Assembly: GCF_016887565.1 (NCBI RefSeq)
Contig: NZ_CP069396.1
Span: 372,001 to 436,000, forward strand
Direction: 5' to 3'
DNA: 64,000 nt
DNA from: Archangium violaceum
GTDB lineage: Bacteria; Myxococcota; Myxococcia; Myxococcales; Myxococcaceae
The notes beneath the pieces are model-generated. The model was not told the DNA's origin and ran no database searches. It saw only the letters and a program-made list of their open reading frames with translations. The translations under genes and the position numbers were made by a program. Of this stretch, positions 1 to 64,000 are shown piece after piece. Each line of letters begins with the position of its first letter. Positions within the stretch are counted from its first letter, which is position 1.

Positions 1-465
1 CTCGTCGAGGCTCCACATCGAGGGGAAGCAGAGCTGCCCGGCGACCAGCGGCAGTCCCTCGCGCCCTCCATCCAACACCAGCAGATCCTCCTGCACCTGC
101 CGGCCGAGCCAGTCGAGCGGGGCGTGGGGAAGATCGTCCCCGCCCGGGGTGAAGGCCGTCTCCGTACCGAGCAGGTGGTTGCGCCAGTGCCAGCGCCCGC
201 CTTCCACCGCCAGCGCGAAGTGCTGGGGGTGCTGGAGCGCCATCACCCGCAGCAGCACCGTCACCGTCTCCCATTGGAGCGCCTCCGTGCCGGGCCCGGC
301 CTGGAAGCGGGCCCGCGGGTCCTCGGCCAACAGGGCCGCCTTGAGCGCGAGCTCGTCGCGGTAGTGCGGCTCGTCCACCTCGATGAGGGACTCGTCGGGG
401 CTCAACGCGCGCACCCCGAGCGTCATCGCGTAGCTGTCTTGTGTGAACGGGAAGTAGGGCAGCAC
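1..465 (-). CDS. DUF3445 family protein (heme-dependent oxidative N-demethylase-like), 3' part cut by window edge
   Basis: The reverse strand reads open for 155 codons and runs off the left edge, so the C-terminus is missing. The start chosen is GTG at 465, with a GAGG Shine-Dalgarno about 8 bases upstream. The protein begins LPYFPF and contains a tryptophan/histidine-rich stretch (GGRWHWRNHL) and the segment QLCFPSMWSLDEK-like at the edge. That order (aromatic start, CFPS...W near residue 150) is typical of DUF3445 proteins, some of which are described as heme-dependent oxidative N-demethylases. It is transcribed away from the TPP-enzyme operon. The family call is by eye from motifs; the heme-binding part lies outside the window. 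Confidence 0.7.
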   Translation of the reverse strand, partial: MLPYFPFTQDSYAMTLGVRALSPDESLIEVDEPHYRDELALKAALLAEDPRARFQAGPGTEALQWETVTVLLRVMALQHPQHFALAVEGGRWHWRNHLLGTETAFTPGGDDLPHAPLDWLGRQVQEDLLVLDGGREGLPLVAGQLCFPSMWSLDE

Positions 466-760
466 GGCGTCGGCTCCTCGCAGTCCCAAGAGTCTACGCC
501 TCGGGTCCTTCTCGCGAACAGCGAAGCCCGGCGGCAACGTTCACCCGTGGCCCTCCCGGAGAGGTAGACCCGTCTCCTCGCTCAGTGTCCGGCGGACGAT
601 GCCCGCGCGGCGGAGAGGCGGCCGAGCGGAGGAGCCCTCCGATGGCGGACCCTGGTCCAGTGCGGGCTGCCGGGCGCCAGTGTCCCCGGGGTCACCCCCT
701 CCACCCCGGTGCCTAGCTTTCGACGGTGCCGGGGCTCGGCCTGGTTCGAGGACACGTGAC
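466..760. other. Divergent intergenic region
   Basis: About 295 bases lie between the GTG of the DUF3445 gene and the ATG of the TPP enzyme, so both promoters should be here. The rightward frame stays open upstream of 761 back to 599, but that stretch is Arg/Pro/Gly-rich and unlike the enzyme family, so I treat it as untranslated. I see no clear -24/-12 element or strong palindrome. Confidence 0.4.
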
Positions 761-2545
761 ATGAGCGGAACCGTCAGTGACTACATGCTCCACCGCCTCA
801 CCCAGTGGGGCGTCCGGCGTCTCTATGGCTACCCGGGAGACGGCATCAACGGCATCCTCGGCGCGCTCGGGCGCACCTCCGAGTTCCAGTTCATCCAGGC
901 GCGGCACGAGGAGATGGCGGCCTTCATGGCCTGCGCCCACGCCAAGTTCACCGGCGAGCCGGGCGTGTGTCTGGCCACCTCCGGCCCCGGCGCCATCCAC
1001 CTGCTCAACGGCCTCTATGACGCGAAGCTGGACCACCAGCCCGTGGTGGCCATCGTGGGCCAGCAGAAGAGCATGGGGCTCGGGGGCCACTACCAGCAGG
1101 AGGTGGACCTGCCGGTGCTCTTCAAGGACGTGGCGAGCGAGTACACCGTCATGGTGTCCCATCCCTCGGCCATCCGCCACGCGGTGGACCGGGCCCTGCG
1201 CATCGCCCGGGCCGAGCGCACGGTGACGTGCATCATCATCCCCAACGACGTCCAGGAGCAGCCCTACCAGCCTCCTCCTCGCGCGCACGGCTCCATCCAC
1301 TCCAGCGTGGGCTACTGCGAGCCGCGCGTGGTGCCCCAGGAGAGGGATTTGCGCCGCGCCGCGGATGTCCTCAACGCCGGCAAGAAGGTGGCCATGCTCG
1401 TGGGTGCCGGCGCCCTGCGCGCGGCGGACGAAGTCATCGAGGTGGCGGAGCTGCTGGGCGCGGGCGTGGCCAAGGCGCTGCTGGGCAAGGCGGTGCTGCC
1501 CGACTCGCTGCCCTTCGTCACCGGCGCCATCGGCCTGCTGGGGACGAAGCCGAGCTGGGACATGATGATGGCGTGCGACACCCTCCTCATGGTGGGCAGC
1601 AGCTTCCCCTACTCGGAGTTCCTCCCTCCCGAGGGCCAGGCGCGCGGCGTGCAGATCGACCTCGACGGCCGCATGCTCGCCATCCGCTACCCCATGGAGG
1701 TGCCGCTCACGGGCGACTCCCAGGAGACGCTGCGCGCGCTCATCCCGTTGCTCAAGCGCAAGGAGGACCGGAGCTGGCGTGACTCGCTGGAGAAGGGCAT
1801 CCGCCAGTGGTGGAAGGTGTTGGAGGGCCGGGCGATGAACGAAGCCAACCCCATCAACCCCCAGCGCGTCTTCCACGAGCTGTCACCGAGGATTCCGGAC
1901 GGGGCCATCCTCGCGGCGGACTCGGGCTCGGCGGCCAACTGGTTCGCGCGCGACATCAAGATTCGCGAGGGGATGATGGCGTCGCTGTCGGGCAATCTGG
2001 CCACCATGGGCTGCGGTGTGCCGTATGCCATTGGCGCCAAGTTCGCCTACCCGGACCGGCCCGTCATCGCCCTGGTGGGCGACGGCGCCATGCAGATGAA
2101 CGGCAACGCCGAGCTCGTCACCATCGCCAGGTACTGGAAGGAGTGGAAGGACCCGCGGCTCGTCGTCCTGGTGCTCAACAACCGGGACCTCAACCAGGTG
2201 ACGTGGGAGCAGCGCGTGCTCTCGGGGGACCCGAAGTACGCGGCCTCGCAGGACCTGCCGGACTTCCCATATGCCCGCTACGCCGAGTCCATCGGCCTGC
2301 GCGGCCTGCGCGTGGACAGGCCGGACCAGATTGCCCACGCGTGGGAGCAGGCGTTCGCCTCGGACCGGCCGGTGGTGCTCGAGGCCTACGTCGACCCGGA
2401 TGTGCCGCCGCTGCCGCCGCACATCACCCTGGAACAGGCCAGACACTTCGCCGCGTCCCTCTTCAAGGGCGACGAGAAGGCGGGCGGCATCATCGCCCAG
2501 TCCATCAAGGGCATGGTGGAGCAGCTCAAGCCGCACAAGAGCTAG
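761..2545 (+). CDS. Thiamine-pyrophosphate-requiring enzyme (pyruvate oxidase/acetolactate synthase-like)
   Basis: A 594-residue TPP enzyme of the POX/ALS superfamily with the usual three-domain order. The N-terminal PYR domain carries GYPGDGINGI and the cofactor-activating glutamate in RHEEMAAFMA (E50), followed by the ATSGPGAIHLLNGLYDA segment. A central NAD/FAD-type domain follows. The C-terminal PP domain has GDGAMQMNG...VLNNRDL, the GDG-N-N pyrophosphate/Mg site. The ATG at 761 was preferred over an in-frame ATG at 599 because the family-like sequence starts here. It is the first gene of a tight operon with a zinc alcohol dehydrogenase 26 bases downstream, suggesting decarboxylation of a 2-oxoacid followed by aldehyde/alcohol conversion. 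The substrate cannot be read from sequence; proteins like this are often labelled PoxB-like. Confidence 0.88.
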   Translation: MSGTVSDYMLHRLTQWGVRRLYGYPGDGINGILGALGRTSEFQFIQARHEEMAAFMACAHAKFTGEPGVCLATSGPGAIHLLNGLYDAKLDHQPVVAIVGQQKSMGLGGHYQQEVDLPVLFKDVASEYTVMVSHPSAIRHAVDRALRIARAERTVTCIIIPNDVQEQPYQPPPRAHGSIHSSVGYCEPRVVPQERDLRRAADVLNAGKKVAMLVGAGALRAADEVIEVAELLGAGVAKALLGKAVLPDSLPFVTGAIGLLGTKPSWDMMMACDTLLMVGSSFPYSEFLPPEGQARGVQIDLDGRMLAIRYPMEVPLTGDSQETLRALIPLLKRKEDRSWRDSLEKGIRQWWKVLEGRAMNEANPINPQRVFHELSPRIPDGAILAADSGSAANWFARDIKIREGMMASLSGNLATMGCGVPYAIGAKFAYPDRPVIALVGDGAMQMNGNAELVTIARYWKEWKDPRLVVLVLNNRDLNQVTWEQRVLSGDPKYAASQDLPDFPYARYAESIGLRGLRVDRPDQIAHAWEQAFASDRPVVLEAYVDPDVPPLPPHITLEQARHFAASLFKGDEKAGGIIAQSIKGMVEQLKPHKS

Positions 2546-2571
2546 CAGTCAAATCCAAAGGGGGAGTGGCA

Positions 2572-3720
2572 ATGCAGGCCATGGTGTACGAAGGGCCCTA
2601 CCGCGTGAAGGTGGGGACGAAGCCGGATCCAATCATCGAGCACCCCAACGACGCCATCGTGCGGGTGACGCGCTCGGCCATCTGCGGTTCCGACCTGCAC
2701 CTGCTGCACGGGCTGGTGACGGACACGCGGGTGGGCTGCACCTTCGGCCACGAGTTCGTCGGCGTGGTGGAGGAGGTGGGCTCCTCGGTGCGCACGCTCA
2801 AGCCGGGGGACCGGGTGGCGGTGCCCTTCAACATCTCGTGCGGCAGTTGCTTCTATTGCAAGCGCGGGCTGTTCGCCAATTGCGAGAGCACCAACCCCAA
2901 CAGTGACCTGGCCTCGGGCGTGTATGGGTATTCGCACACCACGGGGGGCTACGAGGGCGGACAGGCCCAGTACGTGCGCGTGCCCTTCGCGGACGTGGGC
3001 CCCATGAAGATTCCCGACGACATGGAGGACGAGGAGGTCCTCTTCCTCACGGACATCCTGCCCACGGGCTACCAGGGGGCGGAGATGGGGAACATCCAGC
3101 CGGGGGACACGGTGGTGGTGTTCGGCTGCGGGCCGGTGGGCCTCTTCGCGATGAAGTCCGCGTGGCTGCTGGGGGCCGGCCGCGTCATCGCCGTGGACCA
3201 CCTCGACTACCGGCTGGCGTTCGCGCGCAAGTACGCGCGGGTGGAGACGCTCAACTTCAAGGACGTGGACATCATCCCCACCCTGAAGGAGCTGACGGAG
3301 GGGCGCGGGCCGGACGTGTGCATCGACGCGGTGGGCATGGAGGCCGAGGGCTCCAAGCTGCACAGCGTCCTGGGCGTGAAGCTGAAGATGGAGGCGGGCT
3401 CGCCCACGGCGCTCAACTGGTGCATCCAGGCGGCGCGCAAGGGGGGCACCATCTCCATCATCGGCGTGTACGGGCCGCCGTGGAACCTGGTGCCGATCGG
3501 CACGGCGATGAACAAGGGCCTGACGTTCCGGATGAACCAGTGCAACGTGAAGCGCTACATGCCGCACCTGCTGGAGCACATCCGCGCGGGGCGCATCGAC
3601 GCCAAGGGCATCATCACGCACCGCTTCCCGCTGGCGGAGCTGCCGCGTGCCTACGAGCTCTTCGAGAAGAAACTGGACGGTTGCATCAAGTGCGTGCTGC
3701 TGCCGCACGGGCATGCGTGA
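2572..3720 (+). CDS. Zinc-dependent alcohol dehydrogenase (MDR family, formaldehyde-dehydrogenase-like)
   Basis: A 382-residue medium-chain dehydrogenase. The catalytic zinc site is visible as ICGSDLHLLHG and GHEFVGVVEEVG, with the structural-zinc cysteine cluster CGSCFYCKRGLFANCE. The Rossmann NAD(P) motif is VVVFGCGPVGLFA. The inserted loop with NPNSD and VYGYSHTTGGYEGGQAQYVRVP resembles glutathione-independent formaldehyde and related S-type dehydrogenases. ATG at 2572 follows a GGGGAGTGGC ribosome site. It lies 26 bases after the TPP enzyme and 11 bases before a small gene, so the three are probably co-transcribed. Likely reaction: NAD(P)-dependent oxidation or reduction of a small aldehyde/alcohol in the cytoplasm; substrate unknown. 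Confidence 0.88.
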   Translation: MQAMVYEGPYRVKVGTKPDPIIEHPNDAIVRVTRSAICGSDLHLLHGLVTDTRVGCTFGHEFVGVVEEVGSSVRTLKPGDRVAVPFNISCGSCFYCKRGLFANCESTNPNSDLASGVYGYSHTTGGYEGGQAQYVRVPFADVGPMKIPDDMEDEEVLFLTDILPTGYQGAEMGNIQPGDTVVVFGCGPVGLFAMKSAWLLGAGRVIAVDHLDYRLAFARKYARVETLNFKDVDIIPTLKELTEGRGPDVCIDAVGMEAEGSKLHSVLGVKLKMEAGSPTALNWCIQAARKGGTISIIGVYGPPWNLVPIGTAMNKGLTFRMNQCNVKRYMPHLLEHIRAGRIDAKGIITHRFPLAELPRAYELFEKKLDGCIKCVLLPHGHA

Positions 3721-3731
3721 GGAGAGCGGAG

Positions 3732-4151
3732 ATGGCCGAACAAATGACATCCGAGCAGGTGCATCGACAGATTCCCGGATGGGGCGTGGACGGTGACCCG
3801 AAGAAGCGGCCCGGGGTGCCCATGTTGTTGAAGCCGGAGGTACGCGAGGGCGCGCACTGGGAGGCGCCGGAGCGCCAGCGGCTACCGGACGTGCCGGTGC
3901 TGAAGCGGGCGGAGCTGAAGGAGCTGACGGCGACGTTCAGCACGGCGGTGCCGCCGAGGGGCCTGAGCGGGGTGCTGCGGCGCGTGGCCTACGGCATCCC
4001 CGAGCACCTGGTGCGGCACGTGATGCTGCTGTTGGTGGCGGACCGGGTGGACGTGGTGGAGTCGAGGCTGCGCCGCGGCCCCATCCAATCGCTGAGCGCG
4101 GTGCTGGGCGTGGTGGGCGGAGGCTGGCTGTTGAGCCGCCTGCGAGCATGA
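3732..4151 (+). CDS. Small hypothetical protein, third gene of the TPP enzyme/ADH operon
   Basis: A 139-residue protein that I do not recognise as a named family. ATG at 3732 follows a GGAGAGCGGAG ribosome site 11 bases after the dehydrogenase stop. The N-terminal half is charged and proline-rich (GWGVDGDPKKRPGVPM), the middle is basic, and the last 40 residues carry two hydrophobic stretches (HLVRHVMLLLVADRVD and SLSAVLGVVGGGWLLSRL), so weak membrane association is possible. Its position suggests an accessory or membrane-linking role for the two enzymes upstream, but that is inference. A hairpin repeat begins 13 bases after its stop. Confidence 0.65.
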   Translation: MAEQMTSEQVHRQIPGWGVDGDPKKRPGVPMLLKPEVREGAHWEAPERQRLPDVPVLKRAELKELTATFSTAVPPRGLSGVLRRVAYGIPEHLVRHVMLLLVADRVDVVESRLRRGPIQSLSAVLGVVGGGWLLSRLRA

Positions 4152-4164
4152 ACATGAACACCCA

Positions 4165-4200
4165 CCCCTCTCCCTCTGGGAGAGGGACGGGGTGAGGGTA
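4165..4200 (+). repeat. Hairpin repeat R1 (CCCTCTCCC/GGGAGAGGG with GGGGTGAGGGT tail)
   Basis: First of five copies in this window. The arms CCCTCTCCC and GGGAGAGGG form a hairpin around a short loop (TCT), followed by a conserved unpaired tail ending GGGGTGAGGGT. It starts 13 bases after the stop of the gene at 3732-4151, in the same orientation as that gene. This could stabilise the mRNA 3' end or help terminate transcription. Confidence 0.75.
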
Positions 4201-4282
4201 TAGGGGGTGCCACATGGAGGACATTTCCCACACGCGCGCATTTGCCCTCCGACCCCTTCTCCCCCGAAAACACACCGCGCAC

Positions 4283-4304
4283 GACATGACCCGAGGGTCA
4301 TGTC
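4283..4304. promoter_or_regulatory. Perfect 22-bp palindrome, possible operator
   Basis: Arms GACATGACCC and GGGTCATGTC are exact reverse complements separated by two bases. The element lies in the 371-base gap (4152-4522) after the R1 repeat. It is about 220 bases upstream of the secreted NlpC/P60-like gene and 23 bases upstream of a weak reading frame at 4327. The size and near-zero spacer fit a homodimeric regulator site better than an RNA hairpin. No regulator gene adjoins it. Confidence 0.4.
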
Positions 4305-4326
4305 CTCACGCGCGAGGGGGAAGACG

Positions 4327-4650
4327 ATGGGGATTCCTCTGAAAAACCTGGGGGTCTTCCTGTTCACGGGGGGGCCGATGTGGGCCCTGGCCCAGGACGA
4401 GCGATTCCGCGCCTTTGCCCTGGCCGAGCCGCGAGAAGCAGCCTGGGGGACAGGCGGCCACGAGGAAGCGGGGGTCGAATCGTCGCCCGTGAATGCGCGG
4501 GGCGGTACGCTCGTCTCCTCGCATGATGCTTCGCAAGCTCCTGCTCCCATTGGTGCTCGGAGTGCTCGGTACGGCTCCGGCCGTCGCGGCACCTCGTGCG
4601 CCGGTGAAGGCCGCGGCGAAGTCGAAGAAGGCCGCCGCGCCCGCCGGTGA
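4327..4650 (+). other. Doubtful reading frame overlapping the NlpC/P60-like gene
   Basis: The ATG at 4327 has a good ribosome site (GAGGGGGAAGACG) and the first 25 residues look like a hydrophobic leader (LKNLGVFLFTGGPMWALAQ). The rest is low-complexity and overlaps the next gene, in another frame, by 128 bases. It could be a short leader peptide or decayed gene, or chance in GC-rich DNA. The remaining gap 4152-4522 otherwise holds only the R1 repeat and the 22-bp palindrome. Confidence 0.2.
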
Positions 4651-5245
4651 GGTCCAACGCTCGCGTGGCACGCGGGCCATCGCCAAGGCCACGCCCTCCA
4701 AGAAGAAGCGCCCGGCGGTCCGGCTCACCCGGGGGCGGCGCGTGGCCCGGCGCGCGAGCACCCTGGTGGGGCACTCGCTGGGCACGTACTCGCCCCGAGT
4801 CCCCGACGACTGCTCCGGCCTGGTGCGGCTGGCCTATCGGGCCGCGGGCATCGAGCTGCTGTCGCACGGCACGCTGCCCGGAGAGAACGCGGTGACCGCC
4901 ATCTACCGACGCGCGCAGCGCTCGGGGGCGCTGCACCGGCGGGCCCCGAAGCCGGGCGACATCGTCTTCTTCCGCGAGACGTATGACCGCAACCGCGACG
5001 GCCTGCGCAACGACGGGCTGACGCACGTGGGCGTCATCGAGTCCGTGGAGCGCGATGGCACCGTCGTCTTCGTGCACCGTGGGGGCAGTGGCGTGAAGCG
5101 CGCGCGGATGAACCTGCGCTTCCCCTCGCTGCGCCAGCAGGGGGGGCGCGTCCTCAACGACTACATCCGCCGGGCCGAGGGCGGCGAGCGCGCGCGGCTC
5201 ACCAGCGAGCTCTTCGGCGGCTACGCCTCGGCTTCCCGCCTGTAG
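4523..5245 (+). CDS. Secreted NlpC/P60-like (CHAP-type) cysteine peptidase
   Basis: A 240-residue exported protein, probably acting on peptidoglycan peptide bonds. A signal peptide is visible (MMLRKLLLPLVLGVLGTAPAVAA), followed by an Ala/Lys-rich basic linker to about residue 75. The peptidase-like core starts at DDCSGLVRLAYRAAGIE, where Cys in DDCSG is the expected nucleophile. The catalytic His fits LTHVGVIESVERDGT, and a GDIVFFRETYDRNRDGLRND segment precedes it. Start ATG 4523 (or 4526) gives the clean signal peptide; a frame extension to 4493 adds nothing family-like. It is monocistronic by spacing. Likely role: cell-wall remodelling or lysis in the periplasm. Confidence 0.75.
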   Translation: MMLRKLLLPLVLGVLGTAPAVAAPRAPVKAAAKSKKAAAPAGEVQRSRGTRAIAKATPSKKKRPAVRLTRGRRVARRASTLVGHSLGTYSPRVPDDCSGLVRLAYRAAGIELLSHGTLPGENAVTAIYRRAQRSGALHRRAPKPGDIVFFRETYDRNRDGLRNDGLTHVGVIESVERDGTVVFVHRGGSGVKRARMNLRFPSLRQQGGRVLNDYIRRAEGGERARLTSELFGGYASASRL

Positions 5246-5379
5246 GCCCGCGTGCCGGGCATGCTCCTGGCGCCGCTCGCCACCGACACTCCTCTGGATG
5301 CCCTACCCCGTGGGGCTGGAGGAATGAAGGGAGGGGGCGGTGTTGAACGTTTGGACAGACTTCCGGCCAGGGGGACCGG

Positions 5380-8007
5380 TTGAACGAAACGCGGGAGCAG
5401 ATGGGGCCATCCGTGGAGCGGTTGCTGCGACTCCAGCGGGTGACGAGTGAGCTGTCGCGGGCCCTCACGCCCTCCGAGGTGGCCAGCGTCATCGTCCTGC
5501 TCGCGGGTCCCACGTTGGGGGCGGCCGAGTGCTGCATCTATCTGCTGGAGCAGCCTGGAGTGCTGAGGCTCGTCGAGATGGACGGGGTGCCGCGCGTGGA
5601 GCTCGACCCCTGGCGCACCCTGCTGCTGGACGCGCCGCTCCCCATCACCGAGGCGGGGCGTACGAACGAGCCGGTCTGGGTCGAGTCGCTGGAGGCCCTC
5701 CGGCGCCGCTACCCGGTCGCGGACGGTGTGCCGCTGAGCCGGCGGCGGGCATGGGCCTGCCTGCCGCTTGGCGTGCCGGCGCGGGTACTGGGGGTGCTGG
5801 CGCTCGGCTTCGAGCACGAGCAGGGCTTCACGCGGGAGGACCAGGACTTCGCCTGCCTCGTGTCGAAGCAGTGCGCCTCGGCGGTCGAGCGCGCCCACCT
5901 CTATGAGCGCGAGCGCGAGCTGCGCGAGCAGGCCGAGCGGGCCCGGGCCGAGGCCGAGGAGCACCGCCGCCAGCTGGAACAGGAGCACCGGCGTCTCAAG
6001 GCCGTGCTCCAGCAGTTGCCCCAGGGCGTCCTCCTCGCCGAGGCGCCGAGCGGGCGGATCCTGATGGCCAATGAGCAGATGGAGCGGATCCATCGGCGTC
6101 CCGTGCCTCCCGACTGGGGACCCGAGCAGTACACGGCCTTCACCGGCTTCCATCCGGACGGGCGGCCCTACCTCCCGGACGAGTGGCCCCTGGTGCGTGC
6201 CCTCACCCGAGGAGAGGTGGTGCGGGGCGAGGTGCTGGACGTGTTGCGCGAGGACGGCTCCCGGCTCACCCTGGAGGTGAGCGCCGGGCCGGTGCGCGAC
6301 GCCGAGGGCCGGGTGACGGCCGCCGTGGCCGTCCTCGAGGACATCTCCGAGCGCCTGCGCCTGGAGCGGGCCGTGCACGAGGGCGAGGCCGTGTTCCGCC
6401 GCATCATGGCGTCCGACATGATGGGGCTGGCCTTCTCGGGCGAGGAAGGCCTCATCCAGGAGGCCAATGACGCCTTCCTGTCGCTCGTGGGCCATGACCG
6501 GGAGGAGGTGCGGCGGGGCGAGCTGTGCTGGCGGGAGCTGGTGCCGCCCGAGGGCCGGGAAGCCGAGGAGCGCGTGTTGCACGAGCTGGAGACGCACGGG
6601 GTGGCCGCCACCTTCGAGGCGGAGCTGCTGCGCGCGGATGGCAGCCGCGTCCCGGTGTTGACGGGCTCGGCGCGGGTGGAGGAGCAGGACCGCGTCCTCA
6701 CCTTCGTGATGGACCTGTCGGACCTCAAGCGCGCGGAAGGGGCGCTGCGCTTCCTGGCCATGACGGGCTACATCCTGGCCCAGACCCTGGAGGTCACCGA
6801 CGCCATCCTCCAGCACGTGGCCTGTCTGGCGAGCCTCTCGGTGGCCTCCTGGTGCGTCATCGACCTGGCCACGCCCGAGGGCCCGCTGCGCCGCGCGGCC
6901 GTGGCCCACCACGACCCCGAGCTGGAGGAGCGGCTGCGGAGGGCGTGGCCGGTGCCCTCGCCGCGAGACGCCGGGAGCCCGCCGTGGGAGGCGATGCACT
7001 CGGGTGAGCCGCTGCTCTTCGCGGACTTCGGCGCGGAGTCGTGGCGGCACCTGAGCCGGGGCGTGGTGCCCGCCGAGGCCATGGAGGACTGGGAGCGGTG
7101 CTCGGTGCTGATGGTGCCGCTGCGCTCGCGCGAGCGGGTGCTGGGCCTCATCACCCTGGGCTCCTGCGTCCCCAGGCGGCGCCATGGGCCGGAGGACATC
7201 GCCATGGGCCAGGAGCTGGCGCACCGCGTGACGGCCACGCTGGAGCGCTCGCAGCTCTTCCAGGACTCACAGCGGGCCGTGCGGCTGCGCGACGAGTTCC
7301 TCGCGGTGGCCTCGCACGAGCTGAAGACGCCGCTGACGCCCCTGCGGCTGCAACTGCAGGGATTGCGGCGGGTGGTGGAGACGCGGGCGGGGCAACCCGT
7401 GGCGCCCGAGCGCGTCCTCCGGGCCGTCCAGGGCTGCGAGGCCCAGGTGCGCAATCTGGCGGGGCTGGTGAATGACTTGTTGGACGTGTCGAGGCTGGCG
7501 CAGGGCCGGCTCCCGCTGCACCTGGAGGAGGTGGACCTGGTGGCCGTCACGCGGGACGTCCTGGAGCAGTTCTCCTCCGAGGCCACGCGCGCGGGTTGCC
7601 GGGTGGAGCTCGCGGCCGGAGCGCCGGTGGTGGGCCTGTGGGACCGGCTGCGGCTGGAGCAGGTGGTGACGAACCTGCTGACCAACGCCCTCAAGTACGG
7701 AGCGGGCCGGCCCATCCTCCTGCGCGTCTGGTCGGAGGAGGGAAGGGCGAGGCTGGGCGTGCGCGACGAGGGCATCGGCATCGCGCCGGAGCACCGCGGC
7801 CGCATCTTCGGCAAGTTCGAGCGCGCCGTGTCCGAGCGCCACTACGGCGGGCTGGGCCTGGGGCTCCACATCACGCGGCAGATCGTCCAGGCGTTCGGGG
7901 GCACCATCCGCGTGGAGAGCGAGCTGGGCCAGGGCTCCACCTTCACCGTGGAGCTGCCGCTCGGCGCCGAGGCCGCGCGGGGAGCGGGGCTCGATGGCAT
8001 CCGGTAG
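5380..8007 (+). CDS. Sensor histidine kinase, GAF-PAS-PAS-GAF-HisKA-HATPase
   Basis: An 875-residue soluble sensor kinase. Order: GAF-like domain (about 15-165), coiled coil (HLYERERELREQAERA..., about 170-205), PAS (about 208-325), PAS (about 335-450), second GAF (about 460-625), then HisKA with SHELKTPLTP (phospho-acceptor His646), and an HATPase with N box NLLTNALKYG, G1 DEGIGIAPEH and G2 GGLGLGLHI. It has no transmembrane segments, so it senses a cytoplasmic signal or is recruited to the membrane. The start is taken as TTG 5380 with GGGGACC upstream; ATG 5401 is an alternative. No response regulator adjoins it, making it an orphan kinase. A fragment of an aminotransferase follows in the same frame right after its stop. 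Confidence 0.9.
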   Translation: MNETREQMGPSVERLLRLQRVTSELSRALTPSEVASVIVLLAGPTLGAAECCIYLLEQPGVLRLVEMDGVPRVELDPWRTLLLDAPLPITEAGRTNEPVWVESLEALRRRYPVADGVPLSRRRAWACLPLGVPARVLGVLALGFEHEQGFTREDQDFACLVSKQCASAVERAHLYERERELREQAERARAEAEEHRRQLEQEHRRLKAVLQQLPQGVLLAEAPSGRILMANEQMERIHRRPVPPDWGPEQYTAFTGFHPDGRPYLPDEWPLVRALTRGEVVRGEVLDVLREDGSRLTLEVSAGPVRDAEGRVTAAVAVLEDISERLRLERAVHEGEAVFRRIMASDMMGLAFSGEEGLIQEANDAFLSLVGHDREEVRRGELCWRELVPPEGREAEERVLHELETHGVAATFEAELLRADGSRVPVLTGSARVEEQDRVLTFVMDLSDLKRAEGALRFLAMTGYILAQTLEVTDAILQHVACLASLSVASWCVIDLATPEGPLRRAAVAHHDPELEERLRRAWPVPSPRDAGSPPWEAMHSGEPLLFADFGAESWRHLSRGVVPAEAMEDWERCSVLMVPLRSRERVLGLITLGSCVPRRRHGPEDIAMGQELAHRVTATLERSQLFQDSQRAVRLRDEFLAVASHELKTPLTPLRLQLQGLRRVVETRAGQPVAPERVLRAVQGCEAQVRNLAGLVNDLLDVSRLAQGRLPLHLEEVDLVAVTRDVLEQFSSEATRAGCRVELAAGAPVVGLWDRLRLEQVVTNLLTNALKYGAGRPILLRVWSEEGRARLGVRDEGIGIAPEHRGRIFGKFERAVSERHYGGLGLGLHITRQIVQAFGGTIRVESELGQGSTFTVELPLGAEAARGAGLDGIR

Positions 8008-8139
8008 GACAGGCCGCGGGGCCTCTTCGCGGACCTGGTGGGAGCGGATGCGGAGGGCGTGGCGCTGGTGCCGCCGCACCTCTACAACACGGCGGCGGAC
8101 GTGGACCGGCTGTTGGAGGAGCTCACCCCGCTCGTGTGA
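8008..8139 (+). pseudogene. Remnant: C-terminus of a class V aminotransferase
   Basis: Immediately after the kinase stop, the same frame stays open for 43 codons and ends in a TGA at 8137. It reads GLFADLV, then PPHLYNTAADVDRLLEEL. The PHLYNT...D.DRLLEAL signature is the C-terminal end of class V aminotransferases (cysteine desulfurase/isopenicillin epimerase-like). There is no start codon context or upstream body of the enzyme, so this looks like the tail of a deleted gene. Its last 17 bases overlap the convergent P450 gene's 3' end. Confidence 0.55.
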
Positions 8140-9499
8140 GCGTGGCCAGCACGCCGTTGCGAGGACGGTGGGTGGAGCCGGACATGGGGACGAGCCGGTA
8201 GTCCGGTGCCAGGCGCAGCTCGTAGCGCGGCAGCAGCGTGGCGAGGGCGACCGTGAGGAGCGTCAGCGTGTAGCCGTTGCCGACGCACTGCCGCTGGCCC
8301 GCGCCGAAGGGCAGGTAGGCGTAGCGGTGCCGGCCCTCCTTCTGTCCGGGGAGGAAGCGCTCGGGGAGGAAGCGCTCGGGCTCCTTCCAGAAGTCGGGAT
8401 GGCGGTGCAGGAGGTAGGGGGAGACCACCATCAGGGTCCTCGGCTGGACGGTCCAACCGGCGAGCTGATCCTCCCGCTCCGCCCGGCGCACGAGCTGCCA
8501 CGCGGGAGGGTGGACGCGGAGGGTCTCGTCCACCACCGCGCGCGTGTACGGCAGGTTCTGGAGGCTCTCGAAGGTGGGCGGCTGCCCTCCCAGGACGGTG
8601 GTCAGCTCGTCACGCACGCGCCGTTGCACGTCGGGGTTGAGCGCCAGCTCATACGCCGTCCAGGTGAGCGCCACCGCCGTGGACTCGTGCCCGCCGACAT
8701 AGAGGGACACCAGCTCGTCGCGCACCTCGGTGTCCGTCAGCGCCACGCCCTGCGTGTCCCGGGCCTCCAGCAGCATCGCCAGGATGTCGTCCTTGCCAGC
8801 GGGGGCCTGACGGCGCTCGGCGATGAGGCCGTAGAAGATGGTGTTCACCTGCTCGACGGCCGCCAGGAAGCGCTTGCTGCGCGAGCCACGAATGGGCATG
8901 CCCAGGATGGAGGTGAGGATCTCCGCCAGGAGCATCGCCACCGAGTCGTGCGGGCCGTGGATGTCCTGGGTGAAGTAGTCGAGCGCGGCGCGGAGCGTGG
9001 CATTGCTCTCGTACATGTTGCTCGAGAAGACGGAGGTGCCCAGCATGCCGACGACCAGCCGGCGCATCTCGGACAGCAACTCCACCGGCTCGCCGGTGCC
9101 AACGTGGGAGGCCCAGCGCTCGGCCATCACCTGGACGTCCCCCGCCATGCCCTCCACCATCCGGGCCAACCGGGGACGGTGGAAGACGGGCTGCACCAGG
9201 CGCCGCTGACGCAGCCAGGAGTCACCATGCGGGGCGGCGAAGAGTCCCTTGCCCAGCAGGGGATTGGGCCGGGTGCCCGCCAGGGAGATGTAGTTGGTGG
9301 CGTTGTCCGCCAGCACGTGCTGCGCATGGTCCGGATGCGTCAGCAGCCAGGCGGGAGCCCGGGGGTTGGGGAAGTAGACGATGTCGCCGTGCCGCTGCTT
9401 CTCCCGGATGAGCCGCCCCAGGGGATTCGTCAACTGCTCGATGCCGAGCCATTCACGCTTGGGCCCGGGGGGATGGGCGGAGTTTCCTGGAGAGGTCAT
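8123..9499 (-). CDS. Cytochrome P450
   Basis: A 458-residue soluble P450. Oxygen-binding I-helix motif GGHEST (269-274), K-helix ETLR (325-328), PERF-type motif PERFLPERF, and the heme-thiolate loop FGAGQRQCVGN with Cys405 are all intact. The ATG at 9499 follows an AGGA-containing leader. It sits 57 bases after a sterol-desaturase-family gene on the same strand, and the two are probably one operon for successive hydroxylations of a lipid-like substrate. No ferredoxin or reductase gene adjoins it, so electrons must come from elsewhere. The GGHEST and PFGAGQRQC wording resembles fatty-acid or CYP102/CYP110-like class enzymes, but the substrate is unknown. Confidence 0.92.
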   Translation of the reverse strand: MTSPGNSAHPPGPKREWLGIEQLTNPLGRLIREKQRHGDIVYFPNPRAPAWLLTHPDHAQHVLADNATNYISLAGTRPNPLLGKGLFAAPHGDSWLRQRRLVQPVFHRPRLARMVEGMAGDVQVMAERWASHVGTGEPVELLSEMRRLVVGMLGTSVFSSNMYESNATLRAALDYFTQDIHGPHDSVAMLLAEILTSILGMPIRGSRSKRFLAAVEQVNTIFYGLIAERRQAPAGKDDILAMLLEARDTQGVALTDTEVRDELVSLYVGGHESTAVALTWTAYELALNPDVQRRVRDELTTVLGGQPPTFESLQNLPYTRAVVDETLRVHPPAWQLVRRAEREDQLAGWTVQPRTLMVVSPYLLHRHPDFWKEPERFLPERFLPGQKEGRHRYAYLPFGAGQRQCVGNGYTLTLLTVALATLLPRYELRLAPDYRLVPMSGSTHRPRNGVLATLTRAG

Positions 9500-9556
9500 G
9501 TCGTGTTCCTACCATTTCCAGGTACTCCAATCAGCCGGGCCGCGCCACCCCCCTCC

Positions 9557-10492
9557 CTATACGGTGGCGGCCCGCCCCGCCTCGTAGACGGGGGCCGATG
9601 CCACGGGCTGCTGCTGGGCCGCGGCCTTGCGCCGCATGTCCTCGGTGGTCTCGCCGTTGCCATCCGGCCGCCAGCCGGGCGGATTGACGAAGTAGCCCCA
9701 CACCTCGCGCAGGCTGCGAGCGCTCCACACATCGCGCAGGAACGGGCCGAACTGGTGGAAGACGATCTTGAAGGGGTTGTTCGTCTTCAGCGGGTGAACC
9801 AGGCCGTACTGGCAGGGAAGATCGTCACGCTCGGGGATATAGGTGCCGAAGAGCCGATCGAAGATGACGAGCACGCCCCCGTAGTTGGCATCCAGGTAGT
9901 CGAGGTTGGCGGCGTGGTGGACGCGGTGCGCCGAGGGGGTGTTGAGGATGCCCTCGAGCCAGCCCAGCTTCGGTGCCCAGTCCGCGTGAATCCAGAACTG
10001 GTAGGTCAGGTTCAGGGCGTACCCGGCGAGGATGGTCGCGGGGGTGAAGCCCAGGAGGGCCAGCGGGGTGAAGATGACGTAGGCGCCCGTTATCTGCGAC
10101 GTCCAGGCGAGCCGGCCCGCGGCGATGAAGTTGATCTCATTCGTCGAGTGGTGCACCGCGTGCGAGAGCCAGAACCACCGGACGCGATGACCGAGCCGGT
10201 GGTACCAGTAGTAGAAGAACTCGATGCCGAAGAACAGGACGACCCACGACCAGACGCCATGGGACGAGGCGTCGAAGAGCCGGTGCTCATAGAGCCACTG
10301 CGCGCCCGGGAGCGTGATGGCCAGCGGGACGACCTTGGTGATCTGCCGTCCCACACTCACGAGGAAGGAGGCCACGGCGGAGCGCCAGACGTACGGGCGC
10401 TTGAAGATGAACCTGTAGGCCAGCACTTCCAGGACGATCGCTCCCAGGGAAGCGCTGAGCAGGATGATGCCCAATGGGCCCATTTCTTTCAT
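9557..10492 (-). CDS. Sterol desaturase/fatty acid hydroxylase family membrane protein
   Basis: A 311-residue integral membrane di-iron oxygenase. The eight-histidine signature of the family is present: HRLGH (near residue 98), HAVHHS (near 111) and HRVHHA (near 190), with WHADW-like context between. Several hydrophobic helices flank the clusters (start MGPLGIILLSASLGAIVLEV, then WVVLFFGIEFFYYWYH). It probably hydroxylates or desaturates an acyl chain, sterol or carotenoid at the membrane. It is the first gene of a pair with the P450 57 bases downstream. The upstream leader contains an 8-bp inverted repeat (GCCTCGCG at 10498 and CGCGAGGC at 10542). Confidence 0.9.
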   Translation of the reverse strand: MKEMGPLGIILLSASLGAIVLEVLAYRFIFKRPYVWRSAVASFLVSVGRQITKVVPLAITLPGAQWLYEHRLFDASSHGVWSWVVLFFGIEFFYYWYHRLGHRVRWFWLSHAVHHSTNEINFIAAGRLAWTSQITGAYVIFTPLALLGFTPATILAGYALNLTYQFWIHADWAPKLGWLEGILNTPSAHRVHHAANLDYLDANYGGVLVIFDRLFGTYIPERDDLPCQYGLVHPLKTNNPFKIVFHQFGPFLRDVWSARSLREVWGYFVNPPGWRPDGNGETTEDMRRKAAAQQQPVASAPVYEAGRAATV

Positions 10493-10588
10493 GAGGAGCC
10501 TCGCGCGGTGGTCGATGTGTGCTCACGCACGCAGTTGTGAACGCGAGGCGCTTATAGCACAATCAGGGCTGGCCGTCACGGGCGTCGG

Positions 10589-11407
10589 TCAGCGGGCCAA
10601 CGCGCTCGGATTGCCTCGGTGTTTCTCGAATCCTTCGCAGTGACCGGCTTGCAGGGTAACCCCGTGCCATTTCCACTGACCGCCCTGCCTCAGCGCCAGG
10701 ATGTCCGGCTCGGAGAACCGCAGGCAGAAATGCGCCTCCAACGGCTTCTTCGTCGTGGTGCGGTGCGCGGTGAGCGTCGCCTCGTAATCCCCTGGCTCGA
10801 ATTGCAGGCGCTCCGCGATGAACAGTCCTATCGGTGACTGCGGTTGGCTCTGGCTGACGATGAGCGGGGTGGGGTCCGCCAGGAACTTCCACGTCAGGTC
10901 CTGGTCCTCCGGGTCGTAGACCCACTCGCCCGTCTCGTTCCAGACGAACACCTTCCACTGCTCCGGAGGCATGCCCACACGCCCGACCTTCAGTTCCATC
11001 CCGGAAATGACCTCGAGCTGCTCCGTCTTGCTGGTGATGGTGAAGGTGGGCTGCAGGTAGAGCCACACCTCCCTCGGACCCTGGGCGATGCGCACCAGGT
11101 GGGGAAGGGACAGGCGTACGGGCGGTCGCCGGTGCAGTGTGAAGAGGTTGTGGAGCGACAGGATGAGCGCCGCCACGGCTCCGACGGTCTGGATCCACTG
11201 GTGCGGCCCCTTGCGCGAGCGCTCTGGCGTGGGGGCGGAGGCCGGGGGCTCCTGAGGCGGGCCGGCCGGCTTCGCCTTGCTCGGGGTGAAGAGGTGGTGG
11301 AGCGACAGGAGGAGCGCCACCGCGGCTCCGACGAGTTGGGGCCACCGGTGCCGCCCCCGGCGCGAGCGCTCCAGCGTGGAGGCGGGCGTGTCATCGGTGG
11401 AGGCCAT
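10589..11407 (-). CDS. Hypothetical protein with a duplicated transmembrane unit
   Basis: A 272-residue protein of unknown function. The N-terminal 95 residues hold two near-copies of one unit: ERSRRGRHRWPQLVGAAVAL... and ERSRKGPHQWIQTVGAVAAL..., each a basic patch, a hydrophobic helix and LSLHHLFT/LSLHNLFT. The rest is a soluble, probably beta-rich domain (WKVFVWNETGEWVYDPED, PIGLFIAERLQFEPGDYEATL). The start is ATG 11407; GTG 11413 is possible. The duplication is also visible in the DNA. Topology suggests a two-helix hairpin anchor with a C-terminal domain facing one side. It is downstream of the FAD monooxygenase on the same strand (gap about 90 bases), with no functional link evident. Confidence 0.65.
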   Translation of the reverse strand: MASTDDTPASTLERSRRGRHRWPQLVGAAVALLLSLHHLFTPSKAKPAGPPQEPPASAPTPERSRKGPHQWIQTVGAVAALILSLHNLFTLHRRPPVRLSLPHLVRIAQGPREVWLYLQPTFTITSKTEQLEVISGMELKVGRVGMPPEQWKVFVWNETGEWVYDPEDQDLTWKFLADPTPLIVSQSQPQSPIGLFIAERLQFEPGDYEATLTAHRTTTKKPLEAHFCLRFSEPDILALRQGGQWKWHGVTLQAGHCEGFEKHRGNPSALAR

Positions 11408-11497
11408 GGACACATGTCAAGCTAACGGCCCTCGGGGTAGAGGACATATGCCCGCCGGCCGTGGAGGTGTGTCCCTTCCCCGACGTGCAGCCAATCC

Positions 11498-12961
11498 CTA
11501 CCGGGCCCAGGCCTGGCCTACGTGCCCATCCGGCCGGAGCAGGAGGGCGCTCAGCTCCCGGAGCTCCTCGCGGTCGTCTCCCACGCGCGCCTGGACGACG
11601 TTCGTCCAGCGCATCCATCCCCGGTCGAGCTGGACGGGGGCTCCGTTGCCCTCACGCAGCCGCAACAACAGCCACTTCCCGTCCCTCATGAAGGAATAGA
11701 GGCGCCTCGTGGCTCCATCGGGCAGCCTCAGCTCCAGGTCGGGGAGCCGCTTGCCGGTCAGGGTCTTCACGGGCTCGCCCTCGCGGCGCGGGGCCGGCAG
11801 CTCCAGCTCCGGATAGCGCACATCCATGCCCGTGATGCGCTCCGCCAGCGAGCGATTCAGGTCCGGGTTCTTCAGGATGTCCGACATCAGGTCGCGCAAG
11901 GCGAGGCCGGACGGAGTGAAGGAGATGAGCGCCGTCTGGGCCTCCGTGTTGTGCAGCAGCGTGTGGCCCACCGGGTGCCGCTCCCGGTGATAGCTCTCGA
12001 GCAGCGACGGCGGCGCCTGGTCCCGCAGCACACCGGCGAGCTTCCAGCCGAGGTTCATGGCGTCGTGGAGGCCGACATTGAGGCCCTGTCCACCCGCGGG
12101 GAAGTGGATGTGCGCCGCATCCCCGGCGAGCAGGACCCGGCCGGCCATGTAGTTCTCCGCGAGCCGGGTCTCGTTGCCGAACCGTGACAGCCATTGCGGC
12201 TCCCTCATCCCGAAGTCGGTGCCAGCGATCTTCGTGACGCTTCGCCTCAGCTCGTCGAGCGTGACGCTCTCCTTGACGGGGGCCTGCATGCGTTCGGGGT
12301 CGACGACGAGCACCCGGTGGATGCCAGGAGAGCGCGGGACCAGCATCAGGCCGCCCCGGAGGTGGGCAACGGAGAGGACTGGTGTCGCCGGAGGCTCCGC
12401 GAGCACCACGTCCCCCAGCATGGCGGTGATCGTGGTGTCCGTTCCCACGAACGCGATACCGGCGAGCTGCCGGACGATGCTGCGCGCGCCATCCGCGCCC
12501 ACCACATAGCGTGCGCGGCAGCGGAAGGACTCACCCCCGGCCGTGCCGGCGAGCTCCACGCCATCCGCATCCTGCCGCAGCTCTCGCACCTCGCATCCGC
12601 GCCGCACGTCCACGCCGAGCTGTCGGGCTCGCTCCTCGAGCAGTTGCTCGGTGACGGTCTGTGAGATGAACAGGGTGAACTTGAAGGTCGTGTCGAGCGC
12701 CGAGAGGTCGAGCCGCGTGTCGAGCATGGCGAAATGAGCGGTCGGCAGGGGCCTGCCTCGCTCCAGGAAGGGCCCCTCCCAGCCACGCAGCGCCAGAACC
12801 TCGAGGGAGCGCGGATGGAGTGTCAACGCCCGCGCCTGCTGGACTGGCTCGACGCGGCGCTCAAGCACCCTCACGGAGATGCCCGCCAGGGCCAGCTCGC
12901 ACGCGAGCATCAATCCGGTCGGGCCACCGCCAACGACCGCGACATCAATCACATCCATCAT
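11498..12961 (-). CDS. FAD-dependent aromatic monooxygenase (PheA/TfdB family)
   Basis: A 487-residue class A flavoprotein monooxygenase. The N-terminal dinucleotide-binding motif is VVGGGPTGLMLACELALAG, the middle motif is VVGADGARSIVRQLAG, and the third FAD motif is VLLAGDAAHIHFPAGGQGLNVG. A short thioredoxin-like C-terminal domain (from about residue 395) ends near position 11498, as in phenol- and rifampicin-type hydroxylases. It hydroxylates an aromatic or polyketide substrate using NAD(P)H. ATG 12961 (or 12958) follows GGAG. It is divergent from an AraC-type regulator with 102 bases between them, a layout typical of substrate-induced detoxification or catabolism. Confidence 0.9.
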   Translation of the reverse strand: MMDVIDVAVVGGGPTGLMLACELALAGISVRVLERRVEPVQQARALTLHPRSLEVLALRGWEGPFLERGRPLPTAHFAMLDTRLDLSALDTTFKFTLFISQTVTEQLLEERARQLGVDVRRGCEVRELRQDADGVELAGTAGGESFRCRARYVVGADGARSIVRQLAGIAFVGTDTTITAMLGDVVLAEPPATPVLSVAHLRGGLMLVPRSPGIHRVLVVDPERMQAPVKESVTLDELRRSVTKIAGTDFGMREPQWLSRFGNETRLAENYMAGRVLLAGDAAHIHFPAGGQGLNVGLHDAMNLGWKLAGVLRDQAPPSLLESYHRERHPVGHTLLHNTEAQTALISFTPSGLALRDLMSDILKNPDLNRSLAERITGMDVRYPELELPAPRREGEPVKTLTGKRLPDLELRLPDGATRRLYSFMRDGKWLLLRLREGNGAPVQLDRGWMRWTNVVQARVGDDREELRELSALLLRPDGHVGQAWAR

Positions 12962-13063
12962 GATGGGAACTCCAGGGCAATGATTGTTCGACCATCACCC
13001 TAGGGGGACACGCGTCTGGCGTGGTAACGTCATCCGGCCAGAAAATAACGAGAATCCGCCAAC
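12962..13063. promoter_or_regulatory. Divergent promoter region, FAD monooxygenase/AraC regulator
   Basis: These 102 bases must hold both promoters. A short palindrome CCCTAGGG lies near 13000 and a relatively A-rich stretch (GAAAATAACGAGAA, about 13039-13052) precedes the regulator's ATG. No strict operator repeat was found. Control of the monooxygenase by the adjacent regulator is inferred from the arrangement. Confidence 0.35.
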
Positions 13064-13873
13064 ATGCCGCGAGAGATTCCCATCGCCATCATCGAGCGCC
13101 CGGACGAGCCGGTGCTCATCGCCATCCCCATCCATTCGGGCAAGGAGCCCGAGACGGCCCGGCACCGCCATGCGCGGGGACAGCTGTTCTCCGTCGGCAG
13201 CGGGCTGATGGTGGTGCATACCGAGCGCGGCAACTGGCTCATGCCGCCGGGAATGGCCGGCTGGATTCCTCCCGGCATCTGGCACTCGGCGCACTGGCAC
13301 GGTCCGACGAGTGGCTGGAGCGTCTATGTCGCGGCCCCAGCCTGTGAAGGGCTGCCCAGGGAGGCCCGGGTCGTGAGGATGTCCCGGGTGTTGGAGGCCA
13401 TTGTCGAGCGCGCCACGGAGTGGGAGCCCGGCGCGCCGCTCGGCCCGGCCGAGGCCCGGCTGGCGGCGGTGGTGCTCGACGAGCTCCAGGTGGCGGAGGA
13501 GGAGCTGTCGCTGCGCCTGCCCATGCCGAGGGAGCGGCGGCTCGTCGCCATCGCCCGGGCGCTGCTCGCCGAGCCGGCCGATGCGCGAGGCGTGGGGGAG
13601 CTGGCCTCCTGGGCGGGCATCAGCGAGCGCTCCCTGACTCGCCACTTCAAGCAGGAGACGGGGATGACGTTCGTGCAGTGGCGGCAGCAGGCGAAGGTGG
13701 CGCGTGCCCTGGAGCTGCTGTCGGAGGGAGGGTCGGTCGGGGACGTGGCCTTCTCCCTGGGCTACGAGAGCGTGAGCGCGTTCATCGCCATGTTCAAGCG
13801 GTTCCTCGGCACGACCCCGGCCCAGTGCCTGGCGGGGCGGCGTGAACCAGAGGCGAGGGCCCGCCGCTTTTAG
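13064..13873 (+). CDS. AraC family transcriptional regulator with cupin sensor
   Basis: A 269-residue regulator. The N-terminal half is a cupin-type sensor (HRHARGQLFSVGSGLMVV, then PPGMAGWIPPGIWHSAHWHG). The C-terminal 100 residues are a double helix-turn-helix AraC domain: VGELASWAGISERSLTRHFKQETGM for the first, and VGDVAFSLGYESVSAFIAMFKRFLGTTP for the second, which carries the family signature. Start ATG 13064. It is transcribed divergently from the FAD monooxygenase and ends 12 bases before a GNAT gene, so it may regulate one or both. The sensor type suggests a small aromatic or antibiotic-like inducer, which cannot be named. Confidence 0.92.
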   Translation: MPREIPIAIIERPDEPVLIAIPIHSGKEPETARHRHARGQLFSVGSGLMVVHTERGNWLMPPGMAGWIPPGIWHSAHWHGPTSGWSVYVAAPACEGLPREARVVRMSRVLEAIVERATEWEPGAPLGPAEARLAAVVLDELQVAEEELSLRLPMPRERRLVAIARALLAEPADARGVGELASWAGISERSLTRHFKQETGMTFVQWRQQAKVARALELLSEGGSVGDVAFSLGYESVSAFIAMFKRFLGTTPAQCLAGRREPEARARRF

Positions 13874-13885
13874 TAGAAACACCGC

Positions 13886-14527
13886 ATGAGCACGCCCGCC
13901 ACGCCCGCCTTCACGAATCCTCCCTACCTCCTCCGCACGCCCCGGCTCCTGCTGCGCTGCATGGGTCCGGACGACGCCGCGCGCCGCAAGGAATCGGTGG
14001 ACTCCAGCGGGGAGCACCTGGAGCGCTTCTTCTCGCGCACTCCCGAGGAGCCCCTGTCGTTGGAGGCCCATGCCGCGCATATCCGGAAGCTCCGCGCGGG
14101 GTTCGATCTGGATCAGGACCGGGGCTACGGGGTCTTCGAGCCGGAGACCGAGAGGTTCCTGGGAGAGGTCAGTCTTCTCCGGCGCGCCGGCATCGACGCG
14201 CTCGAGATTGGCTACTGGCTCCGCCGCGACGCGGTCGGCCAGGGCTTCGCCACGGAGATGGCCTCGGCGGCGGTGAAGACCGCCTTCGAGCTCGACCGGG
14301 TGAAGCGCATGGACCTGATGTGCAAGCCGGAGAACGAGCGGAGCGCGGCGGTAGCGCGCCGGCTGGGCTTCACGTTCGAGGGGCGGCTGCGAGACAGACA
14401 GCTCGCGCCGCACCACCAGCGGGGTGACCTGCTGTGCTTCACCCTCCTGTCCACCGAATACCCGACGTCTCCAGCGAGCCGGCTCCCGCTCGAGGCGTTC
14501 GACTTCCTCGGACGGCGGCTCGCCTGA
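13886..14527 (+). CDS. GNAT family N-acetyltransferase (RimJ/RimL type)
   Basis: A 213-residue acetyltransferase. It opens with the RimJ/RimL signature LRTPRLLLRCMGPDDA and continues with YGVFEPETERFLGEVSLLRR. The acetyl-CoA binding motif A is at EIGYWLRRDAVGQGFATEM, and the C-terminal NERSAAVARRLGFTFEGRLRD is typical of enzymes modifying protein N-termini or small molecules. ATG 13886 lies 12 bases after the AraC gene, so co-transcription is likely. The acceptor substrate is unknown; detoxification of the same compound as the neighbouring monooxygenase is possible but unproven. Confidence 0.88.
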   Translation: MSTPATPAFTNPPYLLRTPRLLLRCMGPDDAARRKESVDSSGEHLERFFSRTPEEPLSLEAHAAHIRKLRAGFDLDQDRGYGVFEPETERFLGEVSLLRRAGIDALEIGYWLRRDAVGQGFATEMASAAVKTAFELDRVKRMDLMCKPENERSAAVARRLGFTFEGRLRDRQLAPHHQRGDLLCFTLLSTEYPTSPASRLPLEAFDFLGRRLA

Positions 14528-14870
14528 GTCCAGCTTCGTGTTCCTACCGCGCCGGGTCAGGCACAGCTCGGGCCGGAGGCGCCGTAGCTGGCGGTGGCGG
14601 CGATGCCCCCGAAGACCCAGCCGATAGAAGACGTCGCCCTGGAAGAGCTGGAAGGTGGGCTGGTTGCGGTGCAGGTCCACCGTCAGCTTCAGCGCGATGC
14701 CCTGGCCGCACGCCGCCCGGAAGGCCTCGTAGACGGGGGAGCCATTTCCGTCGAGCCACCGCGGGCCGTGGTTCCGGTCACGGTGCGGGCCGCGGTGGCC
14801 CACGCTCCGACGGCGCCCCACGAGCTGCGCGCGTTCGCGATGAAATAGCTCAGCTCATGAGAGGGCTCGC
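14528..14870 (-). pseudogene. Possible frameshifted remnant on the reverse strand
   Basis: These 343 bases lie between the GNAT gene and the ferritin-like gene and hold no intact gene. Reading the reverse strand, plausible protein segments occur in successive frames: HELSYFIANARSSWGAVGAWA (near 14860-14800), SPVYEAFRAACGQGIALKLTV and DLHRNQPTFQLFQGDVFYRL (near 14740-14625), then GWVFGGIAATASYGASGPSCA followed by a stop (near 14560). The switching of frames suggests a decayed small gene; I cannot name the family. It may also be chance in GC-rich DNA. Confidence 0.3.
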
Positions 14871-16025
14871 TCAGACAGGATGGGAGACGAACTGGAACGG
14901 CGGCGCGCAGTTCTTCTTGGTTTCAGGGTCGATGTGTTGAATCAGCCGGATGGCCAGCAGCCGCATCTCGTACATGATGCCGATGGTGCTGTTCAGCGCG
15001 TCCGGCTTGCCATTGAAGGTGTTGTCGAGCGCCTGCAACAGGCTGGAGTAGCTGCGGTTGAAGAGCTCCGCGTCGGTACGGGGCTGGGTGCCGGGAGCCC
15101 ATCGTTCGGCCTTGGCGTTGGGCACCAGGTCCCAGACTCCGAACGGGTCGAGCGGCACCGGTGCTCCGGCATAGGCATAGCCCTGGGTCGAGCCCGGCGT
15201 GGCGATCAGCCTGCGCCCGTAGAAGATCTCCGCGAAACGGTAGTAGTGCGCCAGCTGCTCGTGCTGGGCCTTGGGCAGGCTCTGGGGAGTGTCCTTGCCC
15301 CTGCCACGAGCCCAGATGACCTCGAGCACTTCCTTGCCGCCGGAATCGAACGGATCCTGGCGCGTGCCTTCACCCTGGACCCGGATGATCTCGAGCGCGG
15401 CGCATGCCTGCTCCGGGTTGGTCACGGCGAAGAGCACGGTCTCCGGGAACCACTGGGGATTGACCACCTGGGGAGAGCTCTTGACGAAGAGCTGCTTGCC
15501 CAGACGCGCGATCGCCTGGATCAACGCCTCGTAGAACTGGCCGATCGTGGCGAACTCCGGCGTGAAGGGCTCCGGTGCGACACCCTCCGGCGTGACGAGC
15601 TTCCGTGCGAAGGGCTTCACCGGGAAGTCATCGGGTGTCTCGGGCTCCTCGATCTTCATGAACACATTGCCGACCGTGTCGCGGGACAGCTTGTTCAGGC
15701 CGACCACGAGGCCGTCGCCGATGTTCATCGGCAGCGTGGTGGGGTAGTCCGGCACGAACTTCGGGTCGGCGATCCGCGGGTGTCCGCCAATGGCGTTCAA
15801 CACGTTGGCCGCGATGGCCATGTGGAGCATTTCCTGGATGGCGACCGAGCGGATGAGAGCCGCCACTTCCTGGTTCTGGCCGGGCCGGATCGAATAGAGC
15901 GCGGTCAGATAGGGAGGAATGGTGGCGTGCTCCAGCTCGATCGCCCGCTGCAGCAAGACGTGTAACTGCTCGGCGGTGGTGGCCTCGTTTGCCTTCTGGA
16001 TGTAGCTCGGATCGATTCTCAGCAT
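14871..16025 (-). CDS. Ferritin-like protein, counterpart of the VioB/RebD catalytic domain
   Basis: A 384-residue protein of the ferritin-like family found in VioB/RebD/StaD iminophenyl/indole-pyruvate dimer synthases. The hallmark helix pair is visible: AIELEHATIPPYLTALYSI (E32, H33) and IQEMLHMAIAANVLNAIGG (E65, H68), giving Glu/His ligands for a di-metal site, with a matching EQLAHYYRFAEIFYG helix later. ATG 16025. The gene 52 bases upstream encodes what looks like the VioB N-terminal half, so the two together correspond to one full-length VioB/RebD polypeptide. In those pathways the enzyme couples two imine molecules. No VioA, VioE or later tailoring gene is nearby, so the substrate here is unknown. 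Confidence 0.8.
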   Translation of the reverse strand: MLRIDPSYIQKANEATTAEQLHVLLQRAIELEHATIPPYLTALYSIRPGQNQEVAALIRSVAIQEMLHMAIAANVLNAIGGHPRIADPKFVPDYPTTLPMNIGDGLVVGLNKLSRDTVGNVFMKIEEPETPDDFPVKPFARKLVTPEGVAPEPFTPEFATIGQFYEALIQAIARLGKQLFVKSSPQVVNPQWFPETVLFAVTNPEQACAALEIIRVQGEGTRQDPFDSGGKEVLEVIWARGRGKDTPQSLPKAQHEQLAHYYRFAEIFYGRRLIATPGSTQGYAYAGAPVPLDPFGVWDLVPNAKAERWAPGTQPRTDAELFNRSYSSLLQALDNTFNGKPDALNSTIGIMYEMRLLAIRLIQHIDPETKKNCAPPFQFVSHPV

Positions 16026-16077
16026 CCCTGTCCCCCGTTCGGCTGATGCGTTAAAGGGTTTGGCGCTCCTGGATGTG

Positions 16078-18036
16078 CTAGGGAATTCCCTTGATGCCCA
16101 GACTGCGAGCGAAGCGTGTCTTGCCTCCCTCGGGCTCGACGTCCGGCGCCTGGGGGGCGCTGGCTGGCGCGGTCACCCGGCGCGGTGGTCCGCCGAGGCG
16201 CTCGCACTCGGCGAGGGCCTCCTGGAAGGTCGGATCGTTCTTGAGGGGCTGTTCGTCCTCGAGCCCGTTCAGCCAGGCCACGATGGTCTTCCGCTTGGCC
16301 TCCGACAGGTCTCGCGTGACCGGCATGTAGTTGGCGTCCTCGATGTTCAACGAGAACGCCAGCTTCAGGATGTTGCGGTGGCGGAACACGTCCAGTGGAT
16401 TGGCCAGGTCCACCAGGCGGCGGCTCATGATGGGATAGAGGTTGCCGAACTGCACGAAGATGGGCCGGATGTGCTCGCTCCAGCGTGGCTTCTCGGGCAC
16501 CGGGTAGGCATCGCGCACGTGCACCGTCAGCAGGTCGAACGGAGCACGGCTGGGGGCAGGCAACCCGGTGGGCACGAAATTCACCTGATAGAGCTGTCCG
16601 TCCAGGTACCCGCGCGGTGTGGACAGCTTGCCGGCGACCAGGTCGACGGTGGCTCGGCCCTGATCGTTGGTCGTCGCGCTCGGCGCTACTTGCAGTCCAT
16701 CCTCGGGCGTGCCGATGTCGGGAATCGCCGCCCGGGGCTGGAGCGGAGCGGTGGGCGAGCCGCCGCCCTGGTAGGGGTTGGCCCCTGTCTGTTTCAGGGT
16801 CAGTGTCTCTCCCGCCACGGGCCGGCCGTACTGCGCGACGAAGAAGGTGGTCCGCGTGGTCTCTCCGGCATCCAGGCGACGGGTCAGTGGCTCGACGGCG
16901 GTGTAGACGCCTTGCGTGGTTTCGGCGATGGCCAGGCGCGGCGGGTCGAAGGAGTCCGCGCGATAGACCGCCAGCGCCAGTTGGGTCCTGGCGGCCCGTT
17001 CGGCCTGCTCCGCGGACAACGGGATGGTGGCGATGCCCCCCGTGTCGAGCAGCCAGTCCTGATCCCAATAGGGGATGAAGCCCAACGGTTCGAACTCCCT
17101 GGGTGTCAGTCCCCCGGTCTCCGCCACGTTCGGGTCGTTCAACAGGCCGACCTGCAAATCACCGAGATTCTGCAACTCCCCCCGCGATTTCTCTCCCTTC
17201 GGCTTGGACAGGGGCAATGCGTTCGAGAGGTCCAGGAGCAGTGACGGCGTGGGTCCCGTCTGGTCCAGCAGGCCGGTGAAGTACCCGATGCCGAACGCGG
17301 ACGCGAACCCCGGGGACTGGGGTGCGAAACGGCGGCCGAGCACGAAGGACTCCGGCTCGTCATCCAGGTACGGGCCGATGACGCCCGACACCACGCCCAG
17401 GGTGTAGGTTCCGCGGCTGGCGTTGCCGCTATAGCCGAAGGTGGTCAGGCGGATGGACAGACGCTTGTTCCTGGCGAGCTCACCCAGCTCCGACAGGAAA
17501 CGGCTCTCGGGCAGCTGACTGGCCCATTCGATGCCCTCGAGCACGGACTGGAAGACCGCCGAGGCCGCGGCATCGTTGCTCACGCCACTCATGCGCCCGA
17601 AGAACAAGTCCCGGAAGGGATTCGGCTTGTACCGGCCGCCCACCACCGGGACCTTCCTGTCATCGACCAGGTGCACCTGCATGCCCCAGATCTCCGAGGC
17701 CGTCTGCCACTGGGGATCCAGATCCACCAGCTTGCCGGCCACGCGGTCATCCGCGCTGCCAATCCGCATGCCGACCACCGGATCCGTCCGCGGATTGCGG
17801 GTCGACGAGCCGTCCTTGTAGTGCACGGACGTGACCTTGCAATCCATCAACCGGAAGGCACCCGAGCCCGTGGGGTTCCACCAACCGTTCTCGACACCGG
17901 TCTCGCTGTCCTGCATCTGCTGGAAGCGCGGCTCGAAGGTGGCATTGTCGTAATGCCGCACGTCGTTGTTGACCGTCGAGACATCCGCCTGGAACGTCCC
18001 CGAGAAGACCAACCGCACCGGGTGCAGGTAACTCAT
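16078..18036 (-). CDS. VioB/RebD N-terminal-like protein (partner of the ferritin-like gene)
   Basis: A 652-residue protein. ATG 18036 follows GGGGGAGTCACG; a frame extension upstream to 18108 was not used. The start SYLHPVRLVFSGTFQADVST is like the VioB N-terminus (short beta strands ending in HFRGW-type). NPTGSGAFRLMDCKVTSV and LDPQWQTASEIWGMQVHL match the equivalent VioB blocks from memory, and the C-terminus YMPVTRDLSEAKRKTIVAWLNG matches VioB YMPSTRELS.... just before its ferritin-like half. I infer it is the first half of a split dimer synthase or a structural partner of it. Both genes form one operon with a 52-base gap. Confidence 0.7.
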   Translation of the reverse strand: MSYLHPVRLVFSGTFQADVSTVNNDVRHYDNATFEPRFQQMQDSETGVENGWWNPTGSGAFRLMDCKVTSVHYKDGSSTRNPRTDPVVGMRIGSADDRVAGKLVDLDPQWQTASEIWGMQVHLVDDRKVPVVGGRYKPNPFRDLFFGRMSGVSNDAAASAVFQSVLEGIEWASQLPESRFLSELGELARNKRLSIRLTTFGYSGNASRGTYTLGVVSGVIGPYLDDEPESFVLGRRFAPQSPGFASAFGIGYFTGLLDQTGPTPSLLLDLSNALPLSKPKGEKSRGELQNLGDLQVGLLNDPNVAETGGLTPREFEPLGFIPYWDQDWLLDTGGIATIPLSAEQAERAARTQLALAVYRADSFDPPRLAIAETTQGVYTAVEPLTRRLDAGETTRTTFFVAQYGRPVAGETLTLKQTGANPYQGGGSPTAPLQPRAAIPDIGTPEDGLQVAPSATTNDQGRATVDLVAGKLSTPRGYLDGQLYQVNFVPTGLPAPSRAPFDLLTVHVRDAYPVPEKPRWSEHIRPIFVQFGNLYPIMSRRLVDLANPLDVFRHRNILKLAFSLNIEDANYMPVTRDLSEAKRKTIVAWLNGLEDEQPLKNDPTFQEALAECERLGGPPRRVTAPASAPQAPDVEPEGGKTRFARSLGIKGIP

Positions 18037-18191
18037 CGTGACTCCCCCATGAACGAGCCGACAGCTCAAAAACACGACAGGGACGGATGCAACGTGAAGA
18101 GAGCGCAATCTCTATCACCTGGAGCAGGACCCGCCTCGCGGTGAGCCCATGCGCTCCGCTCCATACCGTCTCGTTTCAGACAGCAGGTTGT

Positions 18192-18311
18192 GTTCACCCG
18201 CGCGGCTCCAGGCACGTCGAGGAGGGCCGGGGTGTCGTCGGGCGTATGGTAGGCCTCGTGTGCTCCGGTGAAGAGGTGGAGCACCGGCACGCCCGCCGTG
18301 TGGAAGCTCAT
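18192..18311 (-). pseudogene. Remnant of an M28-type aminopeptidase; gap 18037-18467
   Basis: Within the 431-base gap between the VioB-like operon and glgC, the reverse strand encodes MSFHTAGVPVLHLFTGAHE followed by YHTPDDTPALLD. This is the C-terminal metal-ligand region of M28 peptidases (F..AGVPVLHFFTG.HEDYH.P.D). No body of the enzyme is present on either side, so it looks like a leftover of a deleted gene. The rest of the gap (18037-18191) should hold the VioB-like operon promoter; a partially A/T-rich stretch with TTTTTGAGCTGT on the reverse strand is seen near 18065, with no clear promoter motif. Confidence 0.5.
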
Positions 18312-18467
18312 TCCAGGTTGAGCGACACGGTGCCACGCACCCACGTGCCGGTCGTGCCGCGGGAGCGGGGCGTCAGATCCCGATCCACGGCGTCCTGAAA
18401 GGCCCGCGGGCGGGCAGACACCCCACTCCCGCGGCCAGGAACATCCTCTTCCCACGTGCTTCCATCT

Positions 18468-19721
18468 TCACTCGAACTTGTAGCCCTTGGGCACCACGAC
18501 GATGCCGTTGTCGGTGATGATGAAGCCGCGGGCCTTGTCGGCCGCCAGGTCGTAGCCAACCTTCGCGTTGGGCGGCACGCGCACGTCCTTGTCGATGATG
18601 GCGTTGCGCACCTGGGCGTGCCGGCCGATGTCCACCTCGTCCAGCAGCACCGAGCGCTCCACCAGCGAGTACGAGTTCACCCGCACGCGGCGGAAGAGGA
18701 TGCTCTCGCGCACCGTGCCGCCCGAGATGATGCAGCCTCCGGCCACCATGGAGTTGAGGGCCCGGCCCATGCGCTCGCCCGCCTCGTGGACGAACTTGGC
18801 CGGCGGGCTGTACTCGACGGCGCTGCGCAGAGGCCACTCCGGGTTGAAGACGTCGAACTCCGGGTTGACGGAGACCAGGTCCATCGAGGCCTCGTGGTAC
18901 GCATCCAGTGTCCCCACGTCCCGCCAGTAGGTGTTGGCGCGCGTCTGGCCGGGGATGGGGTTGGAGTGAAAGTCATACGCCTGGATGTGGTAGCCATCGC
19001 GCAGCGCGCGCGGCAGCACGTCCTTTCCGAAGTCGTGCTGCGAGCCCTCGGTGCGCGCGTCCACCTCCAAGAGCTCGCTGAGCACGCGGCGCTTGAAGAT
19101 GTAGTTGCCCATGCTGCACAGGGCCATGCCCGGCTTGCCCGGCATCGACTTGGGGTCCTTGGGCTTCTCATGGAACTCGACGACGCGGCCACGCTCGTCC
19201 ACCTGCATCACGCCGAAGCGCGAGGCCTCCGCCACCGGCGTGGGGTAGGCCGCGATGGTGATGTCGGCGCGCTGGTCCTCGTGCTGCTCCAGCATGTGCG
19301 CCACGTTCATCTTGTAGATGTGGTCACCCGAGAAGATGGCCACGTTGTCGGCGCGGTGGTTCTCCACCAGGTGGAGGTTCTGGTAGATGGCGTCGGCGGT
19401 GCCCCGGTACCAGACGGGCCCCAGCTCCTCGAAGCGGTACATCTGCGCCGGCACGAGGGTGATGAAGTAGTCGGCCAGCAGGCCCGAGCCGAAGCGCCAG
19501 CCGCGCTGGATGTGCTCGGTGAGCGACTGCGCCTTGAACTGCGTCAGGACGTAGATGGAGTAGACGCCCGAGTTGAGGAAGTTGCTCAGGGCGAAGTCGA
19601 TGATGCGGAACTTCGACCCGAACGGCACGGCGGGCTTGGAGCGCTTGGACGTCAGCGGAGCCAGGCGCGTGCCCTGGCCCCCCGCGAGAATCATTCCGAG
19701 GATGCGCTTGCTGCTGGTCAT
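18468..19721 (-). CDS. glgC: Glucose-1-phosphate adenylyltransferase (ADP-glucose pyrophosphorylase)
   Basis: A 417-residue enzyme making ADP-glucose from glucose-1-phosphate and ATP, the committed step of bacterial glycogen synthesis. Motifs: nucleotidyl loop [24 protein letters not shown], allosteric/substrate block [38 protein letters not shown], and [15 protein letters not shown]-terminal left-handed beta-helix ([43 protein letters not shown]) is complete, matching the usual 410-430 residue length. ATG 19721 with GGGGG nine bases upstream is preferred over GTG 19736. The phosphoglucomutase gene that would supply its substrate lies 3.5 kb away, separated by a toxin cassette. Confidence 0.95.
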
Positions 19722-19814
19722 TTGGAGAACCCCCACATGAATTCAGTATAGGGGGCATTCCATGAAAGGCGCGGTTTTGAACGAGTGGGGGATGACTTGT
19801 TGAGTACTGAACCC

Positions 19815-20381
19815 TCAGGCCTCGATGAACCGCGTGCCGGTGAGGGCCTCGCGCTCCAGGGCCTCCTTGAGTTCCTCGGAGACGATGAGGGCCACACGCC
19901 ACCCCCAGGGACGGAAGATGTGGGCGTCACCCACGCGGGCGGGGTCCACCTTGAGGCCATGGACGGCCCGGTACTCGCCCACCTTGTCCGGACGGCCGTC
20001 CTCGGGCTTCCAGTACCGCACCTCCTCGCACCGGGCGTCGTCGATGCAGGGGATGATACGCAGCGCGTTAAGAATGAAGTAGGGCCCCGGGTGGCCCTCG
20101 ACCTGGGCGGGGATGAACTGCACTTCCTGGAGGAGGCTCAGCCGCTCGAAGACCTGGACGAAGCGGGCGTGGACCACGGGGATGCTGAGGCCGGCCCAGG
20201 TGAAGTCCAGGGGCGGGCCTGGAATCTGGAGGGGAAAGCGGGGCACGCAGCCCAACTCGAGCCATTTTCCCTTCTCGAACTGCCAGGGATTGAGCTCCCG
20301 TCCCCGCTCGTCCTGGATGAGTCCCAGATGCCAGCGTGGGCGGGCGCTCCTGTCGTCCACCAGATCAAAAAACCTGCTCAT
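19815..20381 (-). CDS. Imm11-family (DUF1629) immunity protein
   Basis: A 188-residue protein resembling the imm11 immunity family of polymorphic toxins: MSRFFDLVDDRSARPRWHLG at the start, then DLSIP-type WAGLSIPVVHARFVQVFERL, and the FGWRVALIVSEEL-like C-terminal WGWRVALIVSEELKEAL. ATG 20381 follows AGGGTGAAGACC. It is 22 bases downstream of a lipoprotein toxin gene carrying an AHH-type nuclease domain, on the same strand. The likely role is to bind and neutralise that toxin in the producing cell's cytoplasm. The match is from memory of the family pattern; specificity for the neighbour is inferred from gene order. Confidence 0.75.
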   Translation of the reverse strand: MSRFFDLVDDRSARPRWHLGLIQDERGRELNPWQFEKGKWLELGCVPRFPLQIPGPPLDFTWAGLSIPVVHARFVQVFERLSLLQEVQFIPAQVEGHPGPYFILNALRIIPCIDDARCEEVRYWKPEDGRPDKVGEYRAVHGLKVDPARVGDAHIFRPWGWRVALIVSEELKEALEREALTGTRFIEA

Positions 20382-20403
20382 GGTCTTCACCCTGGGCTCC
20401 ACC

Positions 20404-21723
20404 CTATTGCTTCGTCGCCAACCGGTGCAGCAGGGACCCGGGGGTACAAATCTCGCTTGCGACCTTCTTGAGCTCCGCCGCCAGCTGGCCTCGGCATTCC
20501 ATCGGGGTTCGACAGTCCTCGAGAGCGGCCTTGAGCCTCCGGTAGATCTCCCTGTGATACTCCTCCGGGTGGGGACCGATGTGGCCATGGAGGTAGACGA
20601 CGTTCTCCACTGCGTCCAGGCCCATTCCCGCTTGCGCGAAGAGAATCTTGAACAAGGGGGTCCAGGGTCCACCGTGGAGGGTCGAGGTGTCGTTCTTGTC
20701 GGTGGCGAGGTGATGCCACTGATATCCCTCTTTTTTCTCGGAGCCATCGGTGCATGCGCTGCCGAGGGCAGCGGTCGCCGTCCCCACCGCCGCCCCGGTC
20801 ACGACAAGGGTGCCATCCGCCACGATGTGGACCGTCGTCGCGCCCTCCATCGTCAGCCCGCCAGCCACGGCGTACCGAGGTGAGCCCAGCCCCAGCAGAC
20901 TCCAGAGGCCTCCCTGGGGCACCTGGGGCAGCCCCTTGCCCACCCCCATGCTCGCTACCAGCACCAGCACGCGCAGTGCCGTGCCACCCATCGTCCTGCC
21001 AAAGTGCTCCGCCGCTGCCTCCAACTCCGCCGCTGTTCTCGCCGCGGCGGCTTCCTGGTAGAGCCGGAGGCAGGCCCATGCCACACGGCCGAGCTCCAGC
21101 AGCCCCACCGCCAGCGCCAGCCGCACCGTCAATGCCGCCGCGAAGGCCTTGGAGAAGACGGGCTCGGGCAGCAGCCATGCCGAGAAATACAGTGCCACCG
21201 AGAGGGCAACACCGGCCAGGAAGGCGGGCGAGCTGAACAACTCCTGGGCCGCCTCGCGGGCACCCGCGCCCATGTAGCGAGGGGAGAGCTTCAACGCCAG
21301 GAAGAGGGAGCTCTCCTCCAACGAGTCCGGTAGGGGAAGCAGTGGCGGGCCATACCGGGACAGGTACTCCTGCCTCAGTTGTCGCTCCCATCCGGCGGGC
21401 CTGTGCTCCTTCCCGCCCTCGGACGTCGATGCCAGGAGGAGCTGGAACCGGGGCTTCGCCTCGGGTGGGAGGGCCCCATGGAAGGCCTCGAGCACCGCGC
21501 GGACCTTCTCCACTTCGAGCACTTCCAGGGATGGGTCCCGTGCCCCTGGTTCGAAGGACAGCCTCAGCTGGCCTCCGGGCAGCTTGCTCACCTTCACTCC
21601 CTGGGGGGCCATTCGCGAGCGTACGCCGTCGGACACTTCCTTTCGGGATGTGACGCATGAGGTGGGGAGGACGAGGCTCAGGGCCACGATGACTCGCAGC
21701 AACGCAAGGGGAGTTCTTCTCAT
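20404..21723 (-). CDS. Lipoprotein toxin with C-terminal AHH-type nuclease (SitA-like)
   Basis: A 439-residue polymorphic toxin. The N-terminus is a lipoprotein signal with a slightly unusual box ending PTSC (Cys23). The middle contains hydrophobic stretches (165-187, 247-262). The C-terminal domain has YQWHHLATDKN (His337-338), LDAVENVVYLHGHIGPHPEEYH and REIYRRL, the order of AHH family nucleases. In Myxococcus, SitA lipoproteins with this plan are handed between kin by outer-membrane exchange and kill cells lacking the immunity gene. The imm11 gene follows at 22 bases and a small gene precedes at 10 bases. Cytoplasmic nucleic acids of the recipient are the inferred target. Confidence 0.8.
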   Translation of the reverse strand: MRRTPLALLRVIVALSLVLPTSCVTSRKEVSDGVRSRMAPQGVKVSKLPGGQLRLSFEPGARDPSLEVLEVEKVRAVLEAFHGALPPEAKPRFQLLLASTSEGGKEHRPAGWERQLRQEYLSRYGPPLLPLPDSLEESSLFLALKLSPRYMGAGAREAAQELFSSPAFLAGVALSVALYFSAWLLPEPVFSKAFAAALTVRLALAVGLLELGRVAWACLRLYQEAAAARTAAELEAAAEHFGRTMGGTALRVLVLVASMGVGKGLPQVPQGGLWSLLGLGSPRYAVAGGLTMEGATTVHIVADGTLVVTGAAVGTATAALGSACTDGSEKKEGYQWHHLATDKNDTSTLHGGPWTPLFKILFAQAGMGLDAVENVVYLHGHIGPHPEEYHREIYRRLKAALEDCRTPMECRGQLAAELKKVASEICTPGSLLHRLATKQ

Positions 21724-21733
21724 GTTCAGGGAC

Positions 21734-22201
21734 TCAACCCGCCTCGGCCTGCTGGCGGGTCACCCCGAAGCGATGCTGGACGCGCCTGGCGACCTCCGGA
21801 TGGCCCAGGTCCTCCAGCTTGCACGCCGCCCACGCCGCCGCATGGTCCAGGCGGTTGAAGACGATGTACGGGTAGCTCGGCCGACTCTGGTGCATCACGA
21901 TGCTGAGCGTCAGCCGCGTGAGGGCCGAGTCGAGCGCGTGGACCGCTCCAATCATCCTCTCGCGCCGCAGCTCCTCGTACCGGGCCATCCACTCCAGCTG
22001 CCGCTCGCGGTGCGGCAGCGGCAGCATTCCACTGTGCATCCCATCCACGAGCAGCAAGTGGGGCCCTCGCTCGAGGCACTTCACCCGCTTCTCCAGGTGC
22101 GCCTCGAAGTCCGCCAGCCGGGACGTGCCCACCGACCGGATGACGACCAGGGGCCATAGCGAGTCATCCACGGTGATGGCGGCGGGGGGCGGCGGAAGCA
22201 T
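21734..22201 (-). CDS. Small cytoplasmic protein heading the toxin-immunity cassette
   Basis: A 155-residue protein without signal peptide. Pattern VDDSLWPLVVIRSVGTSRLADFEAHLEKRV, HLLLVDGMHSGM and HAAAWAACKLEDLG loosely resembles SpoIIAA/STAS-like small domains, but I cannot assign it. ATG 22201 has AGGAAC five bases upstream. Its stop is 10 bases before the toxin's start, so it is the first gene of a three-gene operon in the order accessory-toxin-immunity. That order equals the sitB-sitA-sitI order known in Myxococcus, but homology to SitB cannot be shown by eye. A helper or delivery role is an inference from position. Confidence 0.6.
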   Translation of the reverse strand: MLPPPPAAITVDDSLWPLVVIRSVGTSRLADFEAHLEKRVKCLERGPHLLLVDGMHSGMLPLPHRERQLEWMARYEELRRERMIGAVHALDSALTRLTLSIVMHQSRPSYPYIVFNRLDHAAAWAACKLEDLGHPEVARRVQHRFGVTRQQAEAG

Positions 22202-22484
22202 GTTCCTGGGAAAAATTCAAATACACGGAATAGCAGAAGAACAGGAGAGTTGCGAGGGAATGATCGGGTCATCGGGACGAGGCTGACGGCGGGCCCGTGG
22301 GGATGGTTTGACGCCGAAGCGACACCCGTTGACGGACAACCGCCCTCGCGGGGCCACCTCGAAGAGCCGCCAGCCAGGGGGGCGCTCCCTGCCGAGTGGG
22401 ACCCTGCTGACCACGTTCCCGGCCAGCAACGACAGACCTTGGAGCAGTCGAGGTCCTTATCACTCGAAACAGGGAGACACACTC
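22202..22484. other. Divergent region upstream of the toxin cassette
   Basis: About 280 bases between the toxin operon (leftward) and a lipoprotein gene (rightward). The 50 bases next to the toxin operon (22205-22255) are unusually A/T-rich for this genome, as often seen where a cassette has been acquired. They probably contain its promoter. The rightward half shows no assignable element; TTGGAG at 22438 and TATCAC at 22459 are not correctly spaced for a sigma-70 promoter. Confidence 0.35.
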
Positions 22485-23099
22485 ATGACCCGGACGAAAC
22501 TGATTCTGGCTGGTCTCATCGCGGGCGCGATGGCCTTCGGCACCGCGTGCAAGTCGGACAAGTCGGCCGAGCGCGCCGAGCCCACCGAGTCGACGATGGG
22601 CACCACCACCGACGAGAGTGGCACCACCAATCAGGGGGGCACCACGCCCGGCAGCACCAACCCGGGGGGCACCGGTGGCGCCGGTGACATGGACTCCGAT
22701 ATCGGTTCCCCGGACACGACTGGGGACGACCTGGGTGGCTCGGGCATCTCTCCCGATGACAACCTCGGAGGGTCGGGCACCCTGAACCCGGAGAACCAGG
22801 GCACCGGTGGCACCGGCGACACGGGCCTGGATGGCGACATCCCCCAGGACAGCGGCAATGAGGGTGTGCTCGTCCCGGACAGCGGCGCGGGTGGCTCCGG
22901 CACGACGGACACCGGCACCACCACGACGACCCCGGACAAGACCACCCAGGGCAAGAAGTCCAAGGACAAGAGCAAGAGCACCGGCACCACGGACGGCACC
23001 GGCGGCTCCGGCTACGAGGAGGATGACTCCCGTTTCAAGCAGGACCAGGAGCTCGGGGGCGACAAGTTCCCGTCCGATGATGTCGTGCCCCAGCAGTAG
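22485..23099 (+). CDS. Low-complexity Gly/Thr-rich lipoprotein
   Basis: A 204-residue secreted lipoprotein. The signal MTRTKLILAGLIAGAMAFGTAC ends in a good lipobox (FGTAC). The mature part is acidic and built of repeated glycine/threonine/serine/aspartate words (GGTTPGSTNPGGTGG, DDLGGSGISPDDNLGGSG, TGTTTTTPDKTT), a lysine-rich patch KKSKDKSKS, and an acidic end. No enzymatic motif is visible. ATG 22485 follows AGGGAGACACACTC. Such proteins in myxobacteria are common cell-surface spacers, but the function here is unknown. It is followed 81 bases later by pgm, with no evidence of a functional tie. Confidence 0.75.
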   Translation: MTRTKLILAGLIAGAMAFGTACKSDKSAERAEPTESTMGTTTDESGTTNQGGTTPGSTNPGGTGGAGDMDSDIGSPDTTGDDLGGSGISPDDNLGGSGTLNPENQGTGGTGDTGLDGDIPQDSGNEGVLVPDSGAGGSGTTDTGTTTTTPDKTTQGKKSKDKSKSTGTTDGTGGSGYEEDDSRFKQDQELGGDKFPSDDVVPQQ

Positions 23100-23180
23100 G
23101 ACCCGAGGGGCGTAAACGAGGCGACACATCCTCGAAAACGGGAGCACTCACCCGGGGGCGCGCGGCGGTAGATTCGCCGC

Positions 23181-24818
<1,638 letters not shown>

Positions 24819-24892
24819 GGGCCCCCGGGCGGAGGGATTCACGGGGGGCGGCTGGACCTGGAGGGCCCGCCCTTCGTAGCCTCGGGGAGACC

Positions 24893-26215
24893 ATGCCGCT
24901 TCCTCCCCTCATGGGCAGACAACTGCCCGTCATCGGCCACTTCCCCTACATCCACGGGATTGGCGTCGACTCGTTCGCCTTCTTCCTGGAGGGCTATCGC
25001 CAGCACGGCCGTATCTTCGCGGTGCGGGACACGTTCAACACGTTCGCGGTGTTGCTCGGGCCCGAGGCCAACCGCTTCGTGCTGGAGCGCGAGACGCCGC
25101 ACCTGTCGTGGGGCGCGGCCTACGGCGCGGAGGGCTCGCGCGTCATGGGCCCCACGGCGCTGGCCCTGCAGGATGGCGAGGAGCACCGGCGCCGGCGCAC
25201 GCCGATGATGTCCTCGTTCCGGCACCAGAACATCGCGGCGTTCTCCGACACCATGGTGGAGCTGGTGCGCTCGCAGACCGAGACGTGGAAGGAAGGCCAG
25301 CCGTTCGACTTCGTCGGCGAGGTGAGCGAGCTGACGTTCCGGGTGGCCTGCGCGTTCCTGCTCGGCGTGCAGGTGGGGGAGGACTACCCGCGCTTCCGGG
25401 ACATCTACAAGAAGATGTTCCGCCCGGTGGGGCTGGCGTTGCAGGCGGCGGGGCTGCCGTACATGCAGCGCTACCGCGACCAGCTGGGGCGGCTGTCCGC
25501 GAGCTGGATCGCCGACCGGCGTGCCCGCCCGCGCGAGGACATCATCAGCCGGCTGCTGGAGGCGGGGCTGGATGACAAGGACGTGATGGCGCAGGTGCTG
25601 ATGCTGATGTTCGCCGGGCATGACACGACGAAGCTGTCGCTGTCGTGGACGGTGGCGACGCTGCATCAGCATCCGGAGTACCTGAAGCGGGTGCTGGCCG
25701 AGCAGGATGCGGTGCTGGGAGACGGTCCCATCACGGCGGAGGCGATGAAGAGTCTGCCGGTGCTGGAGCGGGCCATCCGCGAGGCCAACCGGCTCTACCC
25801 GCCGGTGTCTTTGGCTCGGCGCGGGGTGCTGGAGGAGTTCGAGCTGGGGGGCTACACGGTGCCCAAGGGCTGGATGGTGATGTACCTGCCGAGGGTGTCG
25901 CACCATCTGCCGGACGTGTTCAACGAGCCGGAGCGGTACGATCCGGACCGGTTCGCGGCGCCGCGAGAGGAGCACAAGCAGCCATACGCGATGGTGGAGT
26001 TCGGAGGCGGGTACCGCACGTGCATCGGTAAGGAGCTGGCGCTGTTCGAGGCGAAGGTGGTGCTGTCGTACCTGCTGAGGATGTTCTCGTTCGAGCTGGT
26101 ACCGGGGCAGCGGATCGAGGCGGGGAACTCCGGGGCGATGACGAGTCCGAAGAACGGAGTGAAGGTCATCGTGAAGAGAACGGGCCGCCGGGTGCCGATG
26201 GAGAAGGCCGCGTAA
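24893..26215 (+). CDS. Cytochrome P450 (second copy in window, different family)
   Basis: A 440-residue P450. I-helix AGHDTTK (241-247), K-helix REANR (296-300), PDRF motif and heme loop FGGGYRTCIGKELA with Cys377 are intact. The N-terminus MPLPPLMGRQLPVIGHFPYI resembles membrane-less bacterial CYP51/CYP120-like enzymes that bind terpenoid or sterol-like substrates. ATG 24893 with GGGGAGACC just upstream. It is 75 bases after pgm, and probably separately expressed. It is not paired with a reductase or ferredoxin. Two tandem hairpin repeats begin seven bases after its stop. Substrate unknown. Confidence 0.92.
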   Translation: MPLPPLMGRQLPVIGHFPYIHGIGVDSFAFFLEGYRQHGRIFAVRDTFNTFAVLLGPEANRFVLERETPHLSWGAAYGAEGSRVMGPTALALQDGEEHRRRRTPMMSSFRHQNIAAFSDTMVELVRSQTETWKEGQPFDFVGEVSELTFRVACAFLLGVQVGEDYPRFRDIYKKMFRPVGLALQAAGLPYMQRYRDQLGRLSASWIADRRARPREDIISRLLEAGLDDKDVMAQVLMLMFAGHDTTKLSLSWTVATLHQHPEYLKRVLAEQDAVLGDGPITAEAMKSLPVLERAIREANRLYPPVSLARRGVLEEFELGGYTVPKGWMVMYLPRVSHHLPDVFNEPERYDPDRFAAPREEHKQPYAMVEFGGGYRTCIGKELALFEAKVVLSYLLRMFSFELVPGQRIEAGNSGAMTSPKNGVKVIVKRTGRRVPMEKAA

Positions 26216-26221
26216 CCACCC

Positions 26222-26257
26222 ACCCTCTCCCTTCGGGAGAGGGACGGGGTGAGGGTA
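26222..26257 (+). repeat. Hairpin repeat R2
   Basis: Arms CCCTCTCCC and GGGAGAGGG around a TTC loop, then the ACGGGGTGAGGGT tail. It begins seven bases after the P450 stop, in the same orientation, and forms a tandem pair with R3. Confidence 0.75.
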
Positions 26258-26286
26258 AAGAGTCCCCCGGGTTGACTCCGTGTATG

Positions 26287-26324
26287 CCCCCTCTCCCTCT
26301 GGGAGAGGGCTGGGGTGAGGGTCT
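26287..26324 (+). repeat. Hairpin repeat R3
   Basis: Second member of the tandem pair downstream of the P450 gene, 29 bases after R2: arms CCCTCTCCC/GGGAGAGGG around TCT, then CTGGGGTGAGGGTCTA. One base in the tail differs from R1 and R2 (T for A), showing the copies have diverged little. Confidence 0.75.
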
Positions 26325-26417
26325 ACCCATCCCTGTGAACGGGTTCACACGCCATCCAGAGCCCGAGTGCTAGTGAAAAGCCGTGGACAGGGGATGCGCG
26401 AGCGCAAGGGAGGGTTC

Positions 26418-27017
26418 ATGAGGAGCGAGTTCGCGGGCTGTCAGCAAGCCCGGTGGGTACCGCGCGCGGCGCATTTGGGGTTGCTGGTGGGAGGGCTGCT
26501 GCTGGTTCTGCCCGGCTGTAAGCAACCCAAGGAACCCAACGCCGGAGCGAAGCCGGGCGGAGCGCCTGAGCAGACCAACGAAACACCTCGACTGGACAAG
26601 AGGGTCTCGTTGACGCTCATCGGCTTCAACTACACGGATTTGTACATCGACAGCTTCTCTGTGAACGGACAGGGCGGGGGAAACATCTATGTCAGCTCCC
26701 CGACTTCCGGCGGCGGAGGAAGCGTGTGCTGTGTAGGCTTCTCGCCGAACAGCAAGCTGCCACTGCAAGTGAAGGTCAGGTGGACGCGGGATCGGCGGCG
26801 CTGGTGCGAGAAGGAGGTGCTGATCACGGGCCCCGTGCCGGCCTCACCCGAATACCTCGCGGTGCATTTCTTTCCCGACGGACGTATCGAGGGCGAAATC
26901 ACAGAGGAGTACCCAGAGGTGAAGCTTCAACTGCGAAACGTGGATGATGGTAGGCGCAAGGCCTCGGGGAACACCGTGGCGGATGAGCAGACGGCGAGGT
27001 GCCAGGATGGCTACTAA
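26418..27017 (+). CDS. DUF3304 lipoprotein, probable immunity partner of the Tle1-like effector
   Basis: A 199-residue lipoprotein. The start ATG 26418 has AGGGAGGGTTC upstream and was preferred to ATG 26394. A basic N-terminus and hydrophobic stretch end in the lipobox LPGC. The core LTLIGFNYTDLYIDSFSVNGQGGGN, then SGGGGSVCCVGFSP and WTRDRRRWCEKEV, is the DUF3304 pattern, often encoded beside type VI secretion phospholipase effectors. The gene overlaps the next one by 11 bases, so it is translationally coupled. Inferred role: periplasm-facing immunity protein protecting against the neighbour's phospholipase. Codon use is less G+C-biased than around it. Confidence 0.75.
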   Translation: MRSEFAGCQQARWVPRAAHLGLLVGGLLLVLPGCKQPKEPNAGAKPGGAPEQTNETPRLDKRVSLTLIGFNYTDLYIDSFSVNGQGGGNIYVSSPTSGGGGSVCCVGFSPNSKLPLQVKVRWTRDRRRWCEKEVLITGPVPASPEYLAVHFFPDGRIEGEITEEYPEVKLQLRNVDDGRRKASGNTVADEQTARCQDGY

Positions 27018-28893
27018 AAAGCTGGTGGCTCGGAAGCACCCAGCCCTGAAGCAGTCTCAGGACGCGCTGCGCCGCTCGGCGGAGCTCGCGGACGTGACGA
27101 CCCAAGGGACCGCGCCTGTGCCCATCGTTTCGGGTGAGAGAGCCAGTGTCCCCTCCAACGCCACGCGCTCCACGGGCCCGCAGGATCTCTGGCTCACCTT
27201 CTTCTTTGACGGTACCGGCAACAACCTGGACGCAGATCAGGGAAACAACGAGCACAGCAACGTGGCGCGGTTGTACCTGGCTCATCAACGAGAAGACCCG
27301 TCGAACGGAATATTCCGTATCTACATCCCCGGCATTGGCACGCTCTTCAAGGAGATCGGTGACCCCGGTGGGGGGATCATCGGTCCCGGCTTCGGCGGAC
27401 GGGGCGAGGCGCGTCTGCAGTGGGCGATGAAACGGCTGGAGACGCACGTCAAGAAGGCGGACAGCAAGGTTCGCGTTCATGTGGCGCTGTTCGGCTTCTC
27501 GCGCGGGGCCACGTTGGCACGCGCTTTCGCCCTGCGGATCGCCGCGCGCTGCAAGAAGAAGGACTGGATCTATCACTTCATGCCGGGAGGCCAGCCCATC
27601 AGCGTGTACTTCATGGGGCTGTTCGACACCGTGGCCTCGGTCGGCATGGCGATGAGCGCGAACAATGGTGGGGCAATCGGTGCACTCAGTGCGCGGACCG
27701 CGATGGGGCTTCGTTACGATCTCACCCATCCGAATTCGCCCTGGCGCATCGCGGGAGGCGAGGAGCCAGGGGCGGATCCCGCATCGGGTTCGCGCCATGG
27801 CCATGAGGCCTGGGCGAAGGACCTGCGCATCCACCCGATCGTGGAGCAGTGTGTCCACCTGGTGGCTGCTCATGAGATCCGCAACTCCTTCCCGCTCGAC
27901 AGTGTCCTGGATGGATTCTTCTACCCGGACAACTGCTTCGAGATCGTCCTTCCCGGAGTCCACTCGGATGTGGGCGGAGGCTACCGTCAGGGTGAAGGAG
28001 CGCGAAGCTCGATGCTGAGCCTCATCCCGCTGCGGATGATGCATGACACGGCCAGCATGGCGGGAGTCCCCCTGATCCAGAGATTCAGCACGGAGCAACA
28101 ACTGAAAGACTTCGGGCTGGACGCGGGCGGCTCGAAGCGCTTCGGGACGCTCCTGGCTCGTTTCAATCACTACATGAAGGCGGTGGACTGCGCGAGCGAT
28201 GCTGGGTTGGGGCGCAAGGTCCTGGCCCACATGAAGCTCTACTATCGATGGCGGTTCTACAAGATCGCTCGTGACCTGAAGGCGCGTCTGGCTGGGCGCC
28301 CCACGCAAGACGAGAGCCGTCTACACGCTTCCGAACCACGCTGGGCCGCGGAGAAGAAGAAACAGGCTGCCCGAATGGAGGCGCTGAAGAACGAGGAGAT
28401 GAAGCAACGGGCAGCGGCGGGAATGTTCATGGGTCCCGGCATGGGTCCGGCGATGCTTCTCAAAAGCCAGGCCGACAGCATGGCGGAGTTCCTCAAGCTC
28501 GCGGAGCAGAAGAAGGACGAGTATCTCGTGGTCAAATCCATCCACGACACCATCCCGAGCTCGGATGGATCGTTGGCGAAGAATCTGAGCCTCTACGATG
28601 ACCAGCTCATGGCGGATGCTTGCATGCTCAAGCTCCTGTCCAAGGTCAGGAAGCTTCGCCCGCATTACCGGGCGCTGCTCGAGGCTTTCGAGGACGAGTT
28701 CGACCACGGCAAAGGGTTGCGCGACGAGATGATCATCGGATTCTTCGATGACCATGTTCATGACTCGCTGGCCGGATTCGCCGGTGACGCGACGCTGCCT
28801 TCCGACCCTCGCGTCATCTACCGGGGAGGGGACAGCAAGATGCGTTACGCCGTGAATCAGTCCGCGAAGACCTCGGTCTCCGAGCTCGCCTGA
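27007..28893 (+). CDS. Tle1-like phospholipase effector (DUF2235, T6SS lipase family)
   Basis: A 628-residue protein beginning with the DUF2235 hydrolase fold: FFFDGTGNNLD (63-73), the nucleophile elbow GFSRGA with Ser165, MGLFDTVASVG (Asp207) and VLPGVHSDVGGGY (His319, Asp321). This GxSxG-Asp-His set is that of Tle1 type VI effectors with phospholipase A2 activity. From about 440 onward there is a Lys/Glu/Met-rich helical region and no second catalytic motif. ATG 27007 overlaps the DUF3304 gene by 11 bases. No type VI core, VgrG or PAAR gene is in the window, so this is an orphan effector module. Target: bacterial membrane phospholipids. Confidence 0.85.
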   Translation: MATKKLVARKHPALKQSQDALRRSAELADVTTQGTAPVPIVSGERASVPSNATRSTGPQDLWLTFFFDGTGNNLDADQGNNEHSNVARLYLAHQREDPSNGIFRIYIPGIGTLFKEIGDPGGGIIGPGFGGRGEARLQWAMKRLETHVKKADSKVRVHVALFGFSRGATLARAFALRIAARCKKKDWIYHFMPGGQPISVYFMGLFDTVASVGMAMSANNGGAIGALSARTAMGLRYDLTHPNSPWRIAGGEEPGADPASGSRHGHEAWAKDLRIHPIVEQCVHLVAAHEIRNSFPLDSVLDGFFYPDNCFEIVLPGVHSDVGGGYRQGEGARSSMLSLIPLRMMHDTASMAGVPLIQRFSTEQQLKDFGLDAGGSKRFGTLLARFNHYMKAVDCASDAGLGRKVLAHMKLYYRWRFYKIARDLKARLAGRPTQDESRLHASEPRWAAEKKKQAARMEALKNEEMKQRAAAGMFMGPGMGPAMLLKSQADSMAEFLKLAEQKKDEYLVVKSIHDTIPSSDGSLAKNLSLYDDQLMADACMLKLLSKVRKLRPHYRALLEAFEDEFDHGKGLRDEMIIGFFDDHVHDSLAGFAGDATLPSDPRVIYRGGDSKMRYAVNQSAKTSVSELA

Positions 28894-28939
28894 GCGGCCC
28901 AGGTCTGGGCAAGGTCGCTAGCGTCCTTCTCCGTCAAAC

Positions 28940-29824
28940 TCACTCCGCGCGGATGCGCTCGGGATGACTGTACACATTGAAGCGCCCCTCCCGGACGAAG
29001 GTGGCCAGCGTGATACCCGCCCGCTCCGCCAGGTCGATGGCGAGCGAACTGGCCGCGGAGACGCTGGCCACCACGGGGCACCGGGCCATGGCGGCCTTCT
29101 GGACGATCTCGAAGCTGACGCGGCCGCTGACCACGAGCACGATGGGCCGGGCCTCGGAAGGCCGCGAGGCCCGCGCGGAGCGCAGCCCGTGCTCGAGCAC
29201 CATCGCCCCCACGACCTTGTCCACGGCGTTGTGGCGGCCCACGTCCTCGAAGGCCGCGAGCACATTCCCCTCCACATCGAGCGCCGCCGCGGCATGGACT
29301 CCGCCGGTGCGGGCGAAGTTGGGCTGAACGGTGCGCAGGTGCTCGGTGGCGCGGGCGAGCACCGAGGCGGGAATCTCCGGACCCGGAGGCACGGGGCTGC
29401 ACGCGGCCATCAAGTCATCCACGCTGCGCCGGCCGCACACGCCACACGCCGAGGTGGTGAGCGTGCCGCGCCTGGAGGTGCCCACCTTCTCCAGGTCGAT
29501 GACCAGTCCGGGCGCCGGCGTCACCTCGACGATGTTGCCGTAGCCTTCCTCGCCGGGCCTGCCGCAGTGGGCGAGGCCCCCGAGATCCTCGGCGGAGTGG
29601 ATGAGGCCCTCGGCGAAGAGGAAGCCCGCCACGAGGAACCTGTCCGCGCCCGGGGTGCGCATGGTGACGGCCACGGTGTCTCCGCTGATGCGGATGTCCA
29701 GCGGCTCCTCGATGGCCACGGTGTCCGGCTCGGCGGGCGCGAGTGGGGTGTCCGGAGTGTGGCGCAGTACGGGACGCCGGGTGACTCCGGCGGGGAGCGG
29801 GGAGCGGCGTTTGTCCTCGGTCAT
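28940..29824 (-). CDS. fdhD: Formate dehydrogenase accessory sulfurtransferase FdhD
   Basis: A 294-residue protein. The sulfur-transfer cysteine pair sits in TTSACGVCGRRSVDDL (Cys near 131 and 134), followed by the conserved FEDVGRHNAVDKVVG and VSGRVSFEIVQKAAM. FdhD passes sulfur from a cysteine desulfurase to the bis-MGD cofactor so that formate dehydrogenase becomes active. ATG 29824. It is transcribed leftward in the order moeA-mobB-fdhD, with a hairpin repeat between mobB and fdhD. Presence of this gene implies a molybdenum/tungsten formate dehydrogenase elsewhere; an NrfD-like membrane subunit is at the right edge but may belong to another complex. It converges on the Tle1 gene. Confidence 0.93.
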   Translation of the reverse strand: MTEDKRRSPLPAGVTRRPVLRHTPDTPLAPAEPDTVAIEEPLDIRISGDTVAVTMRTPGADRFLVAGFLFAEGLIHSAEDLGGLAHCGRPGEEGYGNIVEVTPAPGLVIDLEKVGTSRRGTLTTSACGVCGRRSVDDLMAACSPVPPGPEIPASVLARATEHLRTVQPNFARTGGVHAAAALDVEGNVLAAFEDVGRHNAVDKVVGAMVLEHGLRSARASRPSEARPIVLVVSGRVSFEIVQKAAMARCPVVASVSAASSLAIDLAERAGITLATFVREGRFNVYSHPERIRAE

Positions 29825-29839
29825 TGCACAGGCCCTGGG

Positions 29840-29874
29840 ACCCTCACCCCGTCCCTCTCCCGGAGGGAGAGGGG
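29840..29874 (-). repeat. Hairpin repeat R4, inverted orientation
   Basis: The same repeat read on the reverse strand (forward text ACCCTCACCCC, then CCCTCTCCC...GGGAGAGG). It lies between mobB and fdhD, 15 bases after the mobB stop, oriented like that gene. The copy thus sits inside the leftward molybdenum-cofactor operon and could attenuate or process the mRNA ahead of fdhD. Confidence 0.7.
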
Positions 29875-29888
29875 AGGTGGGCACGGGT

Positions 29889-30398
29889 TCAATTCGTTGC
29901 TCGCAGGCTCCCGTCTCGGAGGCACTGCTGGATGAAGGCCGCGATGTCTCGCACCGCTTCCGGGGAGAATCGTCGCGTCCCCTCCGGCACGGGGGCATCG
30001 CCCACCACGGCGAGCACGTCCTGTCGCTCCGCCGCCAGCAGCGGTCCGAGCCCCTCGCGCCACACCTCGAGCTTGGGCAGCGGCCCCTGCTTCCACCCCT
30101 CCACCAGCACCAGGTCCACCAGGTCGGCGAAGCGGGCCAGCAGGGACAGCACGGGCTCGGCGGGCTCGGGGAGGGTGAGCTGCACTCCCGCGGGGGTGGC
30201 GAAGGCGACGAACGCGGCTCCGGAGGCGGCGTGGCGCTCGGTGTCACTGCCCTCGGGGTGGAGCGGGTGCGGGTGGGACGAGTGTTTCACCACGCCCACG
30301 CGCAGGCCCCGTTGACGCAGCTCGGGCACCAGCCTCGCGAGGAGCGTCGTCTTCCCCGAGCCGGACCAGCCGACGATGGCGAGCGCGGGCGGATGCAT
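29889..30398 (-). CDS. mobB: Molybdopterin-guanine dinucleotide biosynthesis protein MobB
   Basis: A 169-residue P-loop GTPase-like adaptor that helps MobA attach GMP to molybdopterin. The Walker A motif is VGWSGSGKTTLLARLV at the extreme N-terminus, followed by VGVVKHSSHPHP and DTERHAASGAAFVAF, then DLVLVEGWKQGPLPKLEVWR, all as in the MobB family. Its ATG overlaps the moeA stop (TGATG), so it is translationally coupled to moeA. Length is normal (165-175 residues). Confidence 0.93.
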   Translation of the reverse strand: MHPPALAIVGWSGSGKTTLLARLVPELRQRGLRVGVVKHSSHPHPLHPEGSDTERHAASGAAFVAFATPAGVQLTLPEPAEPVLSLLARFADLVDLVLVEGWKQGPLPKLEVWREGLGPLLAAERQDVLAVVGDAPVPEGTRRFSPEAVRDIAAFIQQCLRDGSLRATN

Positions 30399-31639
30399 CA
30401 CGGCTCCACGGGGAGGTGGCGCGGGTGGTCGAAGCGCTCGAAGTCCACCGTGTCGCCCGAGGCGAAGTCGGCGCGGCCCGGAGGCAGGACGGCGTAGCCC
30501 TCGGCGCCGATGTTCTGGAGCATGTGCCCACCGCCCTGCTGGCGCAGCCGCGTCCACACCTGTCCGTCCTCGCGGAACTCCAGGCTGGCGCTGATGAGGT
30601 AGGTGAGCCCGGCCTGCTTGTCGCGCCCCTCGTCGAGACGGACGCGCAGGCGCTGGCGCTCCTCGGTGACGCCCTGGTGTCGCAGCAGCAGGGGCCGGGC
30701 GAGCTGATCGAAGGCCACGGTGGCGGCGCCGGGCGTGCCGGGGAGCACGACGACGGCGGTGGTGCCGAGCCTCGCCACGGCCACGGGCTTGCCGGGTTTC
30801 ATGGCCACGCCATCCACCAGGAAGGTGGCGCCCAGCCCGGCGAGCACGCGCTTCACCCGGTCCTTGTCTCCCACCGAGGCGCCCCCGGTGGTGACGAGCA
30901 CGTCGGCGCCGCCGGCCAGCCGCTCCAGGGCCGCGCGCAGCTCCTGGTCCTCATCCCGGGCGCGCTCGAGGGCGACGACGCGGGCCCCGGCCTCACGGGC
31001 CATGGCACCGACGAGGACGAGGTTGCTCTCGTACACCTGGTGGGGAAGGGCGGGTGAGCCAGGCGGAACGAGCTCGTCCCCGGTGGCGAGCACGGCGACG
31101 CGCGGCGGCGGGCGCACGAGGACGTGCGTGTCACCCAGCGAGGCGAGCAGACCGAGCACGGAGGCCTCGAGGCGCTGTCCGGCGCGCAGCAGGGGCGTGC
31201 CGGCGAGGAGGTCCTCCCCCACGGGGCGGATGTCCTTGCCGGGCGGGACGGCGACGCAGATGTCGACGAGGCCCTCACCCGACACGACGGTGGCCTCCTG
31301 TCGGACGACGGCATTGGCGCCCTCGGGGAGCGGGGCGCCGGTGAAGATGCGCGAGGCCTCGCCGGGCCGCACGGGGCGCGAGGGCAGGTGGCCGGCGTAG
31401 ATGGCGTCGACGACGCGCAGGCGCGCGGGACGGTCGCGGTTGGCGCCGGAGGTCTCCTCGGCGCGGACGGCGTAGCCATCCATGGCGGAGACGGGGCAGC
31501 CGGGGAGCGAGCGCGAGGCGACGACGTCCCGGGCGAGGAAGCGGCCGAGGGCCTCCAGGAGGGGCACGGGCTCGGGGGGCGCGGGGCGGAGCGCGTCGAG
31601 GGCGGCCTTCCGGGCGGTGGGGAGGGGAGTGAGGGACAT
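30398..31639 (-). CDS. moeA: Molybdopterin molybdenumtransferase MoeA
   Basis: A 413-residue enzyme that inserts molybdate into adenylated molybdopterin. Signatures: SAMDGYAVRAEE, GEASRIFTGAPLPEGANAVVRQE, GLLASLGDTHVLVRPPPRVAVLATGDEL with VYESN, and the MoeA/MogA block VTTGGASVGDKDRVKRVL followed by PGKPVAVARLG and LPGTPGAATVAF. The start ATG 31639 was chosen over an upstream in-frame start at 31690 because the family homology begins here. It is first in the leftward operon moeA-mobB-fdhD, divergent from mobA with 80 bases between them. Confidence 0.93.
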   Translation of the reverse strand: MSLTPLPTARKAALDALRPAPPEPVPLLEALGRFLARDVVASRSLPGCPVSAMDGYAVRAEETSGANRDRPARLRVVDAIYAGHLPSRPVRPGEASRIFTGAPLPEGANAVVRQEATVVSGEGLVDICVAVPPGKDIRPVGEDLLAGTPLLRAGQRLEASVLGLLASLGDTHVLVRPPPRVAVLATGDELVPPGSPALPHQVYESNLVLVGAMAREAGARVVALERARDEDQELRAALERLAGGADVLVTTGGASVGDKDRVKRVLAGLGATFLVDGVAMKPGKPVAVARLGTTAVVVLPGTPGAATVAFDQLARPLLLRHQGVTEERQRLRVRLDEGRDKQAGLTYLISASLEFREDGQVWTRLRQQGGGHMLQNIGAEGYAVLPPGRADFASGDTVDFERFDHPRHLPVEP

Positions 31640-31719
31640 GGGTCGTCGGGAGTCGGGGCAGAAGGTAGCCTTCTCCGGCGGGTGGCGCACGGGGAGACCC
31701 GGGGCCGGGGAGTCATGGC

Positions 31720-32346
31720 GTGAGCGATAGGGAACGAAGCGGGGCGGAGTACGCGGACGTGACGCTGGCGGTGATCGCTGGTGGACGGGGCGAGCGGTTG
31801 GGCGGGGTGGCCAAGGGCCTGCTGGAGGTGGAGGGACGGCCGGTGCTGGCGAGGCTGTTGGACCTGGGGCGGCTGTTCGAGGGCGTGCTGCTGGTGGCGA
31901 ACGACCCGGGGCCCTACGCGCGCTTCGGGGTGCGGACGGTGGAGGACGTGGTGCGAGGGCGGGGCGCGCCGGGGGGGGTGCACGCGGCGCTGGTGGGCGC
32001 GAGGACGGAGTGGGTGCTGGCGGTGGCGTGCGACATGCCCTTCGTGGCGGAGGCCGCGGTGCGGGTGCTGCTGGGCGAGCGGGGCCCCGAGGTGGACGCG
32101 GTGTGCTTCACGGTGGAGGGCCGGGTGGAGCCGTTGCTGGCGGTGTACCGGCGCGAGCTGGCGGGCCCGTGGGGCGAGGCCCTGCGCGCGGAGGAACCCT
32201 CCCTGCGCAACCTGCTCTCCCGCTGCCGGGCGAGGCTGCTCCCCGAGGCCGCACTGCGAGTCGTGGACGCGGGCGCACGCTCCGTGGTGAGCGTCAATAC
32301 GCCGGAGGACCTCGCTCGCTACCTGGCCCGGCTCCCTCCTACCTAG
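31720..32346 (+). CDS. mobA: Molybdenum cofactor guanylyltransferase MobA
   Basis: A 208-residue nucleotidyltransferase that makes molybdopterin-guanine dinucleotide from GTP. Motifs: VIAGGRGERLGGVAKGLLEVEGRPVL (nucleotide loop with conserved Lys), VEDVVRGRGAPGGVHAAL, and the metal-binding ACDMPFV. The C-terminal SLRNLLSR and VVSVNTPEDLARY are typical. The GTG at 31720 is the start; the family-like part begins about residue 15. It is transcribed divergently from moeA. A small inverted repeat, AGAAGG-TAG-CCTTCT (31660-31674), lies in the shared promoter region and could be a regulatory hairpin or site. Confidence 0.92.
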   Translation: MSDRERSGAEYADVTLAVIAGGRGERLGGVAKGLLEVEGRPVLARLLDLGRLFEGVLLVANDPGPYARFGVRTVEDVVRGRGAPGGVHAALVGARTEWVLAVACDMPFVAEAAVRVLLGERGPEVDAVCFTVEGRVEPLLAVYRRELAGPWGEALRAEEPSLRNLLSRCRARLLPEAALRVVDAGARSVVSVNTPEDLARYLARLPPT

Positions 32347-32437
32347 GCCATGCCTTGCCGGGACGCGTCAGGCACGGGACACTGACGGTGAATCGACGTG
32401 CCGTCCAGTACGGGTTGTCCAGCGGGTGGAGCTGCAA

Positions 32438-34834
32438 ATGGGTGAAGGTTCAAAGGTGCGCGCGCCGCGAGGTCTCGGAGTCTTCTTCGCCGCAGTGGTG
32501 CTGCTGTTCTCGGTGGAGACCTGGGCGCAGGGGGCGGGCAAGGGCGGGTCTCTCGTCTTCCGCGGGCTCGACGAGCAGCCGCTCCGGTTGCAGCTCGACT
32601 CCGCTCAGCTCGACCACAAGCTGTTCATCGACGAGACGGGCAACGTCCAGGTCGACAAGGCCCAGCTGCTCGTCTCCGACTTCAAGGACGAGTCGGGGGT
32701 GACGGCCTACCCCGTGCAGGTCATGACGGCGGATGGGAGCAAGGAGCTCGACGAGTTCTCCCTCGCGCCGATGAAGTCCCAGGCCGTCCGGCTCGTGACG
32801 GACATCGTCACTCCGGGCACCTACACGGCCACGCTCTCGCTCGTCTACGGCGGAGCCCCTCATGCCACCACGCAGATAGTGGTGACCCGCCCGCGCCCGG
32901 CGCTCAACGTCGAGCTCGACGAGGTGGTGGCGCGCGGTGACGCCGATGTCCGCGAGTACCGGAGCTCGGCCGTGGTCGACCTCGTCCTGCGCGAGAAGGA
33001 CGGCCGGCCCGTCAAGCTCTACCCCCCGACGCTCGCGAAGCTGACCCTCAAGAGCGGCTCGGCTCCCGTCGTGTTCCAGACCTCGGCCCGGGTGGAGCTC
33101 GCGGGCGCCGGGGACACGCACGGCGATGCGCCCTCGCTGCTGCTCGACCGGAGGCAGACGAAGCCGCTGCGGCTCATGCTCTCCGAGCTGCGCGGGGCGG
33201 GCCAGTACGAGGGCACCCTGCGCATCGCCTCGGCGGATGCGCCGCCCGTGGAGAAGACCTTCACGCTCTACCTGCGCGAGCCCTTCTGGGTCGCGCTCGC
33301 GCTCATCGCGTTCGGCGTCATCGTGTCCTTCTTCGTCCGCGTGTACCTGACGAAGGAGCGCCCGCGGCTGGTGCTCCAGCACCGGGTGCTGGGTCTGGCC
33401 CAGGCCCTGGAGGCGATGAAGGCGTCCGCCGATGCCCAGGGTCGCGAGCTGGCCCAGGCCCTCCAGCAGCTCGTCACCCTGGCCTCCCAGGGGCTCTCGG
33501 CCTTCACGGTGAACATCACCGCCGAGCAGGTGGAGCTGCTCGAGCGCAAGGTGTCCTGTGCCCGTGACTGGCTGCGGCTGCGGCGCTCCGTCGACGAGAT
33601 GCACCCGGAGAGCCTGCGGAGCGGGCCCCTGGCGAAGCTCGCGGACGTGGAGCGGCTGCTGCGCCACCCGGGCACCACCGGGGCCCAGCTGGAGACCGCC
33701 GAGGCCACGCTGTCGAACCTCCCCGGGGAGATGGAGGCGGCGATGCGCCAGCACCTCACCGAGCGGCTCGAGTCCTTCAACAAGGAGCTGAGCGCGACGA
33801 TGGCGACGAGGGACCCCTTCGCCGCCACGACCAAGAAGCTGGAGCAGCGGGTGAAGCCGTTGCTGGAGCAGGCGAGCGCCCAGGTGACGAAGGACCTGCG
33901 CGCGGCCTTCGCGGCGTTCGACGAGGCGCGAGCGGCCCTGGCCTCGCTCCTGGCGGACGAGCTGAGCGCGTCGCTGGCGGGGCCGGCTCCGACCTTCCTC
34001 ACCGCGCCCGAGTGGAGCGAGCTCAAGGCGCAGGTGGAGGTCTTCCTGGCGCCGCTGCGGCAGTTGCTGGCGCCCTCGGCGGAGGCGGCGGTGACGGCCT
34101 ACGAGAACGGCCTGTCCTTCTACCTGCGCACGGTGGGGCGGGCGCTGTACGACGCGGCGGGCAAGCAGCTCCAGGCCCTGGGCGAGGGGCAGACGCAGCA
34201 GAAGGAGCGGGTGGAGCGCGCACGGACGGGCGCCGAGAGCTGCCTGCGGCTGCTCGGGGAGCGGAAGCTCTCCGAGTCCCTGCGCGTGCTGGGCGAGGCC
34301 CGGAAGGACTTCGCGTCCGCGAACGTCCCGTCCACGGGCATGCGGATGGGAGGCACCCAGACCTCGACGTCGGCACCGGCCCAGGCGCAGCCGCCTCAAG
34401 GCCCGAGCCCGATTCCCGAGTGGCTGGTGGACAACGTGGCGCTGCGCCTGCCGCGGCTCGAGGGACGCGCCCCGGCCGAGGGTCTGGCCATGCTGGAGAA
34501 GTGGCTCCGCTTCGCGGACGGAGTCATCCTGGTCATCATGTTGGGGGTGGCCTCCGTCGCGGGCCTCAAGTTGCTCTGGCAGGACAATCCGACGTGGGGC
34601 GGTATGAATGACCGGCTCCTCGCCCTGCTGTGGGGCTTCGGCTTCCACCAGGTCTCCTACTTCGCCGGGCTCGGCGGACTGCTCGAGCGCATCCTCAAGG
34701 CCACGCCCACGGCGGCGCTCACCTCGGGTCAGGCGGCAGCGCCCGCCCAGGAGCCTGCGCCTGCCCCCGCGCCCGCGCCTGCTCCTGCTCCCGTGCCGCC
34801 TCCGCTGCCTGGGGGACAGACTCCGGTGAAGTGA
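32438..34834 (+). CDS. Membrane protein with Ig-like ectodomain and long coiled coil, partner of the CHAT protease
   Basis: A 798-residue protein I cannot name. ATG 32438 follows GGAGCTGCAA; GTG 32426 is possible. A signal peptide (LGVFFAAVVLLFSVETWAQG) leads to a 250-residue beta-rich region with repeated sandwich patterns (EFSLAPMKSQAVRLVTDIVTPGTYTATLSLVYGG), probably outside the inner membrane. A transmembrane helix at about 283-303 (FWVALALIAFGVIVSFFVRVYL) is followed by 350 residues of charged helices and coiled coil, then a linker, two more membrane helices at about 700-745 (FADGVILVIMLGVASVAGLKLL; LLALLWGFGFHQVSYFAGLG), and an Ala/Pro repeat tail. It ends four bases before the CHAT gene, implying a common function, perhaps as receptor, anchor or substrate. 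Confidence 0.7.
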   Translation: MGEGSKVRAPRGLGVFFAAVVLLFSVETWAQGAGKGGSLVFRGLDEQPLRLQLDSAQLDHKLFIDETGNVQVDKAQLLVSDFKDESGVTAYPVQVMTADGSKELDEFSLAPMKSQAVRLVTDIVTPGTYTATLSLVYGGAPHATTQIVVTRPRPALNVELDEVVARGDADVREYRSSAVVDLVLREKDGRPVKLYPPTLAKLTLKSGSAPVVFQTSARVELAGAGDTHGDAPSLLLDRRQTKPLRLMLSELRGAGQYEGTLRIASADAPPVEKTFTLYLREPFWVALALIAFGVIVSFFVRVYLTKERPRLVLQHRVLGLAQALEAMKASADAQGRELAQALQQLVTLASQGLSAFTVNITAEQVELLERKVSCARDWLRLRRSVDEMHPESLRSGPLAKLADVERLLRHPGTTGAQLETAEATLSNLPGEMEAAMRQHLTERLESFNKELSATMATRDPFAATTKKLEQRVKPLLEQASAQVTKDLRAAFAAFDEARAALASLLADELSASLAGPAPTFLTAPEWSELKAQVEVFLAPLRQLLAPSAEAAVTAYENGLSFYLRTVGRALYDAAGKQLQALGEGQTQQKERVERARTGAESCLRLLGERKLSESLRVLGEARKDFASANVPSTGMRMGGTQTSTSAPAQAQPPQGPSPIPEWLVDNVALRLPRLEGRAPAEGLAMLEKWLRFADGVILVIMLGVASVAGLKLLWQDNPTWGGMNDRLLALLWGFGFHQVSYFAGLGGLLERILKATPTAALTSGQAAAPAQEPAPAPAPAPAPAPVPPPLPGGQTPVK

Positions 34835-34838
34835 AGCC

Positions 34839-37800
34839 ATGGGCGCCACCCGGTACCACCGTAGCGACCTGCGCATCGTCTTCCGGCCACGCGAGGACGG
34901 TGGGTTCGTGGCCCGGGTTCGGGTGGGGCGCGAGCTCCGGGAGTACGGCTTCGAGCCACGGACCGCCGCACTCTGGGGCAGGGGGCTCCCCTCGGCCCTC
35001 GAGCTCTCCCTGGCGCTCGGGCTCGACGAGGCGCTCGAGTCGCTCGTGGCCGCAGATTCCGAGGCGCGCCTCTTGGACGAGACGGGGACGTCGCGGTTCC
35101 TGCCGCGGGTGGTCCTCGACATCCAGGATGCGCGCCTGGCCTCCATCGACTGGGAGACCCCGCTACGGGAGTGGATGCCGGACGTCCAGGTCGTCCGGGC
35201 CTCGCCGGTGCGTCCCCGGGCCGAGCGCATCCCGCTCACGCTGCCGCTGCGAATCGTCGAGGTTGGTGGAGGCCCCAGACGCGCGCCCCGGACCCAGCGT
35301 CCCGGCATCGTCCGAGAGCTGGTGTCCCAGGTGTTCCGCGCGACCACCGGATGGGAGCGGGCCGTGGAGGTGGGGCGGTGCGAGACACCGGAGTCGCTCG
35401 CCAGCTTCCGCGAGGACTCGGGCTGGCGCACCGCGGAGGTGCTGCACTTCCAGGGGCAGCCTCGCATCGCGAGGGAACTGACGAGCGTCTTGAGCACGGC
35501 CTCGCCCGACGAGCCCGGGACGCTGGGCTGGCTGCTGCGGCTCACCGACTCGTGGCAGACGCGGCTGGTGGTCATCGAGGACGACAGCTGGCCCGGCGTG
35601 CTGCTCCGCCGCCTCGCCCAGGCCCTGGTGGAGCGTGGGGGGCCGGCGGTGCTGCTCGCGCTGAGAGCCTCGGGCGACTGGCGCCAGCGGCTCTACGAGG
35701 GGCTCGTCCACGACATGCCGCTCGACGCCATCCGGCAGGAGCCTGGCCTGTCCCTCTTCGTGGGAGCGGGGCGGGAGGAACTGCTCCGGGTCTCCTCCAT
35801 CGCGGAGTCGTTGACCAGGCCCGAGGTGGCGGAGGATCTCGTTCGGGAGCTGGAGGCGCGCAACCGCATCGAGCCCCGAGCCCTGCCCGGGCTGCGCAGG
35901 ATGCTCGAACGCATGAAGGGCCAGCTGGACGGGTGGGTGTTCGACCAGCACGAGCGCGAGGGGGTGCTTCCGCTGTCCCAGGAGCTGGCGTCCCTTCGTG
36001 GCCGTCTCAAGGTGCCCAGGCTTTCCACGCCCGGGAGTTGGAGCCTGGAGAGCTTCCTGGGGCCCGAAACGAGTCCCGAGTCACCGCGGCACGTCAACGC
36101 TCTCCTCCACGAGGAGGGCGCCGATGGCCGGCCACGGCTCCTCGCTCCGGGCCCCACGCGGCTGACACCGGGGGAGGTGGTCCACCTGGGCGTGCAGCTC
36201 GGCCCGCGCGACGAGCTCGTCCGGAACATCGGCACGAGCGCGCTGCTGGAGGAGGCGCTGCACTGGACGGTGGGCGCCGAGGGCCTGTTCTTGGAGGTGG
36301 GGGTGACCGGGATGGACTTCGATGTCCTGGGAGACCCGGTCCAGGAGCTGTGGTTGCCGAGGACGGGCGCGAGTGACGCCGTCTTCTTCGCCCTCACTCC
36401 GCGCGCGGACACGCGCATCGAGGGCGTGGCGCGGCTGCGCCTGTGCCTCTACCAGAAGGGCAACCTCGTGCAGTCGTTCCGGCTCGCGGCGCTCGTGCGG
36501 CGGCCGGGCGAGGAGGAGCCGGACAGGAACGAGCGCGCCCGGCGGCTGGCGTGCGCGCTCGATGTCGACGTGGCGCAGGTGCTCCAGGCGGGGGACGTCG
36601 GTTACCTGACGCGGCTGGAGTACGGCGCGGGCGGAGCGCTGTGGTCGCTGCCGGCGCTACCGCCCCGCGCGCTGAGCTTCACCGTCAACCAGAGCGCCGG
36701 CCAGGAGGTGGTCACCGTCAAGGGCCAGGACCTCTTCGAGGTGCGGGTCGGCGGCAACCTGGCGGACGTGGTGCGCCGGTTGCGCGACGCGCTCACCTCC
36801 GCCTCGACGGACGCGGCCGGCAACTACCGCTTCATTCATCAGGAGCGGCCCAACCAGGGAGACCCCGCGCACTTCGACACGGTGATGCGGGAGCTGGCCC
36901 GGCACGGTTGGGACCTCTTCACGCAACTCGTCCCCACGAACAAGGCGCGCGCGCGGGTGGGCTCGGCGCTCGAGGCCGACTTCCAGGTCATCCACGCGGC
37001 GCACGTGCACCTGGAGAATGTCATCCCCTGGGCGCTCGTCTACGACCGGTACTACGACGCCGACAACCAGGGTGATGCGCATGCCACCTGCCTGGCCGCG
37101 CTCCCGGGGGCCGATGGCGCGCCCGGGGCCCGGGAGTGCGGGGAGCACCCGTCGTGCCCGCTCCACCCGAGCCGCGTGGCCGAGGGCTATTCGGAAGACA
37201 CCGTGGTCTGCCCGCGCCACTTCTGGGGCTTCCGGCACATCGTGGAGGTGCCGCCCGAGCAGGTGCGGGGGTTGGAGGAGATTCCACCCGAGCCGGCCTC
37301 CGCGGTTGCCTGCTCTCGGCCCGTCCAGCTCGTCCTGGGGCAGCACGGGGGCCTCCTCCTGGCGAGCACCCACGCCGAGGAGCTCGAGGTGGCCCTTCGC
37401 GCCACGCCTCTGCCCGCGGTCATCGCGCGCGCGGCGGACCGCGACAGCCTGTTGAAGACCCTCAAGGTGGAGCCCCCACCGGACATCGTCTACCTCTACT
37501 GCCACGCGCGCGCCCAGGGGCAGCCGGGGGACGACGCACGCGCGCCGAAGGAGCCCCATCTGGAGCTCGGTCCCCAGGGGAAGCTGGGGTGGATCACCGC
37601 TTCCCAGGTGGTGGGACCGGAGTGGCCGCACAGGCCGCTCGTCTTCCTGAACGGATGTGGCACGGCCGCCTTCGACGCGACGCAGCCGGCGCAGCTCATC
37701 CTCAACCTGATGGCGCGCGGAGCCGGAGGGGTCATCGGGACGGAGGTGACCATCTGGGAGGCGCTCGCCGCCGAGGTGGCCCTGCGGTTCTTCAAGGCGT

Positions 37801-37934
37801 TCCTCGGCCAGCGTCCGGCCGGCGAGGCGCTCCTCGTCGCGCGCCGCGCGCTCCTGGGAAAGTACAACCCGCTGGGGCTCGTCTACACGCTCTACGGGCA
37901 CGCGGAGTTGAAGCTGCGCCCAGGAACATCCTGA
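34839..37934 (+). CDS. CHAT-domain caspase-like protease
   Basis: A 1031-residue protein ending in a catalytic CHAT domain. The dyad is visible as DIVYLYCHARAQ (His889) and PLVFLNGCGTAAFD (Cys940), followed by the family pattern GAGGVIGTEVTIWEALAAEVALRFFKAFLGQRPAGEALL and GLVYTLYGHAELKL. Before it is a cysteine cluster (ECGEHPSCPLHPS, VVCPRHFWGFRHIVE) typical of this CHAT subclass. The N-terminal third (about 60-340) has a CHAT-like layout without the dyad (VLHFQGQPRI, RLVVIEDDSWPG, GGPAVLLALRASGDW), suggesting a degenerate second copy. A beta-rich domain lies between. Its start is four bases after the membrane partner's stop. It probably cleaves that partner or another target upon a signal. 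Confidence 0.8.
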   Translation: MGATRYHRSDLRIVFRPREDGGFVARVRVGRELREYGFEPRTAALWGRGLPSALELSLALGLDEALESLVAADSEARLLDETGTSRFLPRVVLDIQDARLASIDWETPLREWMPDVQVVRASPVRPRAERIPLTLPLRIVEVGGGPRRAPRTQRPGIVRELVSQVFRATTGWERAVEVGRCETPESLASFREDSGWRTAEVLHFQGQPRIARELTSVLSTASPDEPGTLGWLLRLTDSWQTRLVVIEDDSWPGVLLRRLAQALVERGGPAVLLALRASGDWRQRLYEGLVHDMPLDAIRQEPGLSLFVGAGREELLRVSSIAESLTRPEVAEDLVRELEARNRIEPRALPGLRRMLERMKGQLDGWVFDQHEREGVLPLSQELASLRGRLKVPRLSTPGSWSLESFLGPETSPESPRHVNALLHEEGADGRPRLLAPGPTRLTPGEVVHLGVQLGPRDELVRNIGTSALLEEALHWTVGAEGLFLEVGVTGMDFDVLGDPVQELWLPRTGASDAVFFALTPRADTRIEGVARLRLCLYQKGNLVQSFRLAALVRRPGEEEPDRNERARRLACALDVDVAQVLQAGDVGYLTRLEYGAGGALWSLPALPPRALSFTVNQSAGQEVVTVKGQDLFEVRVGGNLADVVRRLRDALTSASTDAAGNYRFIHQERPNQGDPAHFDTVMRELARHGWDLFTQLVPTNKARARVGSALEADFQVIHAAHVHLENVIPWALVYDRYYDADNQGDAHATCLAALPGADGAPGARECGEHPSCPLHPSRVAEGYSEDTVVCPRHFWGFRHIVEVPPEQVRGLEEIPPEPASAVACSRPVQLVLGQHGGLLLASTHAEELEVALRATPLPAVIARAADRDSLLKTLKVEPPPDIVYLYCHARAQGQPGDDARAPKEPHLELGPQGKLGWITASQVVGPEWPHRPLVFLNGCGTAAFDATQPAQLILNLMARGAGGVIGTEVTIWEALAAEVALRFFKAFLGQRPAGEALLVARRALLGKYNPLGLVYTLYGHAELKLRPGTS

Positions 37935-37980
37935 GGGAGCCTGCTTCGGAGCCACATCTTCTGGATGACCCTTTCGATGT

Positions 37981-38009
37981 GGCCCCCGTCGAGTCGGAGT
38001 CAGGGGGCC
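37981..38009 (+). terminator. Possible stem-loop terminator after the CHAT gene
   Basis: A GC-only stem GGCCCCC (37981-37987) pairs with GGGGGCC (38003-38009) around a 15-base loop, 46 bases after the CHAT stop. There is no T-run, as is common in very GC-rich genomes, so termination is only a suggestion. The remaining gap to 38176 shows nothing else I can identify. Confidence 0.35.
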
Positions 38010-38176
38010 GAGAGGGAACGCCCGGGCCTCCGCTCGGGCTGCGAGGCAACGTCCCGGACGTGGTGGAAAAAGGGGGCTCCTCGCGGTGACCGGAGGTGGT
38101 TACCGGCGGTGGCGAGGTGCACCCTTGCTGGTAGAGGCCGCTGACAGGCGTGGCGGTCCTGCACAGGGGGTGCATC

Positions 38177-38746
38177 GTGCCGACGAAGAGCTCACATGTG
38201 ACGATCGACCATGACGAGATCCGCGAATGGGCGGAGGCGCGCTGTGGACGGCCATCGATGGTGACGGGGACGGGAAGCGAGGACCATGCGGGCATCCTGC
38301 GGATCGACTTCCCGGGCTACGGGGGGCGGGGCACGCTGGAGCCCATCTCCTGGGAGGAGTTCTTCGCGAAGTTCGAGGAGAGCAACCTGGCGCTCGTGTA
38401 CTCGGCGCACGCGCACGGCCACCGGAGCAACTTCAACAAGCTCATCGCGCGCGAGTCGGTGGACCTGGAAACGGGCGAGAAGGTGGGGCTGTCACGCCAT
38501 CGCCGGAAGCAAGCCGAGCAGGCGGGAGCGAAGCGGACCCCGGCGAAGAAGGCGGGAACGAAGGCCGCCACGCCGCGCCGGACGACCCGGAGCACCCCTG
38601 CGATGCTCGGTGAGCGCCGGGCACCTCGGAGCGCGGCGGCGCGCACGGTGCTCGAGACCAAGGGGCGGAGCTCGCAGCGGGGTGGCGCGAGGCAGGACCC
38701 CGCCAGGCGCGGCCCGAGCCGGGGTACCCGCTCGCCGAGCCGGTAG
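38177..38746 (+). CDS. Small protein with a histone-like basic tail
   Basis: A 189-residue protein. GTG 38177 follows AGGGGGTGCATC; a longer ATG start at 38150 lacks this. The N-terminal 100 residues form a conserved small domain (TIDHDEIREWAEARCGRPSM, IDFPGYGGRGTLEPISWEEFF, FEESNLALVYSAH, RSNFNKLIARESVD) that is widespread but of unknown function, sometimes misnamed glucan branching enzyme. The C-terminal 90 residues are Lys/Arg/Ala/Pro/Ser-rich (AKRTPAKKAGTKAATPRRTT), like histone H1 tails, so nucleic-acid binding is plausible. It follows the CHAT pair by 240 bases and is probably an independent unit. Confidence 0.75.
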   Translation: MPTKSSHVTIDHDEIREWAEARCGRPSMVTGTGSEDHAGILRIDFPGYGGRGTLEPISWEEFFAKFEESNLALVYSAHAHGHRSNFNKLIARESVDLETGEKVGLSRHRRKQAEQAGAKRTPAKKAGTKAATPRRTTRSTPAMLGERRAPRSAAARTVLETKGRSSQRGGARQDPARRGPSRGTRSPSR

Positions 38747-38869
38747 CCCACGCGTTCCACCCCGGGTGCAATCGCCCGGCGGAACATTTCGAGGGCAAGA
38801 AAACTCGGCAACTCGGGTAAGGTGGAACCACACCAGTCCCCGCTGGTGGCGGAGGGTCATACAGCCTCG

Positions 38870-39652
38870 ATGACTCGATTGAAGGACAAGGTGGCCCTCG
38901 TGACGGGGGCGGCATCGGGTATTGGTCGTGCCACGGCGCTGCTGTTCGGCCGCGAGGGCGCGCGGGTGGTGGTCACCGACATCGCTCCCACGGGCGAGCT
39001 GGTGGCGCAGGAGATCCGCGCCGCTGGTGGCCAGGCCATCTTCTCCGTGCATGACGTCACGGACGAGGTCACCTGGCAGATGGTGATGGCGCGCACGCTC
39101 GACATCTACGGCCGGCTGGACGTGCTGGTGAACAACGCCGGCATCGCCATCTCCCGCTCGGTGGCGGAGATGAGCATGGCCGAGTGGCGCGAGCAGATGG
39201 CGGTGAACCTGGACAGCACCTTCCTGGGCACCAAGTACGCGGTGCGCACCATGCGCCTGGGCCAGCGCGGCGGCTCCATCATCAACGTCGCCTCGGTGTC
39301 GGGGCTCGTGGGCAGCCCGGGCACCAGCGCGTACTCGGCCAGCAAGGGCGGGGTGCGCATGCTGAGCAAGGCGGTGGCCATGGAGTGCGCGCCGGATGGC
39401 ATCCGCGTCAACTCCGTCTTCCCCGGCGGCGTGCGCACGCCCATCTGGCAGAACGCGGACTGGTGGGACGGCTTCGTCCAGCAGGTGGGCAACGAGGACG
39501 AGGCCTGGAAGAAGCTCGAGGCCGCCTCGCCCCTGGGCCGCATGGGCGAGCCCGAGGACATCGCCGAGGCCATCCTCTATCTGGCCTCGGACGCCTCGCG
39601 CTACGTCACCGGCGCCGAGCTCGTCGTGGACGGCGGTTACACCGCGCGCTGA
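38870..39652 (+). CDS. SDR family oxidoreductase
   Basis: A 260-residue short-chain dehydrogenase. Coenzyme motif VTGAASGIGRATALLFG, then NNAGIAISRSV, catalytic Ser in NVASVSGLVGSPGTSAY with Tyr-Lys in YSASKGGVRML, and PGGVRTPI near the substrate loop. Asp after the second strand (VVVTDIAPTG) points to NAD(H) preference. Start ATG 38870 gives the standard N-terminus; an in-frame ATG at 38822 is not used. The 3-alpha(or 20-beta)-hydroxysteroid/3-ketoacyl-type resemblance is general and the substrate is unknown. It converges on the lipase foldase gene, with a perfect palindrome between. Confidence 0.9.
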   Translation: MTRLKDKVALVTGAASGIGRATALLFGREGARVVVTDIAPTGELVAQEIRAAGGQAIFSVHDVTDEVTWQMVMARTLDIYGRLDVLVNNAGIAISRSVAEMSMAEWREQMAVNLDSTFLGTKYAVRTMRLGQRGGSIINVASVSGLVGSPGTSAYSASKGGVRMLSKAVAMECAPDGIRVNSVFPGGVRTPIWQNADWWDGFVQQVGNEDEAWKKLEAASPLGRMGEPEDIAEAILYLASDASRYVTGAELVVDGGYTAR

Positions 39653-39696
39653 GCCACGCCTCGTACCACCCCTGCCCGCCGGGCGCACTTCGCGCG

Positions 39697-39721
39697 AACT
39701 GGTCTGACAGTCAGACCAGTT
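39697..39721. promoter_or_regulatory. Perfect 25-bp palindrome, TetR-type operator-like
   Basis: Arms AACTGGTCTGAC and GTCAGACCAGTT are exact reverse complements around a single central A. The core TGGTCTGAC-N-GTCAGACCA has the look of a TetR-family dimer site. It lies in the 100-base gap between two convergent genes (SDR end 39652, lipase foldase end 39753), an unexpected place for an operator. As an alternative, the RNA could form a 10-bp hairpin with a 5-base loop and serve as a terminator for either gene. Confidence 0.55.
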
Positions 39722-39752
39722 GGTGAAAAGCGGGCCCGGAGGGTCTCCCCTC

Positions 39753-40859
39753 TCAGTTGCGGCCCCACACCCGGGGGCGGGTGTAGCGGAAGAAGCCGCT
39801 CTCCTCCTCGTGGGCGATGGTCTCCGCCTCGGTGGAGAAGTAGCGCGTGCGCAGTTCCTGGAGCTTCGACTCCAGCTCGGGGCCCGAGTACTGCTGCGCC
39901 AGCAGCTCGCGCTCGGACATGTACTGCGAGCCCACCTCCCAGCGGGCGTCGCGCTGCTGGTCGAGCGAGTCCCAGCGCTTCAGCGCCTCCTCGTCCAGGC
40001 CCATCTCCTTGCGGATGGAGCGCAGGTTCTGCGCGCGTTGCTCGGGCGGCATCGCCCCGAGGTCCTTCTGCACCGAGCCCAGGTCCAGGAAGTGGTTCAT
40101 CAGCTCCTGCTGGTGCGCCTGCGTGTACGCCTGCGTGCCCTCGCCGTACGCCTTGGCGAGGCTCTCCTTGTATTTCGCCATCCGGTCCTGGACGGTGGCG
40201 TCGGGCAGCGCGTCGATGGTGGTCAGCGCGTCGGCCACGGCCTGGTTGCGCAGCTCGGCGGCCCAGATCTTCTCCGCCACCTCCTTGCCGAAGAGCTGGT
40301 TGCGCTCCTCCCAGACAGCCGCGCGGCGCTCGGCGGCCGGCTTGTCCTGCAGCTCGGAGCGGTGCTCCTTCATCCACTTCTCGTAGTCGAGCCGTTGGCG
40401 CAGCCGCTGGGCCAGCTCGTCATACAGCTCGGGGAAGGCCTGCTTCAGGACGGCCAGCAGGTCCGCCTCCCAGCCGGTGGGGTTGAGCTGCTGGAAGTAG
40501 CGCATGAGCTGCTCGAGCATCCGCATCTGCGTGTGCGGGTCGCGGATGTGGGCGCCGTAGCGCGAGCGCAGGTAGGAGGCCATGTCCCCACCCGGCTGCC
40601 CGAATCCGTCCGGGCCCTCCTGTGCGTCACCCTTCGTCGCGGGTGTGCCCCGGCTCCTGGCCGCGAGGGCCTGGGCGTCAGGGCCCGTTGCCGCCTGGGC
40701 TCGCGCCGGGTCCGTCTCCGGCGACGGGCCTTCCGCGGAACCCGGCTTGAAGACGAGCAGGGCGGAGCCGGCGAGGAGCAACACGAAGGCCAGCAGCAGG
40801 GGAGCCTTGCGACGGTTCATGGGCGACGTCATCTGGGGAGGGGGCGGAGGCGGGGACAA
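39753..40859 (-). CDS. Lipase chaperone/foldase (LifO-like), membrane-anchored
   Basis: A 368-residue protein with an N-terminal membrane anchor (PLLLAFVLLLAGSALLVF), a Pro/Ala/Ser-rich linker to about residue 90, and then an all-helical domain rich in Gln/Arg/Glu (MRMLEQLMRYFQQLNP, RNQLFGKEVAEKIWAAEL, LQELRTRYFSTEAETIAHEE). The layout and the repeated R..LFG.E.A pattern fit lipase-specific foldases that help secreted lipases fold in the periplasm. The classical R-x-x-F-D-Y motif is not obvious. It is 59 bases downstream of a family I-type lipase, the expected order lip-lif. TTG 40859 with a GGGGG upstream is taken as start; ATG 40832 or 40820 is possible. Confidence 0.7.
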   Translation of the reverse strand: MSPPPPPPQMTSPMNRRKAPLLLAFVLLLAGSALLVFKPGSAEGPSPETDPARAQAATGPDAQALAARSRGTPATKGDAQEGPDGFGQPGGDMASYLRSRYGAHIRDPHTQMRMLEQLMRYFQQLNPTGWEADLLAVLKQAFPELYDELAQRLRQRLDYEKWMKEHRSELQDKPAAERRAAVWEERNQLFGKEVAEKIWAAELRNQAVADALTTIDALPDATVQDRMAKYKESLAKAYGEGTQAYTQAHQQELMNHFLDLGSVQKDLGAMPPEQRAQNLRSIRKEMGLDEEALKRWDSLDQQRDARWEVGSQYMSERELLAQQYSGPELESKLQELRTRYFSTEAETIAHEEESGFFRYTRPRVWGRN

Positions 40860-40918
40860 GGCTACCCCCGGAAGACCCTCGCGCGCACGGGGGGGTCCTC
40901 CGGGGGGTGGGGCGTGCG

Positions 40919-42028
40919 TCAGTCGTAGGCTGCGATGTAGTCGAAGATGGCGGCGTAGAACTCCGGCTCGTCGAAGGTGTCCGGGCCCACGCCCACCACG
41001 TCGAGGTGGTCCTGGTTGATGACGCTCGAGGTGGAGGTCATCTGCGCGGAGGTGGGCGCGTTGATGCTGCCCAGGTAGGCGACGTTGGCGTCGTTGGTGA
41101 CGGAGTCGAAGCCGAAGGTGGACTCGCTGTACTTCAGCCGGTAGCCCATCTGCTGCGAGTTGATGCCCACCAGGCCGTCGTCATCGGCCTCGTTGGCGTA
41201 GCCGTCGCCCTTGCCCGCGGCGCCGTCGTTGTCGCAGTCGTCCACGCAGTAGCCGTCGCCGTCGATGTCGTAGAAGAACTCGCTCACCAGGTAGAGCGCG
41301 GGGTTCACGCTGCTGCCGTTCTGCGCGGTGATGAGGGACACGTAGCGGGAGGCGTAGCGCGAGTCGATGGGGTTGTTGACGTTGAAGGCCCTGGCGCCGG
41401 TCGTCGCCCCGTCGGTGGCGCTGTAGTCGTTGTAGACGAGCTGCTTGGCGGCGGCGTAGCCGTCGTTGCCGGATCCGTAGACGATGTCACCGTAGATCTC
41501 CGCCAGGGCGGCGATGACGCTGGTGACGCCGGGCTTGAGGTCCAGGATGTACTTGGCCACGGGCGAGCCGCGGTGGGGCGAGGACACGCTGACGAGCACG
41601 GACACCACGGTGTAGCCCTTGCGGGTGTAGAGCACCTTGGCCGCCTTGCGCGCGTCCAGGCCGCCCTGCGAGTGGCCGATGAGGTTCACGCGCGTGGCGC
41701 CCGAGCTGGCCATGTAGCCCTCGATGTCGTTGGCCAGGTCCAGGCCACGCGCCTCGGACGTCTGGAAGGGCTGCACCTGGCCCACGAACGTCTTCTGGCC
41801 GCCGTCGATGTCCTCGTTGCAGGGCGTCTCGAAGAGGCTGCAGGTGTCGCCGACGAACATGCCGTAGTCGTCGCCCCAGTAGTCATAGCCGAGGATGTTG
41901 TCGAAGCCGGCCATGCCGTGGGCGAACACCACGGGATAGGTGGTCTTCGCCGCGCCGGCGTGGGCGGCGGGAGCCAGACCGAGGGCGCCAGCGCAGAGCG
42001 CCAGCACGAGCGGGTGCAGCTTCTTCAT
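40919..42028 (-). CDS. Secreted triacylglycerol lipase (family I)
   Basis: A 369-residue lipase. Signal peptide MKKLHPLVLALCAGALGLAPAAHA; then YPVVFAHGMAGFDNILG (oxyanion HG), the nucleophile elbow GHSQGG (Ser120), the Asp of DDDGLVG (near 284) and His341 in NQDHLDVVG, the standard alpha/beta-hydrolase triad. An Asp-rich insert, YDIDGDGYCVDDCDNDG and GKGDGYANEADDDG, lies just before the catalytic Asp; it resembles calcium-binding DxDxDG loops and contains two cysteines. Family I lipases need calcium there, but this segment is longer. ATG 42028. A foldase follows by 59 bases. Upstream at 42146-42162 is a near-perfect sigma-54 promoter. Role: hydrolysis of extracellular lipids, fitting a predator. 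Confidence 0.9.
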   Translation of the reverse strand: MKKLHPLVLALCAGALGLAPAAHAGAAKTTYPVVFAHGMAGFDNILGYDYWGDDYGMFVGDTCSLFETPCNEDIDGGQKTFVGQVQPFQTSEARGLDLANDIEGYMASSGATRVNLIGHSQGGLDARKAAKVLYTRKGYTVVSVLVSVSSPHRGSPVAKYILDLKPGVTSVIAALAEIYGDIVYGSGNDGYAAAKQLVYNDYSATDGATTGARAFNVNNPIDSRYASRYVSLITAQNGSSVNPALYLVSEFFYDIDGDGYCVDDCDNDGAAGKGDGYANEADDDGLVGINSQQMGYRLKYSESTFGFDSVTNDANVAYLGSINAPTSAQMTSTSSVINQDHLDVVGVGPDTFDEPEFYAAIFDYIAAYD

Positions 42029-42145
42029 GGAAACTCCTGTGTCCCTGCCGGGTGGCCCCGGTCAGGGCGTGGGGGGGAAGGCAGTGCGGCGGGCGTATCG
42101 GGATGCTCGGGAGCCTCGGGTGAGCCCCGGGCGCATGCTTACCTG

Positions 42146-42162
42146 AGCAAGGCCCGCGCCAG
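42146..42162 (-). promoter_or_regulatory. Candidate sigma-54 promoter of the lipase-foldase operon
   Basis: On the reverse strand the 17 bases CTGGCGCGGGCCTTGCT match the -24/-12 consensus YTGGCACGRNNNTTGCW at every fixed position but one (G for A). GG and GC are the required 10 bases apart. The expected transcription start is about 42135, giving a leader of about 107 bases to the lipase ATG. Sigma-54 control of lipases is known in Pseudomonas; here it is inferred from sequence. Confidence 0.65.
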
Positions 42163-42279
42163 ACTCCATGCGTTGGAAATCCCAGGACGACGCGTTGCGT
42201 CACGTCCGCGAAAGTGGAGCATTGATGCACCAGTCAATCTCGCGCTGTGAGGGGCTGAGAAGGCTGGGAACCGTCGAAA

Positions 42280-42360
42280 GGACAGTGAATCCCAGGGTTT
42301 ATGGGCACATGTCGCGAACTGTCCTGAAAGAGGACAGTGGGTGTTCCCTGCGTGGACAGT
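42280..42360. promoter_or_regulatory. Cluster of GGACAGT sites with a perfect inverted repeat (possible activator sites)
   Basis: GGACAGT occurs at 42280-42286, 42332-42338 and 42354-42360, and inverted (ACTGTCC) at 42318-42324. Two of these form an inverted repeat, ACTGTCCT-GAAAG-AGGACAGT (42318-42338), with 8-bp perfect arms. The cluster lies about 145 to 225 bases upstream of the predicted lipase start, the usual distance for sigma-54 enhancer-binding proteins. The 459-base gap 42029-42487 otherwise contains only the sigma-54 promoter and the start region of the rightward gene at 42488. The sites could instead serve that rightward gene. Confidence 0.5.
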
Positions 42361-42487
42361 GACCCGGGGGGAGGGAGGGGCGCGAGTCCCCGGGAGCGCG
42401 GGGCGGGAGTGGGGGAGGCGGATGAGATGATCCTGCCGTCGGGGCGCGAGCCCCTGTACTGTGAGGGAGCGGGTTCCGGAGGGGAAC

Positions 42488-43015
42488 GTGGCGATCAGGA
42501 TGAGACTCGACACGATGGCGGGGGAGACGTTCCTCCGCCTGGATGGGGCGGCGCGGCAGGAGGATGCTCCTCGGCTGGCGCTGGTGACGCGCGGGGAGGA
42601 GCTCACGCGGCTGCTGGAGGGGGCGATGGCGTTCTCCTTCTCGCACGAGGTGCCGGAGCGTCCCGAGGAGGACGAGGTGGTGGAGCGCTTCCTGCGCGAC
42701 TGCGCGGAGTACGGCGACGTGCCCGGGCTGCCCGAGCCGCTGCGCGAGGAGATGGCGGAGCACTTCGGCAAGCTGCTGGAGTCGTTGTGGGGGCTGGACT
42801 GGCTGGTGTTCGGTGATGCGCGCGAGACGACGCTCCCGGGCGAGCTGCCGATGAGGGGCCGGGCGGTGACGCTGTGCCTGGCGCGCTACGACAGCCCCTC
42901 GGTGGAGATGGACGCGCGGCTGCGCCGGTACATGGCGAGCTTCAAGGAGGCGGTGGCGCGCATCCAGGGGCGCTCGGGCCCGAGCGAGGGGGGCGCGGGC
43001 GGATTGCTGCACTGA
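42488..43015 (+). CDS. Hypothetical protein
   Basis: A 175-residue acidic protein without signal peptide or membrane segment. GTG 42488 follows GGAGGGGAAC; an upstream in-frame GTG at 42461 is less likely. Patterns: RLDGAARQEDAPRLALVTRGEELTRLLEGAMAF, EDEVVERFLRDCAEYGDV, and a C-terminal helix ARLRRYMASFKEAVARIQG. It is not recognised as any family I can name. It is divergent from the lipase operon and convergent with the ankyrin gene (1 base between stops). No operon partner. Confidence 0.65.
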   Translation: MAIRMRLDTMAGETFLRLDGAARQEDAPRLALVTRGEELTRLLEGAMAFSFSHEVPERPEEDEVVERFLRDCAEYGDVPGLPEPLREEMAEHFGKLLESLWGLDWLVFGDARETTLPGELPMRGRAVTLCLARYDSPSVEMDARLRRYMASFKEAVARIQGRSGPSEGGAGGLLH

Positions 43016-43016
43016 C

Positions 43017-43862
43017 TCAGTTGCGGTCGCCACCCGGGGGCCGCGGGAAGGGCATCTCCGGTGCGAGCGGCCGGTCCTCGCCCACGGAGCCGAAGAGCTG
43101 GAGCAGGCCCGGCTTGCCATGCATGCGCGCCAGGGACAGGGCGGAGCTGGCGCGCGCGTTCTGACGGAGCGGATCCGCCCCCGCGCGCAGCAGCAGGTGG
43201 ATGCAGTCCTCATCTCCCCGCCGGGCCGCCAGCATCAACGGCGTGGTGCCCTCGGTGGTCTCCGGATCCACCTGGGCCCCGGCCGTGAGCAGCAGCTGCA
43301 CCAGCAGCGCGTGTCTCCGGTCCGCCGCGTAGTGCAGCGGGTGCCAGCCGAAGTCGTCCCGGTCCTCGAAGGGCAGGAAGGTGGAGCTGCGCGCCTCCAG
43401 GTTGGCGCCCCGGCGCAGCAGCTCCTCGGCCAGCGCGGAGTGACCCGCGAGCACGGCGCAGGTGAGGGGCGTCTTGCCGTCCGTACCGCCGTACTCGAGC
43501 GCCGCGCCCGCCTCGTCCAGCAGGTAGCCCACCAGCTCGGTGCGACCCGTGCCCGCCGCGTGCCGCAGCGCCTCACCGCGCTCGTCCTCTCCCGTCAGGG
43601 GCACGAGGAGGCGCGCCGCCTCGAGGTGGCCCCGCTCGGCCGCCAGCATCAGCGCGGTGGTGCCCCGGGTGTCCCTCACCGAGGCGCTCGCGCCGCGCAC
43701 CAGCAGCAGGCGGACCAGGGGTGCATCGCCCCGCCAGGCGGCCCACATCAGCGCCGTCATGCCCTGGGCGTCTCCCCGGGCGATGGCCCGGGGATTCTCC
43801 TCCAGCAGGGCCTCCACCGCGGCGATGTCTCCGCGGCGGACGGCGTCGAACAGGTCGGCCAT
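43017..43862 (-). CDS. Ankyrin repeat protein
   Basis: A 281-residue soluble protein made of about seven ankyrin units. Repeats can be followed as DLFDAVRRGDIAAVEALLEENP, GMTALMWAAWRGDAPLVRLLLVRGA, GTTALMLAAERGHLEAARLLV, GKTPLTCAVLAGHSALAEELLRRGANLE, GWHPLHYAADRRHALLVQLLLTAGAQVD, and GTTPLMLAARRGDEDCIHLLLRAGADP. Such proteins bind partners; none is indicated by the neighbours. One insertion (TFLPFEDRDDF) separates the repeats in the middle. ATG 43862. The gene is probably monocistronic. Confidence 0.9.
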   Translation of the reverse strand: MADLFDAVRRGDIAAVEALLEENPRAIARGDAQGMTALMWAAWRGDAPLVRLLLVRGASASVRDTRGTTALMLAAERGHLEAARLLVPLTGEDERGEALRHAAGTGRTELVGYLLDEAGAALEYGGTDGKTPLTCAVLAGHSALAEELLRRGANLEARSSTFLPFEDRDDFGWHPLHYAADRRHALLVQLLLTAGAQVDPETTEGTTPLMLAARRGDEDCIHLLLRAGADPLRQNARASSALSLARMHGKPGLLQLFGSVGEDRPLAPEMPFPRPPGGDRN

Positions 43863-43933
43863 GAAGTATCCTCCCAGGTGGGGTGACCCGTGGTGTCGGG
43901 TGGGAGTCTACGCCGGCCGGAGGGAGGCTACAC

Positions 43934-44650
43934 TCAGCGGGACTGGAGGTGCTTCACGTAGAGGGCCTCGAGCGACTGGAAGTAGCCGCGCTCCTCCCAC
44001 ATGGCGGCGGCGAGCCGCTCGGCGAGCGAGGCCACTTCCTGGTCCTCGTCCTGCTTGGGCGTGCGGGGGGCGCCGTTCCAGTTCTCGAGGGCCTTGGAGA
44101 GCTCGTCGACGAGCAGCCGGCTGCCGTCGAAGAGGCGGCGCAGGGCCTGGTTGACGGGGCGCGCGTCCAGCTCCTTGCAGGCGGCGTCGATGGCGGAGTG
44201 CACGCGGCGCGCGGTGTCCTCGGTGGCGAGGTTGAGCGCGTCGAGGTCGCCCCGCTCGAGCGCGTGCTGCAGCAGGTAGCCGTGGTGCAGGGAGAGCGAG
44301 GCCATGTCCACGCAGTCCTTCACCCAGAGGGCGGTGGCCAGGCGCCGGTAGGCCTTGCGCCAGGCGAGCCGGAGCGAGAAGAGGGCCGCCTTGCTGGCGA
44401 ACTGCTGGAGGCGGCTGCCCTGACGGGGGTAGAGGCCGGCGAGCACCGTCACCGTGCGATCCGGTGCGGACAGCGCGCGCTCGCGGAGGATGGCGCGCAC
44501 CATCTGCTCGCGCACGCGGCGCAGCGCGTACTCGTCGAGGAAGGGAACGGGGATGAGCGGGGTGAGGCCGGAGACCACGGCGTGCAGGGCCACGCGCTGC
44601 ACGCGCGGGGGCACGGCCGACGGAGAGGAAGGTGAAGCCTGGGAGGACAT
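43934..44650 (-). CDS. Hypothetical protein, helical
   Basis: A 238-residue, mostly alpha-helical protein. ATG 44650 was chosen over an in-frame start at 44728 that adds only low-complexity sequence. An early semi-hydrophobic stretch, LHAVVSGLTPLIPVPFLDEYAL, vaguely resembles YcjF/DUF697-type segments, followed by basic helices (LRLAWRKAYRRLATALWVK) and an acidic C-terminal third. There is no catalytic motif. It is on the same strand as the ankyrin gene (71-base gap), so co-transcription is possible. Function unknown. Confidence 0.6.
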   Translation of the reverse strand: MSSQASPSSPSAVPPRVQRVALHAVVSGLTPLIPVPFLDEYALRRVREQMVRAILRERALSAPDRTVTVLAGLYPRQGSRLQQFASKAALFSLRLAWRKAYRRLATALWVKDCVDMASLSLHHGYLLQHALERGDLDALNLATEDTARRVHSAIDAACKELDARPVNQALRRLFDGSRLLVDELSKALENWNGAPRTPKQDEDQEVASLAERLAAAMWEERGYFQSLEALYVKHLQSR

Positions 44651-44793
44651 AGGTTGTCGGCGGGGAGTTAGCACGGACGGGTGGGGAGCGGTGAGGCTCG
44701 CTTGCCCTCCGAGAAAAGGAGGTGTCACGCCTCGGGCATTTGCCCTCTGACCACCCTACAATCCGGGACCGCGAACCCACCTCCGAGGGATGA

Positions 44794-45276
44794 ATGCTCA
44801 CCCGCTTGTTCGGACTTCTCGTGCTGTTGGGTGCCACCAGCGCAGCCCCCGCACCGTTGACACCGTCTCCAGCGACACAGGTACAACGGCTCTACGTGGC
44901 CCAGGCTGTCACTGGGCCGCTGGGGATTTCCCAGCTCGTGTTGCAGATGCCGGACACGGTCCGGTCACAGATGCTGGCGGCACTTGCCCGGGGGAACATC
45001 CAGGGCGCCATTGCCCTCTATCAACTGGATACCGGCCGGCAGGCCATTCCTCAGTGGTTGCGGCTCTTCGAGCTTGCCTTCTCCGCCGAGAACCGCAGGC
45101 CAGGGCCGTGCATCGAGGTGGCCCGGCGCATCTCCATGGCGTTCCAGCAACTCGGTGGCGAACCCTCGTTCATCCGGTTCACGTCACAAGGCTCGAGATA
45201 CATTGCCTTCGAGATGTGTGCGGGTGAGCCACGCAGCACGGTCCAACTCACAGCCTGGACGACCTATGACCCGTGA
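44794..45276 (+). CDS. Exported small protein, possible papain-fold-like toxin remnant
   Basis: A 160-residue protein with a signal peptide (MLTRLFGLLVLLGATSAAPAP). The middle is a helical region (LGISQLVLQMPDTVRSQML, RGNIQGAIALYQLD). The end, GPCIEVARRISMAFQQLGGEPSFIRFTSQG, has the C-x-x-V-A look of the catalytic cysteine helix in papain-fold bacterial toxins, but no histidine exists anywhere in the protein, so it would be inactive or the resemblance is accidental. A TACAAT box lies at 44756, 38 bases upstream of the ATG. Its stop overlaps the next gene by 11 bases, a toxin-immunity-like arrangement. Confidence 0.5.
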   Translation: MLTRLFGLLVLLGATSAAPAPLTPSPATQVQRLYVAQAVTGPLGISQLVLQMPDTVRSQMLAALARGNIQGAIALYQLDTGRQAIPQWLRLFELAFSAENRRPGPCIEVARRISMAFQQLGGEPSFIRFTSQGSRYIAFEMCAGEPRSTVQLTAWTTYDP

Positions 45277-45667
45277 GCCGGAAACCAGCGTCAAGGTCGT
45301 CCCGTTGCCCGAGGAGTGGCGTGGCCGGTTCGTGTCCCTCATCGATGTCCTGCTGCGCATCCGCTCCGAGCATGCACGCGGCAGACCCCTGGGCTTCTTC
45401 TTCGGGGGAATGGAGACGACCCAGGCGGTGGCCGCATTCGAGACCGGTTACCGGGCGTGCTGCCGGTACCAGGGCATGGAGGACGCCTGGTACGAGGCGT
45501 TCAGTCACTGGCTGTTCAAGAAGGAGCTCTCCTCGGAGGGTTGGCACACGAGGTACCTCGCCGAATGTGGAGGGAACCACCCGAAGGCCATCCATAGGTA
45601 CCTGGACACCGTGGCCGAGTTCGCCGCCCAGAACCCCGCTCCCCCTGAGGTCAAGGTCGTGGGCTGA
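45266..45667 (+). CDS. Small cytoplasmic protein coupled to 44794 gene, possible immunity protein
   Basis: A 133-residue protein without signal peptide. ATG 45266 lies inside the 3' end of the previous gene (11-base overlap). Patterns include VVPLPEEWRGRFVSLIDVLL, GRPLGFFFGGMETTQAVAAFETGYRACCRYQG and KKELSSEGWHTRYLAECGGNHPKAIHRYLDTVAEF. It is rich in aromatics and helical. It does not match a family I can name. The overlap with an exported partner and the size suggest an immunity protein, but the evidence is positional only. Convergent with the Ser/Thr kinase gene 51 bases on. Confidence 0.55.
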   Translation: MTREPETSVKVVPLPEEWRGRFVSLIDVLLRIRSEHARGRPLGFFFGGMETTQAVAAFETGYRACCRYQGMEDAWYEAFSHWLFKKELSSEGWHTRYLAECGGNHPKAIHRYLDTVAEFAAQNPAPPEVKVVG

Positions 45668-45718
45668 ATCCCGTCCGGGTGGTGTGCCACGTTTCGGGCG
45701 GCCTCCCTCCCGAGAGGT

Positions 45719-47608
<1,890 letters not shown>

Positions 47609-47820
47609 GAAAGGCCCAATGGGGGAGCTCCCCCCGGGAGCTCCCGACCCACGCTGGAGTTGAGCAGTGGAGGCATTTTGTCATGAACCGCTCGCGCGTG
47701 CTCGGGGGAGCGGGCCCTTTCGCGGGGTGGGGTTGTGCTCGCTACCGGACAGTCCGCGGAGGAATGGGAGAGACGCCGGGTATGTTCGCGGCCCACACAC
47801 GAGGAACAGGGGGACAGGAG

Positions 47821-48603
47821 ATGAAGGGAATCGCGGGCAAGGTGGCAGTGGTGACGGGGGGGAGTTCGGGGATTGGGCTGGCGACGGCGCGGGAGCTGGG
47901 GAAGGCGGGGGCGAAGGTGGCGCTGGTGGCGAGGACGCGGGAGCGGGGGGAGGCGGCGGAGCGGGCGCTGAGGGAGGAGGGGGTGGAGGCGCTCTACGTG
48001 CAGGCGGACATGGGGAAGGGCGAGGACGTGAGGAGGATGGTGGAGACGGTGGTGGGGAAGTGGGACCGGCTGGACCTGGCGGTGAACAACGCGGCGCTGG
48101 GGGACATGCAGCTGGTGCCGCTGACGGAGCTGAGCGAGGAGGAGTTCGACCGGGTGTTGGGGGTGGACCTGAGGGGTGTGTGGCTGTGCATGAAGTACGA
48201 GATACCGGCGATGGTGAAGGCGGGGGGAGGGGCGATCGTGAACGTGTCGTCGGTGAACGGGCTGTCGGGGACGCCGATGGGGTCGGCCTACGTGGCGGCG
48301 AAGCACGGGATGCACGGGCTGAGCAAGACGGCGGCGCTGGAGTTCGCGAAGGAGGGGGTGCGGGTGAACGTGGTGTGCCCCGGGGCGCACCGCACGCCGA
48401 TGCTGGAGGGGGTGTTCGAGAGGATTTCTCCGGGGGCGCCGGAGAGGGCGGAAACGCAGTACTACCTGCCGAGGATTCCGATGGGGCGGATTGGAAGGCC
48501 GGAGGAGGCGGGCAAGGCGATCGCGTGGCTGTTGTCGGAGGACGCGTCGTACGTGAATGGCTGCGTGATGACGGTGGATGGAGGAATGATGGCGGGCCTG
48601 TGA
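47821..48603 (+). CDS. SDR family oxidoreductase
   Basis: A 260-residue short-chain dehydrogenase. VVTGGSSGIGLATARELG, NNAALGDMQ, NVSSVNGLSGTPMGSAY and the catalytic YVAAKHGMHGLSK are all present, with PGAHRTPM near the substrate loop and GRPEEAGKAIAWLLSEDASYVNG at the C-terminal end. Arg after the second strand (LVARTRER) suggests NADP(H). ATG 47821 follows GGGGGACAGGAG; the frame is open up to 47683, but that part does not fit the family. It is followed by a hairpin repeat and converges on the AGPS-like gene. Substrate unknown. Confidence 0.9.
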   Translation: MKGIAGKVAVVTGGSSGIGLATARELGKAGAKVALVARTRERGEAAERALREEGVEALYVQADMGKGEDVRRMVETVVGKWDRLDLAVNNAALGDMQLVPLTELSEEEFDRVLGVDLRGVWLCMKYEIPAMVKAGGGAIVNVSSVNGLSGTPMGSAYVAAKHGMHGLSKTAALEFAKEGVRVNVVCPGAHRTPMLEGVFERISPGAPERAETQYYLPRIPMGRIGRPEEAGKAIAWLLSEDASYVNGCVMTVDGGMMAGL

Positions 48604-48633
48604 GCGACACTCCCTCCCCCTCCTTCTTCCCCT

Positions 48634-48670
48634 CCCTCTCCCTCTGGGAGAGGGTCGGGGTGAGGGTCTA
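48634..48670 (+). repeat. Hairpin repeat R5
   Basis: CCCTCTCCC...GGGAGAGGG followed by TCGGGGTGAGGGTCTA. It begins 31 bases after the SDR stop in the same orientation and ends four bases before the convergent AGPS-like gene's stop, so it could serve as a terminator between two converging genes. Confidence 0.75.
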
Positions 48671-48673
48671 CCG

Positions 48674-50283
48674 TCAGGGCCCCACGAGGACACCGGGGTT
48701 GAGAATCCCCTGAGGATCCAGCGCCCCCTTCACGGCCTTCAGTGCGAGCGCGAAGGGCTCTGGGCGCTCGCGGTCGTACCAGGGGCGGTGCAACCGTCCC
48801 ACGGCGTGGTGATGCGTGATGGTGCCCCCGTGAGCCATCACCGCGTCGCTGGCGGCCTGCTTCAGCGCCATCCACTGCGCCAGCTCACCGCCGGGCTTCG
48901 CCGGGCCGATGAACGTGTAATAGGGCGCGGGCCCATCCGGGTAGACGTGGGTGAAGCGGCAACTCACCGAGCCACCGCCGCAGATGCGCTCCAGGGCACC
49001 GCGCATGGACTCCAGGATGGAACCGTGGAGCTCGTCGAACCGGTCCCACGTGCACGCGGTCTCGAAGGTGTCGGCGATGACGCCGAGGCTCACCATGACG
49101 TTCTGCAGATACGGCGCTTCGATGAAGGCCGAGCGCCAGCTGTCGGCCGCGCCACCGGCACGCGCCTGGGAACCCATCTCCTCGGAGCGATAGCGGGCGC
49201 CCTCGCGGCACTCGCCCCCGTGCGAGGCGGTGATGGCGAGGGCGCGCTCCATCTTCGCCTGCTGCGGATGGTCGGCGGACTCGAAGGCGAGCACGAGCAC
49301 ACAGGAGCCATCACCCGTCACGCCATTGAGGAAGGACTCCTGTGCGTCGAGGAGGCGGCAGTTGGAGGGATGCAGTCCGGACTGGGAGAGCTCACGAACG
49401 GCGCGGGCGCCGGAGGTGAAGTCGGGGAAGTGGACGCTGGCGTTGGCGCGGAAGCGGGGGCGGGCCTGGACGCGCACCCAGGCCTCGGTGATGACACCGA
49501 GCGTGCCCTCGGAGCCGAGCACGAGCCTGTCCGGAGCGGGGCCGGCGCCGGAGGCGGGAAGACGGCGCGTCTCGTAGAGGCCGCGCGGGGTGAGCATGCG
49601 GGTGGACTGCACCAGGTCGTCGATGTGCGTGTAGAGCGTGGCGAAGTGGCCCCCGGCGCGCGTGGCGATCCACCCGCCGAGGGTGGAGAACTCGAAGGAC
49701 TGGGGGAAGTGGCGCAGGGTGAAGCCATGGGAAGCGAGCTGCGCCTCGAGCACGGGACCGGTGGCGCCGGCCTGGATGCGAGCGGCGCGCGAGACGGGAT
49801 CCACCTCGACGACGCGGTCCATTCCACGCATGTCGAGGGACACGGCGCCGCGGAAGCCGTCACCGATGGCGGCCTCGACGCCTCGCACGACGCTGGTGCC
49901 TCCGCCGAAGGGGATGAGGGCCACGCGGTGGTTGCCGCACCAGTCCATGACGGCGCGCACGTCCTCCTCGGTGCGGGGGCGGGCGACGAAGTCGGGAGCG
50001 GAGGAGAAGTCCCCGTGGAATCCGCGCACGAGGTCCCCATAGCCCTTGCCATAGGTATGCGCGGCGCGGTCGGTGTCCTCGACCGAGCAGAGCGCGGCCA
50101 GCGCCTCTGGCGGAGCGACACGGGGACGCGGGAGGCGCAGGGCGTCGAGCGCGGCGGGCTCACGGGGCTCCAGCGGGGGCCCACCGAGGAGCGCGGAGAC
50201 CTGCTCCCCGAGGGCACGGCGTGCCTCGGCCTCGGGGAACTTGTCCGCGTAGCCCCAGCCCCAGATGCTCGTCGCGCGAGTGC

Positions 50284-50287
<4 letters not shown>
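48674..50287 (-). CDS. FAD-binding oxidase, alkylglycerone-phosphate synthase-like
   Basis: A 537-residue vanillyl-alcohol-oxidase-fold protein. The N-terminus (SIWGWGYADKF) and FAD-binding segments (IPFGGGTSVVRGVE, FSTLGGWIATRAGGH, LVLGSEGTLGVITEAWVRV) are complete, and the C-terminal GTITHHHAVGRLHRPWY has the HHH motif of alkyl-DHAP synthases. Those enzymes make ether lipids by replacing an acyl with an alkyl chain. In myxobacteria such lipids signal during development, so this gene may belong there. ATG 50287 overlaps the kinase stop by 4 bases (ATGA), so translation is coupled to the upstream kinase. A close relative in the same fold (lactate or glycolate oxidase) is less likely because of the HHH motif. 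Confidence 0.85.
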
Positions 50288-53976
<3,689 letters not shown>

Positions 53977-54033
53977 GCGGGGCGGAGCATGGCAGAACCC
54001 GCGGGGCCACCTCAAATCAACCGCCGGGAGACG

Positions 54034-57000
54034 TCATGCATCGGCGCTCCAACTCCAGATGACGCGGCCGTCCTTCAGGTCGAAGTCCAGGTCGAGCACG
54101 GTGGCCATGAGCGGCTCGGCCTCGGGTGGAGTGCCCAGCTCCTGGGCCAGGTCGTGGGAGTGGTGTGACTGGAAGCGGAGGGTGAAGTCCCTCGGGAGGA
54201 GCCCTCCGGACTCGAAGTGGGAGAAGACGAAGGGGGCTTCCACGATGGCCTGGTAGCAGGCGTTGGAGGTCTGCTCGGCATCCCGGAACTGCTTGAGGAA
54301 GAGCAGGGCCTGTGGCTTGCGGAGGGCGGCCGCCAGGTTCTCCACGCGGACGAGTGGCACCAGCTTCTCGACGATCTCCGAGAAGGCGTCCGTGTCGTTG
54401 TCGAAGCGGTCGTTGCCCGTGGGACGCTCCAGGGGCTTGTCGCCATGACGGCGGATGCTGAGCACCTCGCGCATGTCGGCGCGCTGTCCCAGCTGGCTCA
54501 CCACCTGGGTCTGCACGGAGAAGTTCGCTGGCTGTCCCCAGTCCTCGGGCATGGAGACGCGGCCCATTTGCTTGGCGAAGCCGTAGATCTCCCGTCCCAC
54601 GGCCATGGCCACGCCCGTGTCCACGAAGAGGTGGGGAGCGAACAGCAGCAGCCGGTCCGCCTGGAACTCGCCGTCCACCATCTTCCCGCCGACGACGGGA
54701 ATGGTGATGCCGATCTCCCGCTCCTTCATGGAGCCCCAGCGGTTGAACTCCGGGTCCAGGGACACCGACTCGTCGATGCGGGCGCACTGCAGGACGGCGA
54801 AGCCGCCCAGTGGCCGGTACTCAGCCACGTCCTGCAAGTCATTGAAGTAGACGTCGCACAGCTGCTTGAGCTTGTCGTAGTCGCACTCCAGGAAGAAGGA
54901 GTGCAGGCGCGTGCGGCCCTGGCGGAAGGGGCCGCGCCAGGTGGCGAGCCCGCCGCGCTCCACATAGGTGGGAAGACGCCGACGGGGGAGAGGGGCGGGT
55001 TGCCGCAAGACCGTGCGAAGCTCCGGGAGACGCAGCTTCCGCTGGAGAGCATTCGCGGCCTGCTGACCGGCCATGACGGCCGCCTCCACGCACCCGGTGT
55101 TGAGGGGGGTGCGCACCCAGTCCCCGGCGAGCAGGAGGTTGTCGTAGCCGGACTCGTCCGCGCCGAGCCGGTTCGCGGTGCTGCCCGGCGGTGTCAGCAC
55201 GTAGCGGTCCGAAGGGTGCGTGCTGGCCCGGTGGTACTCGGCCATCACATCCGGGGGCATGGGGGGGGCAGGCGGCTCCTCACCGTCAGTGGAGGTGTCA
55301 GGCTTCGTGGCTTCCCTCAGGACGATGGTCGGATTCGCATTCTCCGGCCAGACGGTGGGCCGGAACTTCGCGAGCCAGTCTCGGGCGGTGGTTTTGACTT
55401 CTCCCTTCGGACGGAGTGACGATACGTGGCTCAGGGAGCTCACGGGCTTGTCCACCGGACCGTCCTCGCTCCTCACCTCCTCCAGCGGGCCGCACAGGTA
55501 GACGAGTGAACGGGGCCTGTGCGCGGGGTCCCACTTCTCCGTCGCGAGCACCTGGCTGCTGTCGGCCCAGGTGTCGAAGGGAGCCGGGCAGCAGGCCAGC
55601 ACTCCACCCTTGCGCTTCCAGCGGGCATCGTCCTCCAGCGACCGGGAGAACCAGAACTGTGAGGTCTGGGTCGCGGTGGTGGTGGCGGAGGTGACCATCT
55701 GGCGCAGGCGCGGGCTGTGCTCGAGCAGCTCGGTGCAGAGCGGCGTGAGCGCCCCCACGGAGATGGACAGCACGGCCACGTCGAAGTCCCTGCCCAGCTC
55801 GAGCGTCCTGCTCTCGGCATGCTTCTTCCACTGCCTCCATTCGCCCTGGGGTGCCTCGAAGTCGTATCCGGCCTTCTTCAGTTCGTCCGCGTCCTGGAGC
55901 TGCTCGTAGAGGGGGGCAGCCGGCCAGCACGGCAGCCCGTCCACGTCGATGAGCGGGTTGTACTCCGTGCCCGCGAGTGCCACCTGCCGGGTGACGTCGA
56001 TGGCGGCGACGCGCTGGCGGTCCTCGGACAGGCGGAGCGAGTCCACGGAGTGGAAGAACTCGAAGCGAACGCCGCGCTTCTCGAGGGCGAGGTACAGGGG
56101 GGCGATGACGACCTCGCCCATGCCCGCCTTCATCTTGAAGTAGAGGTGCTCCGTGTAGTCGAGCATCCGCAGCAGGCCCTGGAGCGCGGCACCGGCCGCG
56201 AGCTTCCCCGGGCTGCTGAAGGTGAGGTTGTACCCGGCCTGGACGATGGGCGACTCACAGGCCTCGGGCCTCGCGCCGTGCTCGCGCAGCCACGCGCGGA
56301 AGTCCCAGGCATCGAGCGGGCTCAGGTCGGCATCCGGCTCCTGGAGCCCTTCGCGGGCCAGTCCGAAGGCGATGGTGATGCCCAGGTTGATGAGGATGGC
56401 ATTGCGGCGCCCCTCGTCGTCCTGGGTGAAGCGGGGCCGGGCCTTCTCCCACTGCTCCTCGCGGGCGCGCTCGAGGGTCTCGGTGAGCGAGGTGCGCAGG
56501 GACACGGCCTTGTCCGGAGACTCGGCGCGGGCCCGTGTGAGCAGCGCGTAGGCCACCAGGGGAAGGCTTCCGTCACGTGGGAGGCCGTGGGTCAGCGGGT
56601 CGGGCCGCAGGATGTTGCTCACGTGCTTCTGGATGAGCCCCGCGCCGTCCTCGTCTGGCCCGGGCATTCCCAGGGAGGGTCCCATGCGCTCCAACAGCAA
56701 CCGCGTCAGGCGCTCGGGGTCGCTCTCCTGCCGGGCCCCTGACAACAGGTCATTCCACTTGGAGTCGAGCCCTTTCAACCGCGAGGCGAAGTCCTGGCCG
56801 AGCGGCTTCTTGCGCGGCTTGAACTTCAGCGGCCAGATGCGCTGCTCGCCCTTCACGTCCTCCAGGAAGTGGATGTCGTCATGGGCCTCGAAGGCCTGCT
56901 CCACCGTCGCGAAGGGCGCTCCGGGGCGGCGCCCCAATTCCTTGTAACACTGCCCGAGCATGCCCAGGGCCTGCTCGTAGAAGCCCATGAAGACGTGGAA

Positions 57001-57207
57001 GCCGTGCTCCTCGCTGCGCAGGCCCTGCCCCTCGTCCCTGTTGCGCCCGCTGGCGCCCTTGCCGCCCAGGCGCCAGCCCTGCTGGTAGAGGGTGATTTCA
57101 TACTGCTGCTTCCAGCCAGGCTGGCGGGTCAGCTCGAAGGCTGCGGCGAGCCCGGCCATACCACCACCCAGGATGGCGATCTTCTTCGGCTTCGAAGCCT
57201 GAGGCAT
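54034..57207 (-). CDS. Fusion of FAD/NAD(P)-dependent oxidoreductase and acetoacetate-decarboxylase-like domain
   Basis: A 1057-residue protein. The N-terminal 720 residues form a flavin amine-oxidase/phytoene-desaturase-like oxidoreductase: IAILGGGMAGLAAAFELT with WRLGGKGASGRN, and a C-terminal FAD segment NLLLAGDWVRTPLNTGCVEAAVMAGQQAA. After about residue 790 comes an acetoacetate-decarboxylase-like domain (GGFAVLQCARID, GSMKEREIGITIPVVGG, LLLFAPHLFVDTGVAMAVGREIYGFAKQMG). ATG 57207 follows GGAGGGG. A candidate sigma-54 promoter lies about 70 bases upstream at 57279-57294, and a sigma-54 activator is divergent from it. The order oxidase then decarboxylase suggests oxidative tailoring of a polyketide or terpenoid-like compound. 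Substrate unknown. Confidence 0.8.
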   Translation of the reverse strand: MPQASKPKKIAILGGGMAGLAAAFELTRQPGWKQQYEITLYQQGWRLGGKGASGRNRDEGQGLRSEEHGFHVFMGFYEQALGMLGQCYKELGRRPGAPFATVEQAFEAHDDIHFLEDVKGEQRIWPLKFKPRKKPLGQDFASRLKGLDSKWNDLLSGARQESDPERLTRLLLERMGPSLGMPGPDEDGAGLIQKHVSNILRPDPLTHGLPRDGSLPLVAYALLTRARAESPDKAVSLRTSLTETLERAREEQWEKARPRFTQDDEGRRNAILINLGITIAFGLAREGLQEPDADLSPLDAWDFRAWLREHGARPEACESPIVQAGYNLTFSSPGKLAAGAALQGLLRMLDYTEHLYFKMKAGMGEVVIAPLYLALEKRGVRFEFFHSVDSLRLSEDRQRVAAIDVTRQVALAGTEYNPLIDVDGLPCWPAAPLYEQLQDADELKKAGYDFEAPQGEWRQWKKHAESRTLELGRDFDVAVLSISVGALTPLCTELLEHSPRLRQMVTSATTTATQTSQFWFSRSLEDDARWKRKGGVLACCPAPFDTWADSSQVLATEKWDPAHRPRSLVYLCGPLEEVRSEDGPVDKPVSSLSHVSSLRPKGEVKTTARDWLAKFRPTVWPENANPTIVLREATKPDTSTDGEEPPAPPMPPDVMAEYHRASTHPSDRYVLTPPGSTANRLGADESGYDNLLLAGDWVRTPLNTGCVEAAVMAGQQAANALQRKLRLPELRTVLRQPAPLPRRRLPTYVERGGLATWRGPFRQGRTRLHSFFLECDYDKLKQLCDVYFNDLQDVAEYRPLGGFAVLQCARIDESVSLDPEFNRWGSMKEREIGITIPVVGGKMVDGEFQADRLLLFAPHLFVDTGVAMAVGREIYGFAKQMGRVSMPEDWGQPANFSVQTQVVSQLGQRADMREVLSIRRHGDKPLERPTGNDRFDNDTDAFSEIVEKLVPLVRVENLAAALRKPQALLFLKQFRDAEQTSNACYQAIVEAPFVFSHFESGGLLPRDFTLRFQSHHSHDLAQELGTPPEAEPLMATVLDLDFDLKDGRVIWSWSADA

Positions 57208-57278
57208 GTCTGTCTTTCCCCTCCGTGAGGAGCCCGGGAGCGGGCCCTCGCGCCGTGGAGTGGCGCGCGGGTGCCTTC

Positions 57279-57294
57279 AGCAAGGGACACGCCA
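57279..57294 (-). promoter_or_regulatory. Candidate sigma-54 promoter of the fusion gene
   Basis: On the reverse strand TGGCGTGTCCCTTGCT matches TGGCACGNNNNTTGCW except for two bases (GT for AC), with the GG and GC dinucleotides 10 bases apart. The start would be near 57268, giving a leader of about 61 bases before the ATG at 57207. The divergent neighbour encodes an activator of exactly this sigma factor. Confidence 0.6.
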
Positions 57295-57373
57295 TCCTGG
57301 ACCTTCCCTCTTGGAGGATGAGACGGCGTCCCCAGGCTCGTGCCGGTTGGCGTATCATGGAGACGCGGCTGCG

Positions 57374-57503
57374 TCCTGGGAGTAAGCGCCCGAGTGGAGT
57401 GGGGCGTTTCACGGGGACGCGAGGACGGCTTCCCCCGAGGTAGCGGACGAGACGCGGCGTGCCAAGGCTCGTCATGAGGAGCGGGGAATGCCATCCTGGG
57501 AGT
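57374..57503 (+). promoter_or_regulatory. Direct repeats in the divergent region, possible activator sites
   Basis: TCCTGGGAGT occurs at 57374-57383 and 57494-57503, 120 bases apart, and a shortened copy TCCTGG lies at 57295-57300 just beyond the sigma-54 promoter. GCCATCCTGG precedes two of them. The repeats lie 100 to 235 bases upstream of the predicted leftward start, a distance suited to an enhancer-binding protein. They could as well be chance repeats in GC-rich DNA. No other element is seen in the 333-base gap 57208-57540. Confidence 0.35.
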
Positions 57504-57540
57504 GCTCTCAACGGGAAGGGCGCGTCTGCGAGGGGGCCCC

Positions 57541-59298
57541 ATGTCAGAGGAGTTGTCGTCTTTCTTCGCCGCGCTGCACACGGCGAAGCACTTCGAGGAG
57601 GCGGCCAGCGAGGTGCTGCGGGCGATGCTGCTCTCCGCCGAGCGCACTCTAGAGACGGGCCGTTTCGCGCGGCGCGGGCGGTTGCTGCGCGGGGTGGTGC
57701 ATGTGCGGCCGGATGATGCCTACCGCCGGCTGGCGGTGCTGGAGATGGAGGCGGTGCGGGGACGGCCGAGGAGTGGGATGGGGCCGCCCCCCGTGGCGGG
57801 ACAGGACGTGGCGCTGCTGGCGTCGGCGTCCGCCTGGCGAGCGGTGGCCGAGCAGGGCAAGGCGGTGGCCATCGACGTGAACCTGAAGACGCTCCAGCCG
57901 CTCGAGGGGGGCGGAGTGGGCAATGCCTCACGTCCCTCGAGCGCGGCCTTCAACCCGGAGAGCCAGCGGAAGCTGCTGGGCCGGCAGGCGACGCACGTGT
58001 GTGTGTTTCCCCTGCGTGTGCCCGGGGGGCGCATCGACGGGATGATCGCGCTCGAGGCGGACTGCATGGCGGCGCTCGGGCAGGAGTTCGTCTGGAAGGA
58101 GGCGGGGGGGCAGCTGCAACTGCTGGCGGACATGGCGGCGGCCTGGCTGACGGGACTGCCTCCCCGGCCCGTCACGGCGCCGCAGACGGACGATTTCCTC
58201 CCGGTCATCGGCGCGTCGATGGCGAGCCTGGTGCCGGTGCTGCGCATCTTCGCGCAGCAGGAGGAGACGATCCTCGTCAGTGGCCCGACGGGAGCGGGCA
58301 AGTCGAGGCTGGCGAGGTGGTGCCACGAGCGCTCGGGGCGCCGGCAGGGGCGCTTCGAGAGCCTGGACCTGACGACGGTGCCGGAAGACCTCCAGATGGC
58401 GGAGCTGTTCGGCTGGAGGAGGGGCGCGTTCACGGGGGCGGTGAAGGACAACCCGGGGAGCATCGCGCGGGCGGAGGGGGGGACGGTGTTCATCGATGAG
58501 ATCGACAAGCTGTCGCTGAAGGCGCAGGCGGGATTGCTGCACGTGCTGGAGGAGCGGACCTACCGGGTGTTGGGGGAGGGCTCGGGAGACCAGCGGGCGA
58601 ACGTGCGATTCATCATCGGGACGAACGCGAACCTGAGGGAGGCGGTGCGGAGGGGCGCGTTCCGGGAGGACCTGTACTACCGCATCAACGTGCTGCCCAT
58701 CCGGGTGCCGCCACTCAACGACAGGCAGGACGAGATACCGCTGTGGGCGCGGTACATGGTGGGCAGGAGACACCAGGAGACGTTCCCCGGGGGAGAGGCG
58801 CGGCTGGAGGAGGGGGCGGAGCGGCTGCTGCTGGCGAGCGCGTGGCCGGGGAACCTGAGGCAGTTGGACAACATCATCCGCCGGGCCTACACGCTGGCGA
58901 TGGTGGACCAGGGGGGAGCGGCGCGCGAGCTGGAGCTCCGGGAGAAGCACGTGCGGCAGGCGCTGGCGTACGAGGGGACGCCGGAGGAGTCGACGCTCGT
59001 TGATGCGCTGTGTCATGCGGCGAGGGTCTTCGTGCAGGAGGCGCGCAGGAGGCAGTCGCCACTGGACATCGATCTGGCGGAGAGCTTCCGGGGCTTCGTG
59101 CTGGGGATGGCGGCGAAGCAGGTGGGGAAGGAGGAGGCGTTCCGGCTGGTGGGGCGGGAGGCGCTGGTGAAGAGCCGCAACCATCAGAAAACACTGCGGC
59201 GGGAGCTGGAGAAGGTGGAGGCGCTGTGCCGGGAGGTGGCACACCCGGGCCCCGAGTTCCTGGAGCTGCTCTCCGCGGAGGGCGGCGACTCCAACTGA
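57541..59298 (+). CDS. Sigma-54-dependent transcriptional activator (GAF-AAA+, unusual C-terminus)
   Basis: A 585-residue enhancer-binding protein. The N-terminal ~220 residues look GAF-like (FPLRVPGGRIDGMIALEAD). The AAA+ domain (about 230-460) has Walker A GPTGAGKS, the sigma-54 contact loop GAFTGA, Walker B GGTVFIDEID, and ANLREAVRRGAFREDLYYRINVLPIRVPPLNDR. The C-terminal 140 residues lack a recognisable Fis-type helix-turn-helix; EEAFRLVGREALVKSRNH could be a diverged one. ATG 57541 follows GAGGGGG. The gene lies between two -24/-12 promoters facing outward: leftward at 57279-57294 and downstream at 59492-59508. It probably controls both the fusion oxidoreductase and the downstream envelope operon. 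Confidence 0.92.
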   Translation: MSEELSSFFAALHTAKHFEEAASEVLRAMLLSAERTLETGRFARRGRLLRGVVHVRPDDAYRRLAVLEMEAVRGRPRSGMGPPPVAGQDVALLASASAWRAVAEQGKAVAIDVNLKTLQPLEGGGVGNASRPSSAAFNPESQRKLLGRQATHVCVFPLRVPGGRIDGMIALEADCMAALGQEFVWKEAGGQLQLLADMAAAWLTGLPPRPVTAPQTDDFLPVIGASMASLVPVLRIFAQQEETILVSGPTGAGKSRLARWCHERSGRRQGRFESLDLTTVPEDLQMAELFGWRRGAFTGAVKDNPGSIARAEGGTVFIDEIDKLSLKAQAGLLHVLEERTYRVLGEGSGDQRANVRFIIGTNANLREAVRRGAFREDLYYRINVLPIRVPPLNDRQDEIPLWARYMVGRRHQETFPGGEARLEEGAERLLLASAWPGNLRQLDNIIRRAYTLAMVDQGGAARELELREKHVRQALAYEGTPEESTLVDALCHAARVFVQEARRRQSPLDIDLAESFRGFVLGMAAKQVGKEEAFRLVGREALVKSRNHQKTLRRELEKVEALCREVAHPGPEFLELLSAEGGDSN

Positions 59299-59491
59299 GG
59301 TGCGTACGGAGTGGACGCACGGCTGTAGTCGAGTGCACTGAATCAGGTCTTCCCGGCTTCTTCGGTGCTTGTCGCTGTGCTGGGAGCGAGGTTGCTCCGT
59401 GCGTGCGTGCGGCACGCGGGAACGTCTCCTCGTGACGCGCCGACACCAGATGAGGGCCTGTTGTTCTCCCGTGCTCAGAGTGGAGGTGCTC

Positions 59492-59508
59492 TTGGCACGA
59501 CCTTCGCT
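59492..59508 (+). promoter_or_regulatory. Candidate sigma-54 promoter of the 59.7-62.8 kb operon
   Basis: TTGGCACGACCTTCGCT matches YTGGCACGRNNNTTGCW at 16 of 17 positions (C for T in the -12 box), including all of TTGGCACG. GG and GC are 10 bases apart. The expected start is near 59519, leaving a leader of about 188 bases before ATG 59707; a 17-bp perfect hairpin lies in it. It lies in the 408-base gap 59299-59706, directly downstream of the activator gene, which carries no other gene. Confidence 0.65.
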
Positions 59509-59633
59509 TCTGTCTGTCGCGTCGGTGACGTCGAAGTGAAGCCGGGTTCCATCCTCACCAATGGGGAGCATGCACGTCGGTACGGCCTCGGCCCGTAGGG
59601 CTGAGGGGGGGCGTACTCGTCCGTGCGTGAAGA

Positions 59634-59677
59634 GGGCCAGGAGTGAGAGCACCGGGGGGAGCTCTCACTCCTGGCCC
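59634..59677 (+). promoter_or_regulatory. Perfect 17-bp inverted repeat (leader hairpin)
   Basis: GGGCCAGGAGTGAGAGC (59634-59650) is the exact reverse complement of 59661-59677, around a 10-base loop. It lies 29 bases upstream of ATG 59707 and about 115 bases downstream of the predicted sigma-54 start, so it would be a long, very stable RNA hairpin in the 5' leader. No T-run follows, so a simple terminator is unlikely. Options are mRNA stabilisation, attenuation or translational control, or a protein-binding palindrome. Confidence 0.8.
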
Positions 59678-59706
59678 GACATGAGGAGGCGGCGCCAATC
59701 ACTCTG

Positions 59707-60939
59707 ATGAGGAGGATCATCTTGTCGAAACGGGGATGTCTGTCGCACTGGCTCGCTGCTCTGCTCTCGCTCGTCATCTGGTCCACCTCGAGCTTCGCCG
59801 CGGAAGGGGGCTCGCAACAGCAGGACGACGAGAGGCACTCGAACCTGGCTCAGCAAATACAGGTGTCACTGATTCAGGAAAATCTGAAGGCGCTCGAGGC
59901 GGACCTGCAGGTACTGCAGCGTGAAGCCGCGAAGACCCAGAACGTGCTCAATGCATTGAAGGAGGTAAAGATCGACGAGCCCCGCCTTCGCGGTGTTTTT
60001 CAGACGCTCAGCGATAACACGAACGCGCTGGCGCAGCAGGCGGACAAGGGGACCAGACTGGACCCCACCCAGGTTGCCAGGGTGAAGCAGGGCCTGCGCG
60101 AGCTGCGCCATCTCACGACCGACAATGTGCCCGCCTGGCCATCACCGCCTACGAGCAGCGAGAACGCTCGGTCCGTGCTGTTAGAGATCTACGTGGATGA
60201 CGGCATCAAATACACGAGCAAGATTCCCTGGGAGCAGCTCTTCGCCCTCAGCTGGCTCGATGCCGATGCGACCGAGCGTGTCGTCTCGGACCAGGTGAAA
60301 GCCCTCCACCGTACGCTTCAGTCCGTTACGGCGGATACGATCCTGGAAGATAACAAGGGGTTGAGAGACGCGGCCAATACCGCCTGGTCGGCTGTGCGGG
60401 GTCGCATCGAATCGGCCCGAAGTGTACGCGAGACCCGGAAGGAAGATCTGCTCCAGACGCTGGACGAACTCGGCACCATTCAACAGCAGACGGACAAATG
60501 GCTGATCTACTCCATCATGGGGATGATCGTCATCCTCTTCCTCATCTTCTTGTCCGCCATCGTCTTCGCTCAGCAAGACATCCAGCGACTCATCTTCGGC
60601 GGGCGCTTGCTCGTGGAGTTGGTGGGGATGGCCTTCCTTCTCCTTACGATCATCATTCTAGGCACCGGCGCGAAGATCGACCGGGCCGTTCTGGGCGCGC
60701 TGCTGGGCACGGTCGGCGGTTACATCTTCGGACAGCAGATCAGGCGCTCCACCCGGGAGGAGGAAACGAGCCAGCGCGCAGCGCAGCCCGCGGACGTGGC
60801 GCAACCATTGAATGAAGTTGCTGAGTTTCTCAAGAAGGCTCAGGCCAACGGTGTCTCCACCGATGAGATGACGAAGCTGGTGAAAAAAGCGTCCATGGTC
60901 GTCGAGAAGGCTCAGTCCAATCTGGGGACGAGGACCTGA
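59707..60939 (+). CDS. Membrane protein with coiled coil, first gene of sigma-54-type operon
   Basis: A 410-residue protein with a signal-like start (WLAALLSLVIWSTSSFA). Then a 200-residue helical, coiled-coil region (LIQENLKALEADLQVLQREAAKTQNVLNALK) and a spaced set of polar helices. Three hydrophobic stretches follow near 265-340: WLIYSIMGMIVILFLIFLSAIVFA, LLVELVGMAFLLLTIIILG and AVLGALLGTVGGYIFG. A charged cytoplasmic tail (about 60 residues) ends the protein. I recognise no family. Codon choice is plainly less G+C-rich than in the neighbours, as expected for acquired DNA. The ATG 59707 follows AGGAGG-like text at a distance of about 18 bases, so start 59710 or another site is possible. 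Confidence 0.65.
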   Translation: MRRIILSKRGCLSHWLAALLSLVIWSTSSFAAEGGSQQQDDERHSNLAQQIQVSLIQENLKALEADLQVLQREAAKTQNVLNALKEVKIDEPRLRGVFQTLSDNTNALAQQADKGTRLDPTQVARVKQGLRELRHLTTDNVPAWPSPPTSSENARSVLLEIYVDDGIKYTSKIPWEQLFALSWLDADATERVVSDQVKALHRTLQSVTADTILEDNKGLRDAANTAWSAVRGRIESARSVRETRKEDLLQTLDELGTIQQQTDKWLIYSIMGMIVILFLIFLSAIVFAQQDIQRLIFGGRLLVELVGMAFLLLTIIILGTGAKIDRAVLGALLGTVGGYIFGQQIRRSTREEETSQRAAQPADVAQPLNEVAEFLKKAQANGVSTDEMTKLVKKASMVVEKAQSNLGTRT

Positions 60940-60993
60940 CATCGATGACAGGGGATGGATGTCGGGGGATTTTCCGCTGCTACAGAGGGAACA

Positions 60994-61305
60994 ATGAGCG
61001 TGAGAAACATTCGTTTGGAAATGACGAAGGGGTCGAACACTCTCGAATTGCAAGGGGAACTCTACGAGGCGCCCATCCGACCTGATGATGAACCCGTGCG
61101 CGCGGTGAAGCGGGTTCGGAGGGATGTCGCGGCTGGATATCGCGTGGATCCTGGGAGCTACTCTTTTCGCTTTGATGTGTCGACTGGCTCCGGGAAGTAC
61201 ACGCTGGAGGCATTCCAGGGTGACGCCGATGTTTCATTTGCCAGTGGTTCTTTTGATACGGCCGATGGACGCACACTCGTTCAGTTCAAATTCACGGTTA
61301 TCTAG
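60994..61305 (+). CDS. Small beta-rich protein, second gene of the operon
   Basis: A 103-residue protein. ATG 60994 follows AGAGGGAACA, 54 bases after the previous stop. No signal peptide. Alternating hydrophobic/polar pattern (SVRNIRLEMTKGSNTLELQGELYE, GSYSFRFDVSTGSGKYTLEAFQG, ADVSFASGSFDTADGRTLVQFKFTV) predicts a beta-sandwich, as in small binding modules or carbohydrate-binding domains. The KRVRRDV stretch in the middle is basic. No match to a family I know. Function may be to bind a partner of one of its envelope-protein neighbours. Confidence 0.6.
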   Translation: MSVRNIRLEMTKGSNTLELQGELYEAPIRPDDEPVRAVKRVRRDVAAGYRVDPGSYSFRFDVSTGSGKYTLEAFQGDADVSFASGSFDTADGRTLVQFKFTVI

Positions 61306-61314
61306 GGAGTCGTG

Positions 61315-62799
61315 ATGAAAAGGCACGCGGCAATGCTGATGCTCGTCCTGCTGGCCTTCAGCGGTGTGAGCTGGGCCGGGCAGGATTCACAAGAAACGGG
61401 GGATGATGGCTCAGATAGTCAGACGATCAGGACTCCGCGCCTGCTTCTGCCACTCAAGCTCGAAGGGTCGACGGAGGGAACGGGCACGTTGCGTGCCGGG
61501 GTAGGATTCCTCGTTCCCACGGGAAAGGATAGCAGCCGAAGCTTGGGATTGGTGGCGGATTACCGGGTCCAAACCTCGAACGGGCTGGCGAAGCTCTTCG
61601 GGCTCACGGATGCCAGTGATGCAAAGGATAGTCGCCCCTGGACGCTTGGGTTCACGGGTACGCTGGTTCAATTCCCTGAACTGGTTCCGCCAACACGTAC
61701 TGGGAAGAACAGTGCGCTGGGCGAGTCTCTGCGGAAGGCTGTTCGGCTTTGCGCGGGTCTCTGCACGGTCGTGCCTCAATCCGAACCGAACCAGAGCTTC
61801 TGCTCCGCCTATGAAAAGGCCGTGACTCCACGCGAAGACGAGTGGATCAAGGGCTGGAACTCGGATGCCAGCACTCTGCCTGCCAGCCGATTTTGTGAGT
61901 CCGAGAAAAAGGGCGTGAGTGACGCGGATCAGGATCTTTCCACTGGGAAGATCGATTCGGCGGGGTGGCGTGCGGCGCGCGGTAAAGCACTGCGCTCATG
62001 CTTGAGGAAGTGCACGGCAGACGCTTCGGATCCTTTCTGCGAACTTCCAAGGCAGCCAGTCGACGAGGCCTATTCCGATATCAGCTCCACGCTGCTGTGC
62101 CCGGCGGGAAAGAGTGAGTACCAGCGTTCGGAAAGGGAGCTTGGAAGAAGCCGGGCTTTTCCGCCGCTCATCGTCAACGCCGGGGCTCGCTTCGGCATCA
62201 ATGACTTCAAATACCGGTCTGGCTCGTCCGACGACCCAAATGTCCTTCTCGAGGGCAAGAGTTCCCTCTGGGACTGGAGTGTGGGTGCATCGGCCATCGG
62301 CGTTGTTGCTGGTGAGAATCCTGCTCTGACGATCGAGGGATTGATGGTGTCCAGCTCCAAATGGACCCCGAGCTCCAAGGCGATTCGCTGGTGTTCACCG
62401 GCGGGGGTCATTCCTAGAGGAGACAACGCAACTGATCCCGCCGAGACTTGTCAAGAGGCGGTACTGGGTGCTCCTGTGAAGAGCCGTACCCTCAAGTTCG
62501 CGGGCTTCATTGGGCTCGCGGACAATTATGATGCACGGTGGCGTGCCGCTCTGGGTGGAGAGTTTGTCGTGCCCACACGCTCCGGTGCGACTGAGCTGTA
62601 CAGTTCATCCCTACAAGGCCGATTCTTCTGGTCGTTTGCTTCTGACCCGAGTGGCCTCAAATACAAAGGCATTCTCCGCTTGTCTCCTGGGATCCGGTGG
62701 ACGCGGAACAGGGATGATTCCGTGGATCTCGAAGCATTTGTTACGCTGGCATTGCTCGGCGAAAGGTTCCTCTTCACGGAAACATTTGACGAGCTGTAA
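61315..62799 (+). CDS. Secreted protein, possibly outer-membrane, third gene of the operon
   Basis: A 494-residue exported protein: signal peptide MMKRHAAMLMLVLLAFSGVSWAG. The body has repeated beta-like strands (GVGFLVPTGKDSSRSLGLVADYR, TLKFAGFIGLADNYDARWRAALGGEFV, and GRFFWSFASDPSGLKYKGILRLSPGIRW) and ends in FLFTETFDEL, without the usual terminal aromatic of a porin. A central cysteine-containing insert (RLCAGLCTVV, QSFCSAYE, SCLRKCTADASDPFCEL) has at least seven cysteines, suggesting disulfides. ATG 61315 with AGGGAG just upstream, 9 bases after the previous stop. Base composition is lower in G+C than the flanks. No family recognised; an outer-membrane barrel with an extracellular insert is possible. 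Confidence 0.6.
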   Translation: MKRHAAMLMLVLLAFSGVSWAGQDSQETGDDGSDSQTIRTPRLLLPLKLEGSTEGTGTLRAGVGFLVPTGKDSSRSLGLVADYRVQTSNGLAKLFGLTDASDAKDSRPWTLGFTGTLVQFPELVPPTRTGKNSALGESLRKAVRLCAGLCTVVPQSEPNQSFCSAYEKAVTPREDEWIKGWNSDASTLPASRFCESEKKGVSDADQDLSTGKIDSAGWRAARGKALRSCLRKCTADASDPFCELPRQPVDEAYSDISSTLLCPAGKSEYQRSERELGRSRAFPPLIVNAGARFGINDFKYRSGSSDDPNVLLEGKSSLWDWSVGASAIGVVAGENPALTIEGLMVSSSKWTPSSKAIRWCSPAGVIPRGDNATDPAETCQEAVLGAPVKSRTLKFAGFIGLADNYDARWRAALGGEFVVPTRSGATELYSSSLQGRFFWSFASDPSGLKYKGILRLSPGIRWTRNRDDSVDLEAFVTLALLGERFLFTETFDEL

Positions 62800-62816
62800 G
62801 GGATGGATGGCGGATG

Positions 62817-64000
62817 TTATGGGGTCGGAGCCGTGGGGGGCTCTGGTCCCAGCTCCGACTCCAGGTGTCGCGCTGCTGGTATCTCTCTTCGTGGCAGCGC
62901 CGACGCCTCATGCAGCACCGGCAGCGGGAACTTGAACGGCTTCCCGTCCGACGCATGAGTATGCCCCGTCACCTCCGCGGCGCCCATTCCCTGGCGCTGC
63001 GGCTGGAACGTGGTCTGCGGGTCGCTCGCTGACACCTTTCCCGCGCGGAACACCGCGAAGCGCGTCAGCAGCGCCCCCGCCGAGCCCAGCAGTGCCCTCG
63101 CCACCTTCATCCACTTGCGCCGGCCCGGCCACACGCCCAACGCCAGTGACGCCGCGGTGCACACCTTGGCCGCCTTCCACAGTGTCCCCGAGGGTCCGTG
63201 TTTCAGCGGCCGAACGAGCACCTCCAGGCGCGAGGCCTCGTGCTGCACCGCGACTCCGGCCAGCAGCTCCCCCACCTTGCCCATCGCGCTGAACAGGTGG
63301 AGCACCTTCTCGTCGCGCTTCGGGTGCGGCAGCAGCTCCATGAGGCTCCCGGCGCCCGCCATCGCCGACGACATGAACAGCAATGGCAGCGACTTGCGCG
63401 TGGCCTGCCAGATGGGCACGGCCGTGTTCGCGATGAGCACCGCCGTGTACCCGGCGAGCGGCAGTCCCAGGAGGCCCGCCGCGATGGCCGCTCCTTCTCC
63501 CGCGCGCCCCAGCCAGCCGCGCCGGCCGGCGAACAGCAGGGACGCGGTGTTCATGGCCCCCGAGCCCACCAGCACCCACGAACCCACGCTCATCGGCGAC
63601 GTGGGACGGAACACGCGCAGCATGTTCAAGAAGCGCGTCGGCCGTCCCAGGTCGTAGATGAGCAGCCCCGAGCTCACGATATCGCCCGCGGTGCCCACCC
63701 ACCGGCACCTGCGCCCGAGGCCCTCCATCCGCTCCCCGCCAAAGACATCCGCCGCCGCGCCCAGCACGCTCGCCGCGCCCGCCACGCCTCCCACGTAGAA
63801 GTAGAGCGGGATGCTCCAGATCCACACGGGCTCCTTGATGGCCGGCTGCCCGTAGTAGCTCGGCGACTCCGCGTTCACTCCCGATTGCGAGGGCCGCGTC
63901 CGCAGCAGGCCTCGCGAGGGGTTGGCCTCGTCGATGCCCTTCACCCGCTGCTGTGCGCCTTCACCGGCCAGCACGCCCAGCCGCGAGTCGATGTTGCGCC
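62817..64000 (-). CDS. NrfD/PsrC-like membrane subunit (partial, N-terminus beyond window)
   Basis: The reverse strand is open from the right edge to a stop at 62817, so the N-terminus lies outside the window (GTG 63974 is only an internal candidate). It contains the NrfD/polysulfide reductase pattern: AIKEPVWIWSIPLYFYVGGVAGAASVLGA, DIVSSGLLIYDLGRPTRFLNMLRVF (charged loop RPTRF), PTSPMSVGSWVLVGSGA, and PLLFMSSAMAGAGSLMELL. About eight hydrophobic helices are visible, followed by a Pro/Arg-rich soluble tail of 70 residues. NrfD proteins anchor iron-sulfur or molybdopterin oxidoreductases and move electrons to or from quinones. Partner genes are not in the window. Convergent with the previous operon. 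Confidence 0.88.
   Translation of the reverse strand, partial: RNIDSRLGVLAGEGAQQRVKGIDEANPSRGLLRTRPSQSGVNAESPSYYGQPAIKEPVWIWSIPLYFYVGGVAGAASVLGAAADVFGGERMEGLGRRCRWVGTAGDIVSSGLLIYDLGRPTRFLNMLRVFRPTSPMSVGSWVLVGSGAMNTASLLFAGRRGWLGRAGEGAAIAAGLLGLPLAGYTAVLIANTAVPIWQATRKSLPLLFMSSAMAGAGSLMELLPHPKRDEKVLHLFSAMGKVGELLAGVAVQHEASRLEVLVRPLKHGPSGTLWKAAKVCTAASLALGVWPGRRKWMKVARALLGSAGALLTRFAVFRAGKVSASDPQTTFQPQRQGMGAAEVTGHTHASDGKPFKFPLPVLHEASALPRREIPAARHLESELGPEPPTAPTP

Follow-up and report, generated by a model that had tools for sequence, protein, structure and literature searches.

A CHAT protease gene beside a multi-span membrane protein gene in Archangium violaceum: a candidate membrane-controlled protease switch

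The CHAT systems characterised so far, Craspase among them, respond to signals within the cell, and the trigger of gasdermin-linked proteases is, to our knowledge, largely open. Bacterial gasdermins are cleaved near their C-terminus by neighbouring caspase-like proteases (PMC9612521). In the EACC1-caspase pairs ("System 4" of Kaur et al. 2020), it has been proposed that membrane sensing activates the protease (PMC7159879). The pair described here comes from a 64,000-nucleotide stretch of the Archangium violaceum genome (NZ_CP069396.1, positions 372,001 to 436,000; "the window"). It associates a CHAT cysteine protease with a multi-span membrane protein (the "partner") and looks like an undescribed membrane-controlled protease switch, close to the arrangement proposed for the EACC1-caspase pairs.

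Both genes lie on the forward strand, separated by exactly 4 bases as read in the first-pass annotation, and both are strongly coding (GC3 of 0.93 for the partner ORF and 0.92 for the CHAT ORF; Table 1). An upstream in-frame GTG at 32426 would lengthen the partner by 4 codons. The host genome (13.2 Mb, single contig) belongs to the same genus-level group as genome G047, and no close paralogue of either gene was found in it. The pair is flanked by moeA and mobA on the left and by a 198-aa gene and a short-chain dehydrogenase (SDR) gene on the right. The right-hand genes are placed outside the unit because they also follow the partner in the sister genome G045, from which CHAT is absent. These immediate neighbours are housekeeping or ordinary metabolic genes, and the defence island that the first-pass annotation had proposed to look for is not found in the window, the PADLOC hits being generic Ser/Thr kinases more than 7 kb away. 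PADLOC models give no match with the CHAT protease (P0001) and a sole match with the partner (P0002), to DpdH (E 0.037), which places it in no defence model. No gRAMP (Cas7-11) or CRISPR occurs near the pair, the nearest annotated neighbours being moeA, mobA, SDR and others. Elsewhere in the window, two genes (45719-47608 and 50284-54015) match kinase models, with PADLOC PD-T4-6 hits resembling generic Ser/Thr kinase hits, and a Tle1-like phospholipase with a catalytic domain of the T6SS effector type is encoded at 26944-28893.

Table 1. Features of the gene pair, in window coordinates
Feature	Position	Strand	Basis or remark
Partner membrane protein gene	32438..34834	+	798 aa from ATG 32438; stop 34834
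Signal peptide, hydrophobic core	32477..32524	+	Sequence; signal-peptide-like N-terminus in homologues
Predicted periplasmic ectodomain, two Ig-like β-sandwich domains (PapD/ASH-like, sialidase-Ig-like)	32534..33277	+	AlphaFold model, VIA-align
TM helix 1, then RVYLTKERPR	33278..33355	+	Sequence and model
Predicted cytosolic helical bundle/coiled-coil region	33356..34324	+	AlphaFold helices 333-629, pLDDT mostly 75-90
Disordered Pro/Gln/Ala-rich linker	34325..34495	+	pLDDT about 30, model residues 630-689
C-terminal TM hairpin, model residues 679-744	34496..34696	+	Motif LLW..(N)PTWGG....ALLWGFG.HQ
CHAT cysteine protease gene	34839..37934	+	1031 aa; ATG at 34839
N-terminal domain, residues 84-335	35088..35843	+	Limited to the three full-length pair proteases
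Middle β-rich domain, residues ~470-555	36246..36503	+	Profile matches E 1e-11 to 1e-3
Cys-rich insert in CHAT domain: C751, C767, C773, C791-PRHFWGFRH	37089..37229	+	Clade signature
Predicted catalytic His889 (YLYCHA)	37503..37505	+	Conservation in homologues
Predicted catalytic Cys940 (FLNGCGT)	37656..37658	+	Conservation in homologues
Stretch cleanly missing from G045	34839..38023		Flanks collinear, about 92.5-93% DNA identity

From its N- to its C-terminus, the partner is predicted to carry a signal peptide, a β-rich ectodomain, a first TM helix, an extended helical region in the cytosol, and a terminal TM hairpin. The β-rich ectodomain, the coiled coil, and the three spans (besides the signal peptide) recognised in the first-pass annotation are recovered in an AlphaFold model built from 3 sequences (mean pLDDT 66) and in the hydropathy of homologues. 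The two β-sandwich domains occupy model residues about 37-153 and 155-280. The first is PapD/ASH-like (VIA-align with CEP192 ASH: Z 9.3, rmsd 3.0, 106 aligned residues) and the second resembles a sialidase Ig-like domain (Z 9.0, rmsd 2.5, 97 aligned residues). Such matches of modelled domains reflect a common fold and imply no function. Foldseek also returned Ig-like and ciliary central-apparatus domains with low TM-scores; the ciliary likeness was not adopted, and only the Ig-like fold of the ectodomain is kept. The part following TM helix 1 is assigned to the cytosol because of the positive charge pattern of RVYLTKERPR (positive inside). As a candidate site of cleavage, the linker is probably the most exposed stretch. 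Conservation within the partner family is highest in the TM hairpin, where W724, G725, G726, W736, G737, and Q742 are invariant in 8 homologues. At E up to 1, the partner matches neither the gasdermin family PF04598 nor any Pfam entry named EACC1.

Pfam PF12770 identifies the CHAT domain over residues 846-1007, with a score of 40.1 bits (cut-off 24) and an E of 3.9e-10. The dyad reported as intact in the first-pass annotation, His889 and Cys940, is found at these positions and is invariant across three full-length homologues; the protein is predicted, by profile and dyad, to be a cysteine protease. The N-terminal third is present only in the proteins of the window, of Myxococcus sp. RHSTA-1-4 (L023), and of a Deltaproteobacteria MAG (L022). 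It had been likened to a CHAT domain devoid of its dyad, a reading set aside for want of profile support: searches with its profile place no CHAT ahead of shuffled sequences (E 0.48 for the best CHAT, E 0.26 for a shuffled sequence), and the profile-profile probability with CHAT is below 1%. The AlphaFold model of the protease (pLDDT 43, 4 sequences) is too poor for judging the fold, and a PDB sequence search with the protease gives no match. The middle β-rich domain is common to relatives from G050, Streptomyces, Calothrix, and Rhodococcus. The Cys-rich insert follows the first CHAT strand (VIPWALVYD) and precedes the core, ends in CPRHFWGFRH, and probably forms a structural zinc site. Pfam searches detect no TPR repeats in the CHAT protein and no effector-associated domain (EAD) in either protein of the pair.

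This insert, C..C..C..CPxxFWG, marks a clade of CHATs. CPxxFWG with two or three earlier Cys recurs in nearly all relatives examined (Calothrix, Rhodococcus, Streptomyces, Nocardia, Vitiosangium), and the C-terminal profile has no significant match among the canonical CHATs of the same genome. The first-pass comparison with gasdermin-cutting proteases finds an echo in this clade: at locus L025, a CHAT with the Cys insert, aligning over residues 641-1026, lies 44 bp downstream of a gasdermin gene. The 266-aa product (L025/G047) matches PDB ID 7n51 with an E of 5.4e-147, an entry that we take to be the crystallised Vitiosangium bacterial gasdermin. Clade CHATs of Nocardia (L024) and Streptomyces (L133) carry N-terminal TM helices, and a small protein with 2-3 TM helices is encoded beside the CHAT at L129, L130, L151, and L152 (Rhodococcus, Streptomyces, and two further actinobacteria), with none at L150 and L132. 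The position and orientation of these small actinobacterial proteins vary (9719-10039 in L129, 9619-10128 in L130, and near the CHATs of L151 and L152). The CHAT clade is therefore repeatedly tied to membranes, by a gasdermin neighbour, by TM helices, or by a small TM neighbour.

The pair recurs beyond Archangium. Full-length CHAT and partner are found in Myxococcus sp. RHSTA-1-4 (55% and 36% identity, 3-base gap) and in the Deltaproteobacteria MAG (best segments 38% and 27% identical, genes again 3 bases apart), so that the genes are 3-4 bases apart in all three genomes, in a genomic setting that differs in each. In the MAG, a patatin-like phospholipase lies upstream of the pair and a site-specific recombinase downstream (4178-5887 and 13600-14937), which suggests a mobile setting. 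A plasmid of Calothrix sp. PCC 7716 shows the reverse order, the CHAT gene preceding that of a 560-aa partner homologue (E 2.9e-11 among 717 sequences with an HMM of about 50 Myxococcota partners). This homologue is too distant for tblastn, with which a plasmid search using the partner gives no match. In a tree of CHAT C-termini, the Calothrix CHAT falls together with its three myxobacterial counterparts, with moderate support (83/82), and all four CHATs of this closest group adjoin a partner homologue, in three genomic settings and one reverse order. In G050 (L026), a CHAT gene is followed by that of a 700-aa protein with a signal peptide, β, TM, helical, and TM regions. It resembles the pair and is not counted, its HMM score being below significance (best profile-profile E 1.7e-5, probability 79%, over the ectodomain). 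Viral contigs yielded no relative of either protein.

The association is, however, asymmetric, and judged against the refuting condition of the first-pass annotation, a pair that is not conserved as such, the outcome is mixed. A partner stands beside every full-length-type CHAT found, whereas most partners have another protease. Partner homologues, all of one family among the matches listed, occur in at least 54 of 195 Myxococcota genomes by profile search and are widespread in large-genome Myxococcaceae-type genomes; few candidates were scored per genome, so that presence counts are lower bounds and absence is no proof. ORFs in the related loci were called by a simple GC3-based caller and checked by tblastn. 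Among the 54 partner loci read, 42 carry two α-2-macroglobulin (A2M)-like genes, one for the N-half and one for the C-half, directly upstream of an EAD1-trypsin gene, itself followed by the partner; this recurrent four-gene operon with split A2M-like genes is seen at L039 (718-11009) and about 41 similar loci of Myxococcaceae-type genomes. A search of a paper library for α-2-macroglobulin and EAD1-trypsin together returned nothing. In one EAD1-trypsin protein, the His, Asp, and Ser motifs are as expected for a trypsin (NSHV, LDYAF, and GSSGSP). None of 36 such proteins has an N-terminal hydrophobic segment or a signal peptide, and therefore action at the cytosolic face is expected of both types of protease. 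Within the partner family, EAD1 is confined to loci of the trypsin type.

Other peptidases are associated with the same family. At L115 (7494-14164) and L117 (2922-9640), the partner leads a tight operon of MoxR/AAA ATPase, vWA-like, and CHAT/caspase-like genes, and at L107 (7299-10579) a divergent C25-like gene and a CHAT-CarboxypepD gene adjoin a partner homologue. Genome G108 holds both one CHAT-type and one trypsin-type locus. No recognised protease lies beside the partner in G045 and at some other loci (L038, L098, L099, L116), where the partner may have another role. A divergent homologue (L118, 6531-8504; HMM E 3.8e-20) is followed by an RCC1-repeat protein, with no protease seen nearby. 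Only a small minority of the partner genes at the loci read adjoin a CHAT. The partner thus belongs to a separate and broader family than the CHAT, in a pattern where one component is constant and the peptidase varies. The view of a dedicated protease-membrane unit is supported by its recurrence in other species and phyla and in both gene orders; obligate partnership is not, given the EAD1-trypsin loci and G045.

G045, of the same genus, offers a ready comparison: a sister species in which the partner is intact and the CHAT is naturally missing. The locus itself, when read, retains no trace of the CHAT (Table 1), and the presence of the pair in two outgroups makes loss more likely than gain. 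Compared with that of the window, the G045 partner shows an overall identity of 88%, with 95% in the ectodomain, 73% in TM helix 1, and 87% in the hairpin; among 97 family pairs of similar divergence, this excess of ectodomain over hairpin identity is the most extreme. Its dN/dS is 0.43, compared with 0.20-0.24 for three neighbouring genes and 0.41 for a fourth. At the differing sites of the hairpin and TM helix 1, the window copy is nearer the family consensus and the G045 copy has drifted. This drift, in one orthologue pair and with mostly conservative I/L/V changes, is suggestive of, and consistent with, a relaxed constraint on the coupling parts after loss of the protease.

The pair is read here as a membrane-anchored protease switch, in which the partner would pass a signal from the envelope to a cytosolic protease that can be exchanged for another. 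This reading draws on the recurrent linkage of the pair, on the association of one partner family with unrelated proteases (EAD1-trypsin, AAA/vWA with caspase-like, and C25-like with CHAT), on the membrane ties of the CHAT clade, and on the drift of the G045 partner. We give this reading roughly even chances. The partner would reside in the inner membrane with its two Ig-like domains in the periplasm, where an envelope event would be sensed by these domains or by a bound ligand or protein. TM helix 1 and the hairpin at the C-terminus would carry the signal across to the helical region in the cytosol; this region would hold the CHAT next to the membrane and release or activate it. The active CHAT might cut a cytosolic or membrane target, the simplest being the exposed linker of the partner or the CHAT itself, after which the cell could stop growing or die. 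Each of these steps, from sensing and physical contact to activation, target, and outcome, is conjectural, and a role in defence or programmed death is suggested by analogy with relatives. Partners with no recognised protease nearby fit this switch poorly, as do the ordinary metabolic neighbours in the window and the viral contigs devoid of relatives.

The partner might instead be the executioner, the CHAT cutting its linker or tail and thereby freeing the TM hairpin or the helical domain to make the membrane permeable, much as bacterial gasdermins are released by CHAT/caspase-like proteases. The same-clade CHAT lying next to the Vitiosangium gasdermin gene, the conserved hairpin just behind a disordered linker, and the cleavage of bacterial gasdermins near their C-terminus by neighbouring caspase-like proteases (PMC9612521) point in this direction. 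Yet the partner has no gasdermin similarity, a pore former needs no large structured ectodomain, and one fixed cleavage logic is hard to square with CHAT, trypsin, and caspase-like associates, which makes this explanation fairly unlikely.

We also consider it unlikely that the system serves envelope maintenance rather than death. In that case a protease would govern the response to damage in the periplasm or to foreign proteases, and the A2M-like proteins, where present, would form the periplasmic arm. The A2M-like genes upstream of EAD1-trypsin and partner at 42 of 54 loci, and the wide distribution of the partner in large genomes, would fit this role, but the CHAT-type loci are without A2M genes and the pair is patchy and losable, unlike housekeeping functions. 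Moreover, proposed conflict systems are where EAD1 and caspase-like domains are otherwise typically encountered (PMC7159879, PMC8195603). That the linkage is incidental, the CHAT being a separate effector that lies by chance behind a membrane protein serving another role, appears very improbable: G045 keeps its partner without a CHAT and few partner genes adjoin one, but the adjacency in four of four closest-group CHATs, across different settings and both orders, argues against chance proximity.

Carried further, the membrane switch would make the partner an undescribed constant membrane component of multicellular bacteria serving at least three protease types (CHAT, EAD1-trypsin, and AAA/vWA with a caspase-like protease), a receptor carrying an envelope signal to a death protease and functionally comparable to the pairing of death receptors and caspases. 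This extension is tentative and rather doubtful. If true, CHAT, trypsin, and caspase-like proteases would share one transmembrane partner with a periplasmic domain, and the path by which an envelope signal reaches a protease in the cytosol could be put to the test.

Compared with described systems, the pair shares with TPR-CHAT (Csx29) of the type III-E CRISPR Craspase a CHAT protease with a dedicated partner, although it lacks TPR repeats and its partner is a membrane protein instead of an RNA-guided one. As in the Vitiosangium gasdermin-CHAT operon (7n51), a CHAT of the Cys-insert clade with an intact dyad is encoded beside a membrane-acting protein; here, however, the neighbour is a multi-span membrane protein and not a gasdermin, and the protease has an extra N-terminal domain. 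In the EAD1-trypsin conflict systems of Kaur and Aravind, a partner homologue lies directly downstream of the EAD1-trypsin gene at most loci, whereas the window has a CHAT in place of EAD1-trypsin; the available parts of PMC7159879 and PMC8195603 contain no mention of α-2-macroglobulin genes in these systems. With the EACC1-caspase pairs, the locus shares a 5' membrane-protein gene and a 3' gene for a protease of the caspase superfamily (CHAT, caspase-like clan), a constant membrane component, a proposed membrane sensing, and an occurrence in multicellular bacteria. EACC1, however, is a small single-TM domain, in contrast to the signal peptide, Ig-like ectodomain, helical region, and TM hairpin of the partner, and in the present family it is the class of the protease that varies (CHAT, trypsin, caspase-like), with no variable C-terminal effector.

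Follow-up and report, generated by a model that had tools for sequence, protein, structure and literature searches.

Does a single sigma-54 activator, encoded between two outward-facing promoters, control the operons on both of its sides? To our knowledge, the inputs, sites and targets of most such activators are unknown. The question is raised by a locus of Archangium violaceum, analysed here within a 64,000-base stretch of DNA (the window; Table 1). An earlier note on this DNA had placed an activator with a GAFTGA AAA+ domain between two -24/-12 motifs and suggested that it could tie a tailoring enzyme to envelope proteins. We consider it likely, judging from sequence, that the activator drives both flanking operons through private enhancer arrays and is gated by a kinase, with feedback.

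Table 1. Features of the activator locus (positions counted from the first base of the window).
Feature	Position	Strand	Remarks
FAD-linked oxidase	48674..50287	-	4-base overlap with the kinase gene; probably ends the left operon
Ser/Thr kinase-AAA_16-TPR protein	50284..54015	-	Pfam; recurrent partner family of the activator
Predicted target 1, FAD/NAD-binding oxidoreductase fused to an acetoacetate-decarboxylase-like domain	54034..57207	-	
Candidate left promoter, TGGCGTGTCCCTTGCT (longer form ATGGCGTGTCCCTTGCT)	57279-57294 (to 57295)	-	intergenic; matrix 14.3, rank 3 in 64 kb
Left array, GCGT-N9-ACGC-N4-GCGT-N9-(AAGC), one mismatch	57350..57387		score 26.0; centre 100 bp from predicted start
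Second left GCGT-N9-ACGC element	57404..57420		
Sigma-54 activator	57541..59298	+	585 aa; Pfam Sigma54_activat, 165 bits
Upstream right GCGT-N9-ACGC element	59302..59318		directly 3' of the activator stop codon
Right array, GCGT-N9-ACGC-N4-(ACGT)-N9-ACGC, one mismatch	59401..59438		score 15.0; centre 100 bp from predicted start
Candidate right promoter, TGGCACGACCTTCGCT (longer form TTGGCACGACCTTCGCT)	59493-59508 (from 59492)	+	matrix 17.6, best in 64 kb
Strong leader hairpin, ~17-bp stem	59634..59677	+	separates the right promoter from target 2 gene 1
Predicted target 2, gene 1	59707..60939	+	signal-peptide-like N-terminus by eye
Predicted target 2, gene 2	60994..61305	+	103 aa; no family
Predicted target 2, gene 3	61315..62799	+	no family; signal-peptide-like N-terminus by eye

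The activator and the promoters on its two sides

The activator carries an AAA+ sigma-54 interaction domain with Walker A and B motifs and a GAFTGA loop that is invariant in an alignment of 16 sequences, which marks it as a predicted sigma-54 enhancer-binding protein and bears out the earlier reading of this gene. The domain is preceded by an N-terminal part of ~215 aa without an assigned family and followed by a conserved C-terminal region. No meaningful match to the N-terminal part was found in Pfam or PDB searches, and a guessed GAF identity was dropped. Pfam scans of the activator detected neither a receiver domain, as in the two-component NtrC family, nor an FHA domain; FHA-domain enhancer-binding proteins occur in myxobacteria. 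At the C-terminus, no Pfam HTH family matched at E ≤ 0.01, and the region itself is conserved in the 16-sequence alignment. A single-sequence fold (mean pLDDT 36.4) was discarded. In its own genome, 61 places match the activator at E ≤ 0.001. Apparent activators of 1008 and 1251 residues in two related loci (L045 and L046) were rejected as fusions and attributed to gene calling, because the extension contains no Pfam domain and the alignable protein begins at an internal Met. Additionally, 41 loci from a single-protein query, with 26-40% identity over part of the activator, were left out of the analysis.

The outward-facing motifs that the note had described on both sides of the gene were also confirmed. 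The GG and GC dinucleotides stand at consensus spacing in both 16-base sites, as in -24/-12 promoters, and the two motifs are among the three top sites of the window, all intergenic, on a weighted matrix built from approximate frequencies. The left motif lies 72 bp before the fusion gene (ORF start at 57207) and the right one 199 bp before the ATG at 59707, with predicted start sites near 57268 (minus) and 59520 (plus), respectively. Compared with TGGCACGN4TTGCW, the right site has one mismatch and the left site two; the right promoter reads TCGC in place of TTGC. Matches to this consensus in the window (8 observed, 9.4 expected) are not above chance, and the bare consensus count does not separate motifs from chance for TGGCN7TTGCW with one mismatch either (30 observed, 22.6 expected). 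Matrix sites above the thresholds did not clearly outnumber those in Markov sequence. What takes both predicted promoters beyond chance is the enhancer array that precedes each.

Half-site arrays in the window and in related loci

The putative enhancer was found through relatives of the locus and consists of alternating half-sites, GCGT-N9-ACGC-N4-GCGT-N9-ACGC. All four copies of GCGT-N9-ACGC in the window fall within the two flanks of the activator (741 bases), and each array has one mismatch in its four half-sites. On an array matrix built with the window flanks left out, one 697-kb Markov simulation stayed below 11 throughout, compared with 26.0 and 15.0 for the flanks, the right score being among the lowest accepted. 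With at most one mismatch, the full array occurs at three places in the 13.2-Mb genome, two of which are the activator flanks; the third lies ~0.33 kb before an astacin gene adjoining the activator of the first paralogue. There was no overall enrichment in the own genome at two mismatches or fewer (16 places vs 37 for the reversed control) or for the exact array (1 vs 1), and the three-half-site pattern with at most one mismatch was not enriched there (90/96 vs 143/156 for the reversed control).

In 36 activator loci, the intergenic DNA near the module (27.6 kb) contained 46 copies of GCGT-N9-ACGC, compared with 3 in the remaining intergenic DNA (33.1 kb) and 45 within genes (636 kb), and the other 15 half-site spacings from 3 to 18 occurred 0-5 times near the module; such counts include orthologous sites, which are not independent. 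Array-type sites and a sigma-54-like promoter share an intergenic region in 23 of the 36 loci. An outward sigma-54-like site scoring at least 9.5 was present within 220 bp of every exact intergenic array in module loci (20 of 20) and of 17 of the 22 in a set of 20 stretches chosen for carrying the array. Inward sites of this score were absent from both sets, and a threshold of 7 admitted four and one, respectively. Moreover, 35 of 48 score-found intergenic arrays had an outward start site 75-140 bp away, compared with 2 of 122 random intergenic positions. At the sequence level, this is the enhancer upstream of a -24/-12 promoter that characterises enhancer-binding proteins. Helical phasing of the array-to-promoter distances (R = 0.64 at 11 bp; 25 values, de-duplicated by hand) is suggestive only, since 11.5-12 bp gave a better fit than 11 bp. 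We propose that the activator would bind the alternating ACGC/GCGT half-sites in the intergenic region on either side of its gene and, acting over ~100 bp, would open the outward promoter there.

Among 145 genomes, the exact array was present in 57 of the 60 with the activator and in 1 of the 85 without it; the reversed control splits almost alike (51 of 60 and 6 of 85), and this co-occurrence was withdrawn as strong evidence. Array presence across genomes mostly reflects kinship and genome size, because the control is similarly distributed. Within one genus (g23), each of 27 genomes contained 5-19 exact arrays and one reversed control. The sole genome with arrays and without the activator (G035) has 10 of its 13 arrays in runs at 21-bp steps. 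Where only deeper activator branches are present, three genomes (G033, G107 and G108) lack the array and three (G003, G018 and G110) hold 1-2 copies away from the activator.

The kinase and the two flanking operons

On the left side, the activator is predicted to switch on three genes as one operon, for the fusion enzyme, the Ser/Thr kinase and the FAD-linked oxidase. The oxidoreductase gene lies between the activator and the kinase, and therefore expression of the kinase probably also depends on the left promoter. The motif does stand before the oxidoreductase-decarboxylase fusion, as noted earlier, but the transcription unit probably extends beyond the fusion enzyme to the kinase and the oxidase. 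The fusion enzyme combines an amine-oxidase/NAD-binding N-terminus with an ADC-like C-terminus (27.3 bits, just under the 29.8 cut-off). Its label as a tailoring enzyme was a guess, the HpnE likeness of the N-terminal part being weak (60.8 bits, far below the 283 cut-off).

A kinase gene occurs in the activator's stretch in 28 of the 36 loci and is directly divergent in 15 of these. The identities of activators and kinases correlate (r = 0.86; 253 pairs, 23 loci), and the window kinase falls outside the kinase clade expected from its activator. It is possible, if doubtful, that the kinase lies nearby but takes no part in the circuit and that a ligand of the N-terminal domain gates the activator: the kinase is missing from the fetched stretch in 8 of the 36 loci, with the activator persisting in those genomes, and lies 4-6 genes away in several others. 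The recurrent, often directly divergent neighbourhood and the correlated identities argue instead for the AAA-TPR kinase, which most likely gates the activator via phosphorylation or complex formation. The kinase seems to lie within the left target operon, and therefore the circuit would contain a feedback loop.

On the right side, the activator would switch on a three-gene putative envelope operon. The description of this operon as unrecognised was upheld, with no NCBIfam family for any gene and only one weak, sub-threshold Pfam match, in gene 1. Gene 1 has a possible alternative start (TTG at 59722) after AGGAGG at 59710-59715. Among 58 other genomes, genes 1 and 3 each had one homologue at E ≤ 1e-10 (32% and 28%, the latter partial). 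The leader (59521-59740) folds very stably (z = -4.68), and its hairpin, at which no U-tract terminator was called, may complicate expression of the operon from the right promoter. This hairpin and the lineage-specific genes would suit an activator that governs one side alone, most likely the left, or its own gene, the other array being a leftover or a distant aid to the same promoter; in L040-L042 and L107-L115, the array region before the activator also holds a promoter facing the activator gene. We regard this as unlikely for the window, where both promoters point outward at an equal distance from their own arrays, the right one is the best of all, and the left region contains no sigma-54-like site of at least 9.5 facing the activator gene. 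That the arrays belong to another regulator acting at sigma-54 promoters, with the activator using unseen sites, is very improbable. In favour of that reading, binding by this activator is what we infer, its C-terminus has no Pfam HTH match, array presence across genomes is hardly more telling than the reversed control, and three genomes with none but deeper branches contain 1-2 exact arrays; against it, the arrays are sharply concentrated beside activator and kinase genes and at both window flanks. Two-sided local control by one activator is supported by the same array before both predicted promoters and by the recurrence of this geometry, with outward promoters, near relatives' modules.

Known systems and the biology of the proposed circuit

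The activator resembles enhancer-binding proteins of the NtrC/NifA/PspF class in its AAA+ domain with GAFTGA and in the array upstream of a -24/-12 promoter, and its best PDB sequence matches were a Nif-specific regulatory protein, NtrC-family regulators and flagellar regulatory protein C. It differs from that class in an N-terminal domain without a meaningful Pfam match, in a neighbouring Ser/Thr kinase rather than a histidine kinase, and in an enhancer whose 4-base half-sites alternate and recur with a 21-bp period. PknK/AcoK-type proteins combine a Ser/Thr kinase with a STAND ATPase and repeats. The window kinase is like them in its order of kinase, AAA_16 and TPR, and unlike them in that its presumed output is a separate sigma-54 activator. 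The best NCBIfam match of the window kinase is the TOMM kinase/cyclase fusion (TIGR03903), at 282 bits, far below the curated cut-off of 705.75. In L039, YcaO and TfuA genes follow the kinase gene, and the neighbour families f8 and f13, as in L039, also occur in L105, L107, L110, L111 and L113; in the window, the next gene encodes the FAD oxidase.

For Nla28, an enhancer-binding protein of Myxococcus xanthus, the available part of the report describes repeated half-sites upstream of -24/-12 promoters, tested by mutation and EMSA (PMC7910581). The arrangement here is alike, as known from sequence, whereas Nla28 belongs to the response regulators, is paired with a histidine kinase and has the half-site CT(C/G)CG(C/G)AG (PMC7910581). 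A survey of sigma-54 functions, in the part available, describes this factor as a controller of the bacterial exterior and contains no account of the present module (PMC3162934). In agreement, many predicted targets beside modules appear lipoprotein-like or secreted by eye, whereas among 16 candidate targets whose arrays lie outside modules only one lipobox was seen by eye.

In related modules, the kinase and activator would be kept with other target genes; predicted targets differ between loci, and the genes under the control of relatives seem to vary with the species. A wider reading is tentative, and we hold it to be a serious possibility: a STAND-like Ser/Thr kinase and its own activator might form a portable, self-regulating switch with a private 21-bp-periodic enhancer code, repeatedly swapped targets, a role in surface remodelling and kinase feedback. 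As the pair is kept while adjoining targets are swapped, the cassette would be a plug-in surface-remodelling circuit. The swapped targets in question include astacin, RCC1 and other lipoproteins, and ECF sigma factors, and here the fusion enzyme and the envelope operon.

Fifty-three such activators have been reported in Myxococcus xanthus, according to the available part of the survey (PMC3162934). For one activator family, sequence alone now provides an enhancer that can be read, a set of predicted targets and a probable kinase partner, and a kinase-to-sigma-54 circuit therefore becomes open to direct testing. If gating by the kinase holds, the circuit would be a Ser/Thr counterpart of the two-component system, in which the control parts are kept and the targets are exchanged.

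The activator and its promoters

The activator gene encodes a 585-residue protein with a sigma-54 interaction domain (Pfam), and the closest solved relatives of its AAA+ part are a Nif-specific regulator, NtrC-family regulators and flagellar regulatory protein C (PDB). Residues 1-215 aligned well across 16 sequences and had no meaningful match in Pfam or PDB; Pfam scans of the protein detected neither a receiver domain nor an FHA domain. The protein belongs to the known kind of sigma-54 activators, although Pfam did not recognise its DNA-binding domain.

The earlier note had placed outward-facing -24/-12 promoters on both sides of this gene, and both motifs were indeed found at those positions; their GG and GC dinucleotides are spaced as in the consensus. 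With an approximate weighted matrix, the right and left motifs were the first and third best sites in 64 kb, respectively, and all three top-scoring sites were intergenic. Between the right promoter and the first gene of the right operon, the leader contains a very stable hairpin (stem of about 17 bp, z = -4.68), which could be an attenuator or terminator. Neither a U-tract terminator nor a sigma-70-like promoter was called in the region, and no Rfam family matched 53900-63000 at the gathering threshold. The first gene of the right operon may start at a TTG behind AGGAGG.

Features of the window and of related loci (L, related loci or DNA stretches)
Locus	Feature	Position	Remark
Window	Activator	57541-59298	+
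Window	Fusion gene	54034-57207	-
Window	Kinase-AAA_16-TPR protein	50284-54015	-; ORF start at or shortly after 54015
Window	GCGT-N9-ACGC	57350, 57404, 59302, 59401	
Window	Leader hairpin	59634-59677	
Window	Possible TTG start	59722	+
Window	-24/-12-like site CTGGCGCGGGCCTTGCT	42146-42162	-; score 14.6
Window	Gene behind CTGGCGCGGGCCTTGCT	40919-42028	weak palmitoyl-thioesterase/PGAP1-like matches
Window	NrfD-family cluster	62817-63974	
L035	NrfD-family cluster	13869-15074	orientation opposite to window
L107	Kinase-internal array	6325	
L109	Kinase-internal array	1809	
L110	Kinase-internal array	6321	
L111	Kinase-internal array	13327	
L113	Kinase-internal array	6326	
L039	Kinase-internal array	12130	
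L105	Kinase-internal array	13043	
L009	Predicted target		astacin-LGFP protein
L010	Predicted target		tyrosinase
L035	Predicted target		RCC1-repeat protein
L036	Predicted target		190-residue protein, function not assigned
L038, L106	Predicted target		ECF sigma factors (Pfam)
L096, L097	Predicted target		ECF sigma factors (by family)
L044	Predicted targets		DUF642 protein; C-type lectin
L099	Predicted targets		protein with weak DUF7910 match; protein without family
L100	Predicted target		thermolysin-like peptidase
L104	Predicted target		Ig-like protein
L105	Predicted target		CBM96 protein

An array of alternating half-sites

Across 36 loci with activators of this family (the window, two paralogues and 33 from relatives), sigma-54-like hits were found in 21 upstream regions in the 32.9 kb lying at most two genes from the activator or kinase, compared with 6 in 30.7 kb farther off. 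Reading the DNA upstream of such promoters near modules (the activator plus its recurrent kinase partner) revealed a recurring array of alternating half-sites. In 27.6 kb of near-module intergenic DNA there were 46 occurrences of GCGT-N9-ACGC; the remaining intergenic DNA (33.1 kb) had 3 and the genes (636 kb) 45. The other 15 spacings (3 to 18) each gave 0 to 5 occurrences near the module. The corresponding counts for ACGC-N4-GCGT were 23, 1 and 18, and the two combine into the putative enhancer GCGT-N9-ACGC-N4-GCGT-N9-ACGC. Intergenic elements were present in 23 of the 36 loci (only the N4 half in L044), and in every one of these loci one or more of the regions concerned also had a sigma-54-like site scoring at least 9.5; no element was found in the other 13.

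All four GCGT-N9-ACGC elements of the window lie in the activator's two flanks. When no more than one mismatch is allowed, the 13.2 Mb single-contig genome has the full array at three sites: in each of these flanks, and roughly 0.33 kb upstream of the astacin gene adjoining the first paralogue. At up to two mismatches it was found at 16 places versus 37 for the reversed control, so the striking point is position, not number. The distance from array centre to predicted start site is 100 bp in both flanks. At the other strong site in the window, CTGGCGCGGGCCTTGCT, which lies 118 bp ahead of its gene, GCGT-N9-ACGC was absent.

Arrays were coupled to outward sigma-54-like sites. Every exact intergenic array in the module loci (20/20) had an outward sigma-54-like site of at least 9.5 within 220 bp, and all 22 such sites pointed outward. 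For 20 stretches selected by array, the figure was 17 of 22 intergenic arrays, again with every site (25) pointing outward. Lowering the threshold to 7 gave 4 and 1 inward hits, respectively. Of the intergenic arrays identified by score, 35 out of 48 had an outward predicted start site 75-140 bp away; for random intergenic positions the figure was 2 out of 122. One site enters this comparison twice because the stretches L039 and L195 overlap, and orthologues do not count as independent. In L185, L187, L191 and L195, one or two arrays are flanked by two divergent -24/-12-like promoters, and a single array may serve two genes simultaneously. Arrays also occur inside the kinase coding sequences of several relatives; except in L105, a -24/-12-like site directed along the kinase gene follows 144-164 bp further, a possible internal promoter.

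Among 145 genomes of the order, the exact array was found in 57 of the 60 with the activator and 1 of the 85 without. Because the reversed control splits nearly alike (51/60 and 6/85), this co-occurrence is weakened as evidence, and array presence mostly follows kinship and genome size. Per-genome numbers retain signal, with 5-19 arrays versus one control site in each of the 27 genomes of genus g23; this exactly single control occurrence per genome suggests one conserved place. Within genera, G106 has activator and array, whereas G015, G032 and G105 have neither; both are also absent from G004, of the same genus as the window. G033, G107 and G108 have the activator and no array, and G003, G018 and G110, with deeper activator branches only, have 1-2 arrays located elsewhere. 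In G035, the lone genome with arrays and no activator, most of the 13 arrays lie in tandem repeats.

Predicted targets

Genes behind sigma-54-like promoters at most four genes from a module were taken as targets. The ECF-type sigma factors adjoining the activator in L038, L096, L097 and L106 suggest a cascade from sigma-54 to ECF. Lipoboxes were recognised by eye in the targets of L009, L010, L035, L036, L044 (second gene), L104 and L105. The promoters of L010, L099, L100 and L104 lack an array element, and that of L044 has half an element; L010, L044, L099 and L104 make up one deeper branch of the activator, and L100 belongs to a different one. No full array was found at the loci of two deeper branches (L010, L043-L047, L098-L104) despite some strong -24/-12-like sites nearby, so these branches may use a different enhancer.

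In genera g17, g23 and g26, the array precedes the activator gene itself, with the promoter facing it, in 12 of 14 sampled loci. These genomes have more arrays elsewhere; one, for instance, separates the gene of a collagen-like lipoprotein from a tail-collar gene. That lipoprotein was the only one with a lipobox among 16 candidate targets at arrays away from modules. Therefore, the exterior theme holds beside modules and not clearly beyond; sigma-54 as controller of the bacterial exterior is argued for in PMC3162934. The opposite orientations of the NrfD-family cluster near the module in the window and L035 suggest local rearrangement.

The kinase partner and a proposed circuit

The kinase-AAA_16-TPR protein shares a stretch with the activator in 28 of the 36 loci (21/22 outside g17, g23 and g26; 7/14 inside). 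It is directly divergent from the activator in 15 loci, an ECF sigma gene intervenes in 3, and several genes separate the two in one branch. In the window, the fusion gene intervenes. The tight spacing between fusion gene and kinase and the 4-base overlap of the kinase gene end with the FAD-oxidase gene indicate that these three likely form a single left operon. Activator and kinase identities were correlated (r = 0.86, 23 loci), partly because the species share their history. The window departs from this pattern: its activator groups with L009/L035/L096 and its kinase with the L039/L107/L099 group; thus, an exchange of the kinase may have taken place here. A set of gene families, f12-f8-f13, follows the kinase gene in L039, L105, L107, L110, L111 and L113; f8 and f13 of L039 are YcaO and TfuA, which suggests a tie to peptide modification.

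The window kinase is related to the TOMM kinase/cyclase family and falls far under its cut-off. In myxobacteria, Nla28 already exemplifies repeated half-sites upstream of -24/-12 promoters, with a different site sequence and a histidine kinase as partner (PMC7910581). Among the open-access papers listed by literature searches, no title or abstract opening described the module or array, and neither is mentioned in the sections of PMC7694542 consulted.

The activator most likely opens both promoters by binding the arrays and looping to sigma-54 polymerase, over a distance of about 100 bp. The kinase would probably gate the activator, judging only from neighbourhood and correlated identities. If the kinase belongs to the left operon, the circuit would be self-reinforcing.
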